DNA of 64,000 bases from Crassaminicella profunda (GTDB lineage: Bacteria; Bacillota; Clostridia; Peptostreptococcales; Thermotaleaceae), in contig NZ_CP082326.1 of NCBI RefSeq assembly GCF_019884785.1, positions 3,031,355 to 3,095,354 of the forward strand. The letters run 5' to 3'. The notes under the pieces were generated by a model. The model ran no database searches and had not been told where the DNA came from. It worked only from the letters and a program-made list of their open reading frames with translations. Each line of letters opens with the position of its first letter. The first letter of the stretch is position 1. A program made the position numbers and the translations under genes. This document shows positions 1-64,000 of the stretch, piece after piece.

Positions 1-26
1 AGAACAAAATGTTTTAAGCCCATTGT

Positions 27-57
27 AAAAGCTTTTGGAACGAATCCAAAAGCTTTT
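27..57 (-). terminator. Intrinsic terminator of the pxp operon
   Basis: A 13-bp perfect inverted repeat (27-39 with 45-57) has a TTCG-type loop and overlaps the pxpC stop codon. On the minus strand the downstream arm ends in CTTTT, so it fits a rho-independent terminator closing the 5-oxoprolinase operon. Confidence 0.75.
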
Positions 58-1088
58 TATTTGATTTCTTCTACCTTGACCTCATAAAATTTTCCATTAA
101 TTTTCAAACGATATTCCTTTGTATCAATAATTTCCCGGGCAACACATTCTTTTTTAATAGCAGTTATTCTTTCCTCTACTTCTTTTAATATACTTTGTGC
201 TTCTTCTATACTTACTTTTTTAAAGCTTATAATATCTCCTGGTTTTGCTTGGGCTATTCTTTCTAAATCAGCATATATAACATTGGCTATTTTTGTATAG
301 CCTCCGGTAGTTTGCCTGTCTGCCATCATAATAATAGGCTTTCCATGTCCTGGTATCTGGATAGCCCCAAAGGCAATACCATCAGAAATAATATCTGCTC
401 CCTCTTTGTGCTCAATCTCTTCCCCATCTAAACGAAAACCCATTCGATCACATTCATTGGTTACTGTATAAGATTGAGAAAGAAAAGTTTCTATTCCCTT
501 TTCTGTAAAATATTCCTCTTGAGGACCTAAAAGAACTCGTACCTCTAAAGAGTTTTTGTATTCTGGAATATATTTAGCTGAAACAGCTCTTCCTGTGAGC
601 TTCAATAAAGATTCCTTTGGACTTCCTATTTTAAGTTTATCTCCTTTTTTTAGAGGTCTTCCTTCATATCCACCAATTTTCCCCTTCATATAGGTTGATT
701 TACTTCCCATAATTTCAGGTACATTGATTCCTCCTGCAAAAGCAATATAGCTTCTACATCCTTCTTTCATTCCCCCAAAGGATAATTGATCATCCTTCTT
801 TACATGTATACTTTTCCACATAGGAATAGCTTTTCCATTGATCATAGGAGATAATTTTCCTCCTGTAATAGCAATCACCGTACCCTCTTCAAATATGATT
901 TGCGGTCCTAACATGGTAACTTCTAAAACAGCTTCTTTTTCATCATTTCCCACCAAAATATTTGCTACTTTGTATGAAAAATAATCCATTACTCCTGAAA
1001 CAGGAACACCAAATTGTTGATAGCCAACTCTTCCTTCATCCTGCACAGTAGTCAAAAGCCCAGGATTTAAGATTTTTATCTGTCCCAT
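57..1088 (-). CDS. pxpC: 5-oxoprolinase subunit PxpC (biotin-dependent carboxyltransferase-like, KipA family)
   Basis: The 343-residue protein matches the KipA/PxpC (CT_C_D) family in length and order. It starts with the typical 'pGllttvQDeGRvGyqqfGvp' type N-terminus and carries the VSGVMDYFS segment near residue 30 and a PGHGKPIIMMADRQTTGGY segment near residue 245, both characteristic of this fold. With PxpB and PxpA it forms the prokaryotic ATP-dependent 5-oxoprolinase that opens pyroglutamate to glutamate in the cytoplasm. Its ATG directly abuts the pxpB stop codon, so the two are probably translationally coupled. Family membership is clear. Activity on 5-oxoproline is inferred from the complete pxpABC set. 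Confidence 0.93.
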   Translation of the reverse strand: MGQIKILNPGLLTTVQDEGRVGYQQFGVPVSGVMDYFSYKVANILVGNDEKEAVLEVTMLGPQIIFEEGTVIAITGGKLSPMINGKAIPMWKSIHVKKDDQLSFGGMKEGCRSYIAFAGGINVPEIMGSKSTYMKGKIGGYEGRPLKKGDKLKIGSPKESLLKLTGRAVSAKYIPEYKNSLEVRVLLGPQEEYFTEKGIETFLSQSYTVTNECDRMGFRLDGEEIEHKEGADIISDGIAFGAIQIPGHGKPIIMMADRQTTGGYTKIANVIYADLERIAQAKPGDIISFKKVSIEEAQSILKEVEERITAIKKECVAREIIDTKEYRLKINGKFYEVKVEEIK

Positions 1089-1829
1089 TTATTTCCCCAC
1101 CCTTTCTTTAGGGTATTTTTTATATACATAAGTATTATTTTTTATTGCTTCTTCTGTTCTTTTATAGGTATTTTCATCAATAGCTACAAATTTAATATAA
1201 TTTCCTGACCCAAGTAAAATGGGGCTTTCTCTATACGCATCGTATAGCTTTAATGGTGTTTTTCCAATTAATTGCCAACCTCCAGGACTATCTATTGGGT
1301 AAATTCCAGTTTGACTCCCTGCAATGCCTACTGACCCACCACTAATTTTCGTTCTTGGTGTTTTCAGTCTAGGAGTTGCAATTTTCTCATTCATTCCTCC
1401 CAAGTAAGGAAAACCAGGGGTAAATCCAAGCATGTATATAAGATATTCTCTTGAAGTATGAATTTTTATAACTTCTTCTACTGTTAAACCATTATGTTTT
1501 GCTACATTTTCAATGTCTGGTCCAAATTCTTTACCATAAACTGTTGGAATTTCAATTACTTCTGGTAGGGGTATCTCTATCTTATCCATTTGACTTTCTA
1601 ATAATTGTAATTGTTTCAAAAGGGAATGGTAATCTTTTTTCAATGGATCATAATGCACCATCAAAGAACGATAGGTAGGTGTCATTTCTATAATACCTTC
1701 AATATTGTTCTTTTCTATAGCAATCATCATGGCTCTTACTTTGCTATTAATCTTTTCACTGATTTCATTTCCGAACTCTATCACCAATGCTTTTTCTCCT
1801 GCTATTAAATATTTTGTTTCTCTATACAC
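1089..1829 (-). CDS. pxpB: 5-oxoprolinase subunit PxpB (KipI family)
   Basis: The KipI/PxpB family protein is about 246 residues from the chosen start. The conserved block HTSREYLIYMLGFTPGFPYL and the later PGGWQLIGKTP segment are family hallmarks (CT_A_B domain). I place the start at a GTG at 1829 because a GGGGG Shine-Dalgarno (1838-1842) lies 8 nt upstream. An in-frame ATG at 1871 would add 14 residues unlike the family and lacks such a site. It partners PxpC in ATP-dependent ring opening of 5-oxoproline. A gap of about 87 nt separates it from the upstream transporter-like gene. Confidence 0.92.
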   Translation of the reverse strand: MYRETKYLIAGEKALVIEFGNEISEKINSKVRAMMIAIEKNNIEGIIEMTPTYRSLMVHYDPLKKDYHSLLKQLQLLESQMDKIEIPLPEVIEIPTVYGKEFGPDIENVAKHNGLTVEEVIKIHTSREYLIYMLGFTPGFPYLGGMNEKIATPRLKTPRTKISGGSVGIAGSQTGIYPIDSPGGWQLIGKTPLKLYDAYRESPILLGSGNYIKFVAIDENTYKRTEEAIKNNTYVYKKYPKERVGK

Positions 1830-1916
1830 ATTTTGTTCCCCCTTATATTGCGTTTTAAAGATTGATAGCATCTAGGTAAGTAAACACTTATCTAGATGCT
1901 TCAATTGAACCCCTTA

Positions 1917-3122
1917 CTAATGTACTAACATTTGCATATTTTTCAGTGCATTTACTCCTGCATATCCAGCTACAAGAACAATCAATAATCCAAATACCAA
2001 TAGCCAAGTAGGATGTTTATAATCTCCTACAATATCTTTTCTTCTAGAAGCAAGTAAAATAACCCCTATGGTAATTGGTAAAATCAATCCATTTAATGAT
2101 CCTGCTAATATAAGCAGTTTTGCAGGTTTTCCTATTACTGCCATAATCATAGTAGACACCACGATAAATCCAATAATCCAATACTTTTCATTTTTTTCAA
2201 TGGTTGGATGTAGCGTTTTTAGGAATGACACAGATGTATATGCTGCTCCAACAACAGAAGTAATCCCTGCTGATAATAATACTATACCAAAGAATTTATA
2301 TCCAATCATACCCGCACCATGTTGAAAAGCAGAAGCTGCTGGGTTAGAAGGATCTAATTGGAATCCTTTTGCCACTACCCCTAATACTGCTAAGAATAAG
2401 AACACACGCATAATGGATGCAATCACAATTCCCATGATAGAACCTCTTGTAATCTCTCCAAGGTTCTCCTTCCCTGTAATTCCGGCATCAATCAATCTAT
2501 GTCCACCAGCAAAGGTAATATATCCTCCTACAGTTCCACCTAATAGGGTGATAGTTGGAAAGATTAGTGATTTGAAATTTTCAGGTGCTACACTTCTATA
2601 AATAGCTTGTCCAACAGGCGGCTTTGTAACAATTGCCACATATGCAACAATGATAATCATTAATCCACCCAGTATTTTTGTGAATTTGTCTACTACTGGA
2701 CCTGCATCTTTCGATAAGAAAATAATACTACCAATAATTCCGCAAATAACCGCTGCAATCTTTACATCTAGTCCTAAAATAACATTGAGTCCTAAAGCAG
2801 CTCCACCAATATTTCCAATATTAAAAGCTAATCCTCCTAATGCAACAAGTATTGCCACAACATACCCAAGTCCTGGTACAACTTTGTTCGCAATATCTTG
2901 CCCTCTCATACCTGATACACCAATAATTCTCCATACATTTACCTGGGCTCCAATATCAAGAACAATAGATATAAGTATAACGAAAGCAAAGCTTGCTGCA
3001 AATTCTGCTGTAAATGTTGCTGTCTGAGTTAAAAACCCCGGTCCAATGGCTGACGTTGCCATAATAAATGCTGCTCCTAAAAGTGCTCCAAAATTATTCT
3101 GTTTTTTCATCTCCTTTTTCAC
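1917..3122 (-). CDS. NRAMP-family-like membrane protein in the 5-oxoprolinase operon
   Basis: The 401-residue, strongly hydrophobic protein has about 11 predicted membrane segments and NRAMP-superfamily character. It has two visible departures from metal-transporting NRAMPs. The first helix carries GPGFLTQ where the DPGN metal-ligand motif is expected, and the TM6 region reads GGYITFAGGHRL with no methionine where MPH is expected. It lies between pxpA (11-nt gap) and pxpB, so it is probably co-transcribed with 5-oxoproline catabolism. An organic substrate such as 5-oxoproline or an amino acid is an inference from context, and metal transport looks less likely. The start is a GTG at 3122 with AGGAGG seven bases upstream; the in-frame ATG at 3110 has no spacing to its own purine tract. 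Confidence 0.8.
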   Translation of the reverse strand: MKKEMKKQNNFGALLGAAFIMATSAIGPGFLTQTATFTAEFAASFAFVILISIVLDIGAQVNVWRIIGVSGMRGQDIANKVVPGLGYVVAILVALGGLAFNIGNIGGAALGLNVILGLDVKIAAVICGIIGSIIFLSKDAGPVVDKFTKILGGLMIIIVAYVAIVTKPPVGQAIYRSVAPENFKSLIFPTITLLGGTVGGYITFAGGHRLIDAGITGKENLGEITRGSIMGIVIASIMRVFLFLAVLGVVAKGFQLDPSNPAASAFQHGAGMIGYKFFGIVLLSAGITSVVGAAYTSVSFLKTLHPTIEKNEKYWIIGFIVVSTMIMAVIGKPAKLLILAGSLNGLILPITIGVILLASRRKDIVGDYKHPTWLLVFGLLIVLVAGYAGVNALKNMQMLVH

Positions 3123-3133
3123 ATTCTTTCCTC

Positions 3134-3904
3134 CTATTCAATAAAATTTGAAATAGCTGTTACTTTTACACCTTCCTTCTCAAGAGAGGAACGTATCTTT
3201 TTCACAAATTCAACGGCTCTTTCATTATCTCCATGAACACAAATTGAATCTGCATTAATTTCTATCTCTTCACCATTGATAGCTGTAACTTTTCCTTCCT
3301 TCACCATTTTTACAACTCTTGCTATAGCCACTTCAGCATCATGAATCACTGCCCCTTCTAATTTTCTCGATACTAATGTGCCGTCTGGATTATAAGCACG
3401 ATCTGCAAATACTTCATTGGCTACTTTTAAACCTATTTCTTTCCCACTCTTTATCATTTCACTATTTGCAAGTCCCATCAAAATAATGTTTTCATCTACT
3501 TCATATACAGCTTCTGCAATTGCTTTAGCTAAAGCTTTGTCCTTTGCTGCCATATTGTACATGGCACCATGAGGTTTTACATGCTGAATTTTTTCTCCTT
3601 TTGATTTTGCAAATGCCATGAGAGCTCCTAGTTGATACTTTACATAAGCTTTCACTTCATCAGGGGATACTGATATATTTCTTCTTCCAAACCCCATTAA
3701 ATCTGGAAACCCTGGATGAGCACCAATACCTACCCCTTGCTCTTTTGCAATTTTTATGGTATTTTCCATCACCAAAGGATCTCCTGCATGCCATCCACAA
3801 GCAATATTCGCAGAAGTTACATACCTTATAACTTCTTCATCAAGTCCTATTTTATAGTTTCCAAAACTTTCTCCTAAGTCACTGTTTAAATCTACTTTAT
3901 ACAT
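3134..3904 (-). CDS. pxpA: 5-oxoprolinase subunit PxpA (LamB/YcsF family)
   Basis: The 256-residue LamB/YcsF protein carries the signature N-terminus [13 protein letters not shown], then [11 protein letters not shown] near residue 35 and [10 protein letters not shown] near residue 108. These are metal- or substrate-binding stretches of this TIM-barrel-like family. It is the first gene of a four-gene minus-strand operon (pxpA, NRAMP-like, pxpB, pxpC). The ATG is preceded by GGAGGTG. PxpA couples with PxpBC for ATP-dependent hydrolysis of 5-oxoproline to glutamate. A perfect-looking palindrome sits between the predicted promoter and this gene, adjacent to a divergently placed regulatory region. 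Confidence 0.94.
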
Positions 3905-3928
3905 GATAACACCTCCACCTTTTAAGTC

Positions 3929-3944
3929 GTTTCAATATTTGAAC
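3929..3944 (-). promoter_or_regulatory. Candidate IclR-family operator upstream of pxpA
   Basis: The palindrome GTTTCAATATTTGAAC lies just after the predicted -10 of the pxpA promoter and before its ribosome binding site, a position that suits repression. The 10-mer TTCAATATTT recurs at 5011-5020 in front of the DUF1445 gene. The IclR-type regulator between the two units is the obvious candidate ligand-responsive protein. Binding is inferred. Confidence 0.5.
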
Positions 3945-3957
3945 CGATGGTTTATTA

Positions 3958-3985
3958 TTTATAATTTAATATTAACATACAACAA
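3958..3985 (-). promoter_or_regulatory. Predicted sigma-A promoter of the pxp operon
   Basis: On the minus strand TTGTTG and TATAAA are separated by 16 nt, placing transcription start near 3950, just before the palindrome. The -35 match is moderate. Confidence 0.35.
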
Positions 3986-4090
3986 TTTCATTGTCTATAC
4001 TAATTTTTATAAATTTTAGACAATTTAATCTAATGTATGTATTTTACTCCCATCCTTCATTTAGGATGATTTTTTATTTTTTAAAATAAA

Positions 4091-4127
4091 AAAGAATCAT
4101 GAAAGATTTTAAACCTTCATGACTCTT
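4091..4127 (-). terminator. Terminator of the IclR-type regulator gene
   Basis: Arms at 4091-4103 and 4116-4127 form a hairpin that overlaps the stop codon. On the minus strand it is followed by a run of six T residues. Confidence 0.65.
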
Positions 4128-4902
4128 TATATCCTAATGCTTTTGAAATGTCCTTAGCCGTATTTTTGACTTTTTGTATGATCTCAAAAATTTTATCTTT
4201 ATCAAAGCGTTGATCTGGTCCTGCTGTACTAATAGCAGCAACAACTTTTTTAGTGTAATCAAATACAGGTGCTCCTACCCCTATTGTCTGCATTTCCATT
4301 TCTCCAAAGCTTACGGTGTACCCATTTTTTCTACTTTCTTTAATCAACTCCCACAATTTTTCCTCTTTGACTATGGTATTCTCTGTATATTTTTCGAAGC
4401 TCTCATCCTCAAAAATTTCTTTGATTTCATCATCTTCTAAAAAAGATAATATGGCCCTAGGACAAGCACCTGCATTTAAAGATGCAGTCCTTCCTGTTTT
4501 TGTAAAAAGCCTTACAGGATGTGTACAGATTAATTTTTCAACATAAATAACTTGATTTTTTTCTCTCATAACCAACTGTACATCTTCATTAATCTCATCT
4601 CTTAACCTCTTCATAAAGGGTAGTGCAATTTCTTTGATCTCTATAGCTTCAGAAACAATCACTCCCAATTCAAGGAACTTCATCCCTAGTTTATATTGAT
4701 TCTGTTTGCCACTTATATCAACTTTCCTAAGATATCCATTCTTTTCAAATGTATTAAACAATCTATATACAGTAGCCTTTGGAATAGATGAAAGTCGTGC
4801 AATTTCACTCAATCCCCTTACAGGTTCCTCTGCAGTAAAATATTTCAAAAGACTCAATGCCTTATCTAAACTTTGATTGATACTACTATCCTGCCCCTTC
4901 AT
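4117..4902 (-). CDS. IclR-family transcriptional regulator
   Basis: The 261-residue protein has an N-terminal winged helix (residues about 12-70, including LSEIARLSSIPKATVYRLF) and a C-terminal IclR effector domain with the VGAPVFDYTKKVVAAISTAG stretch. It lies between the pxp operon and the divergent DUF1445 gene, so control of D-glutamate/5-oxoproline metabolism is the likely role, by inference. Its own promoter region (TATAAT near 4940) overlaps that of the divergent gene. The start ATG at 4902 has GGAGGT six bases upstream. Confidence 0.9.
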   Translation of the reverse strand: MKGQDSSINQSLDKALSLLKYFTAEEPVRGLSEIARLSSIPKATVYRLFNTFEKNGYLRKVDISGKQNQYKLGMKFLELGVIVSEAIEIKEIALPFMKRLRDEINEDVQLVMREKNQVIYVEKLICTHPVRLFTKTGRTASLNAGACPRAILSFLEDDEIKEIFEDESFEKYTENTIVKEEKLWELIKESRKNGYTVSFGEMEMQTIGVGAPVFDYTKKVVAAISTAGPDQRFDKDKIFEIIQKVKNTAKDISKALGYKES

Positions 4903-4971
4903 ACATTACCTCCTACTTCCTTTATCCCTAATATTTTTATTATACCATGTTCAAAAATTTTTCAAAACAAA

Positions 4972-5000
4972 TTGCCAAAATAATACACTGGCTATACAAT
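4972..5000 (+). promoter_or_regulatory. Predicted sigma-A promoter of the D-glutamate cyclase-like gene
   Basis: TTGCCA and TACAAT are separated by exactly 17 nt. The expected start near 5007 lies immediately before the TTCAATATTT element at 5011-5020, the same geometry as at pxpA. Confidence 0.5.
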
Positions 5001-5010
5001 ATAGTATATA

Positions 5011-5020
5011 TTCAATATTT
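5011..5020 (+). promoter_or_regulatory. Second TTCAATATTT element (candidate IclR site)
   Basis: The 10-mer is identical to the core of the palindrome at 3929-3944, but here the 3' half of the palindrome is degenerate. It sits at about +4 relative to the predicted start. Confidence 0.35.
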
Positions 5021-5086
5021 TTGTACTATTTCATCATTTTGTTTTTAGTATGTCATACACATCTATACTTAAAGGGAGGAATTTCC

Positions 5087-5878
5087 ATGAACGACTTATC
5101 TTGTGCACAACCTTTTGAAGTTCGTCAAATGATTCGAGAAAATAAAATACAAACACATACATCTGGTATGTGCCATGGCTACACCCAAGGAAACTTGGTT
5201 ATCTTACCTAAGAATTTAGCGTATGATTTCTTATTATTTGCACAGAGAAATCCAAAACCATGTCCCATCCTTGAAGTTACTGATATAGGATCTACAGAAT
5301 TTAAGACCATCGCTCCTGGATCTAACATCACTACAGATATTCCAAAATATAGAATATATAAAAAAGGGGAACTTCAAGGAGAATATACACATATAAAAGA
5401 TTTTTGGAGAAATGATTTTGTATCATTTATGTTAGGCTGTAGCTTTACATTTGAATCAGCTTTAACAGAAGAAGGTATTGAAATTAGACATATCACAAAT
5501 GGTAAAAATGTTCCTATGTATATTACAAATATTCAATGTAAAAAATCAGGAGTATTTTCTGGTCCTACAGTTGTGAGTATGAGACCTATTCCCTATGAAA
5601 AAATCGTGAAAACTATACAAATTACTTCAAGATATCCTAGCGTCCATGGTGCGCCTATACATATTGGAGACCCTGAAATAATCGGTATAAAAGATATCAA
5701 CAAACCAGATTTTGGTGATCCTGTAGCTATCAATCCTGGAGAAGTTCCTATTTTTTGGGCATGTGGTGTTACCCCTCAGGCTGTTGCCATGAATGTAAAA
5801 CCTGAAATCATGATTACCCACGCACCAGGACATATGTTTATCACAGATATCAAAAATCATGAATTAGCTAGAGGATAG
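5087..5878 (+). CDS. DUF1445 putative hydro-lyase / D-glutamate cyclase-like protein
   Basis: The 263-residue protein belongs to the DUF1445 family, whose mitochondrial relative DGLUCY converts D-glutamate to 5-oxo-D-proline. Recognisable stretches include the N-terminal HTSGMCHGYTQGNLVILP, then FMLGCSFTFESAL near residue 125 and ITHAPGHMFITD at the C-terminus. I set the start at ATG 5087, six bases after AGGGAGGAA. An upstream in-frame extension is hydrophobic and runs back into the promoter, so it is not coding. It is divergent from the IclR gene and next to pxpABC, so a D-glutamate to 5-oxoproline to glutamate route is plausible. The 3' end overlaps the convergent NUDIX gene by 11 bp. Confidence 0.88.
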   Translation: MNDLSCAQPFEVRQMIRENKIQTHTSGMCHGYTQGNLVILPKNLAYDFLLFAQRNPKPCPILEVTDIGSTEFKTIAPGSNITTDIPKYRIYKKGELQGEYTHIKDFWRNDFVSFMLGCSFTFESALTEEGIEIRHITNGKNVPMYITNIQCKKSGVFSGPTVVSMRPIPYEKIVKTIQITSRYPSVHGAPIHIGDPEIIGIKDINKPDFGDPVAINPGEVPIFWACGVTPQAVAMNVKPEIMITHAPGHMFITDIKNHELARG

Positions 5879-6275
5879 ATAAAACATCTAAATATTCTTC
5901 TATAACTGCTTTTGTAGGAGCAAATAATTGAATAGAAGTTAATTCATTTAATCCAAACCATCTTAGTTCATCCATTTCAGAAAGCTGTGGTTTTGGTTCT
6001 CCTTCAAATTCTTCACAAAAAAAAATCTTAGGCTGAACCAATGTTTCTACCCCTTTTACAAAGGCTCTTGATGTAACTTCTCCTAAACATTTATTTTTTT
6101 TTGCAAGAAGATTAAACTCTTCTTGCAATTCTCTTTTTACAGCCATTTCATAATTTTCTCCTTCTTCTAGCTTTCCCCCAGCCATACTCCATCCTTGTCC
6201 ATCTGCTCTCAACCCTAATAATATTTTATTATTTTTCATAAGAATAATTGCACAACACCTGTGAAATACTTTCAT
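5868..6275 (-). CDS. NUDIX hydrolase
   Basis: The 135-residue single-domain NUDIX protein has a clear box at about residues 34-56: GKLEEGENYEMAVKRELQEE, with Glu and REL/EE ligands in the standard spacing. The final Gly of the canonical box is Asn. It probably hydrolyses a nucleoside-diphosphate-linked substrate with Mg2+, but the substrate is not predictable. It is convergent with the DUF1445 gene, sharing 11 bp at the 3' ends, with no terminator visible between them. No functional link to neighbours is evident. Confidence 0.88.
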   Translation of the reverse strand: MKVFHRCCAIILMKNNKILLGLRADGQGWSMAGGKLEEGENYEMAVKRELQEEFNLLAKKNKCLGEVTSRAFVKGVETLVQPKIFFCEEFEGEPKPQLSEMDELRWFGLNELTSIQLFAPTKAVIEEYLDVLSIL

Positions 6276-6652
6276 TGTTGACCACTTCCTTTTTTTTTAG
6301 AATCCTTGTTATATTTTTTTTATATTTACCCTTAACTTAAAATATATTATTATAATTTATGAATACTTATTTTTTTTTATTTTTAGTTTTGATTAGATAT
6401 ATTTTTTGACTATTTATTATATTTTTTATATTTTTATATTTACCTTTAATTCAAAATATATTATCATAGTTAGTATATAATCATGATTAGTAATCCTTTA
6501 TTTTGCTTTTGTTCTTATCTATTTTTACATGAAAGGCATAAATTTACAATCATTATTATGTATGATATAATCTTTATATTGATTTTTCAACGTTTTTTGA
6601 TTATTAAAACAATTTTATTTTTTTCTTATTATATATAAAAGGAGTGTGTAAA
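6276..6652. other. AT-rich intergenic region with an imperfect direct repeat, upstream of the NuoE-like gene
   Basis: No credible gene is seen. It holds the divergent control region of the NUDIX gene and the NuoEF-like operon. Two imperfect copies of a roughly 39-bp element (6321-6359 and 6435-6473, both beginning TATATTTACC and sharing AAAATATATTAT) lie 114 bp apart. They may be regulatory or simply AT-rich duplication. Confidence 0.5.
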
Positions 6653-7183
6653 ATGGAATGCTGTGGTGGAAAAAAACTCATGGTAGATGTAAGTGACCCT
6701 AATGTGGATCTAACAAAACTAGATCCTATCCTGCAAAAGTATAAAGGTATTTCAGGTAGTCTCATTACTATTTTACAAGAAACACAAGAAATTTACGGCT
6801 ACTTATCCCTAGAAGTACTCAATTATATTGCTGAAAAAATTGGTGTGAAACCTGCAAAGGTTCACGGGGTAGCAACTTTTTATACCCAATTTAGACTCAA
6901 TCCTGTTGGAAAGCATTTAATCATGCTTTGTCAAGGAACAGCCTGTCATGTAAATGGTTCTAAATTGATTGAAAATGCCATCTGTGATGAATTAAACATC
7001 AAAGAAGGAGAAACAACTGAAGACGGATTATTTACCCTTAATAATGTTGCCTGTCTTGGTTGCTGTAGTTTATCCCCTGTTATGATGATTAATGGAGAGA
7101 CTTATGCAAAACTTACTCCTGAAAATGCAAGAAAAATATTGCGAGATATAAAAGAAAAAGAAAAAAATAGTGAGGAGGTCTAA
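6653..7183 (+). CDS. NuoE-like [2Fe-2S] thioredoxin-fold subunit of an electron-transfer complex (Stn/Hyd type)
   Basis: The 176-residue protein belongs to the NuoE/HydC/HndA family. A helical N-terminal region is followed by a thioredoxin-like [2Fe-2S] domain with ligands in CQGTAC and CLGCC. The sequence VHGVATFYTQF preceding the cluster is a family hallmark. I set the start at ATG 6653, eight bases after AAAGGAG; an in-frame GTG at 6644 overlaps that ribosome binding site. It is the first gene of a tight operon with the NuoF-like gene (3-nt gap) and the giant flavoprotein gene. The operon layout matches NuoE-NuoF partners of bifurcating hydrogenases and transhydrogenases rather than membrane complex I, since no membrane subunits are present. 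Confidence 0.9.
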   Translation: MECCGGKKLMVDVSDPNVDLTKLDPILQKYKGISGSLITILQETQEIYGYLSLEVLNYIAEKIGVKPAKVHGVATFYTQFRLNPVGKHLIMLCQGTACHVNGSKLIENAICDELNIKEGETTEDGLFTLNNVACLGCCSLSPVMMINGETYAKLTPENARKILRDIKEKEKNSEEV

Positions 7184-7186
7184 ACC

Positions 7187-8938
7187 ATGAAGATCGTTGT
7201 AGGTCAAGGAAGCTGTGGACTAGCAGCTGGTGCAAATAAGGCATATGATATTTTCGAAAATGCAATAAAAGAAAAAGGTCTTCAAGTAGATCTTGATATT
7301 ACTGGTTGTATTGGTATGTGCTATTTAGAACCTATCATAGATGTTTTTGATGATAATGGTGAAAAGACAACTTATGTAAAAGTAACTCCTGAAATTGCTA
7401 ATGAAATTGTTGAAAAACATATTATTGAAAAAAATCCTGTAAAGGATTATATAATCTCAGAAGAAGATTTAAATGTTGTATCTAAACAAAATAAAATTGC
7501 TCTAAGACATTGTGGAATCATAGATCCTGAATCTATTGATGAATATTTAGAAACTGGTGGCTATAAAGCTATTGAAAAATGTATTAAAGAAATGAGTCCA
7601 GAAGAAGTTATTGAAGAAATTAAAATTTCAGGACTTCGTGGACGTGGTGGTGCAGGATTCCCTACTTGGTTCAAATGGAATGCTGCAAAGAATTCTAAGG
7701 GTTCCCCTAAATATTTAGTATGTAACGCTGACGAGGGAGATCCAGGTGCTTTCATGGATCGAAGTGTCTTAGAAGGAGATCCCCACAACCTTATTGAAGG
7801 AATGATGATTGGCGGATATGCTATGGGTGCAAACGAAGGTATCGTTTATGTTAGAGCTGAATACCCATTAGCTATTATTCGTCTTAAAGAAGCTATTAAT
7901 CAAGCGCATAAAAAAGGTATTTTAGGAAAAAATATTTTTGGTTCTAACTTTAATTTTGATATGCGCATCAAAGCAGGTGCAGGTGCTTTTGTCTGCGGAG
8001 AAGAAACAGCTCTTATTGCATCTCTTGAGGGAGAACGCGGAATGCCAAGACTAAAACCTCCATTCCCTGCTCAAAGCGGATATTGGAAAAAACCTACAAA
8101 CATTAATAATGTTGAAACCTTTGCAAATGTTCCTTGGATTCTAGCAAATGGTGGTCAAGCATTTGCTAATATGGGTACAGAAAAAAGTAAAGGAACAAAA
8201 GTATTTGCTCTTACTGGAAAAATCAAAAAAGGTGGTCTTGTAGAAGTACCTATGGGAATGCCTTTAAAAGAAATCATTTTTGATATTGGTGGCGGTATCA
8301 AGGCTGGTAAAAATTTCAAGGCTGTTCAAATGGGTGGTCCATCTGGAGGATGTATTCCAGCAGACCTTATAAATACTACTGTTGATTATGAATCTATCAA
8401 CAAAACAGGCGCCATTATGGGTTCTGGTGGTATGGTAGTTATGGATGAAACTACTTGTATGGTAGATATGGCTCGTTTCTTCTTAAACTTTACTCGTGAA
8501 GAATCTTGTGGAAAATGTATCCACTGTCGAATTGGTACAAAAAGAATGCTTGAAATATTAAATCGCATCTGTGAAGGAAACGGAAAAGATGGAGATATTG
8601 AACTATTAGAAGAATTAGCTATTAAGATCAAAGAAGGTTCCCTTTGTGGACTTGGTCAAACAGCTCCTAATCCAGTTCTTAGTACCATCAGATATTTCAG
8701 AGATGAATATGAAAAGCATATTTATGATAAAAAATGTCCTGCTAAACAATGTACAAACCTATTAACTTATTCTATTGATCCTGAAAAATGTATCGGTTGT
8801 ACTGCCTGTGCAAGAAATTGTCCAGTAGATGCTATATCAGGACAAGTTAAACAAGCACATGTAATCGATCCTGAAAAATGTATAAAATGCGGAAAATGCG
8901 TACAATCTTGTAAATTCGGTGCAGTTATAGTTGAATAA
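7187..8938 (+). CDS. NuoF-like NADH-binding flavoprotein with C-terminal ferredoxin domain (Stn/Hyd type)
   Basis: The 583-residue protein shows four parts. An N-terminal thioredoxin-like domain has Cys10, Cys41 and Cys45. The NADH/FMN-binding Complex1_51K core contains GLRGRGGAGFPTWFKW near residue 150. A [4Fe-4S]-binding region has ESCGKCIHCRIG near residue 443 and CGLGQTAPNP. The C-terminus is a 2x[4Fe-4S] ferredoxin domain with CIGCTACARNCP and CIKCGKCVQSCK. This is the architecture of HydB/HndC-type subunits that exchange electrons between NADH and ferredoxin-linked partners. It lies 3 nt after the NuoE-like gene and 17 nt before the fused third gene. Confidence 0.92.
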   Translation: MKIVVGQGSCGLAAGANKAYDIFENAIKEKGLQVDLDITGCIGMCYLEPIIDVFDDNGEKTTYVKVTPEIANEIVEKHIIEKNPVKDYIISEEDLNVVSKQNKIALRHCGIIDPESIDEYLETGGYKAIEKCIKEMSPEEVIEEIKISGLRGRGGAGFPTWFKWNAAKNSKGSPKYLVCNADEGDPGAFMDRSVLEGDPHNLIEGMMIGGYAMGANEGIVYVRAEYPLAIIRLKEAINQAHKKGILGKNIFGSNFNFDMRIKAGAGAFVCGEETALIASLEGERGMPRLKPPFPAQSGYWKKPTNINNVETFANVPWILANGGQAFANMGTEKSKGTKVFALTGKIKKGGLVEVPMGMPLKEIIFDIGGGIKAGKNFKAVQMGGPSGGCIPADLINTTVDYESINKTGAIMGSGGMVVMDETTCMVDMARFFLNFTREESCGKCIHCRIGTKRMLEILNRICEGNGKDGDIELLEELAIKIKEGSLCGLGQTAPNPVLSTIRYFRDEYEKHIYDKKCPAKQCTNLLTYSIDPEKCIGCTACARNCPVDAISGQVKQAHVIDPEKCIKCGKCVQSCKFGAVIVE

Positions 8939-8955
8939 AAAAGGGGGGAAATATT

Positions 8956-11900
8956 ATGTCTAAAGTAAGATTAAATATAAATGGAAAAGAAATATTGGCA
9001 CATAGTGATCAAACCATTCTAGAGGTAGCAAGAGAAAATGGTATTGAAATACCTACCCTTTGCTATGATGAGAGAGTTGAAATATATGGTTCTTGTGGAC
9101 TTTGTGTAGTAGAAGTTGAAGGAATTCCAAAACTATTAAGAGCTTGTGCCACAAAAATAAGTGATGGTATGGTAGTAAAAACAAATACAGAGAGAGTAAG
9201 AGGTTCAAGAAGAATGGCTCTAGAGCTTCTTTTATCAGATCATGTCGGTGACTGTAGACCTCCTTGTGTTTTAGAATGTCCAGCAAACACAGATTGTCAA
9301 GGATATATAGGTCTTATCGCAAACGGACAATATGAAGAGGCTATAGAATTAATCAAAGAACAGCTTCCACTTCCTGCAAGTATTGGTAGAGTCTGTCCTC
9401 ACCCATGTGAAGATGCTTGTAGAAGACAACTTGTAGAAGAACCTATATCTATTGCATCTTTAAAAAGCTTTGCAGCAGATATAGATTTAAATAATGCAAA
9501 GTCCTTTATGCCAGAATTGAAAGACGCTACTGGTAAAAGCGTTGCTATCATCGGTGGTGGTCCAGGAGGACTTACTGCTGCATATTATCTTGCTAAAGAA
9601 GGACATAGCGTTACTATTTATGAGGCTATGCCAAAGCTTGGTGGAATGTTACGTTATGGAATCCCTCAATATCGTCTTCCTAAAGAAGTATTAGACAAAG
9701 AAATCGCAATCATTGAAAAAATGGGCGTAAAAATGATTCCAAATATGAAAATCGGTAAAGATATTCAATTTGACTATATTAGAAATTGTTATAATGCTGT
9801 TTTTGTTGCTATCGGTGCATGGACTAGTTCAAAACTAAACTGCCCTGGTGAAGATTTAGATGGCGTATATGGTGGAATTCACTTCTTACGAAAAGTTACT
9901 ATGAACGAACCTGTAAAAATCGGTGATCGTGTGGCAATCGTTGGTGGTGGTAACACTGCAATGGATGCTTGTAGAACAGCTGTAAGACTTGGTGCAAAAG
10001 AAGTTTATAATGTTTATCGTAGAACAAAAGCAGAAATGCCTGCTGAAGAAATAGAGATTGTAGAAGCTGAAGAAGAAGGCGTAATCTTTAAAAATCTTAC
10101 AAATCCTATTGAAATCATCGGTGAAGATGGAAAAGCAACTAAAATAAGACTTCAAAAAATGAAACAAGGTGAACCAGACGCAAGTGGTAGAAGAAGACCT
10201 ATTCCTATTGAAGGAGAAGAAGAAATTCTAGAAGTAGATGCAGTTATCGCAGCTATTGGTCAAGGAATTGATGCTACAGGTTTTGACGGAGTTGACCTTA
10301 CTAAAAAAGGTACAATCATTGCTGATGAGCATACCTATCAAACAAATCTTCCTGGTGTATTCGCTGGTGGAGATGCAACAAACAAAGGCGCTAGTATTGC
10401 TATTGCAGCCATTGGTGAAGCTAAAAAAGCTGCTACAGTGATTTGTAGTTACCTTGAAGGAGAAGTCATTCCATATGAAAAGCCTTTCTATGTAGAAAGA
10501 GATGATTTAACATCCGAAGACTTTAAAGATCGTGACAAATGCAGTAGAGCAAAAATGAGTCATCTAGCTCCTGAAGAAAGAAATAGAAACTTTGAAGAAA
10601 TCGCAAAAGGCTTTACAGAAGAACAAGCAAGAGAAGAAGCTATGAGATGTCTTGAGTGTGGCTGTCATGATTTCTTTGAGTGTGAATTAATCAAACTAGC
10701 AAATGAATATGATGTAAAACCTGAAAGACTAACAGGTGAAGTACATCATCGTCAAGAAGAAATAGCAGATGATCATCCATTTATTCATAGAAACCCTGAT
10801 AAATGTATCCTTTGTGGACTTTGTGTAAGAGTTTGTGACGAAGTAATGGGTAACACTGCACTAGGACTTATCGATAGAGGCTTTGACACAATTGTCAAAC
10901 CAGCTCTTAATCAGCCACTTAAAAATACAAGCTGTATTTCTTGTGGACAATGTATCAGCGTTTGTCCAACTGGAGCCCTTGGTGAAAAATTAAGCATTGA
11001 TAAATCTATTCCAGTAAAAACAAAAGAAACCCATACAGTTTGTTCCCATTGTAGTGTGGGCTGTCATCTAAACTTAAATACAAAGGGTGATATGCTTGTA
11101 AAATCTATTCCTGAGAAAGAAAGTGCTGTAGACAATGGTCTTCTTTGTGTAAAGGGTAGATTTGGATTTGATATTGCTAAAAAAGGTACTCGTATTACAA
11201 AACCTTTAGTTCGCAAAAATGGAGAACTTGTAGAAGTTCCTTGGGATGAAGGCATTTTATTTGCTGCTAAAAAAGCTCAAAGTCTTGGTGCTTTATATGG
11301 CAATGATACTTTAGCTGCATCTATTTCTGATAGATATACCAACGAAGAAATCTATCTTGCAAATAAATTTGTAAAAGAAGTTCTTGGAACAGAAAATGTA
11401 TGCTCCTTTAACAGATTATCTGGTGGTATTGAAGATGTATTAGGTTATGATGCATCAACAAATACTTTTGAAGAATTACTTTCAACAGATACTATTCTTC
11501 TTGTTGGTTCTGATGTGATTAACGATCATACTATCGCAGGAATTAAAATCAGAAAAGCAGTACAAAATGGTGCAAAACTTATTACAATCAATCCATTTAA
11601 AACAACTGCTGATGAATGGGCATCTAAAACAATAACACCTGAAAACAATTTAAGCTTCTTAAAAGAAATGATAAAAGCATTAATCGATGCTGGATTCGCA
11701 CCAAAGAATGCAGAAGGATTTGAAGAATTAAGCAGTAGCTTAAAGAATACAGTTGTTGGCGCTGATGCTAAAGAAGTTGCTGAGATTTATGGAAAATCTA
11801 AAAAGGCAATGATTGTATTCTCTCAAAATGATATTACTGTAGATGCTGCAAGAGCTATTGCAAATATGGCTGTCCTCTCTGGTCATATTGGTAGTGCCTA

Positions 11901-12534
11901 CAAAGGTATTATTCAATTAAAACCAAATAACAATAGTCAAGGTCTTGTAGACATGGGTATTGAAAAGAATGCTTGTGAAATTGTAGCAGGTATTGAAGAT
12001 CAATCTATTAAAGGATTACTCATCTTTGGTGAAGATGTAAAAGATATAGATTTAAGTAAACTTGAATTCTTAATGGTTCAAGATACACATCTTACAGAAA
12101 CTGCAAAATGTGCTGATGTAGTACTACCTGCAGTAAGCTTTGCTGAATCAAATGGTACTTTTACGAATACAGAAAGAAGAATTCAAAAGATTCAACAAGC
12201 TATTCCAGCTATTGGTGGATATCAAAACTATGAAGTAATTGAAAAGCTTGCAAATATCCTAGGGGTAAATATGTCCTATGAAGATGCAGATGCAATCTTT
12301 AATGAAATTTCAGAAAATATTCTAGAATATTTCAAAGCCAATAAAGAAAAAGAAGATGAAGTCTTCTGGCCTATTGGTAAAGAACGAATTCTTTATACTA
12401 ATGGATTCAATTTTCCAGAAGGAAAAGCTCAATTACAACCTATTGGTGATGGTGTATTCTTCAATAAAACAGTTAACACAAATAACCTAGCAAATAGCTT
12501 TGTAGAAATTCTTAAAAAAGAAGAATTGATTTAA
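8956..12534 (+). CDS. Fused NuoG/GltD-like flavoprotein with degenerate molybdopterin-oxidoreductase domain (StnC-like)
   Basis: The 1192-residue multidomain protein has these parts in order. A plant-type [2Fe-2S] domain carries Cys36, 47, 50 and 64. A NuoG-type His/Cys motif has H96, C100, C104 and more cysteines. A GltD/NfnL-like flavoprotein has its FAD site at about 197-210 (IIGGGPGGL) and NAD(P) site near 326 (VAIVGGGNTAMDACR). Two [4Fe-4S] clusters lie at about 617-680 (CILCGLC, CISCGQC), followed by a CSHCSVGC cluster near 696. The C-terminal 450 residues resemble molybdopterin oxidoreductase, but the position corresponding to the catalytic Sec/Cys of formate dehydrogenases reads CSFNRLSGG, so catalysis on formate is unlikely. 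The set fits the Sporomusa-type electron-bifurcating NADH/NADPH/ferredoxin transhydrogenase. That assignment is by architecture only. Confidence 0.85.
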   Translation: MSKVRLNINGKEILAHSDQTILEVARENGIEIPTLCYDERVEIYGSCGLCVVEVEGIPKLLRACATKISDGMVVKTNTERVRGSRRMALELLLSDHVGDCRPPCVLECPANTDCQGYIGLIANGQYEEAIELIKEQLPLPASIGRVCPHPCEDACRRQLVEEPISIASLKSFAADIDLNNAKSFMPELKDATGKSVAIIGGGPGGLTAAYYLAKEGHSVTIYEAMPKLGGMLRYGIPQYRLPKEVLDKEIAIIEKMGVKMIPNMKIGKDIQFDYIRNCYNAVFVAIGAWTSSKLNCPGEDLDGVYGGIHFLRKVTMNEPVKIGDRVAIVGGGNTAMDACRTAVRLGAKEVYNVYRRTKAEMPAEEIEIVEAEEEGVIFKNLTNPIEIIGEDGKATKIRLQKMKQGEPDASGRRRPIPIEGEEEILEVDAVIAAIGQGIDATGFDGVDLTKKGTIIADEHTYQTNLPGVFAGGDATNKGASIAIAAIGEAKKAATVICSYLEGEVIPYEKPFYVERDDLTSEDFKDRDKCSRAKMSHLAPEERNRNFEEIAKGFTEEQAREEAMRCLECGCHDFFECELIKLANEYDVKPERLTGEVHHRQEEIADDHPFIHRNPDKCILCGLCVRVCDEVMGNTALGLIDRGFDTIVKPALNQPLKNTSCISCGQCISVCPTGALGEKLSIDKSIPVKTKETHTVCSHCSVGCHLNLNTKGDMLVKSIPEKESAVDNGLLCVKGRFGFDIAKKGTRITKPLVRKNGELVEVPWDEGILFAAKKAQSLGALYGNDTLAASISDRYTNEEIYLANKFVKEVLGTENVCSFNRLSGGIEDVLGYDASTNTFEELLSTDTILLVGSDVINDHTIAGIKIRKAVQNGAKLITINPFKTTADEWASKTITPENNLSFLKEMIKALIDAGFAPKNAEGFEELSSSLKNTVVGADAKEVAEIYGKSKKAMIVFSQNDITVDAARAIANMAVLSGHIGSAYKGIIQLKPNNNSQGLVDMGIEKNACEIVAGIEDQSIKGLLIFGEDVKDIDLSKLEFLMVQDTHLTETAKCADVVLPAVSFAESNGTFTNTERRIQKIQQAIPAIGGYQNYEVIEKLANILGVNMSYEDADAIFNEISENILEYFKANKEKEDEVFWPIGKERILYTNGFNFPEGKAQLQPIGDGVFFNKTVNTNNLANSFVEILKKEELI

Positions 12535-12538
12535 TAAA

Positions 12539-12564
12539 AAGCCCTGTTTATTCAGGGCTTTTTT
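12539..12564 (+). terminator. Terminator after the NuoEF/StnC-like operon
   Basis: The 8-bp stem AAGCCCTG/CAGGGCTT has a 6-nt loop and is followed by TTTTTT, four bases after the stop codon. Confidence 0.9.
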
Positions 12565-12667
12565 ATTCACAAACCTATAGCCTTTTATGTTATAATAGAT
12601 ATTAGATTGTGTTTTTTTTAACAAACATTGCAGTATTTTAGATATCATCTTGCGAAAGGAGCAGAAA

Positions 12668-12850
12668 ATGAAGAGCTATAAAATTAATAAAAATAAATGT
12701 ATCAGCTGCCAACATTGTGTAAACGTCTGCCCTGTAGGAGCTATTAGTGGTGAAATTAAAGAAGGCTTTACTATTGATCAAGCGAAATGCATAAAATGCG
12801 GAAAATGCAAGGAGGTTTGTCGCTTTAATGCCATCATCGAAAATATGTAA
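12668..12850 (+). CDS. Small 2x[4Fe-4S] ferredoxin
   Basis: The 60-residue ferredoxin has two complete cluster motifs, CISCQHCVNVCP and CIKCGKCKEVCR. The start is ATG 12668 after AAAGGAG; an in-frame TTG 18 nt earlier precedes the ribosome binding site. The protein closely resembles the C-terminal domain of the NuoF-like subunit four kilobases upstream, including the CPVxAISG and CIKCGKC stretches. A local domain duplication is therefore possible. It lies after the operon terminator and has its own TATAAT upstream (near 12590). It could serve as an electron carrier for the neighbouring complex, by inference. Confidence 0.9.
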   Translation: MKSYKINKNKCISCQHCVNVCPVGAISGEIKEGFTIDQAKCIKCGKCKEVCRFNAIIENM

Positions 12851-12941
12851 TATTTTACATTTTCCTGCAATTTATCTTAAAATTTGCTATCATAAGTGTA
12901 TATATTTTATAGAGAACTAGAAAGTGAAAGGAGAACTAATT

Positions 12942-14495
12942 ATGAAAAAACCAACTATATTAATGATCTTAGATGGTTTCGGTCTAAATAATAGTGATTA
13001 TGGCAATGCTATCGCCCTTGCAAAAACACCAAACCTAGATCAATATTTTGAAAATTATCCAAACAATCAAGTTTATGCTAGTGGATTAGATGTAGGTCTT
13101 CCAGATGGCCAAATGGGAAATTCAGAAGTAGGACATTTAAATATCGGAGCTGGAAGAGTTGTATATCAAGAATTGACTAGAATCACAAAAGCTACACAAG
13201 ATGGTGATTTCTTTGAAAATCCTGTTTTTTTAGAGGCAATCAAAAACGCAAAGGAACATAATTCTGCTCTTCATCTTTGGGGATTATTATCTGATGGTGG
13301 TGTACACAGTCACAACACTCACCTTTATGCCCTTTTAGAACTTGCTAAAAAGCATGGTCTTACTAAAGTATATGTTCATAGTTTCTTAGACGGTAGAGAT
13401 GTTCCCCCTTCTAGTGCTCTAAAATATGTAGAAGCATTAGAGAATAAAATGACTGAAATAGGCGTAGGAAAAATCGCTACGATCTCTGGTAGATACTATG
13501 CTATGGATAGAGATAATAGATGGGAAAGAGTAAATCTTGCCTATAATGCAATGGTTTTAGGTGACGGTGAAAAAGCAAATTCAGCAAAAGAAGCTGTAGA
13601 AAATTCTTATGCCAAAGATGAAGTAGATGAATTTGTAAAACCTACAGTAATTATAGAAAATGAATCACCTGTTGGTGCAGTATCTGAAAATGACAGTATT
13701 ATCATGTTCAACTTCAGACCAGATCGTGCACGTGAAATCACTAGAACCTTTGTAGATGAAAATTTCAATGGTTTTGAAAGAAAAAATGGCTTCTTCCCTG
13801 TTCACTATGTATGCATGACTCAATATGATGCATCTATGCCAAACGTACAGGTTGCTTATCCTCCACAAAAATTAGTAAACACTTTAGGAGAATATGTATC
13901 TAGTCTTGGACTAAAACAGCTTCGTATTGCTGAAACAGAAAAATACGCTCATGTTACCTTTTTCTTAAGCGGTGGTGTAGAAGATCCTTATGCTGGTGAA
14001 GAAAGAGCTTTAATCCCTTCTCCAAAGGTTGCAACCTATGATTTACAACCAGAAATGAGCGCTTATGAAGTAACAGAAAAATTAATAGATGAAATCAATA
14101 AGAATAAGCATGATTTAATCATTGTAAATTATGCAAACTGCGATATGGTAGGTCATACAGGTTCAATGGACGCAGCTATTAAAGCTGTAGAAACAGTAGA
14201 TGAATGTGTCGGTAAAATCGTTGATACTACAATCCATGTTGGTGGTCAAATTCTTCTTACAGCAGACCATGGTAATGCAGATGAAATGAAAGACCCAGAA
14301 GGCAATACAATTACTGCTCATTCTACAAATCCTGTACCGATTATTCTTATAAATGCTCCTGAAGAATACGGTATTACAGAAGGAAAGCTTGCTGACATTG
14401 CCCCTACATTATTACAAATGATGGGGATAGAAAAACCTGAAGAAATGACAGGTACATCCCTATTGGCACCTGCTCTAGAAGCTGTAGAAGCATAA
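12942..14495 (+). CDS. gpmI: 2,3-bisphosphoglycerate-independent phosphoglycerate mutase
   Basis: The 517-residue protein matches the usual GpmI length of about 510. It interconverts 3- and 2-phosphoglycerate with Mn2+ in glycolysis. Alkaline-phosphatase-superfamily metal motifs are visible: an N-terminal LDGFG, the nucleophile serine in GNSEVGHLNIGAGR near residue 60, and C-terminal NCDMVGHTG and TADHGNADEM. The start is ATG 12942, eight bases after AAAGGAG; an upstream in-frame GTG overlaps that site. It is monocistronic with its own terminator. Its location away from the other glycolytic genes is unremarkable. Confidence 0.96.
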   Translation: MKKPTILMILDGFGLNNSDYGNAIALAKTPNLDQYFENYPNNQVYASGLDVGLPDGQMGNSEVGHLNIGAGRVVYQELTRITKATQDGDFFENPVFLEAIKNAKEHNSALHLWGLLSDGGVHSHNTHLYALLELAKKHGLTKVYVHSFLDGRDVPPSSALKYVEALENKMTEIGVGKIATISGRYYAMDRDNRWERVNLAYNAMVLGDGEKANSAKEAVENSYAKDEVDEFVKPTVIIENESPVGAVSENDSIIMFNFRPDRAREITRTFVDENFNGFERKNGFFPVHYVCMTQYDASMPNVQVAYPPQKLVNTLGEYVSSLGLKQLRIAETEKYAHVTFFLSGGVEDPYAGEERALIPSPKVATYDLQPEMSAYEVTEKLIDEINKNKHDLIIVNYANCDMVGHTGSMDAAIKAVETVDECVGKIVDTTIHVGGQILLTADHGNADEMKDPEGNTITAHSTNPVPIILINAPEEYGITEGKLADIAPTLLQMMGIEKPEEMTGTSLLAPALEAVEA

Positions 14496-14499
14496 AACA

Positions 14500-14524
14500 A
14501 ATCCCTGCATAGCAGGGATTTTTC
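14500..14524 (+). terminator. gpmI terminator
   Basis: The 9-bp perfect stem AATCCCTGC/GCAGGGATT has a 3-nt loop and a T-rich tail, five bases after the stop codon. Confidence 0.9.
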
Positions 14525-14601
14525 TTATTTATAAATTATCTTAATAAAAAACTATGCTATAATCATACTAGGCTGTCTTTGTAAACGAAAGGAAAAAAAT
14601 A

Positions 14602-15324
14602 ATGAAAAAAATAATTTCTATGCTATTTATTATTACTGGATTAATTATAATTATATCTCCTAAAATATCAGAATACTACCATATATATCAGCAAAACCAG
14701 TTTATTGAAGAATGGCAAGAAAGTTTATCAATCATCAACGATGATAAACAATCATTACAGAATCATACAAATGCAGAAGCCTTAAATGAAAATGATCCTT
14801 TAACTTCTACAAGTTCTCTTAATCTTATTGAGTCAAATACTACAAACTCAGAAGAATTATTAGAAGCACAACGAATATCAAAAGAGAAAGAAGAAACTAA
14901 AAAAAAACAACGAGCAGCATATATCAAAGAACACATGGAAGGTATGCTTAAAATCGAAAAAATTGATCTTTATCTTCCTATTTTAAAAAATGCTACAATA
15001 AAAAATTTAAAGGTTTCCGTAGCAAGCATCAATAATACAGGAAAAATTGGTAAAATTGGAAACTATTGTATTGCTGGTCATAGAAGTCACACTTATGGAC
15101 AAAAATTCAATCGATTAGATGAATTGGTAATTGGAGACAACATAGAAGTTATTAATACCACTACTAACTATAACTATATAGTATATGATAAATTTTTAGT
15201 ACAGCAAGATGATACATGGGTCTTAACTAAAAACAATACAGCTAAAGAAATTACACTAATAACCTGTCATCCTATGCTCAACCCAACCCATCGTTTGATC
15301 ATTAAAGGAAAGATAATTGAGTAA
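14602..15324 (+). CDS. Sortase (class D-like) transpeptidase
   Basis: The 240-residue membrane-anchored sortase has an N-terminal transmembrane segment at residues about 3-20, then a charged, Glu/Lys-rich linker to about 110, then the sortase beta-barrel. The catalytic triad is visible: His160 in AGHRSH, Cys222 in LITCHP and Arg231 in THRLII. The gene lies 180 bp before a c-di-GMP-controlled secreted protein and 12 kb upstream of the start of a convergent giant adhesin ending in LPNTG, which is its likely substrate by position. It has AAAGGA before the ATG and a plausible promoter with TATAAT near 14560. The subclass call is tentative. Confidence 0.92.
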   Translation: MKKIISMLFIITGLIIIISPKISEYYHIYQQNQFIEEWQESLSIINDDKQSLQNHTNAEALNENDPLTSTSSLNLIESNTTNSEELLEAQRISKEKEETKKKQRAAYIKEHMEGMLKIEKIDLYLPILKNATIKNLKVSVASINNTGKIGKIGNYCIAGHRSHTYGQKFNRLDELVIGDNIEVINTTTNYNYIVYDKFLVQQDDTWVLTKNNTAKEITLITCHPMLNPTHRLIIKGKIIE

Positions 15325-15336
15325 TTATACCATTTT

Positions 15337-15365
15337 TTGCTCAAAAGTCAAATTTATGATATAAT
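15337..15365 (+). promoter_or_regulatory. Predicted sigma-A promoter for the riboswitch-controlled gene
   Basis: TTGCTC and a perfect TATAAT are separated by 17 nt, placing the start near 15372, about 20 nt before the aptamer. Confidence 0.65.
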
Positions 15366-15391
15366 AAAATAAAAAATAACTTATTTTATGT

Positions 15392-15487
15392 TAGGTGACT
15401 TTCCACCGACAACGGCAAACCTGGTGAAAGCTAGGGACGCAAAACTATAGGGTCTTCCTCAGAAATGAGATGACAGCCAGCTACCGA
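15392..15487 (+). ncRNA. c-di-GMP-I (GEMM-I) riboswitch aptamer
   Basis: The conserved features occur in order: GGCAAACC, a GAAA-tetraloop hairpin (CCTGG/CTAGG), GGGACGCAAA, CTATAGGG, then ATGACAGCCAG and CTACCG. A P1 stem can form between GGTGACT near 15394 and AGCTACC near 15485. The ribosome binding site AAAGGGGAG follows at once and no intrinsic terminator is present between aptamer and start codon, so control of translation is more likely than termination. The direction of switching is not determinable by eye. Confidence 0.93.
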
Positions 15488-15501
15488 AAGGGGAGTTTTT
15501 T

Positions 15502-16290
15502 GTGTACAAGAAAATGTTTGTTTTTACTACTTTAATCATTTCTATTATTTTATCATCTATCGTATCTTTTGCAGATACTTCTATATTTGATCAATCTAAT
15601 CTTAACAATGGATTAATTCATATAAATTTTCCCTCAAATGAAAATGCAAAGGTTATGATAAAAAAAGAAAATACTAAATACTTTTATAATCTTAAATCTA
15701 ATGCAAATTTCCCTTTGCAATTGGGAAATGGTGAATATACAGTTGCAGTTTTAGAAAAAGTTCAAGGAAAAAAGTACAAATTAATTGCATCCGAAAAAAT
15801 TACGCTCCAATTAAAAAATTCTAATAATATATTTTTAAATTCTGTTCAAATGATTGATTGGAATCCAAATATGGATGTTATCAAAAAGGCACGTATTTTA
15901 ATAAAAGATGCAAAAAATGACAAAGAGAAAGTTGCTGCAATTTATAACTATATCATTAATAATATAAACTATGATGAGGCTAAAGCAAAAAAAGTTTCTA
16001 CAAATTATTTACCCTCTATAGAAAATACATTTAAAACATCTAAGGGAATCTGTTATGATTATGCCTCTTTATTCGCAGCTATGTTAAGAAGCGTAAACGT
16101 TCCCACCAAACTAGTTATGGGTCGTACAAGCAATGTTCCAACCTATCATGCTTGGAATCAAGTTTATTTAAAAGATACAAATGAATGGGTTACAATTGAT
16201 ACTGTTTATGATGCATGTTTATTAAAAAATAATTCACCCTATACAATGATTAAATCTAAAAATAAATATACAGTAGAAAAAATATATTAG
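15502..16290 (+). CDS. Secreted transglutaminase-like protein under c-di-GMP riboswitch control
   Basis: The 262-residue protein has an N-terminal signal peptide (Lys-rich start, hydrophobic core, cleavage expected after SFA near residue 24). After a beta-rich region comes a transglutaminase-like core with Cys184 (KGICYDYA), His216 (TYHAWNQV) and Asp233 (VTIDTVYD) forming the expected triad. The start is GTG 15502, six to seven bases after AAAGGGGAG; an ATG four codons later is possible. It probably acts outside the cell, as an enzyme or peptidase-like modifier. Being next to a sortase and a sortase substrate suggests a role in cell-surface assembly. The true reaction is unknown. Confidence 0.9.
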   Translation: MYKKMFVFTTLIISIILSSIVSFADTSIFDQSNLNNGLIHINFPSNENAKVMIKKENTKYFYNLKSNANFPLQLGNGEYTVAVLEKVQGKKYKLIASEKITLQLKNSNNIFLNSVQMIDWNPNMDVIKKARILIKDAKNDKEKVAAIYNYIINNINYDEAKAKKVSTNYLPSIENTFKTSKGICYDYASLFAAMLRSVNVPTKLVMGRTSNVPTYHAWNQVYLKDTNEWVTIDTVYDACLLKNNSPYTMIKSKNKYTVEKIY

Positions 16291-16298
16291 ACATAAGA

Positions 16299-16327
16299 AA
16301 AGACAGGGTTTTTACCTCCCTGTCTTT
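16299..16327. terminator. Bidirectional terminator between transglutaminase and giant adhesin genes
   Basis: The 10-bp perfect stem AAAGACAGGG/CCCTGTCTTT lies between convergent genes and has A/T-rich flanks on both sides. Confidence 0.85.
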
Positions 16328-16331
16328 CTTA

Positions 16332-19300
16332 TTATATTCTTCTCTTTCTTAAAATTACACCAATAAAAATGAAAAGCATACCGACCAAATAAAATGCTAC
16401 GTTTCCTGATTCTCCTGTATTTGGAAGAGTCTTTGTCCCTTTCGGAATATCTGGGTTTCCAAGAGGTATTTCATCTACATCAATTTCTATAATGATCTCT
16501 TCTTCATTTCCATTCTCATCTGTCACAATGATAGTGAAAGTATCTTTACCTACAAAATCAGGATTTGGTGTGTATTTCCATTTTCCATCTTCATCAATTA
16601 TTACTTTTCCATGTGATGGTTCTTTTTCTATCTTTGGTATACTATCTTCTGGTACTTCAATTTCTCCACTTACTGGTGTATCCATATCAGTGTTTTTACT
16701 TTGATCTGGTTGCTCTGGATCTACTGGATCTGGTTGCTCTACGTCATTTGGCTGTTCTGGTTCAGGTTGTTTTGGCTCATCTGGCTGATTTGGTGTTACA
16801 CCACCGTCTCCACCTTGATCTGGTGTTTTATCTTCATCTCCACCTGTATCTGGTGTTGAGCCACCACCTCCGCCACCTCCAGAACCACCACTACCACTGT
16901 TATTATTCTTGATAGTAGTTTCAACGCTATCACTTTTTGTTCCAGCCTGATTATGTGAAGCAGTTGCTGTGTTGACAACTTTTTTAGCTTTTTCATCAGC
17001 TTTCTTTATGATATATATTCCCATAAATGTTTTAGACTTCCCTTTTTCGATTGAAACTTTTTCGTCTAAATCTATTAAAAAATCTATAACATGGATATCA
17101 TCGAGCCTCACATCACCAGTGTTTGTAACTTTGATAGTATATTCAAGCACATCGCCTACTCGAGCCATATTACCATTTATACTATTTCTATTTTTTACAG
17201 TTTTTTCGATTTCAAAGCTTTGATTTGCTGTTATAGTACCTATATTCCATGTAGAAGGAATTCTCTCTGATTTGTATACAGAGCCATATACAGATTCAGA
17301 TACAGTAAAGGAAGCATATGCTGTATTTGTGATAAATCCTCTCCAGTAATCCTCTTCCGTTACTTTATACTTCTTATACTTAGTAGGATAGAATTTTTCT
17401 AAATGATCTGGATCAAATTCATCATAAACAAAGAACTTATCAAAGCCTAACATATCATCTTCTACATATACACTTTGTAATACCGTATCTCCTGTATTGA
17501 TTACAGTAAGAACATAGTCGATTTCATCTCCTACTTTAACAGCACCTTTCGGTCCTGTTTTGATAAATTTGATATTTGGATTAATCTGAACATCTACACG
17601 CCATTCATTAGATTTTACTACACCTGTCTCTTTGCTCTTAGCTGTAGCTATATTGACAAGCTTGGGTGCATCTTTTTGTTTTACTGTGTATTTTATTTCT
17701 TTAGGTGTAGAATATACAGACTCTCCTACTGATAAATCACCAATATATTCACTATAATTTAGCAATTCATCTTCTAAGTAAACATCATGTAGTACCGTAT
17801 CTCCTTTGTTTGTAAGAAGTAGGGTATAACTTACTTCTTGACCAATCCTAACAGTTCCTTGAGGTCCTGTCTTTTTAAGTTCTAACGCAGGATTTGTATT
17901 CAGTGTAACTTCATAGGTAGCAGACACTTCATTTGTTTGATCACTATTTGCAGTTGCTTTGTTTATAATCTTATAAACATTCTTTTTTCCTGCTATAGGA
18001 TTCTTAACATCTTTTTGAGATGTTTTATATGCCAGTTTTTCTTTTAAGGCTGGATATTTTTCTTCATTTACATATACTGCTTCACCTACTGTTAAGTCAC
18101 CTAAATTCGTATTTAAGTCTAATAGATCATCTTTTAGATATACATTCGTTAAAACCGTTTCACCTGTATTGGTTATAGTAAATGCATATTTTATAGGATC
18201 ACCGATTGTTACTTCTGACTTATTAGCAATCTTCTCGATTTTCAAATTAGGAATTTTTGAGCGATAACCAAAATTTACTTCTTTTTGTGATGTAACTTCT
18301 TTTGTTAGAGTAACAACTGTAGAAGTAATATCTGGTTTATCCACTATGATTGAGAGATCCATCTTGAAGATATATGTTGAAAGTAATTCTTTAAGTTTAG
18401 GATCACTCTTATCTACTTCTACCGTATATTCTCTTGGTAGTAATTCATTAAAAGCATATTTGCCTCCATCTTTGGTAGTAGTAGTTTTCACTTGTAACTT
18501 CCCATTTTCATCAAAATACATAAGCTTTACTTGGATACCTTTAATGAGATTTTCGTCAGTGTCTATGACTTTGTAATTTTCTTCATCTTGCCAAATGACA
18601 CCTTCTATCACTCCAGTACCTTTATATCCAAAATCTATATCTACCTCTTTTTCTCCAATCATTAGATTTACAGATGTATCGCTATCTAATTTTAAATCAA
18701 GATGATTTTTATTTATATTGTAACTAGGTGCTAGATAACTAGGTGCTTCAACTTCGATTCTATAGTCACCAGCAGGTAATTTTTCAAAGGAATACTTTCC
18801 AGTATCATCTATTGTTATAGGATCTCTAGTAATTTTATTCAATGGATCTATTAATTTTACTTTACTTCCTATAACAAAAATATTTTCATCCGTATCCTTT
18901 TTACCATTGCTGTTTGAATCTAATAGTACATGCCCTGAGATAGAACCTGTGTGGTTGTATCCAAAATCTATTTTTAGATTTTTTTCACCCTTATCTAAAT
19001 CACAAGTATAAGTGTTTTTAGGTTCATAACTAGAATCAGATGCTTTATTGTTTACAGGGTCAGATACTTGCTTTAGCTTTTTATCCGCTGGCATGGTTAC
19101 TGTTACTGTGTAATTGCCTTTCGGTAAATTCTCAAATAGATACATACCCTTAGTTGTACCAGCTGTACCATCTTTTGTTACAGTGGTAATACTTTTACCA
19201 GTCCCATTATTTTTTAACGTAACAGAGATGCCTGAAATTCCCTCTTCATCAGCATCTTTCATACCATCTTCATCTAAGTCATACCAAACTAAATCCCCTA

Positions 19301-22300
19301 TAGAACCTGCATATATATAACCAAAGTCTATATCAGATATAGTTTTCTCTGTTCCACTTAATTTTTCTGTAATAAAGCTATTAGAAAGTGGCTTTTTACG
19401 ATCTGGATCGGATACTAATTCTAACTCTATATCAGATGGTTCAGTTACTGTTATTTCATATTTCTCTAATGGTAAATCTTCAAATGTGTAAGTTCCATTA
19501 GATTTCGTTGTAGTAGTACGTTCTATCGTATACTTACTCGTATCAACATTTTTTAAGGTAATGGTAATATTTGAAAGCTTTTCTTCAGCGCTATCTATGT
19601 TACCATCTTTATCCCCGTCAATCCAAACAGTCCCTGTAACCTTACCTGAATGTTTATATCCAAAATCTACAGTGTCAATAGGTTTAGGTCCTGTTTCTGT
19701 TATACCGTCTGTTGTACCAGTAGATGGAACGATTAATTTTGTTTGATGATCAAGCTTATGATCTGATGCATATGAATTTTCATATACTTCTAATCCATCA
19801 GGATTATTTTCATCTGAATAGATATTTAATGTATTTGTATCTACTTCAATTATATATTCTCCTGATTTCACTTTTTCAAACCAATAATGACCGTCATCAT
19901 CTGTAGTAGCAGTAATATCACTTCCAGAAGTATCTTTTACAGGATTACCATCCTTGTCTTTTAATTTAAGTGTAACGCCTTTGATCCCTTCTTTTGTAGG
20001 AACATCTGTATCGTTAAGTTTCGTTTCTAACCATACATAATCCCCTATTTTACTCAAGGCTTGAACAGAGGCATCATTTTCATCCGTTACATCTTCTAGT
20101 ATCCCTACTAATTTATCCCCATTTTCATCTGAAGGTGTAGCAATAACTTTTGCATTTTTCTTATGAAGGTCACCTGTAACGGTTGTTTGATAGTAGTAGA
20201 TTATAAAATCATCCGTTTCTCCATCTTTATGAGGTTTTAAAGATTTAGTATCCTTATATTCCTCTAATGGCATGATCTCTAATGGACTACCATCAGGTTT
20301 TATGCTGGTATCCGTTATTCTGATTTTATTAGGATCTTTATTACTAAGATAAGTATCCCCTGTATTGCTTACTTTAAAGAAATAGGTAATTTCTTTTCCA
20401 TGGTAATCTTCTGCTAATTCTTTTGCCTTAGATGGATCCGTTACATTCCCTAAAGCTACTGTTTTTTCTATCTTTACAGATGGCTTTATGATCTTAATAT
20501 TTGCTATATCACTAGCTGTAACATCAATAGATGAAACAATCTTCCCATTACGATCTAAAGGATTTGCATGAACCACAGCAGTATTTGTTTCTAAAGCTTC
20601 TCTTACAGTAGTAGCTTTTGTAAGAACTTTAGATTGTCCTTTAGTTAATTTTAAATCTGGGAAATTTTTTGTCATGCTTAATTGATCATCTGTAACAATA
20701 AAATTCGTTAAGGTAATGTCCTCTTCAGCCGTATTGGTTATAGTAAATTGATAAGTAATAGGTTTACCATCTTGTCTATAAACTTTATCAGCAGGAGTAC
20801 CATCACTTGTTAATATTTCTTTCTTAAGTGTTATTACTGGAATGATTTTGTCTACTGTAGCTGAACTTTCAGATTTTGGATAATTTGCTGTATCAATAGT
20901 TTCTATAACATTTCCAGTTGTATCTGTTGGTGTTGCTAAAACATTCGCAGTATTTACTATATCCTCAGAAAGTTTAAAGCTAGGGTCATGATAATAGTAA
21001 ACTAGCTTTTGTCCAGGTGCTAATGGTTTATTTGGATCGTTACTTTTTGAACTTATTAAATTTAGTCCAGATATTGTTTTTATATTAGCTTCTGCTATAC
21101 TTAAAAACTCATCTTTAAACATAATATCATTTAAATAAGTATCTCCTGTGTTCGTTATAGTAAACACATACGTAACAAGATCATCTTTAAGTCCAGTAGC
21201 AAGTGCATGTCCTTCTTCATTCTCTTTATATGCTCCAGTATAAGCTGTCTTCTTTAAAGTGATTTGAGGATTAACTAAATCAACACCTGCTGGATCTTTA
21301 GAATATACTGTACTTCCAAGTGATTCTGTCCCATCAACATCCTTTGAAACTGGATTACCATAAGCATATGCATCTGAAGTAGTTGGACTTAAGTCCTTGG
21401 TTAATGTAGTTTCATAATAAAAAACAAGCTCTTCTGATGTGGCTAACTTCGTCATAGCATCGAAAGTAGGATGGGTATTGCTACTAAGGGCTGCTATATA
21501 TTTTACTTTGTTAGAGTCACTTGGTGTAGCTCTAGTTATCCCTAAAGAATCATCCTTTATTTGGATATTATTTAAGTGTGCATCACTTATATTTTTTACT
21601 ACAAAGATATAAGTGACAACATCATCCTTAAGCCCTTGTACTGAGTTTACATCATTTCTTATAGCGTTATCTGCTTTTGTTTGATCATACGTGCCATGGT
21701 GGACATATTTTTTAAGCTCTATTGCACCATCTCCTACATATGCATGATCCGTAGCTGAAACTGTTTTAGTTTTACTAGAATCTTTGCCTGTAACAATAGC
21801 TGTATTTTTTATAGCACCAGGTAAATCAGTATCCTTAACAGTATAAAGCTGATCAGAAATAGTTTTTGTCTCCCCTGATGAAAGATCTCCTACATTGATA
21901 TCTGCTGTTAGCTTATCATCATTAATAACTACATCCGACAAATCAGCACTACCTATATTTTTAACCTTGAAGGTATATTTGATTTGACTTCCTTCTTTTA
22001 AAGGATTCGTTTTGTTTACTTTTTCACCTGTCTTTTCTAGTGTAATGCCCATAGTATCTACTTCTTTGCTATCCTTTGCTTTTTCCTTTGCTTGAGTAGT
22101 TTTTATGTCTGTATGTGTAGCATTTGCTGTATTTTTAAGTTTTGTTGTTGAAATATCAGATTCTTTTACTATATAAGTATAATCTTTCACCCATGTATCA
22201 CCAGCATTTAAATTTATAGCTTCTGTGAAAATATTTATGCCTTTAATGGAATCTGTCACAGTGATCCCTGTAAGATTTTTGCTTCCTCTATTCTTTACAG

Positions 22301-25300
22301 TAACCTTATAATAAATAACATCTCCAATAGCATAAGGAGCTTTTGACTCTGCATTTTCAATTACAGTTTTATCAAGATCTATATGGGCAATTTCTACATC
22401 TGATGTATCTTGTGTATCAGCATTATCCCCATAACCATCACGTGTAGCATTTACTGTATTAGAGATCTTTTGTGTACTAGCATCTGATATATCATCTACC
22501 TCTTTTACTTCATATTTTGCATAAAATGTCTTTGTTTCACCTTTAACCAATGTTGGAATAGGATTACTCAGCTTATTAGTGCATGCACTATCTGTAAAAA
22601 TATCTAATGTTTTTTCAGTATTTTTACCAGTTGTCAACTTATCTGTAAGCTGAATATTTTTTAGATCCGTACCACCATCATTTGTTAAATTTATCGTATA
22701 TCTTATTGTATCTCCTATATTTACAGTAGAACGATCTGCTATTTTTGTAATGGTAAAGTGTTTAATCTTAACATTACATTGATCAGTTTTTGTAAACCTG
22801 AGCTGATCTTTATCTGGATCTTCAACAGTAGCAGTATTTGTAATAGATTTAGATGATAGATCTTCTGCCTTGATCGTATATTCTTTCGTAACAAACTTAG
22901 ATCCTCCTACTGGAATTTCTGTAATCGTTTCAGTCATATTGATTCTCGGATCTTTTACTGTTATATCTTTTAATGCAATACTACCATTATTAGTCACTGT
23001 CATTTTATATGTGACCTTATCTCCTACTTCTACCTCTGCTAATTTACCATCTGAAGGAGTTATATACGTTCCAGGAGAATCTACCTTTTCAATCTTAGAA
23101 ACTACCTTTTCTAAGCTATAATCAGCTATATCTACTTCTACAGTTGATTCTTTAGCAGCCGTATCACCTGTGGAACCACCATCATTTAATTCATTCGCCC
23201 ACACTTTAACAATATTTTGTAAAGGTCCTGGTAAATCTGTTTCTTTTACTGTATAGGTTCCTTCAAAAACATATTCTTCATTTAACTCTAGTTTATCTAA
23301 TGTTAACTCCGTATCTGAAGATTTAGTAATTCTAACATCCTCCGTGATAGGCTTTGTTGTATCATCAGAATTAACTATGTTCGTAAATCGGAAGCCACTA
23401 AGGATATCTTTTAGCTTGATATTGTGTAGCGGAACTGTTCCCGTATTCTGTAGAACAAATCTATAGGTAATGGTTTCACCTATATTTACAGGTTTTAAAG
23501 GTGCTGTTGGATTGTCAAAGTTAACTTCAGTATTAGAAGATTTATATTTAAACTTATAAGCTTGTTTCTCCAACTTCAAACCTTCTCCATCATCCGTTGC
23601 CGCAACCAATCCTAAATCAATATGATGATTTTTTTCTGTACCTGTTATAGTAACCTCTTTACTCTTTACTACTCGATAGTCTCCTTCTTCTTTAGAAGAT
23701 TCTCCATCAGAATTTAAACGATCATCAGGATCTTTTATAGGAGTTTCTTTGTAGTAATCTTTAGGAAGATAAAATTCAACATAATATGTTCCAGCTTCTA
23801 ATTTAGGGAATAAATAATATCCAGGTGGTCCAATTCCAGGAGCATTCTGGCTATGTCTAGGACCTGTTAAGGTTTCATCCTTTTCAGTCCAATGTCCTCC
23901 TTCTTCTTTAAACAATTTCACCTTAATACCATTAATCCCTGCAGCTTGACCATCATATCCGTCATCTTGGCGTCCATTCTTATCTTTATCAAACCATACG
24001 AAGTTTCCAATCTCACCCTCTGCATGGTGGTCAACTTTTATTCCTACCTTAAAAGGTTCCGCTGGTAAAAATACATCCTCGTCAGTCTCACCAATTCCGC
24101 TTGTACTAATGCTATTCCATGCAATCCCACCATTCATACTTGCAGGATTCGAATCTACAGGAGTTCTCATTCTCCATTTTACTACCAGCTTCTTACCTGG
24201 TTCTAAACCAGTTCCACCATTAATATTCGTTATGTTAAATTTTAACGATTGAACTTTTGTAATATCTTTTGGTGGTGTTTCAGACCAGTCATCGTTACTG
24301 GAAGCTATATCTTCTCCATAAGGTCCTTTACGTTTTGGGTTTGAAAGTTTACTATAAAAAACATTCGTCGTTGCATTTATAGAACTTCCATTATCATATG
24401 TAAAATTACCTTTAGTGATTTGTTCAAGCAAATAAGGCCTCCATGTAGAATCTCTTTTTACATTAGGACGTAGCACTTCTGAATCCCCAATATGAGAAAG
24501 AATATCTATAATTTCAATTTCTTTCATATTAATATTTCCTGTATTCTGAACGATTAGCTTATAGTCAGCAGCACCACCAGGGGTAGTAACAGCAGCATCA
24601 CTTGCATTAGGACTATTTGTATATCCATCTACAGGATCAAGATGACCTCTTACCCACTTTGAAGTAGAAAGACCAGGCATTCTATTTACCTTGATAGAAA
24701 CAGGTTCTGCTACTAAAATAGTATCTACTTTAGAACTATCTCTATCTAAATCTTCCCCATCTATTTTTATGAGGGAAGCTTCAGCTAGAAATTTTCCATT
24801 GCTTGATACATAAAATTCATTGGCATACTTAGTATCATCAGCAGTAGGTTTTGTATAATCTTTGATTTTCACTTTATATTGTAACTTTAAAGTTTCACCT
24901 TTTAAAAGATTATAACTACTCCAGCGCCATATCAATAAAGTTCTATCCCCTATACTATCTTTTGTTAAATCTGGTTTACTTGCAGTGCCCCCCACTACCT
25001 TTTCTGAATTTTCTACAAGCTCGAATCCTTTAGGAAGGATATCTATAAAAATAGGATTTTTAAATGAATCTGTTGCTAACCTAGAATGATTGGTAGCTGA
25101 TAATTCAAATAAAATTTCATCCCCTGGATCATACCCTCTTGTACTTTGAGTAAGATCTTTTTTTTCTAGATTAGAGATCCAAGCAGTTTTTAAATAAACC
25201 AAAAAGCTAATAGCATCTTGAGCTTTCGCTGATGCTTTCTCGCTATCAAATCTTTTGATATATTGATAGTCTAAATACCCATTACTTTGAATAGTTGATC

Positions 25301-27710
25301 GATCTGTTGCTGAATCCTTTATTTTTCCTATTAATCGAATCTTTTTTGATAACTGAAAATCTTTAGGAAGCTTATCATTGAATTCTAGCTTTATACCCGT
25401 AAGTTGTTTACCGTTTGTAAAATCCTTTACGGTTAATGTACTTTCTGTACTCGTATTAAAACTTCCATCATATTTCATCCAGTCACCATCTGTTTTATAC
25501 CAAAACTGAAAGCTTACAGCTGATGAAGATTTTCCTAAAGAAATGCTAGAGTAATCTATGTCAGAAGATAACTCTTGTACCAAAGATGCGTCATATAAAT
25601 CATGTCCATTATTTTTTAAATTATCAATGTCAAGATTATATACTACATCATATCCATGATCAAAATGTTTATAAAGTGAATTGTTTGTATCTTCATTGTA
25701 ATCATCTATTGCCAAGTCCACTTTAGGAGATGGGGGTGATTGACTGATGAATTTAGTAGTTGCTTTATTTGTATTTTCAACAGAAATAGTACCTGTTTTA
25801 AAAGTCAGCAAGCTTCCAATACCACCAAAACCATTTATAATAGGATAACCTGTGGCAGTAACAGTATTTGAAATACTAGCACCCAATAAATTTTTTGCAA
25901 TAGGATATTCTAAAGTAACTTTGATAACAGGTGGATTTTTTGTATCTACATCAGTAAACTGCCAATTTACCCAATGATCACCTTCTGTAATGTTAACTTT
26001 TCCACCATAGCCAGACGGTGTAATTTTTGATGTTTTATATGTTGCATTGTCTGGTAAAACATCTTTTATATTTACTGTTTTTAAATCTACATTATAATTA
26101 CCACTACCATCATAATGACCCGTACTTTTTAGCTTAATGGTATAATCAACAGCTAAAGTATTATTACTTGGATCTGTCTCATCTGGAATCACAACTGCTG
26201 AGGGTGCAGTTTTTTCTAGATACCATTCTTCGTCAGAGTCAATGAATTTAGTAGTAACCTCATCACTAGCTGGATTAAAAGTTACTGAACTATTATCATA
26301 CTTAGACTTTCCTGTTCCAGTAATATGATGAATCCGTGTATCATTATGAGCTACCCCTATACCATTATTTCTTGCAGCTATAGGATATGTCAGTCTAATG
26401 GTTTTAGATAAGGTAACATTTGCATCCACTTCAGGGATTCTCCAAATAAGTTTATTCCCCTCTTTAGTTATACCAGATACGTCAGGAGATAAAATTGTAT
26501 ACGCTTCATCATTCCCAAGAGTATATGTCAGCACTACATCTTTTAGAGGGATATCCCCACCTGTCAAGATAAGATTATACTCTCCATCTACTTCCTTTTT
26601 TCTTAAATCCTTTGTGATGATGATCTCCTTAGGACCAGTAGTCTCTACTTTCCAAACAGCTGTGGATTCTTGAAATGTGACAGTTACAGAATCTGAAGCC
26701 TCTTTAAAAATAATTTCTTCTGAATGCTTCTCTTTTTCTCCACTCCCTTGATTCATTATGATAGGAAAACCTGTTACGGAGATGGTATTCGTGCGTAAAT
26801 CACCTTTCTTTACACCTTGGTCACCACTTTTTCTAAATATTGCATATCTTATTTTGACATCTATAGATGTGGTTTTTCCTGCAGGAACATCCTTTAATGT
26901 CCAGGTAAGATTTTTACCTGAAGAGTCTTTAGAAAATGTAATATTTGAATTATTCGGAGTATGGGATACATATGTTGCATTATCAGGTAATGTATCTTTT
27001 AACTTTACATCCTTTAAATCTATATTCCCATTCTTCAAACTAATTCTATAATTCACATCTATACTTTTTTGATCTGGATTTTTAGAAATTGTAATAGGTA
27101 TAGGATTTCCAGGTGTAGAATGTTTTTCTTCATTCCCAACGACTACATTTTTCGTAACAATCCAACTAGGACCTAGCTTCATAGTAAGATTTAACGTATT
27201 ACTAGATGCAGTTGCTCTTTCTGAATTAGAGACAACTTTCCCTTCAATCTTACCCGCCTTTAATCCAATATTTGTATCATTCGGATATACACTTGGATTA
27301 GGTGCCTGAAAAATAACTTTTACATCTCCAGACTTCCCTGCACTTAAAATATTTCCAGTAAATCCTTCATCCGCTAAATCAAATGTTATTGTACCATCCT
27401 TATGGATTGGAACTCCTTTTACATGAGATGATCGTTGATAGTCTTTGTATATGAAACCTTTAGGAATCGTATAGCTTAATTGAACGTCCTGAAAGGATGC
27501 AACACTACTACCAGAACTATACCTTAATGTAACAGTAACTATATCACCAGGCGCAACCACTGTTTTATCAACAGATTGTGTAATAGAAAGACCATTATCT
27601 CCCTCTGCAAAAGCAATAATATTAAAAAATGGAATAAAAACTTGCATCAGTAGAATAGAAATAGTAAACAAGCTTATATAGTAATGCCTTTTCTTATAGA
27701 GGTACTTCAT
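16332..27710 (-). CDS. Giant LPXTG-anchored surface adhesin with DUF11 and SdrD B-like repeats (3792 aa)
   Basis: The N-terminal signal peptide ends near residue 36 (IIAFA). The ectodomain is built of many DUF11-type conserved repeats. One SdrD B-like domain lies near residue 1232 and five more in tandem between about 2555 and 3140 (GDYVWLE, GTVWIDGDKDG, GDLVWYDLDEDG and so on). Four further DUF11 modules follow from about 3150 to 3600. After a Gly-rich then Pro/Gln/Glu/Asp-rich wall-spanning linker (3600-3674) comes a cadherin-like module. The sorting signal is LPNTG (3762-3766), a hydrophobic stretch and an RKRR tail. The protein should be covalently attached to peptidoglycan by a sortase; one lies just beyond the transglutaminase gene. 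The frame is open along the whole 11.4 kb. The ATG has AGGAGGGA upstream. Ligand unknown. Confidence 0.95.
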   Translation of the reverse strand: MKYLYKKRHYYISLFTISILLMQVFIPFFNIIAFAEGDNGLSITQSVDKTVVAPGDIVTVTLRYSSGSSVASFQDVQLSYTIPKGFIYKDYQRSSHVKGVPIHKDGTITFDLADEGFTGNILSAGKSGDVKVIFQAPNPSVYPNDTNIGLKAGKIEGKVVSNSERATASSNTLNLTMKLGPSWIVTKNVVVGNEEKHSTPGNPIPITISKNPDQKSIDVNYRISLKNGNIDLKDVKLKDTLPDNATYVSHTPNNSNITFSKDSSGKNLTWTLKDVPAGKTTSIDVKIRYAIFRKSGDQGVKKGDLRTNTISVTGFPIIMNQGSGEKEKHSEEIIFKEASDSVTVTFQESTAVWKVETTGPKEIIITKDLRKKEVDGEYNLILTGGDIPLKDVVLTYTLGNDEAYTILSPDVSGITKEGNKLIWRIPEVDANVTLSKTIRLTYPIAARNNGIGVAHNDTRIHHITGTGKSKYDNSSVTFNPASDEVTTKFIDSDEEWYLEKTAPSAVVIPDETDPSNNTLAVDYTIKLKSTGHYDGSGNYNVDLKTVNIKDVLPDNATYKTSKITPSGYGGKVNITEGDHWVNWQFTDVDTKNPPVIKVTLEYPIAKNLLGASISNTVTATGYPIINGFGGIGSLLTFKTGTISVENTNKATTKFISQSPPSPKVDLAIDDYNEDTNNSLYKHFDHGYDVVYNLDIDNLKNNGHDLYDASLVQELSSDIDYSSISLGKSSSAVSFQFWYKTDGDWMKYDGSFNTSTESTLTVKDFTNGKQLTGIKLEFNDKLPKDFQLSKKIRLIGKIKDSATDRSTIQSNGYLDYQYIKRFDSEKASAKAQDAISFLVYLKTAWISNLEKKDLTQSTRGYDPGDEILFELSATNHSRLATDSFKNPIFIDILPKGFELVENSEKVVGGTASKPDLTKDSIGDRTLLIWRWSSYNLLKGETLKLQYKVKIKDYTKPTADDTKYANEFYVSSNGKFLAEASLIKIDGEDLDRDSSKVDTILVAEPVSIKVNRMPGLSTSKWVRGHLDPVDGYTNSPNASDAAVTTPGGAADYKLIVQNTGNINMKEIEIIDILSHIGDSEVLRPNVKRDSTWRPYLLEQITKGNFTYDNGSSINATTNVFYSKLSNPKRKGPYGEDIASSNDDWSETPPKDITKVQSLKFNITNINGGTGLEPGKKLVVKWRMRTPVDSNPASMNGGIAWNSISTSGIGETDEDVFLPAEPFKVGIKVDHHAEGEIGNFVWFDKDKNGRQDDGYDGQAAGINGIKVKLFKEEGGHWTEKDETLTGPRHSQNAPGIGPPGYYLFPKLEAGTYYVEFYLPKDYYKETPIKDPDDRLNSDGESSKEEGDYRVVKSKEVTITGTEKNHHIDLGLVAATDDGEGLKLEKQAYKFKYKSSNTEVNFDNPTAPLKPVNIGETITYRFVLQNTGTVPLHNIKLKDILSGFRFTNIVNSDDTTKPITEDVRITKSSDTELTLDKLELNEEYVFEGTYTVKETDLPGPLQNIVKVWANELNDGGSTGDTAAKESTVEVDIADYSLEKVVSKIEKVDSPGTYITPSDGKLAEVEVGDKVTYKMTVTNNGSIALKDITVKDPRINMTETITEIPVGGSKFVTKEYTIKAEDLSSKSITNTATVEDPDKDQLRFTKTDQCNVKIKHFTITKIADRSTVNIGDTIRYTINLTNDGGTDLKNIQLTDKLTTGKNTEKTLDIFTDSACTNKLSNPIPTLVKGETKTFYAKYEVKEVDDISDASTQKISNTVNATRDGYGDNADTQDTSDVEIAHIDLDKTVIENAESKAPYAIGDVIYYKVTVKNRGSKNLTGITVTDSIKGINIFTEAINLNAGDTWVKDYTYIVKESDISTTKLKNTANATHTDIKTTQAKEKAKDSKEVDTMGITLEKTGEKVNKTNPLKEGSQIKYTFKVKNIGSADLSDVVINDDKLTADINVGDLSSGETKTISDQLYTVKDTDLPGAIKNTAIVTGKDSSKTKTVSATDHAYVGDGAIELKKYVHHGTYDQTKADNAIRNDVNSVQGLKDDVVTYIFVVKNISDAHLNNIQIKDDSLGITRATPSDSNKVKYIAALSSNTHPTFDAMTKLATSEELVFYYETTLTKDLSPTTSDAYAYGNPVSKDVDGTESLGSTVYSKDPAGVDLVNPQITLKKTAYTGAYKENEEGHALATGLKDDLVTYVFTITNTGDTYLNDIMFKDEFLSIAEANIKTISGLNLISSKSNDPNKPLAPGQKLVYYYHDPSFKLSEDIVNTANVLATPTDTTGNVIETIDTANYPKSESSATVDKIIPVITLKKEILTSDGTPADKVYRQDGKPITYQFTITNTAEEDITLTNFIVTDDQLSMTKNFPDLKLTKGQSKVLTKATTVREALETNTAVVHANPLDRNGKIVSSIDVTASDIANIKIIKPSVKIEKTVALGNVTDPSKAKELAEDYHGKEITYFFKVSNTGDTYLSNKDPNKIRITDTSIKPDGSPLEIMPLEEYKDTKSLKPHKDGETDDFIIYYYQTTVTGDLHKKNAKVIATPSDENGDKLVGILEDVTDENDASVQALSKIGDYVWLETKLNDTDVPTKEGIKGVTLKLKDKDGNPVKDTSGSDITATTDDDGHYWFEKVKSGEYIIEVDTNTLNIYSDENNPDGLEVYENSYASDHKLDHQTKLIVPSTGTTDGITETGPKPIDTVDFGYKHSGKVTGTVWIDGDKDGNIDSAEEKLSNITITLKNVDTSKYTIERTTTTKSNGTYTFEDLPLEKYEITVTEPSDIELELVSDPDRKKPLSNSFITEKLSGTEKTISDIDFGYIYAGSIGDLVWYDLDEDGMKDADEEGISGISVTLKNNGTGKSITTVTKDGTAGTTKGMYLFENLPKGNYTVTVTMPADKKLKQVSDPVNNKASDSSYEPKNTYTCDLDKGEKNLKIDFGYNHTGSISGHVLLDSNSNGKKDTDENIFVIGSKVKLIDPLNKITRDPITIDDTGKYSFEKLPAGDYRIEVEAPSYLAPSYNINKNHLDLKLDSDTSVNLMIGEKEVDIDFGYKGTGVIEGVIWQDEENYKVIDTDENLIKGIQVKLMYFDENGKLQVKTTTTKDGGKYAFNELLPREYTVEVDKSDPKLKELLSTYIFKMDLSIIVDKPDITSTVVTLTKEVTSQKEVNFGYRSKIPNLKIEKIANKSEVTIGDPIKYAFTITNTGETVLTNVYLKDDLLDLNTNLGDLTVGEAVYVNEEKYPALKEKLAYKTSQKDVKNPIAGKKNVYKIINKATANSDQTNEVSATYEVTLNTNPALELKKTGPQGTVRIGQEVSYTLLLTNKGDTVLHDVYLEDELLNYSEYIGDLSVGESVYSTPKEIKYTVKQKDAPKLVNIATAKSKETGVVKSNEWRVDVQINPNIKFIKTGPKGAVKVGDEIDYVLTVINTGDTVLQSVYVEDDMLGFDKFFVYDEFDPDHLEKFYPTKYKKYKVTEEDYWRGFITNTAYASFTVSESVYGSVYKSERIPSTWNIGTITANQSFEIEKTVKNRNSINGNMARVGDVLEYTIKVTNTGDVRLDDIHVIDFLIDLDEKVSIEKGKSKTFMGIYIIKKADEKAKKVVNTATASHNQAGTKSDSVETTIKNNNSGSGGSGGGGGGGSTPDTGGDEDKTPDQGGDGGVTPNQPDEPKQPEPEQPNDVEQPDPVDPEQPDQSKNTDMDTPVSGEIEVPEDSIPKIEKEPSHGKVIIDEDGKWKYTPNPDFVGKDTFTIIVTDENGNEEEIIIEIDVDEIPLGNPDIPKGTKTLPNTGESGNVAFYLVGMLFIFIGVILRKRRI

Positions 27711-28222
27711 AAAATCCCTCCTTTCCTATTAAGTTTTTTAAAACAAAAATCTTCGATCTCCTCCTTTCCTTTTTATTAAAATTTAATTTTTCACCTAACA
27801 CTCTCTTAATCCAATAAACACTAAATATTTTCACCTCCTTCGATTTGTTATAATTATATAATATCAATCTCAACAATCTCTAAACAAATCCTGTCTATTT
27901 CTTTTATCTTTGAATAATGAAATTTTATAACTTTTGACAAAAAAAAATAGACATCCCTCACATTCTCGTGCAATATATTTTTTCAATAAAATAAACCACA
28001 AGAAATATTCACTAACATCTTATACAAATCACTATGTCAAATATTTTATTAAGTTATACAAAATATCATTCAGAGGTAGCATATTAGTTATTCACAAAAA
28101 TAGGATTCCTAAACTTTACAACAAAAAATTTATATCAAGATTAATACATAGAAGGTATATGAAAAAATATATTCAAATACTTAAATTTATTGATTAGAAC
28201 TTATAAAAAACCATTGAAATCT
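27711..28222. other. AT-rich leader and spacer upstream of the giant adhesin
   Basis: No convincing gene is seen. Three Shine-Dalgarno-like AGGAGG tracts occur on the minus strand (near 27719, 27762 and 27836), only the first serving the adhesin start at 27710. A promoter-like element lies at 27855-27904. Short frames on either strand have no good start signals and atypical Lys/Tyr/Ile-rich composition. Confidence 0.45.
27855..27904 (-). promoter_or_regulatory. Promoter-like element with tandem TTGTTNAGA boxes, copy A (adhesin)
   Basis: On the minus strand this 50-bp element contains TTGTTTAGA (27879-27887) and TTGTTGAGA (27868-27876), spaced one helical turn apart (11 bp), followed by TATTATATAAT. 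About 39 of 50 positions match a second copy at 28831-28880. It lies about 145 bp upstream of the adhesin start. Confidence 0.45.
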
Positions 28223-28399
28223 TTATTTGTAAAATATTTTGTTCCAAAAATATTTTTTCTTTTTTTCTTCTCTTATAATGGATATATAATTCATTAGTTT
28301 TTGATTTTCTGACTGCATCTGCTTTTTTTGTTTTTCAATAAATTTGTCATTACAACTTTCAAGGTTTTGCTCTAATATTTTGTCATATTTTTGATCCAT
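28223..28399 (-). CDS. Small charged hypothetical protein (58 aa)
   Basis: The 58-residue, Lys/Glu/Gln-rich, probably helical protein begins MDQKYDKILEQN. I set the start at 28399 because AAAGGAG (28405-28411) lies immediately upstream with good spacing; an extension beginning at 28423 would precede this site. No family is recognised. It sits alone between AT-rich spacers, in the same orientation as the adhesin, and a TATAAT lies about 35 bp upstream. Confidence 0.5.
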   Translation of the reverse strand: MDQKYDKILEQNLESCNDKFIEKQKKQMQSENQKLMNYISIIREEKKKKYFWNKIFYK

Positions 28400-28511
28400 T
28401 ACGCCTTCTCCTTTCAAAGTCATAGTACCTATTTATTATATAGCAGCACCAGCAGTACTCTCTTTAACTAGTATATTGGTTTACACTCTAACCAGCTTCT
28501 GACGATTTACG

Positions 28512-28721
28512 TTAATTATAGTACTTAGCTTGTTTTATATCTTTTATTTTGGGATAAGTAATTGATAGATGTTTTAAAAACATTAGTAACTCTGTTGATT
28601 TCCCTATAAAACATATTCTATTTGGTTTTGTAAATTTCAACATACTTAACATCCCCTTCATGATATGTCTTTTAAATTTTTCTTCATTATTATCATATAG
28701 GACTTTATACCTATTTTTCAT
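28512..28721 (-). CDS. Possible small hypothetical protein (69 aa)
   Basis: The 69-residue frame encodes a basic protein with a mixed helical composition (MKNRYKVLYDNNEEKF at the start). It looks protein-like, but there is no recognisable ribosome binding site before the ATG, and a TATAAT overlaps the start region. Copy B of the tandem-box promoter-like element lies about 110 bp upstream. No family is recognised, so it could be spurious. Confidence 0.3.
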   Translation of the reverse strand: MKNRYKVLYDNNEEKFKRHIMKGMLSMLKFTKPNRICFIGKSTELLMFLKHLSITYPKIKDIKQAKYYN

Positions 28722-29029
28722 ATTATATCATATTTTTCATATTTTTAGCAAAGTTTCGACAGGGTTTTAATACAAATTATTTCTTAAATAGTGTAGTCTA
28801 GTCAAAATTTTTAAATTTAAGTTATTATATTATATAATATGGTTCTCAACAATTTCTGAACAAATTGTTTTTATTCTTTTTTCTACAAAAATTTAAGACT
28901 ACCAATATTCATTAGCAGTCTTTTCTACTATTTATTTTTAAAATTTTTCATCCATAAGCTATCTTGTATTCTTTTATAAAAATATACATATCACAATTAA
29001 TCTTTTCTACATTTAGTTTCTATCTTTCA
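28722..29029. other. AT-rich intergenic region
   Basis: It holds copy B of the tandem-box element (28831-28880) and a hairpin with arms AAGACT/AGTCTT (about 28894-28922) that may terminate the 60-residue gene downstream on the map. Nothing else is seen. Confidence 0.4.
28831..28880 (-). promoter_or_regulatory. Promoter-like element with tandem TTGTTNAGA boxes, copy B
   Basis: On the minus strand, TTGTTCAGA (28855-28863) and TTGTTGAGA (28844-28852) again lie 11 bp apart, followed by the same TATTATATA block as copy A. The conserved spacing and boxes suggest a shared transcription factor. Confidence 0.4.
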
Positions 29030-29212
29030 TCAATCTTTATCTTTTAATAAAGCTTCCTTGATAGCTTTTGCAATTACTTCTTCTGATACTTTTGAAAATT
29101 TATTTCCCTTTTTCTTATATTCTATTTCAGGAATTGTATCTTCTTTTTTATCTCCTATTTCTTTTTCATTTAAATTATTTTTTTTCTTCTTTCCAAATAA
29201 AAAATCAAACAT
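29030..29212 (-). CDS. Small Lys-rich hypothetical protein (60 aa)
   Basis: The 60-residue protein has an N-terminus MFDFLFGKKKKNN, then an acidic/basic middle and a helical C-terminus ending IAKAIKEALLKDKD. The ATG is preceded by AAAAGGAG at good spacing, which supports a real gene. The aromatic N-terminus followed by a Lys cluster resembles small membrane-associating proteins, but no family is recognised. Confidence 0.55.
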   Translation of the reverse strand: MFDFLFGKKKKNNLNEKEIGDKKEDTIPEIEYKKKGNKFSKVSEEVIAKAIKEALLKDKD

Positions 29213-29427
29213 GATTTATTCTCCTTTTCTCATATTATAAATATATTTTATCAACGGTCCATCCTAGTTTACAAGTTTTTCAAAAAAAATTCCATCCAAA
29301 ATACTACTTACTGCGCTCAAATAATTTTAGCACAATTTTCCAACAATAATTATACCCTAAACCTTCCTGTGATCTCGTATTCTATAAAGAAAAAAATGCA
29401 AATACTGAATAGATACGGAGGGATTTT

Positions 29428-29598
29428 ATGTACCTATTAGTTTTTCAAGGCAATCTAAATTTGATAAAAAGTTTTATTCATAAACTTAATCGGGAAGATG
29501 TCCCTATAACCATGCAAAAGATTTTATTAAAAGCTTACGCAGACGACCTACGCATTCGTTTAACAGACAATATGATTGGTGAGTTATTATTACATTAA
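29428..29598 (+). CDS. Small hypothetical protein (56 aa) with strong terminator
   Basis: The 56-residue frame starts MYLLVFQGNL and ends DNMIGELLLH. A strong ribosome binding site (GGAGGGA) precedes the ATG, and a perfect terminator overlaps the stop codon, so this isolated plus-strand frame is probably expressed. Its GC content is slightly higher than the flanks. No family is recognised. A role cannot be assigned. Confidence 0.55.
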   Translation: MYLLVFQGNLNLIKSFIHKLNREDVPITMQKILLKAYADDLRIRLTDNMIGELLLH

Positions 29599-29643
29599 AG
29601 AGGTAGTTATGCAGCTAATTTTAGCTGTTATAACTACCTCTTT
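29597..29643. terminator. Very stable hairpin terminator after the 56-aa gene
   Basis: A 14-bp perfect outer stem (29597-29610 with 29630-29643) plus a 7-bp inner stem (CAGCTAA/TTAGCTG) is flanked by A and T runs. Confidence 0.85.
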
Positions 29644-29796
29644 CTTCTCTAAACTCTATGTCCAAAGAATCTCACTAATATTACTACAATATATCTCCTT
29701 CAGTATTTTCAATGATGTCATATTTCTTAAATTACAAACTTAGCTACAGCTTTCATAAAATCGTCAATATGCCCTAATAACTTACCCTATTACATT

Positions 29797-30540
29797 TTAA
29801 AAATCTTTATTATCTTTAAAATCAATAAGTTTACTATCTGTTGTATGATAAATCTTACTATGCTGATCTACGATTAAAAATTTATTTTCCTGCCATTCTC
29901 CATTGACCATCTTTTTTATTAAGTCACAATTATTTTTTCTTTCTTCATAATCCCAATTTCTTTCCTCTGCTAATTCTTTAACCTCTTTGGAAAAATCCTT
30001 ATGCTTTAATTCACTTGAAATATACAAAGCTTTATTGTATCGACTTTTCCATTCATCTGCCATTTGAATTAGATACTTAGCATTTTCCTCTCCATATTTT
30101 TCTACATATTCCTCATAACTGTTATTCATTCCAATACTTTCTAGCTCTTTTCTTTCTTTTTTCAACCCATTTCTATCAATCCATGATTCAATATAATACA
30201 TGGTACCTGTATTTTCCTTAAAATATTTTTCATAAGTTTCTTTTGAACCCATAAATAATGTAATACAATCATGAGCTCTAGGGGCAACAATAGGAATACT
30301 TCTACTTTCTAAATCTTCTAATACATTCCCACATAGTCCAAATCCAAGTAAAATATAATCATATTGATCTTTCACTTTTTCTAATTCATCAATTTTTTGC
30401 TGAAGAATCTTATGCATATCTTTAGGATATTCATGATAATCTGAACTCATCAATTCTATATCTACTACATGTTCAGATAAAGCTGCCCAATAGTAAAATT
30501 CACGTGATAGTACATCACAAATAAATGCTTTTAATCTTAT
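29797..30540 (-). CDS. DUF1638 family protein, apparent AUA start
   Basis: The sequence contains the DUF1638 hallmarks LGFGLCGN near residue 70 and PRAHDCITLFMGSKE near residue 95. An ATG at 30450 or TTG at 30453 lies internal to the family: continuing upstream in frame gives a typical DUF1638 N-terminus (RLKAFICDVLSREFYYWA) with no stop. The first codon six bases after GGAGGG is ATA (30538-30540), and no ATG, GTG or TTG is available at that point. Full length is then about 247 residues. DUF1638 proteins often accompany corrinoid methyltransferases; the biochemical role is unknown. The gene lies 16 nt after the RamA-like gene. Confidence 0.8.
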   Translation of the reverse strand: MRLKAFICDVLSREFYYWAALSEHVVDIELMSSDYHEYPKDMHKILQQKIDELEKVKDQYDYILLGFGLCGNVLEDLESRSIPIVAPRAHDCITLFMGSKETYEKYFKENTGTMYYIESWIDRNGLKKERKELESIGMNNSYEEYVEKYGEENAKYLIQMADEWKSRYNKALYISSELKHKDFSKEVKELAEERNWDYEERKNNCDLIKKMVNGEWQENKFLIVDQHSKIYHTTDSKLIDFKDNKDF

Positions 30541-30556
30541 ATCTATCCCTCCATTT

Positions 30557-32374
30557 CTATTTTAAATACATTCCTTCTAAAAATTCATCTTGGAAATCTG
30601 GATGATTTGAGATTTCAATATGCTTAGTTGTTGAAGAATAAACTTCTGCTTGCTCTTGAATAACAGTTTGATTACAAAGTGCCGTGATAGCCCCTTCTCC
30701 AGCTGCATTTCCTATAGAAATAATTTTATCCATAGACACATTTGGAAATACCCCTATCCTACGTGCACTTTCTTTATTAATAAAGTTTCCAAAAGTTCCA
30801 GCTAACAATATCTTATCAATATCATTTATTTTTACTTTCGCAACTTTAAGTAATATATTTATCCCTCCTCGAATAGCTCCTTTGGCAAGTTGAATTTCTC
30901 GAATATCCTTTTGAGTAATAGCTATATAACCATCTTTTTGGGTCTCATTTTCATAGGCTATGATTACTTCCTTTTGGCTACCATTTTTTATAATTCTTCT
31001 AGCCAATTTTTCATTTTCCAAATCTTCTGTATCTACAATTTTTCCATCTTCTCTAATAATTCCTACTCGTAATAATTCACTCACAATATCAATTAAACCT
31101 GATCCACATATGCCCTTAGCAGGTTTCTGATCAATGGTTGTATAATACAAATCATCTGTAATTTCAACTTGATTGATTGCTCCAGAAAATGCCTGCATGC
31201 CATATTTTATCTTTGCACCTTCGAAAGCTGGTCCTGCTGCCGTTGAACAAGCATAATTTCCTTTTGGGGTTGAAAGAACAATCTCTCCATTTGTTCCTAA
31301 ATCTATCAATAGCTTTATATCCTTGTTATTTATTAAATTTGCTGCAATCATAGCGCCCACTGTATCTGCTCCAACGAATCCTGCTATTCCTGGTAAAAAT
31401 ACAACCTTTCCTTTTGTGTTTATATTTTTTATACCTATTTGTTCTGCATCCTCTATAATTATTTCTTTTGTTACAGCATTAAAGGGTACTCTAGATAGAC
31501 TACTTGCATCTAGCCCTAAAAATAAATGGGTCATAGTCGTATTGGCTACTAACACACACTCATATATATGCCTTTTTTCTATTTTTGTCTTTTCCATCAC
31601 TTTATGAATTAACTCATCAATTCCATGAATGATTCTTTTATTCAATATCTCTAATCCATCTTTATTTTCTAAAGTATAATTGATTCTTGATATTACATCT
31701 GCACCATATCCAACTTGAGGATTTTGCATAGAACTTACCTCTATAGATACCCCTTTTACTAAATCTATCAAATAACATACAACTGTCGTTGTCCCAATAT
31801 CAATAGCTATACCATATATTTGATCACGGGTATCCTCATATTCTATATCAATCAATTCATCCTTATATAAAGTAAATGTAGTATCTTTTGTATAATCTAT
31901 ATGATGGGATAAATACCTCATTATTTTTAGTCCTATATGGACATTTCCTAATTTTTTCTTTATTGCATCTGCCATTGTATATCCATTTTCAAAAGTTGGA
32001 GAATCTAATTGAACTACTTTTTTTACAATATGATTATCTATTGCATATATTCTTTTTGCCCCTAATTTTCCTTTTGATTCATTCGTAAATTGCTCCTCTA
32101 ATATTTCAGCCTCTGCTTGTCCATATAAATATGTTTTACAAGCAAGCCTGATTCCTTTGTAAATCTCTTCCTTCGTCAATATTTTTCTTTCCTCTTTTGT
32201 AATAGGACTGATTTGTCCTTTTATTTTTATCTTACACTTTCCACAGTCACCTTTCCCTCCACAAGGAGCATACACAAGTATACCTTCCTTATTCAAAGCT
32301 TCTAGTACAGTTTCTTCACTATTGATATATACAGCTTTTTTACAATCTTTCAAATCTACAATCATTTTATTCAA
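30557..32374 (-). CDS. ASKHA/ferredoxin corrinoid-activation protein (RamA/DUF4445-like)
   Basis: The 605-residue protein has an N-terminal [2Fe-2S] ferredoxin domain (Cys38, Cys44, Cys47, Cys79). It is followed by a DUF4445/ASKHA ATPase-like region with GIAIDIGTTTVVCYLIDL near residue 207 and LLIDLGTNGEI near residue 350. This is the architecture of reductive activators that return Co(II) corrinoids to Co(I) using ATP. It should reactivate the corrinoid protein encoded 3 kb away. The start is a TTG at 32374, eight bases after GGGGGAG; an ATG three codons later is too far from that site. Confidence 0.9.
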   Translation of the reverse strand: MNKMIVDLKDCKKAVYINSEETVLEALNKEGILVYAPCGGKGDCGKCKIKIKGQISPITKEERKILTKEEIYKGIRLACKTYLYGQAEAEILEEQFTNESKGKLGAKRIYAIDNHIVKKVVQLDSPTFENGYTMADAIKKKLGNVHIGLKIMRYLSHHIDYTKDTTFTLYKDELIDIEYEDTRDQIYGIAIDIGTTTVVCYLIDLVKGVSIEVSSMQNPQVGYGADVISRINYTLENKDGLEILNKRIIHGIDELIHKVMEKTKIEKRHIYECVLVANTTMTHLFLGLDASSLSRVPFNAVTKEIIIEDAEQIGIKNINTKGKVVFLPGIAGFVGADTVGAMIAANLINNKDIKLLIDLGTNGEIVLSTPKGNYACSTAAGPAFEGAKIKYGMQAFSGAINQVEITDDLYYTTIDQKPAKGICGSGLIDIVSELLRVGIIREDGKIVDTEDLENEKLARRIIKNGSQKEVIIAYENETQKDGYIAITQKDIREIQLAKGAIRGGINILLKVAKVKINDIDKILLAGTFGNFINKESARRIGVFPNVSMDKIISIGNAAGEGAITALCNQTVIQEQAEVYSSTTKHIEISNHPDFQDEFLEGMYLK

Positions 32375-32434
32375 AATAGTTCTCCCCCTAACTTCCTTTA
32401 ATAATTAGACATATCATGGCTACAATTATTAAAA

Positions 32435-33352
32435 TTATATAATCTCTATTTTTATTCCAAACTTTTCAAACCAGCTTGCTTTTATTTTCTTTTTTATCAC
32501 ATCTTTATTAGGTCCTAATACTACAAGGAAATTCTCATTCCTCTCCCCATCTATTTTTTTTATATAAATTTGATCTTGAACGGCTTCAATAAAATACCAA
32601 ATATCTTTGATTTTACAAAACCCCTTTACACGATATACCTCTTTTGTCCATTCCTTTAACCAATCCTTTAATTCATCTAGATCAACAGTTTCAAACTTTA
32701 AAATATATTTACTAATTTCTAATGTCTTTTTAATTAAAATCCCTTTCATATCAGGTTTATGCCACTGTAATTTATAGATATTATCAAAATCATCAACTTT
32801 TGAATAAGATGTTTTGATAATATCTGCATGATGATTTAATTCTTTTATCGTTTTTTCTATCTCTTCAATTTCTTCAGTTTTAGCCATATCCACTTTATTG
32901 ATAACGATAAGGTCCGCTCCTTGTACTTGATTCTTGATTGCAACAGCAGTCTCATAGACTTTATAAAAGTTTTTACTGTCCACTACACAAATTGAACCAC
33001 TATAGTGAAACGCTTGTGGCGCTAACTTTTCAAGGATATTCATAATTTTGGGCATTCCAAAGGGATCTGCCAACCCTGAACTTTCTACAATGATATATTC
33101 AACATCTAATTCTCTAGCCTTTATTAAAGCATCTATAAACATATCTGATCTACATACACAAAAGATCGATCCATTATTGATCTCCTCTATAACCATGCCT
33201 TCTTTTTCTAGTAGAGTTCCATCTACCCCTTCTTTTCCAAATTCGTTGACAATAATAGCTGTTTTATTATTTTGAAATCCTTTAATAAGATTTTTCATCA
33301 AGGTTGTCTTACCTGCTCCTAAAAAACCAGTAATTAAATAAATATCAATCAT
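32435..33352 (-). CDS. CobW/G3E-family GTPase
   Basis: The protein is 305 residues from ATG 33352, which has AAAGGAGG eight bases upstream; an upstream in-frame ATG precedes this site. The P-loop GFLGAGKTT is at residues 9-17, SIFCVCRSD near 65, ESSGLADP near 90 and NKVD near 155. The usual metal-binding CxCC of COG0523 proteins is represented only by FCVCR. Such GTPases act as metallochaperones or cofactor-insertion factors. Between a terminator and the RamA-like gene, a role in loading a metal or corrinoid is plausible by context. Confidence 0.88.
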   Translation of the reverse strand: MIDIYLITGFLGAGKTTLMKNLIKGFQNNKTAIIVNEFGKEGVDGTLLEKEGMVIEEINNGSIFCVCRSDMFIDALIKARELDVEYIIVESSGLADPFGMPKIMNILEKLAPQAFHYSGSICVVDSKNFYKVYETAVAIKNQVQGADLIVINKVDMAKTEEIEEIEKTIKELNHHADIIKTSYSKVDDFDNIYKLQWHKPDMKGILIKKTLEISKYILKFETVDLDELKDWLKEWTKEVYRVKGFCKIKDIWYFIEAVQDQIYIKKIDGERNENFLVVLGPNKDVIKKKIKASWFEKFGIKIEII

Positions 33353-33456
33353 CTTAACGCCTCCTTTTAATCCCTTATATCTATCCATTGCGTCAAATTT
33401 AAAATTTTTATCCTCTATGATTAAAATTTACGCCTATGCTTCTAAATATATAGTTG

Positions 33457-33487
33457 AAAAGGATTCTGGTTATCAGAATCCTTTTTT
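33457..33487. terminator. Terminator after the UroD-thioredoxin gene
   Basis: The 12-bp perfect stem AAAAGGATTCTG/CAGAATCCTTTT splits the corrinoid locus into an upstream methyltransferase unit and a downstream activation unit. Confidence 0.85.
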
Positions 33488-33498
33488 CAAAATCTAGG

Positions 33499-34863
33499 CT
33501 ATGCAAGTTCTTTTTTTGCTTCTTCGATTTTTGCAAAAAGCTCTTGACGACTTGGAATAATTGATTTATATTCTACTTTTCCATTAATATATATACTTGG
33601 TAGATTTGTAACCCCCATAGCTTTACAACGTGCAATACTTTCTTTTTCTGTATATTTATATTCAATTACATCAATAGCATCTCCAAAATATTCTTTTGCA
33701 TCCATTGCAGCTCCTAACATATAAGTACAAGCTGCACAAGCAACAGAATCTAATGTAAATACTTCAATAAAAGGTTTTTTAAGATTCTTATAATCAGGTA
33801 TTTCAATTTCTATATCTTGCTCTACTGCTGTATAATTCTTTAATATTTCTCTAATTTCTTCCGTTTGACGAACAGCTTGCTGTACAGCAATTGTATTTTC
33901 AATAGGTAAATCATATGGCATATCACACCCTGGTGCTATAATCAATCGCTCATGAGTTAGCTGATCTAAAAGATCTACAACATATTTCATATTATCTTGT
34001 TGAGTTCCGTGAAGCATAACTGTTGTCAATGGAATATTTCCACCAATTACAACATCATATTGATCCGTAACTTCCTTAGCTACTACCATGTCCACATTTT
34101 CATCTACTGAAATAGAATCTGGATTTGTTTTACACATAGGTTCAATATTTTTTGTGGCATCACCACATACAAAGAATGAAGATAATGCCCCATTCTCACG
34201 GATAAAATCAAAAACAACTTTAAATGGTTCATGTAATAATTTTTTAAAATGTCTTGGAGAGATTTGAGATACTAATGGATCAACTACAGCAATCACATCC
34301 ATGCCAGCCTCTATAAAATATTTGCTCATAGCATTTGCAACTTCTGTTGTATAGGCTAATAATTTTTTAGTGTATTCTGGATCTTCAATCATATCCATGA
34401 AAATATTTACCCCTCTTAAGTGAGAAGCCAATGTAAAAGGTCCAGTAATCAATCCATAAAGAGCTGTATCTTCCCCAATTTTTTCTCTTATTTCTCTCAT
34501 AGCTTCCAAAATCATAGGGATTCTTCCATCATTTTCAGAAGGCACCATACAAGTACAAGGTATATCCTTTGTCTCCGCTAAAGGATGAGTTCTTACAGAA
34601 GGAGGATTATTCTCAGCCCATAATAAATCGCACCCTAAAACTTCTGCTTCCATTTGTAAATCAAAGACTACTGGCATGCCATCAGGTTGATATAATTTCT
34701 TTACTTCTAATAATGCCTCCACCAATTTATCTTTATCTTGTAATATTTCCTTTGCCGTATATCCTTTAAGTTTTCCTGCATGAACACCTGCAAATGGAAC
34801 CCATGGTACTTTATCTACTTTTTCTTTTTTTAATAATTTTATAATTCTCTCTTTTCCTGTCAT
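33499..34863 (-). CDS. UroD-family methyltransferase fused to a C-terminal thioredoxin-like domain
   Basis: The protein is 454 residues from ATG 34863 (GAGGAGG five bases upstream). Residues 1-340 resemble corrinoid:coenzyme methyltransferases of the UroD superfamily. Cysteines in FFVCGDA and APGCDMP are possible Zn ligands, but the usual His before the first Cys is absent. Residues about 365-454 form a thioredoxin/glutaredoxin-like fold with Cys376-Ala-Ala-Cys379 and a cis-Pro-type NLPSIYINGK. The fusion is unusual and suggests redox control of the Zn/thiolate site or redox chemistry in the reaction. The gene follows the corrinoid protein by about 50 nt. Substrate unknown. Confidence 0.85.
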   Translation of the reverse strand: MTGKERIIKLLKKEKVDKVPWVPFAGVHAGKLKGYTAKEILQDKDKLVEALLEVKKLYQPDGMPVVFDLQMEAEVLGCDLLWAENNPPSVRTHPLAETKDIPCTCMVPSENDGRIPMILEAMREIREKIGEDTALYGLITGPFTLASHLRGVNIFMDMIEDPEYTKKLLAYTTEVANAMSKYFIEAGMDVIAVVDPLVSQISPRHFKKLLHEPFKVVFDFIRENGALSSFFVCGDATKNIEPMCKTNPDSISVDENVDMVVAKEVTDQYDVVIGGNIPLTTVMLHGTQQDNMKYVVDLLDQLTHERLIIAPGCDMPYDLPIENTIAVQQAVRQTEEIREILKNYTAVEQDIEIEIPDYKNLKKPFIEVFTLDSVACAACTYMLGAAMDAKEYFGDAIDVIEYKYTEKESIARCKAMGVTNLPSIYINGKVEYKSIIPSRQELFAKIEEAKKELA

Positions 34864-34913
34864 AGAGGCCTCCTCTTTCATAACTATTTTTATCTACATT
34901 CCTTTATTATTAT

Positions 34914-35549
34914 TTAAGCAATTAAAACTTCCTTTGCAGCTTCTGCTGCAGTAGCTGCATCAGGAGTATATATGTTTGCTCCTATTTTTTTTGCAAAATC
35001 ATCCGTTACAGGAGCGCCTCCAATCATAACGATATACTGATCTCTAATCCCTCTATTTTCAAGTTCCTTTATAAGTGCTTCCATATTTAACATGGTTGTG
35101 GTTAATAATGCAGACATACAAATAATATTTGCTCCCACTGCTTCTGCTTCATCCACAAACTTTTCTACAGATACATCTACCCCTAAATCAATTACCTCTA
35201 GACCTGCTCCTTTCAACATCATTCCCACAATATTTTTACCAATGTCATGCAAATCTCCTTTCACCGTACCAATAACAACCTTTCCTAAGGATACATTTCC
35301 TATCTTTACAAGAACAGGTTCTAATATGCTCATTCCTGCGTTCATAGCTCTTGCTGCAATCATTACCTCTGGTACAAATATTTCATTTTCTTTAAAGAGT
35401 TTTCCTATCACTTCCATCCCTTTAAGAAGACCTTCTTCTAGTATTATTTTCGGGTCCAACCCTTCATCTAATGCTTGCTGTACTAGTTCTTTTACTTTAG
35501 GAGCCATTCCATCCTCTAAATATTCAGCTATTTGTTTTAAAATCATCAT
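34914..35549 (-). CDS. Corrinoid (B12-binding) methyl carrier protein
   Basis: The 211-residue protein has an N-terminal four-helix MeCbl-binding domain (about 1-85) and a Rossmann-type B12-binding domain. The cobalt-ligating His101 lies in GDLHDIGKNIVG, followed by the SALLTTT loop near residue 145 and GGAPV near residue 185. It belongs to the MtbC/MtgC/MtmC family, small proteins that carry a methyl group on cobalamin between two methyltransferases. It sits between the two UroD-like genes, 12 nt after the upstream one. An AAAAGGAGG site precedes the ATG. Confidence 0.94.
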   Translation of the reverse strand: MMILKQIAEYLEDGMAPKVKELVQQALDEGLDPKIILEEGLLKGMEVIGKLFKENEIFVPEVMIAARAMNAGMSILEPVLVKIGNVSLGKVVIGTVKGDLHDIGKNIVGMMLKGAGLEVIDLGVDVSVEKFVDEAEAVGANIICMSALLTTTMLNMEALIKELENRGIRDQYIVMIGGAPVTDDFAKKIGANIYTPDAATAAEAAKEVLIA

Positions 35550-35561
35550 TGATTCCTCCTT

Positions 35562-36857
35562 TTATATTGATTCAATTTCTTCTCTTGCAATTTCCACCCA
35601 TCTAATTACATTGTTTGGGTTGTTTCCGACCGTATGATTATCCTTCATAATCATTTCTACTATATTATTCTTAGTAATTTTAAGGGCATCTCTAATTTCT
35701 TTTCTTACAACATCCTCATTCATTTTAGTTACTGCTAAAGGAGAGGGAGATGGTTTTAAAGAATAAATATATTGATCTGTCAGTTTTTCAGACATTACTT
35801 CTTTATTAGCCCAAGGCGATACAGAAACTCTTCGTAAATTGGATACAGATTTTACAATATCAAATCTTTTATCCATAGGCTCACAACATCCATAGCAACT
35901 AAGACCAAATCTTTCCATTATTTTTTTCTGATATGGAAAGATAAAGGTTTCAAACATTTTTGGTGAAATCCCTACTGTAATTTGACTTTCTGAAAGCCCC
36001 CACATATTTTTCATCATAACTTGTCCATGAAAATCTTTACCAGGAAGCTCATCTGTAAATCCAATACCACCTGACCCTACATAAGTACCATCATTGTTTA
36101 AACTAAATAGATTATTTTTTTCTAAAAAGTCTAGTTTTTCCATAGTCCCTTTCATCAATAATTCCATTAGCTGGTGTACTTTTTCAGGATAATCATAAAA
36201 ATCAAACATCAATTTATCCATTCCTCGAAGTCTAGCATATTCATCTGTAAGTCCAACAGACCAAAACCATATGGTTTCAAGTCTTACTTCTAAAATGCCA
36301 TCAAAAATTTCATGGGCTATTTCTAATACTTTATTGGTCGTATCATAGTCAATATGAATTTTAGGTTTTGTAATCAAATCTATTTTTTCGTAATCTTCTA
36401 AAATAGTCTCAATAGCATAAGCCCCTCCATCTTGTCTATAAGAATAATTCCCAGCTATTTTACTATTAGCTACATTCCAAGGTTTTTCGGTATATACATG
36501 AGGAACATTAAAATGTGGCTCTACCACATAATCATCCTTCATCTCATTTCCCCAAAAGATTTGTTTTCTAAGATGACATTCCCAATGTCTTGCAATGCTA
36601 TTTTTACATTTGATCTGTTCATCTCTTATAATCTCATTCCAACCGTTTTCTGGATCGCAAAATACAAGTGGTCTTGTATTTTCAAGCTTATTATGCTTTG
36701 TCCAAAGCTTCTTTTTTTCTTCCATAATAGATTTTCCTGCAATTTCTGCTACTTCCTTAGCAAGCTCTCTTAGAATCCTTTTGTCTTCTTCCATAAAATA
36801 AAGATTGGTATAATCTGCTTTATTAAAATTCACTCTCACATTTAAATGTTCAAACAT
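35562..36857 (-). CDS. UroD/MetE-like methyltransferase family protein (probable substrate:corrinoid methyltransferase)
   Basis: The protein is 431 residues from ATG 36857 (GGGAGG seven bases upstream; a frame extending to 36893 crosses the operator). It resembles the uroporphyrinogen decarboxylase / cobalamin-independent methionine synthase superfamily. CYGCCEPMDKR near residue 330 may supply metal ligands. It is the first gene of the unit with the corrinoid protein, so it probably demethylates the primary substrate, by inference. The substrate cannot be read from the sequence; there is no adjacent transporter. Confidence 0.82.
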   Translation of the reverse strand: MFEHLNVRVNFNKADYTNLYFMEEDKRILRELAKEVAEIAGKSIMEEKKKLWTKHNKLENTRPLVFCDPENGWNEIIRDEQIKCKNSIARHWECHLRKQIFWGNEMKDDYVVEPHFNVPHVYTEKPWNVANSKIAGNYSYRQDGGAYAIETILEDYEKIDLITKPKIHIDYDTTNKVLEIAHEIFDGILEVRLETIWFWSVGLTDEYARLRGMDKLMFDFYDYPEKVHQLMELLMKGTMEKLDFLEKNNLFSLNNDGTYVGSGGIGFTDELPGKDFHGQVMMKNMWGLSESQITVGISPKMFETFIFPYQKKIMERFGLSCYGCCEPMDKRFDIVKSVSNLRRVSVSPWANKEVMSEKLTDQYIYSLKPSPSPLAVTKMNEDVVRKEIRDALKITKNNIVEMIMKDNHTVGNNPNNVIRWVEIAREEIESI

Positions 36858-36880
36858 ATGAAAACCTCCCTTTCTCTTTT

Positions 36881-36897
36881 TGCGTGCTCGCACTCGT
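36881..36897 (-). promoter_or_regulatory. LacI-type operator upstream of the methyltransferase unit
   Basis: TGCGTGCTCGCACTCGT is GC-rich against a strongly AT-rich background and matches 14 of 17 positions with the element at 37974-37990. It lies 13 nt upstream of the ribosome binding site of the first methyltransferase gene. Confidence 0.65.
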
Positions 36898-36933
36898 AAA
36901 ATTTAAAAATAAAACAAAAGAAAATAATAAATT

Positions 36934-37962
36934 CTAATGATCTATATTTTCTTTTGTTTTTATTTCAAGCTTTGTATGAACAACTTCACTTGCTGGTTGT
37001 TGATTTTTAAAATAATAATCAAATAAAATCTTTATAGGCAAATATCCTTGCATAAAGGGTTCTTGGGTTATTGTAAAATCTATTACTTTTTCCTTTAACA
37101 AATCTACCGTTTCAGTAATTTTATCAAAACACACAATTTTTATATCTTTTCTATTCAATTCTTTAAGTGCCTTTCCAACCCCACCTACTCCTATGCCTGT
37201 AATGTAGATAGCCTTTATATGAGGATATTTTTTCATCAAATCCATTGTCTTTTGGTATGAAGATTCATTATCTTTTATATTTTTTATGATATCTATTATT
37301 TTTATACTGGGGTATTCTTCTTTAATGATTTCTTTAAATCCTTCAACTCTTTCCTGTAAAGCTTTTATTTTTTCAATCCCTGTAATTACTGCCACATCTC
37401 CGCCATTAACTAATAACTTTCCAATGAGTTCTCCTGCAATTCGTCCACTTTTTATTAGATTTTGTCCTACAAAACACATTCTTTCTATATCTACTAAATC
37501 CGTATTAAAGGTCATTATTTTTATATTTTTTTGGGTAAGCCTTATTAATTCTTTTTTTATACTTTCTTCATTTAATGGAGATAATGCAAGGGCAGATATA
37601 TTTTGTTCCTCTAATTGTTTAATACATCGTAGTTGTTCATCTACATCTACACTATTCATAAAAATTGTCTCAATCAAAAGGCCAAAGTCTTTTAATTCCT
37701 CATAAGCTTTTTGTATACCTTCATAGACTTCATTGAAAAATGGATCCTCTTTACTTAATATAATTACCCCTATTTTTAAAGGATTTTTTTGATAGGCCAA
37801 TGCTTTTCCAGCTAAATTGGGTTTATATCCCAAATCCTGTGCTATTTTTCTTACCTTTTCTCTAACAGGTTGACTTACCCCTGGTCTATTGTTCAAAACC
37901 TTATCTACTGTTCCTCTTGAAACCTTTGCAGCTTCTGCTATTGATTTTATAGTTACTCTCAT
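36934..37962 (-). CDS. LacI-family transcriptional regulator
   Basis: The 342-residue protein has an N-terminal LacI helix-turn-helix (residues 3-25, VTIKSIAEAAKVSRGTVDKVL) and hinge (ALAYQ near 55), followed by a periplasmic-binding-protein-like sensor with an RbsR-like flavour. It is immediately upstream of the corrinoid methyltransferase unit in the same orientation. Two GC-rich near-identical sites flank the gene's two ends, indicating autoregulation and control of the downstream unit. The sensor type points to a small sugar or polyol-like effector, but this is inference. The ATG has AAGGAG upstream. Confidence 0.92.
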   Translation of the reverse strand: MRVTIKSIAEAAKVSRGTVDKVLNNRPGVSQPVREKVRKIAQDLGYKPNLAGKALAYQKNPLKIGVIILSKEDPFFNEVYEGIQKAYEELKDFGLLIETIFMNSVDVDEQLRCIKQLEEQNISALALSPLNEESIKKELIRLTQKNIKIMTFNTDLVDIERMCFVGQNLIKSGRIAGELIGKLLVNGGDVAVITGIEKIKALQERVEGFKEIIKEEYPSIKIIDIIKNIKDNESSYQKTMDLMKKYPHIKAIYITGIGVGGVGKALKELNRKDIKIVCFDKITETVDLLKEKVIDFTITQEPFMQGYLPIKILFDYYFKNQQPASEVVHTKLEIKTKENIDH

Positions 37963-37973
37963 ATTTTTCTCCT

Positions 37974-37990
37974 TGCGTGCACGTGCTCGT
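37974..37990 (-). promoter_or_regulatory. LacI-type operator at the regulator's own promoter
   Basis: TGCGTGCACGTGCTCGT contains the perfect palindrome GCACGTGC and lies 15 bases downstream of a strong predicted promoter, overlapping the untranslated leader. The position is typical of autorepression. Confidence 0.65.
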
Positions 37991-38005
37991 TATTCTTATG
38001 TATTC

Positions 38006-38034
38006 ATAATATAACATTGTTTTTCATATTGCAA
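38006..38034 (-). promoter_or_regulatory. Predicted sigma-A promoter of the LacI-type gene
   Basis: On the minus strand TTGCAA and TATTAT are separated by 17 nt. Confidence 0.6.
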
Positions 38035-38189
38035 TACAAATTTATAATTTTTTGACAAATTCCAGTTATATTTCATTTCGTCTCAAATAGAAAGGTTACA
38101 ATATCAAAATGGTATTCGTATAAATGTGTAACCTCGAAAAATAATATGTTAAAATGAGAATAAGAAAGAAAAAGGGTTGGAGGGTTATT

Positions 38190-39338
38190 ATGTTTTCCTT
38201 TTATAAAAATCTTTTTCATCCTGTTTTACCTCAACACAAACAGGAGTTTTTTCACAAAAAATTTATGCATAATAATTTGAGCATATTGTGTTTATCAATT
38301 TTTTTGACCATAGAGCAGATATATTATGGTTTATATGTGCGAGAATCAGGGAGTCTCCTTCAAAAAATTCATTTTTTTACTGCTATAATTATGTTCATTT
38401 ATGTTATTACAAGTATATATATACAAACAAAAAAGCCTATTTCTATCTCTCTAATTTATAAAGTTTATGAGATTAGTTTTGGTTTTTATGGTTTTTTAAT
38501 TGCAATCATGAGAGCTCTACTAGCACAAAATCATATTTTTCCACTGCCTACCATATACATTGCCGTACTTTATGGGTTTGCTGTAATTTTTTACTTTCAT
38601 CCCTTCAAAAGCTTTTTTATTTATGGAATCAGTAGTTCAATTTTAATTATAGCATTGCCAATATTTCAACCCACTCTTATGAAGAGTAGCTACATACAAG
38701 ATACTTTGTCTAATAATATGATTGCTTGGATTGCCTCAGTAATTAATTATCGAAAATATGTAAAAGAATTTATGGCTCAAAAAATTATTAACAAAAATAA
38801 TCAAGAGCTTAAAGAAAAGACCTTTCAAATTCAAAAAATGAATGAACAATTAAAAGAACTTTCAACAAGAGATGGATTAACAAACATTTACAACCGCCGA
38901 AAATTAGATGAAGTTTTAGCGTATGAATATAATAGAGCTAACAGGCATTGCAAAGCATTTTCCGTTATTCTATTGGATTTAGATTTATTTAAATCTGTTA
39001 ATGATACCTATGGACATAATATAGGGGATAAAGTATTAATTGACACAGCTGAAATATTAAAAAATAATATTCGGAGGAGTGATATGGTGGGTAGATGGGG
39101 TGGAGAAGAATTTTTGATTGTTTGCCCTAATACTAATATTCATCAAGCATTATGTATATCAGAAAAATTAAGAAAAGAAATTGAAACTCACAAATTTCCT
39201 GTTGCAAATAAAAGAACGAGTAGCTTTGGTGTGGCATCTTATCAAAAAGGAGATACCATTGATGATTTAATAAGTAGAGCTGATAAAGGATTATATCAAG
39301 CGAAAGAAAATGGAAGAAATAGGGTTGAAATTGTATAG
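38190..39338 (+). CDS. Membrane-bound diguanylate cyclase (GGDEF)
   Basis: The protein is 382 residues from ATG 38190 (GGAGGG five bases upstream). About five to six membrane helices (residues 30-190) lead to a short coiled coil and a GGDEF domain. The signature reads GGEEF near residue 304, with DLDLFKSVNDTYGH upstream and an inhibitory RRSD site five residues before the motif, so it should be active and product-inhibited. It produces c-di-GMP from two GTP. No sensor domain beyond the membrane part is recognisable. A c-di-GMP riboswitch lies 22 kb away, and guaBA for GTP synthesis is the next locus. Confidence 0.93.
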   Translation: MFSFYKNLFHPVLPQHKQEFFHKKFMHNNLSILCLSIFLTIEQIYYGLYVRESGSLLQKIHFFTAIIMFIYVITSIYIQTKKPISISLIYKVYEISFGFYGFLIAIMRALLAQNHIFPLPTIYIAVLYGFAVIFYFHPFKSFFIYGISSSILIIALPIFQPTLMKSSYIQDTLSNNMIAWIASVINYRKYVKEFMAQKIINKNNQELKEKTFQIQKMNEQLKELSTRDGLTNIYNRRKLDEVLAYEYNRANRHCKAFSVILLDLDLFKSVNDTYGHNIGDKVLIDTAEILKNNIRRSDMVGRWGGEEFLIVCPNTNIHQALCISEKLRKEIETHKFPVANKRTSSFGVASYQKGDTIDDLISRADKGLYQAKENGRNRVEIV

Positions 39339-39355
39339 AAAACAGATTCATCAAA

Positions 39356-39407
39356 AATAGGTAGCTATGATTGTCTAACTTTTAGTTAAAATCATAACTA
39401 CCTATTT
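39356..39407. terminator. Bidirectional terminator between the GGDEF gene and guaA
   Basis: The 17-18 bp arms (AATAGGTAG... / ...CTACCTATT) contain one mismatch and lie between convergent genes. Confidence 0.8.
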
Positions 39408-39439
39408 ATTTTAAATTCTATATTTCAGTGTTTTAACCC

Positions 39440-40975
39440 CTACTCCCACTCAATCGTTGAAGGTGGCTTACTTGTTATATCATAAACGATTCTATTTACA
39501 TGATCTACTTCATTAACAATTCTATTTGAAATTTTCTCAAGTACTTCATAAGGAATTCTCGCCCAGTCACTAGTCATACCATCACTACTTGTTACAGCTC
39601 TTAATGCTACTGCATGAGAGTATGTTCTTTCATCTCCCATTACCCCAACACTTTTGATGTTTGGCAACGCTGTGAAGTATTGCCAAATCTCTCTATGAAG
39701 ATTTGCTTTTCTTATTTCTTCTCTAAAAATAGCATCTGATTCTCTTACGATATGAAGCTTATCCTCTGTGATTTCACCAAGAACTCTGATAGCAAGTCCT
39801 GGTCCTGGGAAAGGCTGTCTCCATACTACTTCTTCTGGAATCTCTAATTCTTCTCCAACTTTTCTTACCTCATCTTTAAATAATTGTCTTAGAGGCTCTA
39901 TTAAAGAAAATTGTATGTCTTCTGGTAGTCCACCTACATTGTGATGACTTTTAATAACAGATGCTGTATCCGTTCCACTTTCAATAACATCTGGGTAAAC
40001 TGTTCCTTGTACAAGATAATCAATTTGTCCAATTTTTGAAGATTCTTCTTCGAATACACGAATAAATTCTTCTCCAATAATTTTTCTCTTTGTTTCAGGA
40101 TCTGTTACTCCTTTTAGTTTTCCTAAGAATCTTTCTTGAGCATTCACTCTTATTAAATTCATATGGAACTTTTCTTTAAAAAGTTGTTCTACTTGATCTC
40201 CTTCGTTCTTTCTAAGAAGTCCATGATCTACAAAGATACAAGTTAATTGATCCCCTATTGCTTTATGTACCATTACTGCTGCAACAGATGAATCTACTCC
40301 TCCTGATAATGCACATAGTACCTTTTTATCTCCAACTTTTTCTCTGATTTCTTTAATACTTTGATTTGTGAAATCATGCATATCCCAATCTCCACTGCAT
40401 CCACATACTTCATATAGGAAGTTCTTGATCATTTCTCTTCCCTTTTCAGAATGCTCTACCTCTGGATGGAATTGAACTGCATATAATTTTTTTTCAGCAT
40501 TTCTCATGGCTGCTACTGGACAATGGTCTGTGATAGCTGTAACTTCAAAACCTTCTGGTGCTACTTCTATATAATCCGTATGACTCATCCAGCCCTTTGA
40601 ATTATTCTCAATATCTACAAATATACCTTCTTTGTTCTTTATGTTTAATTCAACTCTTCCGTATTCACGAGTCTTAGCTTTGGTTACTTTTCCCCCAAAT
40701 AAATGAGCCATTAACTGTCCACCATAGCAAATTCCTAAAACTGGAATTCCTAGTTCAAATATTTCTTTTCCAATTGTAGGGGATTTTTCAGCATATACAC
40801 TAGCAGGTCCACCAGTAAAAATAATTCCCTTTGGATTTTTTTCTTTTATTTTTTCTAAAGGTGTCTTATAAGAAACAACTTCGCAATATACATTTTGTTC
40901 CCTTACACGTCTTGCAATTAACTCCTTATATTGCCCACCAAAATCTATCACAAGTACTAATTCATGGCTTTTCAT
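39440..40975 (-). CDS. guaA: GMP synthase (glutamine-hydrolysing)
   Basis: The 511-residue protein has an N-terminal class-I glutamine amidotransferase domain with Cys in GICYGGQ and a His-x-Glu in VQFHPEVEH. The ATP-pyrophosphatase core has [10 protein letters not shown] near residue 225, and the dimerisation domain ends [17 protein letters not shown]. It aminates XMP to GMP with ATP. It follows guaB by 10 nt in an operon controlled by a guanine riboswitch. Confidence 0.97.
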
Positions 40976-40985
40976 AACGTCCTCC

Positions 40986-42476
<1,491 letters not shown>

Positions 42477-42501
42477 TCATTATATTTTTTCCAATGTATA
42501 C

Positions 42502-42546
42502 AAAAAAATCCATGCATTATTTCAAGAGTGAAATTATTACATAGAT
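42502..42546 (-). terminator. Riboswitch-controlled terminator upstream of guaB
   Basis: On the minus strand a long stem (42529-42546 with 42508-42524, G-U pairs and one bulge) is followed by seven T residues. An alternative 14-bp antiterminator pairs GAGTGGAATTATTA, which begins in the aptamer's 3' P1 strand, with TAATAATTTCACTC inside the terminator's 5' arm. Confidence 0.8.
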
Positions 42547-42583
42547 TATCGACAAAACCATTTTCTGGTTTATAATAATTCCA

Positions 42584-42650
42584 CTCATAGTCAGATCATT
42601 TACGGTGACCTTGTAGAAACACCCAAGCCATATTCTTGAATATATATGAG
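42584..42650 (-). ncRNA. Guanine (purine) riboswitch aptamer of guaBA
   Basis: On the minus strand the aptamer reads CTCATATATA, ...AATATGGCTTGGG, GTTTCTACAAGG, TCACCGTAAATGA, TCTGACTATGAG, matching the purine riboswitch fold. The nucleotide that decides ligand choice is C (GACTAT), predicting guanine/hypoxanthine rather than adenine. Confidence 0.93.
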
Positions 42651-42820
42651 AGGTACCAATATTTATATTTCTCTATAAAGTATCAAATATTCAACATCCT
42701 GTCAATATAGATTGAGGGAAATTAACATATTCGGAATATTCCAACGTATGGCTTTCGTTGATTATTTGGTATATAATGTATATGCTTCAATATATTTCAT
42801 TTCTGAAAGGAGTGTATTTT

Positions 42821-42982
42821 ATGATGTCTGGTATGCCAAGTATATTTGTCCTCATCTATTTAGGTTTTATGATTTACATGATTTATCTTTTCCATACATT
42901 AGCCATTTCTAATAAACAGATTGCTCAATCTCTGGAAAAGTTAGTTGAAAAAATTGATCAAATAAATCCAAAAAAAGAATAG
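42821..42982 (+). CDS. Small single-pass membrane protein (53 aa)
   Basis: The 53-residue protein has one transmembrane segment (about residues 6-27, SIFVLIYLGFMIYMIYLF) and a short polar helical tail (KQIAQSLEKLVEKIDQI). I set the start at ATG 42821, eight bases after AAAGGAG; the longer upstream frame crosses the promoter (TATAAT near 42774). No family is recognised. It ends before a strong terminator shared with a convergent small gene. Confidence 0.65.
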   Translation: MMSGMPSIFVLIYLGFMIYMIYLFHTLAISNKQIAQSLEKLVEKIDQINPKKE

Positions 42983-43036
42983 ACTTGTTATTTCCTATTT
43001 TATCTAATTTTTCTTCTTTATTCAACAAAATTATAT

Positions 43037-43078
43037 AAAAAGCAGTGAAGTGTTTTTACAATCACTTCACTGCTTTTT
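43037..43078. terminator. Bidirectional terminator between two small convergent genes
   Basis: The 16-bp perfect stem AAAAAGCAGTGAAGTG/CACTTCACTGCTTTTT overlaps the stop codon of the minus-strand 58-aa gene. Confidence 0.9.
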
Positions 43079-43243
43079 ATCATTTTCTAATTGATTTTCT
43101 AAGTCATCTGGTGGAATAGCTCCTGTATCCTCTCCATAAAGAACATTTTCTGGCATTTGATTTAATATTTTAGTATTTGTTGCTGTATCTTTCGATTTTT
43201 TTCTATGAAATCCTTTAAAAACTTTATTAATAAAACCATTCAT
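43067..43243 (-). CDS. Small hypothetical protein (58 aa)
   Basis: The 58-residue frame reads MNGFINKVFKGFHRKK at the start, with a DTGAIPPDDLENQ motif near the C-terminus. The ATG at 43243 has AGGAGGA seven bases upstream, and the stop lies inside a perfect terminator. These signals indicate a real gene. The basic amphipathic N-terminus and acidic C-terminus resemble the 60-aa protein encoded at 29030-29212 in general layout only. No family is recognised. Confidence 0.6.
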   Translation of the reverse strand: MNGFINKVFKGFHRKKSKDTATNTKILNQMPENVLYGEDTGAIPPDDLENQLENDKKQ

Positions 43244-43408
43244 GCATGGATCCTCCTAAAATATTATTTATGATTATTCTTAGTTTTTCCCATTTGTTCA
43301 TCTTTATGTATTCTCACATATTTTTTACATGCTATATCTTTTATCTTAAATTCAAATAATAATTTCGTAAGCCTATTAATAAACCTTTTAAAAGGAGGAA
43401 TATGGATT

Positions 43409-43636
43409 ATGGCAATGAACAATCAAACTACTACTAATACGAAGCCTCAATTGGATGCATCAAATTTAAAGGTCTTAGAAGACCAATTAAACTATGAATG
43501 TATGCTCAACAAAAAATTCAGCCAATATGCTGAATATTGTACAGACACACAACTTAAAAATGTTTGTCAGCAAGGTGCTCAAAAACACAATCAAAACTAT
43601 ACAGACCTATTAAATTATCTAAATTCTCATCAATAA
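43409..43636 (+). CDS. CotF-like spore coat protein, short form
   Basis: The 75-residue protein has a ferritin-like helical half (KVLEDQLNYECMLNKKFSQY, then CTDTQLKNVCQQGAQKHNQN) of the type seen in CotF-family spore coat proteins of clostridia. It is followed 28 nt later by a second member, and each carries half of a four-helix bundle. AAAAGGAGG is nine bases before the ATG. A role in the spore coat is inferred from family. Confidence 0.78.
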   Translation: MAMNNQTTTNTKPQLDASNLKVLEDQLNYECMLNKKFSQYAEYCTDTQLKNVCQQGAQKHNQNYTDLLNYLNSHQ

Positions 43637-43664
43637 TCAAACCATAATAAAGGAGGATTCTTTC

Positions 43665-43943
43665 ATGGCACATCAAGCAAGTTTTACTGAAAAGGAATTA
43701 ATGAATGACTTATTAATGTCTGAAAAACAAGTTGCTTCTGCTTATACTACAGGGATCACAGAAAGTTCTTGTACAAATTTAAGAAACGTCTTAATGCAAT
43801 GTGAGCATAATGTCCTATGCAATCAAGAATCAGTTTTTCAAGCCATGAATCAAAGAGGTTGGTATGCAGTAAAAAAAGCTGCTAGTCAAGACGTACAAAG
43901 TGCAAAGGGTAAATTCAATCAAATGCAGCATGAATTAAGATAA
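43665..43943 (+). CDS. CotF-family spore coat protein
   Basis: The 92-residue protein contains the coat F domain (FTEKELMNDLLMSEKQVASAY near the N-terminus, CEHNVLCNQESVFQAMNQRG later, followed by a WYAVKKA segment). It forms a two-gene unit with the preceding short homologue. AAAGGAGGA precedes the ATG. Its presence indicates an endospore former. Confidence 0.9.
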   Translation: MAHQASFTEKELMNDLLMSEKQVASAYTTGITESSCTNLRNVLMQCEHNVLCNQESVFQAMNQRGWYAVKKAASQDVQSAKGKFNQMQHELR

Positions 43944-43956
43944 ATTTTAATAAAAA

Positions 43957-43986
43957 AGAGAGGATAGCTTTTATGCTATCCTCTCT
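43957..43986 (-). terminator. groEL terminator
   Basis: The 12-bp stem AGAGAGGATAGC/GCTATCCTCTCT is followed on the minus strand by TTTTTT. Confidence 0.85.
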
Positions 43987-44002
43987 CATTGATTGTACTT
44001 GA

Positions 44003-45646
<1,644 letters not shown>

Positions 45647-45668
45647 CTAATTATGTAATCGATTTTTA

Positions 45669-45953
45669 TTACTCAACAACTGCTAAAATATCATTTTGTC
45701 TTAAAATGGTATACTCAACACCTTCATATTTCACTTCTGTTCCTGCATATTTAGAGAAAATTACTCTTTCTCCTACTTTCACTTCCATTTGCACTTCTTT
45801 TCCATCTACCATTCCACCTGGTCCTACAGCTACAACTTCAGCCATTTGTGGTTGTTCCTTTGCTTGTGTTGGAAGAACTATACCGCTTTTTGTCTTTTCT
45901 TCTGCTTCAAGTTTCTTAATTACTACTCTGTCACCTAATGGTTTAATATTCAT
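45669..45953 (-). CDS. groES: Co-chaperonin GroES
   Basis: The 94-residue GroES begins [13 protein letters not shown], carries the mobile loop near residues 17-32 (KTKSGIVLP) and ends NDILAVVE. It is the first gene of the groESL operon, under a CIRCE element. Confidence 0.98.
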
Positions 45954-46298
45954 GAGTAACCCTCCTTGACTATATTTAAATTATAATTCTTTTATTTTTG
46001 TTAGCACTCACTAAGGTTGAGTGCTAATTATAATGTATTATATCTATATCTATTAATCAAATCCTATTTTACCATATTTTAAAGCCACATTCCCTATTTT
46101 ATTCATCTATCCAAAATTTTATTCCACTTTTTCAAGAAATCTATGTATTTCTTTTATTTTCTCGTGTTTTCTTCTTATAGATAAATATATTCTAAAAATA
46201 AACACATTTTCAAGATAGATAAAGCTATTTTCTCTACTCATAACATCAACAAATTTCTAAAATGTTATACTTTCCTAATAAATAAAAAATTAATCATA
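45954..46298. other. groESL promoter region and AT-rich spacer
   Basis: It contains the CIRCE element at 46001-46027. The remaining sequence to the dinB end is AT-rich without a credible gene. Confidence 0.5.
46001..46027 (-). promoter_or_regulatory. CIRCE element (HrcA operator)
   Basis: TTAGCACTC-N9-GAGTGCTAA is a perfect 9-bp inverted repeat, the standard HrcA-binding heat-shock operator of groESL. Confidence 0.97.
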
Positions 46299-47339
46299 CT
46301 ATAAAAAGGATAACTGCTCTGTTTTCTGATCAGAAAAATTTGATACAGTTAGCCCAATCAATCTTATGGCTTTATTCATTTTCACTTCATCTAAAATATC
46401 CGAAGCAATATTGTATATTTCTTCACTTGAATAAATATACTCATGAATGGTTCTACTTTTTGTATGATTTTCAAAGTCTGAAGTTTTCATCTTGACTGTA
46501 ATCGTTTTTGCTAATACTTTTTTCATCCCCATTATATTTGAAATTTCTTTTGAAAATTGTTTCAAATATTCTCTTAAACAATCCCTATCCTGTGTATCTT
46601 CTTTGAATGTTGTCTCTCGTCCTATTGATTTTCTTTCTCTTCTAGGTTCTACCCCTCTATAGTCTATACCTCTAATTCGGTCATATATTTCAAGTCCTTG
46701 CTTTCCATGATAGTCCATCAAGTACGCCTTTGGAAGTTTCAGTAAATCTTCTATTGTAAATATTCCTATATTATTTAATTTTTTAGCAGACTTTTTCCCT
46801 ATTCCATATACGGCTCTAATAGGTAGGGGTTTTAAAATATCTGGTAGCATCTCCTTTTTAATCACCTTTAATCCATCAGGTTTATTCCAATCAGAAGCCA
46901 ATTTAGCTAAAAATTTATTGTAAGAAATACCTATCGATAAAGTTAACCCTGTTCTTTTCATTACTTCCTCTTTTATATAATTAGCTATTATCGTAGGCTT
47001 TTTATCTAAATCTGTAACATCTAAGTATGCTTCATCTATAGATAAAGGTTCTACACGATCAGTCACTTCATAAAATATTGTGAAAACTTCCCTAGATACT
47101 TCTTTATATCTCTTCATCCTTACTGGCAAAAATATGCCATGGGGACATTTTTTTTTAGCCATAAATCCAGGCATAGCAGAACTGACACCATATTTTCTCG
47201 CCTCATATGAACAGGTACATACAACCCCTCTATTACTTTGTCCACCCACAATCACAGGCTTACCCTTAAGCTCTGGATGATCCCGTTGCTCCACAGAAGC
47301 AAAAAAAGCATCTAAATCTACATGTATAATATTCCTCAA
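46299..47339 (-). CDS. dinB: DNA polymerase IV (Y family)
   Basis: The protein is about 346 residues and carries out translesion synthesis. The catalytic residues are in IIHVDLDAFFASVEQ and, near residue 100, PLSIDEAYLDVT, with the little-finger and helix-hairpin-helix regions following (YGIGKKSAKKLNNIGIFTI). Two starts are possible. TTG at 47339 has GAGGTG nine bases upstream, which I prefer; GTG at 47351 overlaps that site. No LexA-like box is evident upstream by eye. Confidence 0.92.
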   Translation of the reverse strand: MRNIIHVDLDAFFASVEQRDHPELKGKPVIVGGQSNRGVVCTCSYEARKYGVSSAMPGFMAKKKCPHGIFLPVRMKRYKEVSREVFTIFYEVTDRVEPLSIDEAYLDVTDLDKKPTIIANYIKEEVMKRTGLTLSIGISYNKFLAKLASDWNKPDGLKVIKKEMLPDILKPLPIRAVYGIGKKSAKKLNNIGIFTIEDLLKLPKAYLMDYHGKQGLEIYDRIRGIDYRGVEPRRERKSIGRETTFKEDTQDRDCLREYLKQFSKEISNIMGMKKVLAKTITVKMKTSDFENHTKSRTIHEYIYSSEEIYNIASDILDEVKMNKAIRLIGLTVSNFSDQKTEQLSFL

Positions 47340-47494
47340 AGATATAGTCACCTCATCTTACTAATCGTTATTTCTATCATTAACGAAGTATGATAATACT
47401 ATTTTACATGAAAGTGTTTTTGAATGATACCTTTTAATAGATTATTCTAGATTCAAAAGCTTTTTTATACAATTAAATTACCATTTTCTATATT

Positions 47495-48076
47495 TCAACG
47501 TACATCATTTTCAACTTTATTAATAAACCATTCTGGTACATTCGAACGATTCGAATAATAAAAATAGGGTTTAATCAAATTTACTCTTGCTTTATTTGCA
47601 CACCATTTATTAGGATGATCTTTTAAAAAATTTATAAAATGATTAGGTCTTATCTGAAATACTTTCTTTTTTCCTAATCGTCTTCCCTTAATCATACCAT
47701 CCCTTGTCCATCTATAAACTAAACTAGGATTTTTGTTTAGGAGATACCCAATATCTCCCGTCGTTAAAAATTCACCATTGGCAATTCTTTCTGGTCCTAA
47801 TTTTAATTCATTGGCTTTTTTCCTTATAGAAGTAACACTCCTATCTAATTCCTTTGCAATAAATCCAACAGATTTCTTTCCCCATTTTTCTATTAAAAAA
47901 TGTAGCTCTTTTTCTGTCCAATACTTTAGTTCTGTTGTTAAACCTAATCTTTTTGCTTTTTTAAAAACAGAATCCTTCGTTCTATTTAAATCATCAGCAA
48001 TAGCAATAATACTTTTTTCATTATACTTTGAAATTAAATAATCAATCTCATCTTTAACCCATCTTTTATATGGCAT
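47495..48076 (-). CDS. Helix-turn-helix DNA-binding protein with two Myb/SANT-like and one MerR-like segments
   Basis: The protein is 193 residues from ATG 48076 (AAAGGGGG seven bases upstream). Two repeats resemble SANT/homeodomain-type helices (WVKDEIDYLISKYNEKSI and WTEKELHFLIEKWGKKSV), followed by an excisionase/MerR-like segment (FLTTGDIGYLLNKNPSLVYR). The repeat pair suggests internal duplication. Target unknown. A large hairpin with a T-run lies 57 bp upstream and could act as a leader attenuator or as the end of the preceding transcript. Confidence 0.75.
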   Translation of the reverse strand: MPYKRWVKDEIDYLISKYNEKSIIAIADDLNRTKDSVFKKAKRLGLTTELKYWTEKELHFLIEKWGKKSVGFIAKELDRSVTSIRKKANELKLGPERIANGEFLTTGDIGYLLNKNPSLVYRWTRDGMIKGRRLGKKKVFQIRPNHFINFLKDHPNKWCANKARVNLIKPYFYYSNRSNVPEWFINKVENDVR

Positions 48077-48385
48077 CACTAATCCCCCTTTAGCAACAAC
48101 ATCAAACTTATTAATTCTCTCCATCAATGAAAAATAGTCCACAATAAAAGACCTCATTGGCCTCTTATTATGGACTATTCAAATTACAAATATGATTTGC
48201 TTTAAAACAGCTATTCCATAATTTACCCTATTTATTTTTCAAACTATCATTATCCTAATATAAAATCAGCTTATACTTATATTCATATATCTGTTTTTAT
48301 TTATTAAGATTTTTATAATAGGTTATAGTATATTTATGCTACACATAAATCATACCATCTGTTGTAATATTTTGTCAAACTTATA
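48077..48385. other. Intergenic region with a 21-bp inverted repeat
   Basis: It contains the inverted repeat 48133-48179 described separately. The rest is AT-rich with no gene seen. Confidence 0.5.
48133..48179 (-). terminator. Large 21-bp hairpin with T-run upstream of the HTH gene
   Basis: Arms 48133-48153 and 48159-48179 match at 18 of 21 positions, with G-U pairs filling the rest on the minus strand. The loop is 5 nt and TTTTT follows. It is either a distal terminator of the response regulator transcript (207 nt after its stop) or a leader hairpin of the HTH gene. Confidence 0.55.
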
Positions 48386-49162
48386 TCAACAAGTAATTTT
48401 CAATATAATTCTTTCATATTTTTCTTTCGGACAGATTTCCATTTTTTTCATTACTACATTTCTATTAATCAAATTTCCTATTTGTTTTTCAATATCCTTT
48501 TTAGTATTTTCATATATGGTTTTTCTTAATACTTCTATCCCTTTAAAATAATTCCCTGCTAATAGAAAATTTTCTTCAAGGGTAGTTAGATTTTCCTTTG
48601 ATAATATTTCTATCTCTTTTCCTCTAATAAGAACTTGAATCTGCTTTGCTCCTTTTCCTGTAACCCTTTTTAAATATTTTGAATATAAATTTCGAATTTG
48701 AAGTTCTATTTCATTTTTTTTATCCTCTGTTAAAATAACCTTATCATTTACAACTAATAAATCATTACTATATTCTAATCCTTCAACAATGACCTCTTTT
48801 AATGTTTCCATTAATGCATCTACCTCTATAGGCTTTATTAAATATTTTTCAATTTTTAAATCTACAGTCTCTAGGATTGTTTTTGAATCAGATAATGCAG
48901 AAGTAATAATAAAGGGACACTTATAGCCTTGTTCTCTGATTTTTCGCATCATTTCAATACCACTCATATCAGGCATTACTACATCCGTTATAACAATATC
49001 TGGTTTATGTTGAATAAAATTTTTGATTCCATCTTCTCCATTTTCAGCCAATACTAATTTTCCAATTCTATTTTTTAAAAATCTAAAAACCTGATTTCTT
49101 GTAATAGGTTCATCTTCTACATATAATACTTTAATATTTTGGAGTATATTTATTTCTTCCAT
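48386..49162 (-). CDS. Response regulator with DUF2294/MpsC-like output domain
   Basis: The 258-residue protein has a receiver domain (residues 8-130) with phosphoacceptor Asp60 in DIVITDVVMPDMSG and the conserved Lys in YLIKPIEV. The C-terminal ~120 residues contain YLKRVTGKGAKQIQVLIRG and a second alpha/beta half, resembling DUF2294 (annotated in Pfam as MpsC-like), not a DNA-binding domain. No partner kinase is adjacent. The output domain call is moderate. Confidence 0.8.
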   Translation of the reverse strand: MEEINILQNIKVLYVEDEPITRNQVFRFLKNRIGKLVLAENGEDGIKNFIQHKPDIVITDVVMPDMSGIEMMRKIREQGYKCPFIITSALSDSKTILETVDLKIEKYLIKPIEVDALMETLKEVIVEGLEYSNDLLVVNDKVILTEDKKNEIELQIRNLYSKYLKRVTGKGAKQIQVLIRGKEIEILSKENLTTLEENFLLAGNYFKGIEVLRKTIYENTKKDIEKQIGNLINRNVVMKKMEICPKEKYERIILKITC

Positions 49163-49370
49163 AATGAACCCTCCCTAATGTCTAAAATAAAACTTAAATC
49201 CTTCTCTTTTACTGTTTGTCTTAATTTAATATTATCCTAATATACAATAAATTTCAATTGGGTTTTCGAGAGTGTATATACAAAAAAAAGTATGCCAGTA
49301 AATACCAAAAGGAATCCTATATCTTATATGGAATACTCATATGATAAAATCTTATAGGAGGATATTTTTT

Positions 49371-49589
49371 ATGAAAAATCAAAAAATAGTAGACTGTATC
49401 ATACAAAAAAAATTCAAAGAAATATTGACTGCAAACAAAAAAGGAAAGTTATATGATTTTAAAAAAGAACTAAAAAAAGAGCTTGAAACTACATTAGAAA
49501 AACTTCATAATCCTGATCAAAAAAAAGAAATAGAAACTATATTATACGAAATGAAAAATCATCAAAATAGTACTAATTGGACACATTAA
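49371..49589 (+). CDS. Small Lys-rich hypothetical protein (72 aa)
   Basis: The 72-residue, highly charged and probably all-helical protein starts MKNQKIVDCIIQKKFKEI. I set the start at ATG 49371 after TAGGAGGA; an extension upstream precedes this site. No family is recognised. A strong terminator follows. Confidence 0.55.
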   Translation: MKNQKIVDCIIQKKFKEILTANKKGKLYDFKKELKKELETTLEKLHNPDQKKEIETILYEMKNHQNSTNWTH

Positions 49590-49601
49590 TGCACACCTAA
49601 T

Positions 49602-49637
49602 AAGACCTCCTAAAGATTAAAATTCTTAGGAGGTCTT
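49602..49637. terminator. Bidirectional terminator between the 72-aa gene and nhaC
   Basis: The 12-bp perfect stem AAGACCTCCTAA/TTAGGAGGTCTT lies between convergent genes. Confidence 0.85.
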
Positions 49638-49644
49638 TAATAGA

Positions 49645-51072
49645 CTATGCCACTTCCTTTTCTAATTTTTTAACAGGTTCTCCATTAGGACCCACATATA
49701 CTCTCCCCCAACCAGAACCAATTGCAAAAATCATAATAGCTAGTAACACCCAACAGTAAATAATCCAAGGTGCTAACTGATTTGGTGTAAGGGCGGGTAC
49801 TACATCTCCAAATTGTTCATTTGCAGATTTTGCAAATGATTGTGCAAACAACAATGCAGGGGTCCATGGTAATGAATACACTAATGTACAAGCTGTAGCA
49901 TCTAATAGATTTGCTCTTCTATAAGGATGAATTTTAAATTTCTCTCCTATAGGCTTTGCATAAGATGTACCAACTGCAAGAATAGGAGGCGCATTTAATC
50001 CCATAACAGTAGACATGGCAATAACTAGACCAGCAATAGAAATTTCTGCACTTCTAGCCGTTTTTACAAAGGTCTCGGCTAATTCTAAAAGTTTCTTATC
50101 CCCTCCACCGGCTTTCATAATATGAACACAGGATAAAACAAGAAGGGCTAAAATACATATATCCACCATCCCACCAATTCCATTTACTAATACACCACCA
50201 ACAGCACCATCTTTTACGTAGAATAAATTTTCGAAGCTATTTAATCCAAAGAGTAATGCAATAATAATAGAAACAATGGTTCCGATAGTAGTAGCAACAA
50301 TAATATCTCCTTTTTTAATTGCAACATAAATGGTAAGTGCTGCAGGAATCATCATAATCAAACCCTTAGGATTCATGTATCCTTGCAAAGTCTCATAAGG
50401 AACATTCGAAATACTTCCTCCACCACCAAGGATTGCAATAAATACAAGAGTTATCCCTGCTGCCACTAAAGAATATTTTAATCTTGATTTTACTACACCA
50501 CCAACATCCGTACCTTGGCTTGTAGCAGAAACAATCGTTGTATCAGAAATTGGTGCAAGATTATCTCCAAATGCACCTCCACCTACAATAGCCCCTGCAA
50601 GCACAACTGGATTTGCTCCTAGTAACACGCCAGCTGGATATAAAACAGACATACCAGCAGCAATAGTTCCAAAACCAGTACCTGCAGCTGTTGCAAAAAC
50701 AGCACTTGCTATAAATGATACCATTACAAAAATAGTACCACTAGCTCCTATATGATAAGCTGCCCAAATAATTCCTTCTACCAACCCCGATGATCTTAAA
50801 ACACCCGCAAATACCCCTGCAAATATCCAACAGGCAACAGGTACGATTGCAATTTTATCTGCCATTCCCTCAATAACAATCTCTGAATATTTCATTCGAT
50901 CCTTTGAAAAAAAGAATGTAATCATAATACCTGCCATAGCACCAATCCACATACCTTTAACATCTGGCGCTTTCAAAGCTGAAATATAAATAGCCACAAC
51001 TACAAACACTAAAAAAGGTAAAAATGAAATCCATCCGCCTCCATAAAAATCTAATTTTTTATTTTCTTCCAT
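49645..51072 (-). CDS. nhaC: NhaC-family Na+/H+ antiporter-like transporter
   Basis: The 475-residue protein has about 11-12 membrane segments and NhaC/MleN-type features, including GGAFGDNLAPISDTTIVSA near residue 170. The family includes Na+/H+ antiporters and ion-coupled carboxylate or amino-acid exchangers. A sigma-54 promoter precedes it. An NtrC-type two-component system with an amino-acid-binding sensor lies directly upstream on the same strand. An amino-acid-linked exchange role is therefore possible. The ATG has AGGGGGAA upstream. Confidence 0.85.
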   Translation of the reverse strand: MEENKKLDFYGGGWISFLPFLVFVVVAIYISALKAPDVKGMWIGAMAGIMITFFFSKDRMKYSEIVIEGMADKIAIVPVACWIFAGVFAGVLRSSGLVEGIIWAAYHIGASGTIFVMVSFIASAVFATAAGTGFGTIAAGMSVLYPAGVLLGANPVVLAGAIVGGGAFGDNLAPISDTTIVSATSQGTDVGGVVKSRLKYSLVAAGITLVFIAILGGGGSISNVPYETLQGYMNPKGLIMMIPAALTIYVAIKKGDIIVATTIGTIVSIIIALLFGLNSFENLFYVKDGAVGGVLVNGIGGMVDICILALLVLSCVHIMKAGGGDKKLLELAETFVKTARSAEISIAGLVIAMSTVMGLNAPPILAVGTSYAKPIGEKFKIHPYRRANLLDATACTLVYSLPWTPALLFAQSFAKSANEQFGDVVPALTPNQLAPWIIYCWVLLAIMIFAIGSGWGRVYVGPNGEPVKKLEKEVA

Positions 51073-51108
51073 GCATATTCCCCCTTTTTCTTAGTTGCAA
51101 AATATAGT

Positions 51109-51124
51109 AGCAATTACCATGCCA
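51109..51124 (-). promoter_or_regulatory. Sigma-54 (-24/-12) promoter of nhaC
   Basis: On the minus strand TGGCATGGTAATTGCT matches the TGGCAC-N5-TTGCW consensus with the invariant GG and GC separated by exactly 10 nt. The start lies about 26 bp before the nhaC ATG. Confidence 0.85.
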
Positions 51125-51142
51125 ATATATAAACCTTTTCAG

Positions 51143-51166
51143 AATTGTCGTTTTGTTCGCTCAATT
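51143..51166 (-). promoter_or_regulatory. Candidate enhancer (UAS) for the NtrC-type activator
   Basis: The inverted AATTG...CAATT repeat with CG-containing inner flanks spans 24 bp and lies about 20 bp upstream of the -24 element. It is closer than usual for enhancer sites, so the call is tentative. Confidence 0.35.
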
Positions 51167-51193
51167 GTTTATTTTCAGCTGTTTTCCAAATAA

Positions 51194-51232
51194 AAAAAGA
51201 TATCCTTCCTAACCTATGAAAGATATCTTTTT
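51194..51232 (-). terminator. Terminator of the two-component operon
   Basis: The 11-bp stem AAAAAGATATC/GATATCTTTTT lies 43 bp after the regulator stop codon and upstream of the nhaC control region. Confidence 0.8.
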
Positions 51233-51274
51233 AAAATAGGAAATAAATTTCCCATGACCTATGTAATTTTTTTC

Positions 51275-52621
51275 CTATTTTAATTCATATTCTACAATTT
51301 TATTGAATAACTGTCTTCTGCTTATTTGCAACTGTCTTGCTGTTTCAGTAATATTTTTATCACATTTTTCTAATGCTTTTTCTATATATCTTGCTTCTAC
51401 TTCTTTTTTTATTTCTTTTAGAGGTCTTATGTCCTCTAACTCATCACATAGATAAACCCTCCTGTTTTCTGGGAGATCCCTAGTTCGAATTATACCATTT
51501 TCAGATAACACCACTAATCTTTCTACAATATTTTTCATTTCTCTTACATTTCCTGGGTAATCATAGGATAAGAGAAAATCCGTTACTCCCTTTTCAATTT
51601 TTACAATCCTTTTTTTTAAATCATTTTTAGATTTTTCAAAGAAAAAATCTATCAATATAGAAAGATCTTCTCTCCTTTGTCTTAGTGGAGGGATTTCTAA
51701 TAGAATTGTATTGATTCGATAAAATAAATCTTCTCGAAATACTCCCTTTGCTACAGCCATAGGAATATCCCTATTGGTTGCTGAGATAACTCTTAAATCT
51801 ACTTGGATTGCTTTATTACTTCCAATTCGTTCAATACACTTTGTTTCAAGGGTTCTTAAAAGCTTAACTTGTGTAGATATAGGCATTTCGCCTATTTCAT
51901 CTAAAAATAAAGTCCCACCATGTGCCTCTTCAAATCTTCCAATTCTTCGTTCTATAGCTCCTGTAAAAGCACCTTTTTCATGTCCAAACAACTCAGATTC
52001 TAATAACCCTTCTGATAATGCTTGACAATTTACAGCTACAAAATGTCCATCTTTTCTATTACTGCACTGATGAATATATCTTGCTAATACTTCCTTTCCA
52101 ACACCTGATTCTCCCATGATTAATATATTCACATGACTATTGGCTGCCTTTTTAGCAATATCTAATAATTTTTGAAATCGATTGTTATTTGTCCTTAACA
52201 AACAATTTCCACTCATTTGATTATTTCTAAAAATTTTATTATCATTCTCTAACCGATAAAGCTTTCTTAGTTTTTCTATTTCTATGAGGAGTGTCTCGGG
52301 ATCATGGCTTTTTATAAAATAACTAAAAGCCCCTTTTTTCATGGCACTTACTGCACTTTCAACGGAAGCATATCCTGTTACCAAAATTACAGCCAGTTCT
52401 GGATATTTTTCTTTGATCTTTTCAAGTAAGACTGTCCCATTCATTCCCTCCATCATTAAATCTGTTAAAACCACATCAAAGCTATCTTTCTCCAACTTTT
52501 TTAATGCTTCAAAACCAGAATCGGCTACATCCGTATCATATCCTTTTTCCTCTAAAATCATTTTAAATACATCTTGATAGGCTTCTTCATCATCTACAAT
52601 GAGTATTTTAAACTTTCTCAT
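51275..52621 (-). CDS. NtrC-type sigma-54-dependent response regulator
   Basis: The 448-residue protein has a receiver domain (phosphoacceptor Asp54 in VVLTDLMMEG) and an AAA+ domain with Walker A GESGVGKE near residue 170. The sigma-54 contact motif GAFTGA (in GHEKGAFTGA) and Walker B TLFLDEIGEM follow, with a C-terminal Fis-type helix-turn-helix. It overlaps the 3' end of the kinase gene by 14 bp, so translational coupling is likely. It probably activates nhaC, the next gene downstream, which has a sigma-54 promoter. Confidence 0.95.
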   Translation of the reverse strand: MRKFKILIVDDEEAYQDVFKMILEEKGYDTDVADSGFEALKKLEKDSFDVVLTDLMMEGMNGTVLLEKIKEKYPELAVILVTGYASVESAVSAMKKGAFSYFIKSHDPETLLIEIEKLRKLYRLENDNKIFRNNQMSGNCLLRTNNNRFQKLLDIAKKAANSHVNILIMGESGVGKEVLARYIHQCSNRKDGHFVAVNCQALSEGLLESELFGHEKGAFTGAIERRIGRFEEAHGGTLFLDEIGEMPISTQVKLLRTLETKCIERIGSNKAIQVDLRVISATNRDIPMAVAKGVFREDLFYRINTILLEIPPLRQRREDLSILIDFFFEKSKNDLKKRIVKIEKGVTDFLLSYDYPGNVREMKNIVERLVVLSENGIIRTRDLPENRRVYLCDELEDIRPLKEIKKEVEARYIEKALEKCDKNITETARQLQISRRQLFNKIVEYELK

Positions 52622-54632
52622 TCCTTTTCTCCTCCTTTAAAGGTACAACAATTTCAAAGGTAGTTCCTTTCCCTAATTCACTGCTAACCCTTATAACTCC
52701 CCCAAGCTTCTGAATTTCATTATAAGTAATATAAAGCCCTAAGCCCGTTCCCTTTCCTGGAGCTTTTGTCGTATAAAAAGGATTAAATATATGCTCTATA
52801 TCTTCTTTTTTTATTCCCATCCCTGTATCCCTACAAATGATCAATAAATTATTTTCTTTCTTTTCACAAATAATTTTAAAAAATCCTCCCTTTGGCATAG
52901 CATCAATAGCATTAGAAACTAAATTGATAATAATATGCTTTAAAGATTCCTGATTTATATAACAGAAAAAATCATGACAATTTAATTCACTTTGAATATT
53001 TTGTTTTTCCATTAATTTTTTTTCTAGCTTTAATATGCTCTCTATAAAACATTTTATAGAAATTCTTTCCCATGTATCTCCTGATATTCTTGAAAAATTC
53101 AACAAATTATCAATAATATTATTAGCTCGATCCACAGAAGATTCCATCATATTTATGGCTTTATTGATACTTATATCCTCTCCATTCATTTTATTTTTCA
53201 AGATATAAGCATAGTTTCTGATAATACCTAGGGGATTTCTAATCTCATGGGCTACTCCCGCTGCCAATTGTCCTACTGCTGCCATTTTATTGGCTTGCAA
53301 TAATTGTTTTTCATTCATTCTAATATCTGTTACATCTTCCATTACAATAAGAATCTTTACTGTTTCACTATTTTTATCTTTCAATGGAAACATCTTCAAA
53401 TCAAATATTTTTTCCTTATATTTTATCTGTTTTCTATCTTCAGTTTCACTCATAAAATATCCTTTTAAAACTTGTTTATGATTCAACCATGATAAAATTG
53501 AAAATTTTCCACAATAATTTCCTATAATATTCTTTCTATTTTCTCCTATGTGCTTACAAAAGGATTGATTTACATTAATAATCCTTCCTTCTTGGTCTAT
53601 AACAACCATAAAATGAGTCAAGCTATCAAAGGTAGTTTGTAAATCGTTCCTGCTCATATAAAGTTCTTCTGTTCTTTTTCTGACCTCTTCCTTTAATTTT
53701 TCATTCCATGAATAAAAAATATAAAATGTAATAAATAATACCATCAATATAATTCCCAAAATCATAGTAATTTTGTCAGATAGTCGGACCTTTGATATAG
53801 GTGCTGATACACCTAACCATTTTTGCTGTGTTTTCTCAAGAACCTTTTTCTTTTTTAGATTAAATATGCCTTTGTTGATAATACTTAAAAGAATCTTTTC
53901 TGATTTAGGTACACCAAAGACTACATCATTCTCATAGATAGGTGGATCTACAATCTTTACATAATCCTTTGCCTGCATTTCATCTATAAAATAGCTAATA
54001 ACGGGTTCATCTCCAACTACTGCATCTACTTTTCCCTTTAATAATTCCTCTACCGCATGATGGATATCATGAGTATATGTATAACTAATCCCTACTACAT
54101 TTTTATTTAAATACTCAATAGCATAATCGCCCTTAGGAACTGCTACATTTTTCCCCTTAAGATCTTGTTGATGCTTTATTTCTTCATTCTTATTAGAGAC
54201 CAATATAACTCCCCTAAGGCTATATATAGGATCAGAAAACAGATATTTTCTTCCTCTTTGCTCACTTGGAAACATATCACAAATGTCTGTTTCTCCTTTT
54301 TCTAGACTACTTAAAGCTTCTCTCCAAACCAATGGTTTAAGCTTGATTTCTGCTCCTAATTCAATAGATAGAGCATTCACATAATCAATTGTAATTCCTT
54401 TATATTGACCATTCTCATTATCTACATATCTTAAGGGAGGTGCATTTCTATCAGCAGCAAATATAATTGGTTTATGCTTTTTTAGCCAATTTTCTTCTCT
54501 GATTGTTAACTCTCTAGAATTTTTAATATATTCAATAAAACTTATATCATATTTATTATCAACAAATTGATTCATAAAGACTGTTATCAAAAAAATGAAG
54601 ATTAGATATATATATAAATGTTTTTGCTTCAT
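52608..54632 (-). CDS. Hybrid-sensor histidine kinase with amino-acid-binding-protein-like sensor
   Basis: The 674-residue kinase begins with an N-terminal membrane helix and an extracytoplasmic solute-binding (SBP_bac_3-like) domain at about 55-265, beginning IIFAADRNAPPLRYVD. A second membrane helix (near 285-305), a PAS domain (about 335-440), HisKA with His near 462 (GVAHEIRNPLG), and an HATPase with N, G1 and G2 boxes (NLVSNAIDAM, DTGMGIKKEDIEHIFNPFYT, GKGTGLGLY) follow. Ligand probably an amino acid or related small molecule. The GGAG before the gene is better spaced for an out-of-frame ATG at 54642 than for this start. Confidence 0.93.
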   Translation of the reverse strand: MKQKHLYIYLIFIFLITVFMNQFVDNKYDISFIEYIKNSRELTIREENWLKKHKPIIFAADRNAPPLRYVDNENGQYKGITIDYVNALSIELGAEIKLKPLVWREALSSLEKGETDICDMFPSEQRGRKYLFSDPIYSLRGVILVSNKNEEIKHQQDLKGKNVAVPKGDYAIEYLNKNVVGISYTYTHDIHHAVEELLKGKVDAVVGDEPVISYFIDEMQAKDYVKIVDPPIYENDVVFGVPKSEKILLSIINKGIFNLKKKKVLEKTQQKWLGVSAPISKVRLSDKITMILGIILMVLFITFYIFYSWNEKLKEEVRKRTEELYMSRNDLQTTFDSLTHFMVVIDQEGRIINVNQSFCKHIGENRKNIIGNYCGKFSILSWLNHKQVLKGYFMSETEDRKQIKYKEKIFDLKMFPLKDKNSETVKILIVMEDVTDIRMNEKQLLQANKMAAVGQLAAGVAHEIRNPLGIIRNYAYILKNKMNGEDISINKAINMMESSVDRANNIIDNLLNFSRISGDTWERISIKCFIESILKLEKKLMEKQNIQSELNCHDFFCYINQESLKHIIINLVSNAIDAMPKGGFFKIICEKKENNLLIICRDTGMGIKKEDIEHIFNPFYTTKAPGKGTGLGLYITYNEIQKLGGVIRVSSELGKGTTFEIVVPLKEEKRNEKV

Positions 54633-54775
54633 ATCGATACATAATTCTCCTTTTAATCCTTTTGTTTACAATTTCATTATATCAGTATTTTTATAAAATT
54701 GACATATTTCGCGTTATTCTTTATTTTATCTATATAAAATAAGCAGGTCCAATTTCATTTTTCTATTCTACATAA

Positions 54776-54813
54776 AAAAGAGACTATCTCATTATTTTAA
54801 GACAGCCTCTTTT
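54776..54813 (-). terminator. Terminator after the YjiH-family gene
   Basis: The 14-bp stem (G-U pairs on the minus strand) is followed by TTTTTT, 20 bp after the stop codon. Confidence 0.8.
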
Positions 54814-54832
54814 GGATAATAAAGAACACTTT

Positions 54833-56152
54833 TTATAATAATGCAAAAGCCAACAAACTCACAATAATCAAAGTAATAATAGTTCTTTCAAGCCATATGA
54901 GTAATATATCTACAACACTAATAGGAATATCCGTAGACAATATACACGGTATAGAAGCTGAGAAAAACAATATAGAAGATACACAAACCACACCAATAAT
55001 AAATTTTGTAATCAGTGGTGCACCTACCACCAATAGAGCTGGCAAGAACATTTCTGCAATCCCAACAGCAGCAGCTTTTGCAGCAAGCATAGCTTCTGGA
55101 ATATGAAGAATACTTGTAAATGGATAGAATATATATCCTATTACATCAAATACAGGAGTATATTTGGCTAAAACTAATCCTATAAGACCTACAGACATAA
55201 TAGAAGGCAAAATGCCCATAGCCATAATTAATCCATCTTTTAAATTAGTTCCTATATTTTCTCCAACACTTAAAGACTTTTCTGCAGCCTTAATACCTTC
55301 TTTCCATGCATGTTTAAAAAGATTTCCTTTATATTCAGGTTCTGGAATTCCCTCTCCAGTCATATAGGTTTCACTCTTTTTACTTAAAGGTCTAATTCTC
55401 ACTGTTATAGCTGTAACTAAGAAAGTAACAATTAACGTAGTCCAAAAATATGTGTTCCACATTTCCATAAGTCCTAATGTTTTTGCTACAATAATCATAA
55501 AGGTTGCAGATACTGTAGAAAAACCAGTGGCAATAATAGCTGCTTCTTTTACTGTATACTTCCCTTCTTTATAAACTTTATTGGTAATCAAAAGACCTAT
55601 AGAATAGCTTCCTACAAAAGATGCTACTGCATCAATTGCTGATCTACCTGGTGTTTTAAAAATAGGTTTCATAACTGGCTTCATTAATACACCTATAAAC
55701 TCTAAAAGACCATATCCTACTAAAAATGCTAAAAATATGGACCCTATAGGTACAATAAGACCTACTGGAATTACCAGCTTAGAGAATAAAAATGGACCCA
55801 TATCCTTTTCAAATAGCCATGCAGGACCAACATTAAAATAGACCAATCCAGCAACAATAAGTCCTAGTATCTTTAAAAGTGAAAATACCCTATCTACAGG
55901 ATTTTTATTCCATGTTTTTTTTATAAATGGCCGTATACTTCCAATCAATATAATCACTAGTGCATAAATAGCTGCTAAAGCTGGCATTCCTGTCTTTATA
56001 CCTGATACAATATGATCCAAAGGAATAGTAGCTTTTCCTCCTATATCAATAGGGATAAAAAACATAAAAATACCAATTGCACTAAAAAGAATAAATTTTA
56101 AAATACTACTACTGTCAAAATCTTTCTTTTCATTTATTTGTCCAGTATTCAT
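54833..56152 (-). CDS. YjiH-family (nucleoside-recognition domain) membrane protein
   Basis: The 439-residue polytopic protein has about 11 membrane segments and the YjiH/nucleoside-recognition architecture (VGSYSIGLLITNKVYKEGKYTVKEAA near residue 195 and TGFSTVSATFMII following). The function is not firmly known; family members appear in nutrient and spore contexts. The gene lies upstream of the kinase operon on the same strand with a 180-bp gap and its own terminator, so it is probably independent. No sigma-54 site is seen before it. Confidence 0.8.
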   Translation of the reverse strand: MNTGQINEKKDFDSSSILKFILFSAIGIFMFFIPIDIGGKATIPLDHIVSGIKTGMPALAAIYALVIILIGSIRPFIKKTWNKNPVDRVFSLLKILGLIVAGLVYFNVGPAWLFEKDMGPFLFSKLVIPVGLIVPIGSIFLAFLVGYGLLEFIGVLMKPVMKPIFKTPGRSAIDAVASFVGSYSIGLLITNKVYKEGKYTVKEAAIIATGFSTVSATFMIIVAKTLGLMEMWNTYFWTTLIVTFLVTAITVRIRPLSKKSETYMTGEGIPEPEYKGNLFKHAWKEGIKAAEKSLSVGENIGTNLKDGLIMAMGILPSIMSVGLIGLVLAKYTPVFDVIGYIFYPFTSILHIPEAMLAAKAAAVGIAEMFLPALLVVGAPLITKFIIGVVCVSSILFFSASIPCILSTDIPISVVDILLIWLERTIITLIIVSLLAFALL

Positions 56153-56335
56153 CCTAACCCCTCCTATTTATAAATTATTAATGGATAAATCATCCATCAT
56201 TTTAATTATATAACATTTTTGAAATTTATGAAAATTTTATATTTTTAGTTTTTTTGTTTTCATTTGATAATTATTTCCTTCTTTTATAGAAATTCTTGAA
56301 AATTATATTTCATATTACAGTAAATTCCCACAAAA

Positions 56336-56368
56336 AAACACCACCCCTATACGACTCCGGCAGTGTTT
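56336..56368 (-). terminator. Terminator of the BTAD-AAA-TPR regulator gene
   Basis: The 10-bp stem (AAACACTGCC with GGTGGTGTTT on the minus strand, two G-U pairs) is followed by T7. Confidence 0.75.
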
Positions 56369-56384
56369 GTAATTTATATAGTTA

Positions 56385-59300
56385 TCAACTATTTCTTCTT
56401 AATACCTCTAGTATTTCTATCTCATAAGGCTCTTTTAATTGTCTTAAATATTCTATTCCTTTGTCACAATACTCCTTAATATCCAAACTTAAATCATCTT
56501 TAAATATTTCTCTAATCTTCTTATTTTCTTTCATCCGTACTTTTATTTCTGCTTTTACTCGATACAAGAGTCCTAACTCATAAGGGCTTTTCAACTGCTT
56601 AGCATATTGTTGGGCCCTTTTACAATATTGTAATGCATTCTTATAATTTCCTTTTTTAATTAAAAGTAATGCCATATATCCTTCAGCTGTTGACCTTCCC
56701 CATAATACATTCAATTCATTATATAGAAGAATCGCCTTTTCTAAATAAGTTTTTGCTAAATCATCATCTCCCATATCAAAGGCTGCTTGACCTGCATTAG
56801 TATAAAAAATTGTAAGACCTCGAATGACTTTTTTCTCCATACATATTTTCACAGCACGTTCATAATATTTAAGAGCGCTCATAAATTTCATATTCCGCCT
56901 TCTTATTTCTCCAATATAATTATATCCAGCTGCCATATTTAATGTATATTTATCTTCATATTCATTGACCTGCTCAAAAATGCGAATGGATTCTTTTAGA
57001 ATTTTTTCAGCATCCTTATAATCTCCGTCCATTATTTTTTGTAATCCTTGTAGTCTTAACATAATTCCTGTATCCTTTTGGTAATTACATTTTTTTGCTA
57101 AATCCAAGCCTAATTCAACATATTTTTTCATCCACTTTACATTGTGTATTTGAATACCATAGTAAATCATTTGTCTATACCCCTTTAGGGCATAATCTAG
57201 ATCGTCAATTTTAATTGATAAATCAATCATATTCTCAATATCTTTTATACCTTTATCATATTCTCCTTCTCTTATAAAGAATCTCCCTCTCATATGCCAA
57301 AAACCTATCTGAAGCCTTTTTATTTCTTCTGAATAAAATTCTTTCTCTCGTACCTTCGTAAGATTTTTTTCTATGTCTTTTAATTGTTTCATGGCTTCTT
57401 CTTGACTTAAATAGCTTGGATATTCCTCTTCAATATTTCCATCTTTTAAAACTGGAAATAATTCATGCCCAAAGTTAAAATATACATCTAAATTTTTCAT
57501 CCAATATTTTAAAACTAAAATAGGATTCATTCCATTTTCAAAGTGATAAATCAATTTTGAATAAAGAAATCTATCTCTTTTGTCATGATGTAGCTTTCTT
57601 TCAAAAATCAATCCAATTTCATTATGCAGTATTTTACGTTTTGCACTAGATTGCTGCATATAAATATACTCCCTAAACTTTTGATGGGTAAAAGCAAAAC
57701 TTATTTCATCACTGCTACTAACATCTTTTAAAATACCTCTTTTTTGAAGTTCTTCAATAATATCCATAATCTCTAATATATTCTTTGAAGTTAAATTTTT
57801 TAACATATCTAAACTTACTTTGTCAAAAAACAGTGAAGTAATATTTAAAAGTTTTCTTCCTTCTTTTGAAATATCTAAAAATCTACTTTTTAATATATCT
57901 TGGGTTTTATCAGTCATTTCTGTTATAGATCCTTTTTCTTTTATACCATTAATCATCTCTGTCAAAAAAAAGGCATTTCCTTCTGTTTCCTTATAGATTC
58001 TTTCATAAAGCTTTTCATTTCCAGAAATTTCTGGGAAACTCATTTGAATAAACTCTTCTACCTCATATTTTGAAAAAGGAGTAAGGTCAATTTTTTGAAG
58101 CTTGTTATGTTTAACAGAAGAAATCATAAATTTATTTAGCTTTTCTGAATACCCATTTCTACAAGTACAAATAATAAAGATCCGACTCATCTTTTGATGT
58201 AATAAGATACTATTAATCAATGCTAAACTCGTTTCATCCATCCACTGAATATCCTCAAAAACTAACAGGATTTTTCGTTTTGCTGCTACTTTTTTAAGTA
58301 CTGACACCATTGTCTCTTCAATTACCTGATGCTGTAACCAATCCGTTTTTTCTACTGGGTTTATATTACATTCTTCATTTTCTATAGCAAAACCTGGAAA
58401 TACATGACTAATCAAGTTTCTCCATAAAATAGGAATTTCTATACCCTCTTTCTTAATGAGCTCTACTAGATTGATAAAAATATCGTTCCAAGGTTTTAGT
58501 AGATACCCCTGCTCTGCCTGATAGCAATGAGCTTGTAATAAAATCTCTTCTTTATTAATGCTTTCTAAAAATTCATCTTTTAACTTTGTTTTTCCAACAC
58601 CTGCTTCTCCTATAATTAAGAAGGACTTTGTTTCCTTATGATTTATAAATTTTTGATAACTTTGTTTTAGCATTCTTAGTTCATAAGTTCTTCCATAAAA
58701 GAAATCTGAGGACTTCTTTTTATTTATTTTCTTTGCATTTCGCATCATTATTATTTCATCAAAGATCTTCTTAATCTTAAGGTTTGGCTCTATTTGGAGT
58801 TCTTTTTGTAATATATTAGATAAACGATTGTATAAGTCTATTGCTTTATGAAAATCTCTACTATCAGCATAGGCCTTCATTAAAATCTCATATGGTTTTT
58901 CATTTAGTTCATCTGTTCTAATCCATTTTTTTGCATAAAAAATACGAGATGCTATATCATTTTTTGAAAAAGCATTTTTTATTTTTCCATTGATTTTTTG
59001 AATGTATAAATCCTTTAGGTACTCTGCATATTGTATCATCCAAGATTCAAAACCTTCTGCGTCTTTTACATGAAATCCCCTTAAAAATTCTCCTGTATAT
59101 GCATGAATCCCATCATCTTCACCACTTAAAAAATCACATAAATCTGTATTGATTTGAATATCTGGATTAATCATTACAATAGATTTTTTAGGAGAAATAA
59201 CAATATCCAAATCAAAGCTCTTTCTAATTTTATACATAGCTTGTCGTAGATTTTTCTTTGCAATTTTTTCTTCTACTTCTCCCCATAAAATATTTACTAG

Positions 59301-59435
59301 TGTATCTCGAGTAGCTTGTCCATAAATCAACAAATAATAAAACAAGCCTTCCGCCTTTTTAAATGGAAAGACAATCTGTTCTTCATTTTTATAAACTGTA
59401 GGTGTATCAAATAATTTCACACGTATTAGATCCAT
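56385..59435 (-). CDS. SARP/BTAD-type transcriptional regulator with AAA ATPase and TPR repeats
   Basis: The 1016-residue protein has a winged-helix N-terminus (about 1-95), a bacterial transcriptional activation domain (about 100-235), an AAA/NACHT-like ATPase with Walker A GEAGVGKTK near 280 and Walker B LLVFEDIQWMDE near 390, and a C-terminal TPR solenoid (about 700-1000). This is a large signal-integrating activator of the SARP/MalT-like type. It is divergent from the FNT channel gene across a 175-bp gap, so it may control it. Ligand unknown. Confidence 0.88.
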   Translation of the reverse strand: MDLIRVKLFDTPTVYKNEEQIVFPFKKAEGLFYYLLIYGQATRDTLVNILWGEVEEKIAKKNLRQAMYKIRKSFDLDIVISPKKSIVMINPDIQINTDLCDFLSGEDDGIHAYTGEFLRGFHVKDAEGFESWMIQYAEYLKDLYIQKINGKIKNAFSKNDIASRIFYAKKWIRTDELNEKPYEILMKAYADSRDFHKAIDLYNRLSNILQKELQIEPNLKIKKIFDEIIMMRNAKKINKKKSSDFFYGRTYELRMLKQSYQKFINHKETKSFLIIGEAGVGKTKLKDEFLESINKEEILLQAHCYQAEQGYLLKPWNDIFINLVELIKKEGIEIPILWRNLISHVFPGFAIENEECNINPVEKTDWLQHQVIEETMVSVLKKVAAKRKILLVFEDIQWMDETSLALINSILLHQKMSRIFIICTCRNGYSEKLNKFMISSVKHNKLQKIDLTPFSKYEVEEFIQMSFPEISGNEKLYERIYKETEGNAFFLTEMINGIKEKGSITEMTDKTQDILKSRFLDISKEGRKLLNITSLFFDKVSLDMLKNLTSKNILEIMDIIEELQKRGILKDVSSSDEISFAFTHQKFREYIYMQQSSAKRKILHNEIGLIFERKLHHDKRDRFLYSKLIYHFENGMNPILVLKYWMKNLDVYFNFGHELFPVLKDGNIEEEYPSYLSQEEAMKQLKDIEKNLTKVREKEFYSEEIKRLQIGFWHMRGRFFIREGEYDKGIKDIENMIDLSIKIDDLDYALKGYRQMIYYGIQIHNVKWMKKYVELGLDLAKKCNYQKDTGIMLRLQGLQKIMDGDYKDAEKILKESIRIFEQVNEYEDKYTLNMAAGYNYIGEIRRRNMKFMSALKYYERAVKICMEKKVIRGLTIFYTNAGQAAFDMGDDDLAKTYLEKAILLYNELNVLWGRSTAEGYMALLLIKKGNYKNALQYCKRAQQYAKQLKSPYELGLLYRVKAEIKVRMKENKKIREIFKDDLSLDIKEYCDKGIEYLRQLKEPYEIEILEVLRRNS

Positions 59436-59560
59436 TTTTTCACCCTTATTTCCATTTATTAACTAACCTACTTTTATTATATCGAATTCCTTTAGCCATT
59501 TGCAAATTTTAAAAACTATTCTGAATAAATTCTATAGATTCATAGATTAGAGACATTTTG

Positions 59561-59589
59561 TTGACGAGAAAAATATACACTTATATAAA
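59561..59589 (+). promoter_or_regulatory. Predicted sigma-A promoter of the FNT gene
   Basis: TTGACG and TATAAA are separated by 17 nt, with the start expected about 15 nt before the ribosome binding site. Confidence 0.6.
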
Positions 59590-59610
59590 ATGGGTTATAG
59601 GGGGATGACC

Positions 59611-60414
59611 ATGGAAAAAAGAATGTTAAGTCCTAAAGAAATTGTAAAAACAACAATTGATATTGGCATACAAAAGACTAAATTATCTATGTTTCAAATG
59701 CTTATACTTGGAATACTAGCAGGAATATATATTGGTTTTGGCGCTCAAGGGGCTATCACAATCAGTCAAACCTTTGGATGTATTGATATGGGATTGTCAA
59801 AATTTTTATTGGCTGCTACTTTTCCCGTAGGATTAATGCTCGTTGTTATTTGTGGGGCTGAATTATTTACAGGAAATAACTTAATGTTTTTAGGTGTATT
59901 AAATAGAAAATATACCCTAATAAGGATGCTAAAAAATTGGATCATTGTTTATATTGGAAACTTCATTGGTTCTATCATACTTGCATTCATTATGGTAAAT
60001 ACAGGATTAATGAATAGTGCAGTAAAAGAAAAAGCCATGGCCATCGCTATTGGAAAATTAAACGTTCCTATGGGATCATTAATACTTAGAGCCATACTAT
60101 GCAATATACTTGTAGTCTTAGCTGTATGGATGGCAACAGGTGCAAAGGATATCATTAGCAAAATATTTGCTTGTTGGTTTCCTATTATGCTGTTTGTGTT
60201 ATCTGGATATGAACATAGTATCGCAAATATGTATTTTATCCCTATTGGAAAGTTTTTAGGAGCTACTATTAGTTGGTCAAAAATATGGATGTACAATATT
60301 ATACCTGTAACCATTGGAAACATCATTGGTGGTGGAATGATTGTCCCTATATTTTATTATTTAGCTTATGTAGAATCAAAAAATACATCAAAATCTAAAT
60401 CATCCCTTATTTGA
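59611..60414 (+). CDS. FNT-family formate/nitrite (or related anion) channel
   Basis: The protein is 267 residues from ATG 59611 (AGGGGG six bases upstream) with the six-helix FNT fold. MLILGILAGIYIGFGAQG is near residue 30, GAELFTGNNLM near 85 and NILVVLAVWMATGAKDI near 160, all family hallmarks. It moves a small monovalent anion such as formate, nitrite or hydrosulfide across the cytoplasmic membrane. It stands alone between a divergent regulator and a small-protein gene. The substrate is not determinable. Confidence 0.9.
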   Translation: MEKRMLSPKEIVKTTIDIGIQKTKLSMFQMLILGILAGIYIGFGAQGAITISQTFGCIDMGLSKFLLAATFPVGLMLVVICGAELFTGNNLMFLGVLNRKYTLIRMLKNWIIVYIGNFIGSIILAFIMVNTGLMNSAVKEKAMAIAIGKLNVPMGSLILRAILCNILVVLAVWMATGAKDIISKIFACWFPIMLFVLSGYEHSIANMYFIPIGKFLGATISWSKIWMYNIIPVTIGNIIGGGMIVPIFYYLAYVESKNTSKSKSSLI

Positions 60415-60540
60415 ATTTAAATATACATATATAAAAACATCTCATAATTTATGTAACACATGTCCTCCAATCTGCATACTTTGTATTAGGACAAAAGAAA
60501 ATAATTGAAAACAATATGAATATAAAGGAGGTTTACCCTT

Positions 60541-60672
60541 ATGGCTGATGCTCAATGTGGCGGAATCGGTGGTATCTTTGGTGGATGTGATAGTAGTTTA
60601 CTATTCTTCTTCTTGTTATTAGTAGTAATATTCTGTAACTGTGGTGCCTTTGGTGGCTATGGTCGTTGCTAA
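60541..60672 (+). CDS. Gly/Cys-rich 43-aa small membrane protein
   Basis: The 43-residue protein has a Gly/Cys-rich N-terminus (CGGIGGIFGGCDSS), a hydrophobic core (LLFFFLLLVVIFC) and a Gly/Cys C-terminus. It resembles clostridial small spore-associated proteins, though no family is fixed. AAAGGAGG precedes the ATG, a strong terminator follows, and GCATACTTTGT upstream resembles a sporulation-sigma -10. Expression during sporulation is inference. Confidence 0.72.
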   Translation: MADAQCGGIGGIFGGCDSSLLFFFLLLVVIFCNCGAFGGYGRC

Positions 60673-60680
60673 TTATTAAA

Positions 60681-60708
60681 AAGAATTGGGAACTCATTCC
60701 CAATTCTT
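60681..60708 (+). terminator. Terminator after the 43-aa gene
   Basis: The 12-bp perfect stem AAGAATTGGGAA/TTCCCAATTCTT has a 4-nt loop. Confidence 0.8.
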
Positions 60709-60780
60709 AATACATACTGCTATTTCATCTATCAGCCATTTGTTGCAGTGCCTTCTTTTGTGACCAGGAGCAATCCTGGT

Positions 60781-60900
60781 CTATATATTTTCTTTTATTA
60801 TATATTTATTTGATATATTATATCCTTTCATTATTTCTTTTCCATTTTCCGCTTCTATAAATATGATACTCATTCGTATTTTTATTGCAGAACTTTTCAT
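60781..60900 (-). CDS. Possible 39-aa peptide
   Basis: The frame MKSSAIKIRMSIIFIEAENG..., ending IIKENI, reads like a beta/alpha micro-protein. GGAGG lies about 12 nt before the ATG (an out-of-frame ATG is nearer), and the stop overlaps a perfect hairpin. It may be spurious. Confidence 0.25.
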   Translation of the reverse strand: MKSSAIKIRMSIIFIEAENGKEIMKGYNISNKYIIKENI

Positions 60901-61378
60901 CTTTCATTCACTCCTCCATTTTTTGTAAATCCCTTCTCCTATCAAAAATTTAATGCTTTCTAAGTCTCCTTATATAATAATTATATGATTACTAATTATG
61001 AAATGGTTTTCCATCCTTTTCTACTTTTTTAACTTTTTATTTAATCCTAATGTATAAAATTCTTCCCTAAATGAATCCTATATTCTTCTAACAAAATGAA
61101 GGTTTCAATTTGTCAGCTTTCTTTTTTATTTTTTAAATCACATTCATTTTTCATCTCACCCCTGTAATCATAGCAAACTATTATTTCAATATTGTATAGA
61201 AAATTTAAAATATATATATATTTGCAATTCTTTCTATTGACAACTTCTTATTTTTTCGCTATACTTAATCCTAAAACTAGAATTTTGTCGAATTTTTCTG
61301 ATAATTTTTATAAAATTATTCATTTATAAATGAACAACAACTCATGAAATTAAAAGATTATTAGTTATAGGAGGTCTT

Positions 61379-64000
61379 ATGATGAATGAAATGGGTTTTT
61401 TCCCAAAAAAGCAAGGTCTTTATGACCCCTCATTTGAAAAAGGTAGCTGTGGTGTAGGTTTTATCGCCGATATTACAGGTAAAAAGTCAAATGCAATCAT
61501 TAGAAATGGTTTACAAATTTTAAAAAACATGTCCCACAGAGGAGCTACTGGTGCAGATCCTGAAACAGGAGATGGTGCAGGAATTTCTATTCAAATTCCT
61601 CATGAATTCTTTGTTTCTGAATTAACAAATTTAAACCTGCAACTTCCAAAAGAAGGCGATTATGCAGTAGGTATGATCTTTTTACCTATGGAGCCTAATG
61701 CACGCTATTTTTGTGAAGGGGTTTTGGAAAGAATTCTTCTTGAAGAAAATCAAAAACTCATAGGATGGAGAGATGTCCCCCTTAATGACAAGGCTTGTGG
61801 TGTATCTGCACAAGGAACAAGACCTGTTGTACAACAAATTTTTATCCATAGAAATAACCAGGATCCTCATGTCTTTGAAAGAAAACTCTATGTTGTAAGA
61901 AAAAGAGTTGAAAAAATAATTAGTGATGCAGCAAAACCTTATACAGAAGCATTTTACGTATGTAGTTTATCTTCACGAACAATTGTATACAAAGGACAAT
62001 TTTTGGCTCATCAAATAGAAAATTTTTATCCTGAGCTGAAAGATCCTCGATTAAAAAGCGCTATTGCTACTGTTCATCAAAGATATAGTACAAACACATT
62101 CCCATCATGGAGATTAGCTCATCCTTATCGTTATATCTCTCATAATGGTGAAATTAATACCATCAGGGGCAATATTAAATGGATGCATGCTAGAGAAAGT
62201 GTCCTTACCTCTAAATTATTTGGTGATGACTTTGAAAAAGTACTTCCTATTGTTCAACCAAACAGCAGTGATTCTTGTAATCTAGATAATGTTTTTGAAC
62301 TTCTTGTATTAAATGGTTATTCTATGCCTCATGCTATAAAAATGCTTATGCCTGAAGCTTGGAGATATTACAAAAACATGCCCAAAAGTCTTAGATCCTT
62401 TTATGAATATCACGAAGGCTTAATCGAGCCTTGGGATGGACCTGCAACAGTTGTATTTACTGATGGTATTCAAGTAGGAGCTAGTCTTGATCGAAATGGT
62501 CTTAGACCTGCAAGATATATGGTTACAAAGGACAATATGGTCATACTCGCTTCAGAATCAGGCGTTCTTAAAATAGATGAAAAAAACATTCTTAAAAAAG
62601 GAAAATTAGGTCCAGGACAAATTTTTGTTGTAGATACAAAGGAAAATAAAATTTTAGAAGATGAAGAAATCAAAGAAACCCTTTCAAATGAAAAGGGCTA
62701 TGCAAAATGGATTCAAGAAAATGAGATTGATTTAAATAAAGTAAAGTTAAATAAAGATCTACCAAGAATGGACGAGGACACCCTTGTAGAAAAACAAAAA
62801 GTGTTTGGGTTTACAGAAGAAGAATTAAGAAGAGTTCTTTCACCTATGGCACAAAAAAGCAAAGAAGCCATTGGATCCATGGGAAATGATGCTCCCCTAG
62901 CGGTTCTTTCTGACAAACCCGTACTATTATTTAATTACTTCAGACAACTTTTTGCACAAGTAACCAATCCACCGATTGATCCAATTCGTGAGAAAAAGGT
63001 AATGTCCTTGAACCAATATATCGGTCGCTTAGGAAATATATTGAAAAAGATCAACGAAAAGAAGCCAAATAAATTTATAGAACTTGAACAACCTATTCTT
63101 TATGCTGAAAAAATGGAAAAAATAAAAAATGTCAATATAGATACTTTAAGAAGTATCACCATTCCAATTATTTTTGAAGCAGATCAATACGAAAAAGGAT
63201 TAAAGGATGCTCTTGAATCTTTGATAAAGAGAGTTGAAGAAAGCATCTTACAAGGATATCGTATTATCATTTTAAGTGATCAAAACGTTAATCGCTATCG
63301 TGCACCTATTCCAAGTCTTTTAGCAGTAAGTGCTGTTCATAATCACTTAATCGAAAATAAGCTTAGAACAAAGGTTGATTTAATCATTGAAACAGGAGAA
63401 GCCCGTGATCCATTCCATATGGCACTCCTTCTAGGTTATGGTGCTACAGCAATATACCCCTACCTAGCCCTTGAGTCCATCAACGATCTTATTAAAAAAC
63501 AGCTTTATATAGAAAATATCAGTGTAAAAGAAGCTAGTATGAATTATGTACGAGCTTTAGGTTATGGTATTCGAAAAATCACATCAAAAATGGGAATTTC
63601 AACTTTAAGAAGTTTTAATGGTGCACAAATTTTTGAAGTAATGGGGCTAGATGAAGAAATTGTTCAAAAATATTTTACAGATACACCTTGTCGTTTATCT
63701 GGAATGAAAATGGATGGCATTGCAAAAGAAACATTGATGCGCCATCAAAAAGCATTTGAAATCAACAATAGTACACAGCAGTTAGAGATCGGTGGTCAAA
63801 TTCATTGGAGAAAAAATAATGAAACCCATATATTTAATCCAGATACCATCTCAAAGCTTCAACAATCCTGTAGAACCAATGATTATGATTTATTTAAAGA
63901 ATATTCATCCCTTGTAAATAATCAATCAAAAAAATTAAAAACCATTCGAGGTCTTTTAAACTTTAAAACGGCTAATCCTGTACCAATAGATGAAGTAGAA
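61379..64000 (+). CDS. gltB: Glutamate synthase large subunit, 5' part (runs off the window)
   Basis: 874 residues are visible, open to the window end. The catalytic N-terminal Cys lies in KGSCGVGFI after a short propeptide. The class-II amidotransferase domain includes HRGATGADPETGDGAG and HQRYSTNTFPSW. The central domain begins near SDKPVLLFNYFRQLFAQVTNP (about 515), followed by the FMN-binding domain start. It makes two glutamates from glutamine and 2-oxoglutarate with NADPH or ferredoxin. AGGAGG precedes the ATG at 61379. Its partner is not in view. Confidence 0.95.
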   Translation, partial: MMNEMGFFPKKQGLYDPSFEKGSCGVGFIADITGKKSNAIIRNGLQILKNMSHRGATGADPETGDGAGISIQIPHEFFVSELTNLNLQLPKEGDYAVGMIFLPMEPNARYFCEGVLERILLEENQKLIGWRDVPLNDKACGVSAQGTRPVVQQIFIHRNNQDPHVFERKLYVVRKRVEKIISDAAKPYTEAFYVCSLSSRTIVYKGQFLAHQIENFYPELKDPRLKSAIATVHQRYSTNTFPSWRLAHPYRYISHNGEINTIRGNIKWMHARESVLTSKLFGDDFEKVLPIVQPNSSDSCNLDNVFELLVLNGYSMPHAIKMLMPEAWRYYKNMPKSLRSFYEYHEGLIEPWDGPATVVFTDGIQVGASLDRNGLRPARYMVTKDNMVILASESGVLKIDEKNILKKGKLGPGQIFVVDTKENKILEDEEIKETLSNEKGYAKWIQENEIDLNKVKLNKDLPRMDEDTLVEKQKVFGFTEEELRRVLSPMAQKSKEAIGSMGNDAPLAVLSDKPVLLFNYFRQLFAQVTNPPIDPIREKKVMSLNQYIGRLGNILKKINEKKPNKFIELEQPILYAEKMEKIKNVNIDTLRSITIPIIFEADQYEKGLKDALESLIKRVEESILQGYRIIILSDQNVNRYRAPIPSLLAVSAVHNHLIENKLRTKVDLIIETGEARDPFHMALLLGYGATAIYPYLALESINDLIKKQLYIENISVKEASMNYVRALGYGIRKITSKMGISTLRSFNGAQIFEVMGLDEEIVQKYFTDTPCRLSGMKMDGIAKETLMRHQKAFEINNSTQQLEIGGQIHWRKNNETHIFNPDTISKLQQSCRTNDYDLFKEYSSLVNNQSKKLKTIRGLLNFKTANPVPIDEVE

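What the first reader, a model, noticed from the sequence alone, without database searches (positions are those of the whole stretch)
33499..36857. Corrinoid methyl-transfer locus with a thioredoxin-fused UroD methyltransferase
A UroD/MetE-like protein, a corrinoid carrier and a UroD protein with a fused CAAC thioredoxin domain, plus a CobW GTPase and RamA-like activator nearby, make a methyl-transfer system with no recognisable substrate-specific subunit. The fused redox domain and missing Zn-ligand His suggest chemistry unlike known MtaA/MtbA enzymes, possibly a thiol acceptor or redox-gated activity.
Basis: partly seen in the sequence, partly recalled or inferred. Interest (0 to 1): 0.7.

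Follow-up and report, generated by a model that had tools for sequence, protein, structure and literature searches.

The report
Thioredoxin-linked corrinoid methyltransferase, sometimes a selenoprotein
A bacterial enzyme that handles methyl groups has lost part of its usual zinc-binding site and gained a built-in thioredoxin, and in some relatives it seems to carry selenium at that site, which hints at a methyl-transfer chemistry that has not been worked out.

Summary
The locus is real: LacI regulator, 431-aa protein, corrinoid protein, UroD-thioredoxin fusion, CobW GTPase, RACo-type activase, DUF1638 protein. The fusion is no artefact: full length in 5 of 59 relatives and fused in 13 of 398 phylum genomes. 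Loss of the zinc His goes with thioredoxin: of 107 Phe-type proteins 97 are fused, one more is a fused gene split by TGA, 7 have a thioredoxin ORF next door, 2 have none found; 0 of 32 His-type proteins have one. In 7 members the later zinc-ligand Cys is an in-frame TGA, read here as selenocysteine; all 7 genomes carry SelB. Ten of 92 fusion loci hold pyrrolysine methylamine genes (six TAG genes checked), so the fusion looks like a shared second methyltransferase (MT2). The window's 431-aa protein has the UroD fold and is probably the substrate-specific subunit; 6 of 9 family loci have glycosidase, solute-transport or inositol genes nearby, so a methylated sugar or inositol is my guess (about 0.3). 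Acceptor and chemistry are inferred. Verdict: a new variant of the corrinoid MT2.

The parts
36934..37962 (-). LacI-type regulator with a Peripla_BP_4 sensor domain
   Evidence: Pfam LacI 51.7 bits and Peripla_BP_4 168.9 bits, both over cut-off
35562..36857 (-). 431-aa UroD-fold protein, proposed substrate-specific methyltransferase (MT1); YGCCE at residues 322-326, Lys 368
   Evidence: below Pfam URO-D cut-off; Z 19.4 to UROD; motif invariant in 10 of 10 aligned rows; ORF as listed starts GTG 36893
34914..35549 (-). corrinoid (B12-binding) carrier protein
   Evidence: Pfam B12-binding 92.2 bits and B12-binding_2 80.4 bits, both over cut-off; TIGR02370 201.7 bits, below its cut-off of 215.3
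33499..34881 (-). UroD-thioredoxin fusion, proposed second methyltransferase (MT2); F237 in place of the Zn His, C239 and C319 kept
   Evidence: Pfam URO-D 194.3 bits; model pLDDT 92.4; 4ay8 Z 42.4, rmsd 1.9, 331 residues; residue places
33502..33786 (-). thioredoxin domain of the fusion (about residues 366-460), CAAC at C382/C385
   Evidence: 1nho match over residues 372-454; C382 at 33736-33738 and C385 at 33727-33729
32435..33388 (-). CobW-family GTPase
   Evidence: Pfam cobW 134.3 bits and CobW_C 32.3 bits
30557..32374 (-). RACo-type reductive activase of the corrinoid protein, with an N-terminal 2Fe-2S domain
   Evidence: Pfam RACo_C_ter 258.3, Raco_middle 185.8, Fer2 31.5 bits, all over cut-off
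29797..30453 (-). DUF1638 protein
   Evidence: Pfam DUF1638 131.7 bits; same place in L101

Best explanation
The locus is a complete corrinoid methyl-transfer system. The 431-aa protein (MT1) moves a methyl group from an organic substrate to Co(I) of the corrinoid protein. The UroD-thioredoxin fusion (MT2) takes the methyl off again. RACo re-reduces corrinoid that has slipped to Co(II), and CobW supplies metal. The new step is in the fusion: the Zn site made of His, Cys and Cys in MtaA/MtbA has become a site with C239 and C319 (selenocysteine in some relatives) without that His, and the thioredoxin domain is its dedicated partner, keeping the Cys/Sec pair or the acceptor thiol reduced or offering its own thiol. 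My ranking of acceptors: a small thiol or sulfide first, tetrahydrofolate second. Shown by sequence: the parts, the His-to-Phe change, its pairing with thioredoxin, the TGA column, the recurrence with several methyltransferases. Inferred: the MT2 role, the redox coupling, the acceptor, the roles of RACo and CobW here, and a methylated sugar or inositol as this window's substrate (that last about 0.3).
For: UroD fold closest to methylcobalamin:CoM methyltransferase 4ay7/4ay8, Z 42. Loss of the Zn His goes with a fused or neighbouring thioredoxin in 105 of 107 Phe-type proteins (97 fused, 1 fused but split by TGA, 7 next door) and in 0 of 32 His-type. TGA in exactly the Cys319 column in 7 genes, one TGA in each; SelB in 7 of 7 of these genomes. 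In 92 fusion loci: CobW within 5 kb in 70, corrinoid protein in 51, RACo in 44, at least one of the three in 87; 10 with a TAG-split methylamine methyltransferase or PylS; MtbB, MttB and MtmB read through TAG are over their Pfam cut-offs in six of these genes tested, PylB, PylC, PylD (L027) and PylS (L166) over NCBIfam cut-offs. No MtrH-type gene within 5 kb in nine of these ten loci, and in L027 none either, as the count of 4 did not rise when it was added. By my reading of lengths and bits, 21 of 30 fusion genomes have no MtrH-size pterin protein, among them the five pyrrolysine-locus genomes G006, G034, G455, G456, G463.
Against: No activity, metal content or selenium was measured. 9 of 30 fusion genomes do have MtrH-size pterin proteins, and a MetH-like protein, which most of the 30 have, could pass the methyl to tetrahydrofolate instead, as proposed for other bacteria (PMC8318568, passages). 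Two Phe-type proteins (L053, L065) have no thioredoxin found; L065 lies beside a fused copy. Most fusion loci, 71 of 91, have none of the known or proposed MT1 families (MttB, MtbB, MtmB, 431-aa) within 5 kb, and 41 of 92 show no corrinoid gene there. SECIS folding did not separate TGA genes from Cys genes. Five genomes with only Cys also have SelB. The window itself has no sugar gene beside the operon.
Confidence: 0.55

Rival explanations
1. The fusion is an MT2 that methylates tetrahydrofolate in a MetE-like barrel; thioredoxin only protects or regulates it, and Cys/Sec is tuning and not new chemistry.
For: MetE of the same superfamily binds methyl-tetrahydrofolate (entries such as 1xpg, 1xr2, 4l64 align at Z about 21). 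In bacteria such as Eubacterium limosum the acceptor in these systems is THF, by MtqA (PMC12155760, passage).
Against: The named bacterial corrinoid:THF enzymes are pterin-binding proteins, not UroD-type. G074, G346 and G449 carry the fusion without any PF00809 match, though they may make or import folate in another way. Thioredoxin pairing is too strict for a mere shield, which is an inference.
Confidence: 0.2
2. The fusion is not a methyltransferase for turnover but a thioredoxin-dependent redox or repair enzyme of corrinoid systems; MetH-like or MtrH-like proteins remove the methyl group.
For: MetH-size pterin proteins occur in most of the 30 fusion genomes and MtrH-size ones in 9. A MetH-family route was proposed for deltaproteobacteria without MtbA (PMC8318568, passages). 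Selenocysteine plus thioredoxin is typical of redox enzymes (PMC13188914, passages).
Against: The UroD domain keeps the fold and two of the three Zn ligands of a methyltransferase. Reductive activation already has RACo in 44 of 92 loci.
Confidence: 0.17
3. The window's substrate is a methylated amine, a methoxyaromatic or a haloalkane and not a sugar or inositol; the 431-aa protein is an MT1 of that kind.
For: The fusion elsewhere goes with amine methyltransferases. UroD-superfamily MT1s known so far include aromatic O-demethylases and haloalkane enzymes (PMC10418091 and PMC13222342, passages).
Against: No MttB, MtbB or MtmB gene in the operon and no PylS over cut-off in this genome. Sugar-type LacI sensor. 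6 of 9 loci of the 431-aa family have glycosidase, solute-transport or inositol genes nearby.
Confidence: 0.3

Closest known systems
Soluble methylcobamide:CoM methyltransferases MtaA/MtbA (TIGR01463, NF040654, NF041608; PDB 4ay7, 4ay8)
   Same: UroD fold, 26% identity, Z 42; two of three Zn ligands kept; sits with corrinoid carrier and activase
   Different: below all three curated cut-offs; Zn His is Phe; fused thioredoxin; Sec in some; found here in bacteria, where CoM is not expected (recalled)
Mlp proteins of type 1 mlp gene clusters (Kountz and Balskus, PMC10418091, abstract and passages)
   Same: MtaA-like bacterial UroD proteins beside a corrinoid protein and activase; S or Se methyl chemistry proposed
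   Different: Mlps keep His-Cys-Cys with few exceptions; the passages seen name no thioredoxin fusion; this locus has one such protein, not Mlp2 plus Mlp3
Pyrrolysine methylamine systems (MtmB, MtbB, MttB with MtbA)
   Same: the fusion takes the MtbA-like place in 10 of 92 loci
   Different: the window has no Pyl gene or TAG methyltransferase
MtqB, a pyrrolysine-free MtmB homologue acting on tetramethylammonium and choline (PMC13044021, passages)
   Same: MtmB homologues without an in-frame TAG lie next to the fusion in L071, L075, L077 and next to the split form in L084
   Different: MtqB works with archaeal MtbA-type MtqA; the window uses another MT1
UroD-superfamily O-demethylases and CdmB chloromethane enzyme (PMC13222342, passages)
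   Same: UroD fold acting as substrate-specific MT1, as proposed for the 431-aa protein
   Different: the 431-aa family is below the Pfam URO-D cut-off and has its own YGCCE motif; Cdm uses an MtrH-type MT2

Membership tests
MtaA/CmuA family (TIGR01463), fusion | score over the curated cut-off of 235.4 bits | tested here: not met
   167.2 bits
MtaA/MtbA CoM methyltransferase, fusion | score over the equivalog cut-offs (400 and 600 bits) | tested here: not met
   151.3 and 143 bits
MtaA/MtbA CoM methyltransferase, fusion | Zn ligands His-Cys-Cys | tested here: not met
   Phe, Cys, Cys; His34 and His154 may replace the ligand, not tested
MtaA/MtbA CoM methyltransferase, fusion | UroD fold | tested here: met
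   Z 42.4 to 4ay8, rmsd 1.9, 331 residues
MtaA/MtbA CoM methyltransferase, fusion | methylates coenzyme M from methylated corrinoid protein | not testable with these tools
   needs an assay
Uroporphyrinogen decarboxylase HemE, fusion | score over TIGR01464 cut-off of 302.95 bits | tested here: not met
   68.6 bits
Type 1 mlp gene cluster | at least an Mlp2 and an Mlp3 in one cluster (PMC10418091, passage) | tested here: inconclusive
   only one protein over the Pfam URO-D cut-off in the operon, but no Mlp2/Mlp3 reference sequences were compared
Type 1 mlp gene cluster | His-Cys-Cys ligands, with few exceptions | tested here: not met
   F237
Pyrrolysine methylamine system (window) | PylS in the genome | tested here: not met
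   no match over cut-off in G000
Pyrrolysine methylamine system (window) | methylamine methyltransferase with in-frame TAG | tested here: not met
   the 431-aa gene ends in TAA; no MTTB, MtmB or Dimeth_Pyl match in the seven proteins
Selenoprotein (seven relatives, not the window) | in-frame TGA at a Cys column with coding sequence after it | tested here: met
Selenoprotein (seven relatives, not the window) | Sec machinery in the genome | tested here: met
   SelB domain in 7 of 7; SelA, SelD and tRNA-Sec not searched
Selenoprotein (seven relatives, not the window) | bacterial SECIS after the TGA | tested here: inconclusive
   folding of 52 nt gave z from -2.9 to 1.3 for 7 TGA genes and -2.8 to 1.5 for 12 Cys genes
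UroD superfamily (431-aa protein) | UroD fold | tested here: met
   Z 19.4, rmsd 3.9, 290 residues to 1r3s
UroD superfamily (431-aa protein) | Pfam URO-D cut-off | tested here: not met
   17.1 against 23.9 bits; 7 of 10 relatives match only weakly, best E 0.0016

The most novel reading that the evidence does not exclude
A class of corrinoid methyltransferase whose active site is a Cys-Cys or Cys-Sec pair served on each turnover by its own thioredoxin. The methyl goes to a thiol or selenol, perhaps through a methylated Cys/Sec, with disulfide or selenenylsulfide chemistry. It would be the main way in which non-acetogenic bacteria, pyrrolysine-using gut bacteria among them, dispose of methyl groups from methylated amines and from O-methyl sugars or inositols.
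Probability: 0.3. Interest if true: 0.9.

Novelty: new variant of a known kind. Interest (0 to 1): 0.76.

Why it matters
Bacteria with pyrrolysine methyltransferases but without the acetogenic pathway must pass the methyl group on to something, and the papers opened here leave that enzyme open. The fusion is the obvious candidate in the Emergencia timonensis, Sinanaerobacter and Anaerovorax loci, so the question becomes directly testable. If the Cys/Sec site and thioredoxin act together, it is a mechanism that none of the searched or opened papers describes for corrinoid methyltransferases, and the TGA genes are a selenoprotein family that a 2026 review of the prokaryotic selenoproteome does not name under UroD, MtaA or uroporphyrinogen (PMC13188914, passages). 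The 431-aa family is a lead to anaerobic demethylation of sugar or inositol methyl ethers.

Tried and rejected
Artefact or chimeric ORF: rejected, the fusion recurs in other genomes. Pyrrolysine in the window's own system: rejected, the 431-aa gene ends in TAA and no PylS is over cut-off in the genome. Ordinary CoM enzyme: cut-offs and Zn ligands not met. Wood-Ljungdahl fate as the general rule: CdhC over cut-off in 3 of 30 fusion genomes, one of them at 24.1 bits against 24. Close relatives of the 431-aa protein in viral contigs: none confirmed. tRNAs in the window and in four loci: none found. SECIS folding: inconclusive. The table took a wrong motif in 6 fused rows; one search repeats it with a stricter motif. 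One search looks for thioredoxin with a model of the fused domain, so an unlike thioredoxin would be missed; it leaves 8 UroD rows without either motif aside (all unfused, none with a thioredoxin neighbour). Two further 'PGU' pattern hits (L087, L179) lack the family motif and were dropped. The F and H groups were sorted by the F/H motif, so the F237 column is no independent evidence; the split in the tree, the other columns and the thioredoxin pairing are. An earlier count said Leu at the Pyl202 place of the L071 MtmB; on re-reading it is Met. L128, counted as MtmB in that note, is a 142-aa fragment.

Haft and Gwadz 2023 (PMC9879109) and Haft and Tolstoy 2025 (doi 10.1128/msystems.01417-24) are not held and may already contain a UroD-family selenoprotein. 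Other papers named in listings were not opened.
Full report
What is there. On the - strand, from 37962 down to 29797, lie a LacI-type regulator, a 431-aa protein, a corrinoid protein, the UroD-thioredoxin fusion, a CobW GTPase, a RACo-type activase and a DUF1638 protein, with 12 to 110 nt between neighbours. The same seven genes in the same order are in a Marinisporobacter MAG (L101), and LacI, 431-aa, corrinoid, fusion, RACo, CobW in Firmicutes bacterium HGW-Firmicutes-7 (L115).

The fusion is real and widespread. Among 59 relatives (the window's genome counted) 21 have some match, and in 5 it covers the whole fusion (G000, G001, G015, G006, G034; 62 to 100% identity); the other matches reach little beyond the UroD part. 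Among 398 phylum genomes 20 match at E 1e-60; by coverage 13 have a fused gene, one of them with an in-frame TGA, and 7 an unfused one. They include Eubacterium callanderi, Acetobacterium wieringae, Emergencia timonensis, Sinanaerobacter chloroacetimidivorans and Eisenbergiella tayi, several Spirochaetes, and one Synergistaceae and one Anaerolineaceae MAG.

The active site has changed. In the solved MtbA-type enzyme 4ay7 the aligned motif is H-I-C-G; here it is F237-V-C239-G, with C319 kept in PGC. On 107 Phe-type and 37 His-type rows, sorted by that motif, the Phe type also has His34 (105 of 107, against 1 of 35) and His154 (107 of 107, against 5 of 37); these could be relocated ligands, which is untested. 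In a tree of 99 rows the Phe-type proteins form one side of a branch with support 100/100; a small group of unfused forms (3 with TGA, 1 with Cys) splits from a 59-row group of nearly all fused forms (100/98), and TGA occurs in at least three places. Some His-type rows have very long branches.

Thioredoxin goes with the change. Of 107 Phe-type proteins 97 are fused to thioredoxin. Of the other 10, 7 have a thioredoxin ORF within 400 nt on the same strand, one (L041) is a fused gene split by its TGA, and two (L053, L065) have none found. Of 32 His-type proteins none has one, with one at a locus edge. This is the strongest hint that thioredoxin works on the altered site.

Selenocysteine. Seven genes (L041, L050, L051, L054, L055, L056, L060) have TGA exactly where Cys319 stands, one TGA each before the next TAA or TAG, in the context APG-U-D-M/L-P. 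Between close pairs the differences after the TGA lie mostly on third codon positions, for example 1, 2 and 7 at first, second and third positions for L054 against L056. All 7 genomes have SelB; of eight Cys genomes five have it and three (G425, G260, G074) do not. SECIS folding did not separate the two sorts. No NCBIfam selenoprotein model fits the UroD part of three tested members.

What it works with. In 92 fusion loci (of 96 examined) CobW lies within 5 kb in 70 and within 400 nt in 59, a corrinoid protein in 51, RACo in 44, and at least one of these in 87. Ten loci have a TAG-split methylamine methyltransferase or PylS. Read through TAG, the MtbB genes of L026, L027 and L166, the MttB genes of L158 and L166 and the MtmB gene of L157 are all far over their Pfam cut-offs; PylB, PylC and PylD of L027 and PylS of L166 are over NCBIfam cut-offs. 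In L071, L075, L077 and L084 an MtmB homologue without TAG stands there; the L071 one has Met at the Pyl202 place. Such a homologue, MtqB, was shown in 2026 to act on tetramethylammonium and choline (PMC13044021, passages). So one fusion serves several methyltransferases, as an MT2 would. In 71 of 91 loci, however, none of the MT1 families looked for is within 5 kb.

Where the methyl goes. CdhC of the acetyl-CoA synthase is over cut-off in 3 of 30 fusion genomes. By my reading of lengths and bits, pterin-binding proteins of MtrH size are in 9 of 30 and missing in 21, including the window's genome, whose two matches are a dihydropteroate synthase (TIGR01496, 317.7 bits) and an 808-aa protein that I take for MetH. 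G074, G346 and G449 have no match. The fusion is thus the best MT2 candidate, but MetH is not excluded.

The 431-aa protein. It reaches no Pfam or NCBIfam cut-off but has a UroD fold (Foldseek E 1.6e-5; Z 19.4). The family is sparse: 2 of 59 relatives, 12 of 398 phylum genomes, six of them at near full length. YGCCE and Lys368 are invariant in 10 of 10 rows. Of nine loci (window, L115, L135, L181 to L186; the near copy L101 not counted) six have a glycosidase, a solute-binding transporter or inositol genes nearby: GHL6 in L182, GH116 in L183, alpha-amylase in L185, GH43 in L135, SBP_bac_1 in L181, IolC and IolG over cut-off in L115. The window, L184 and L186 were not shown to. IolC over cut-off is in the three genomes with the gene that were tested (G000, G001, G465) and not in G002 and G003, which lack it; G015 has IolC without the gene. 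A methylated inositol or sugar is therefore my guess, at about 0.3.

Mechanism. Shown: parts, order, residues, pairing, TGA column. Inferred: the 431-aa MT1 methylates Co(I) of the carrier; the fusion takes the methyl off at the Cys239/Cys319 (or Sec) site; thioredoxin keeps that site or the acceptor thiol reduced; RACo rescues Co(II); CobW delivers metal. PMC10418091 (abstract and passages) reads His-Cys-Cys as the mark of S or Se methyl chemistry and shows methylcobalamin:selenide transfer by an Mlp2; losing the His while keeping two soft ligands and adding thioredoxin goes further that way.

Novelty. Five searches joined pyrrolysine, thioredoxin, UroD, corrinoid, CmuA, MtaA, MtbA and selenocysteine terms; no title or abstract start in their listings describes this fusion, and the passages opened from papers found there do not either. 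The library lacks most subscription journals. I rate it a new variant of a known kind, with a possible new chemistry.

Noticed in passing
L076, L077, L084 (and L066): The fusion or its split form lies near purine genes: 8-oxoguanine deaminase over cut-off in L076 and L084, XdhA over cut-off in L076, FAD subunit genes of that kind in L066; L077 and L084 also have a pyrrolysine-free MtmB. N-demethylation of methylated purines is a possible role.
   Followed up: partly
L071, L075, L077, L084: MtmB homologues without in-frame TAG directly beside the fusion or its split form in bacteria; Met at the Pyl202 place in L071.
   Followed up: partly
L152, L155, L164, L172, L174: In Acetobacterium, Eubacterium and a Firmicutes MAG two genes that look by eye like ketopantoate reductase and ketopantoate hydroxymethyltransferase recur beside MttB-like, transporter, corrinoid and fusion genes (clusters 3 and 4; no family search).
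   Followed up: no
L078, L079, L080: Deep fusion members with CPPC in place of CAAC, CobW adjacent but no corrinoid gene in the locus, from genomes without any PF00809 match.
   Followed up: no
L050, L051 and L081, L082: Beside the TGA-type genes of G334 and G310 lie several small thioredoxin-like ORFs in a row.
   Followed up: no
window 29797-30520: The DUF1638 gene lacks an ATG, GTG or TTG at the place where its relative in G001 starts with ATG; the reading frame stays open upstream.
   Followed up: no
window 14602-15324 and 16332-27710: A 3792-aa repetitive surface-type protein ending in an LPNTG-like signal, and a sortase-like gene near it (by eye).
   Followed up: no
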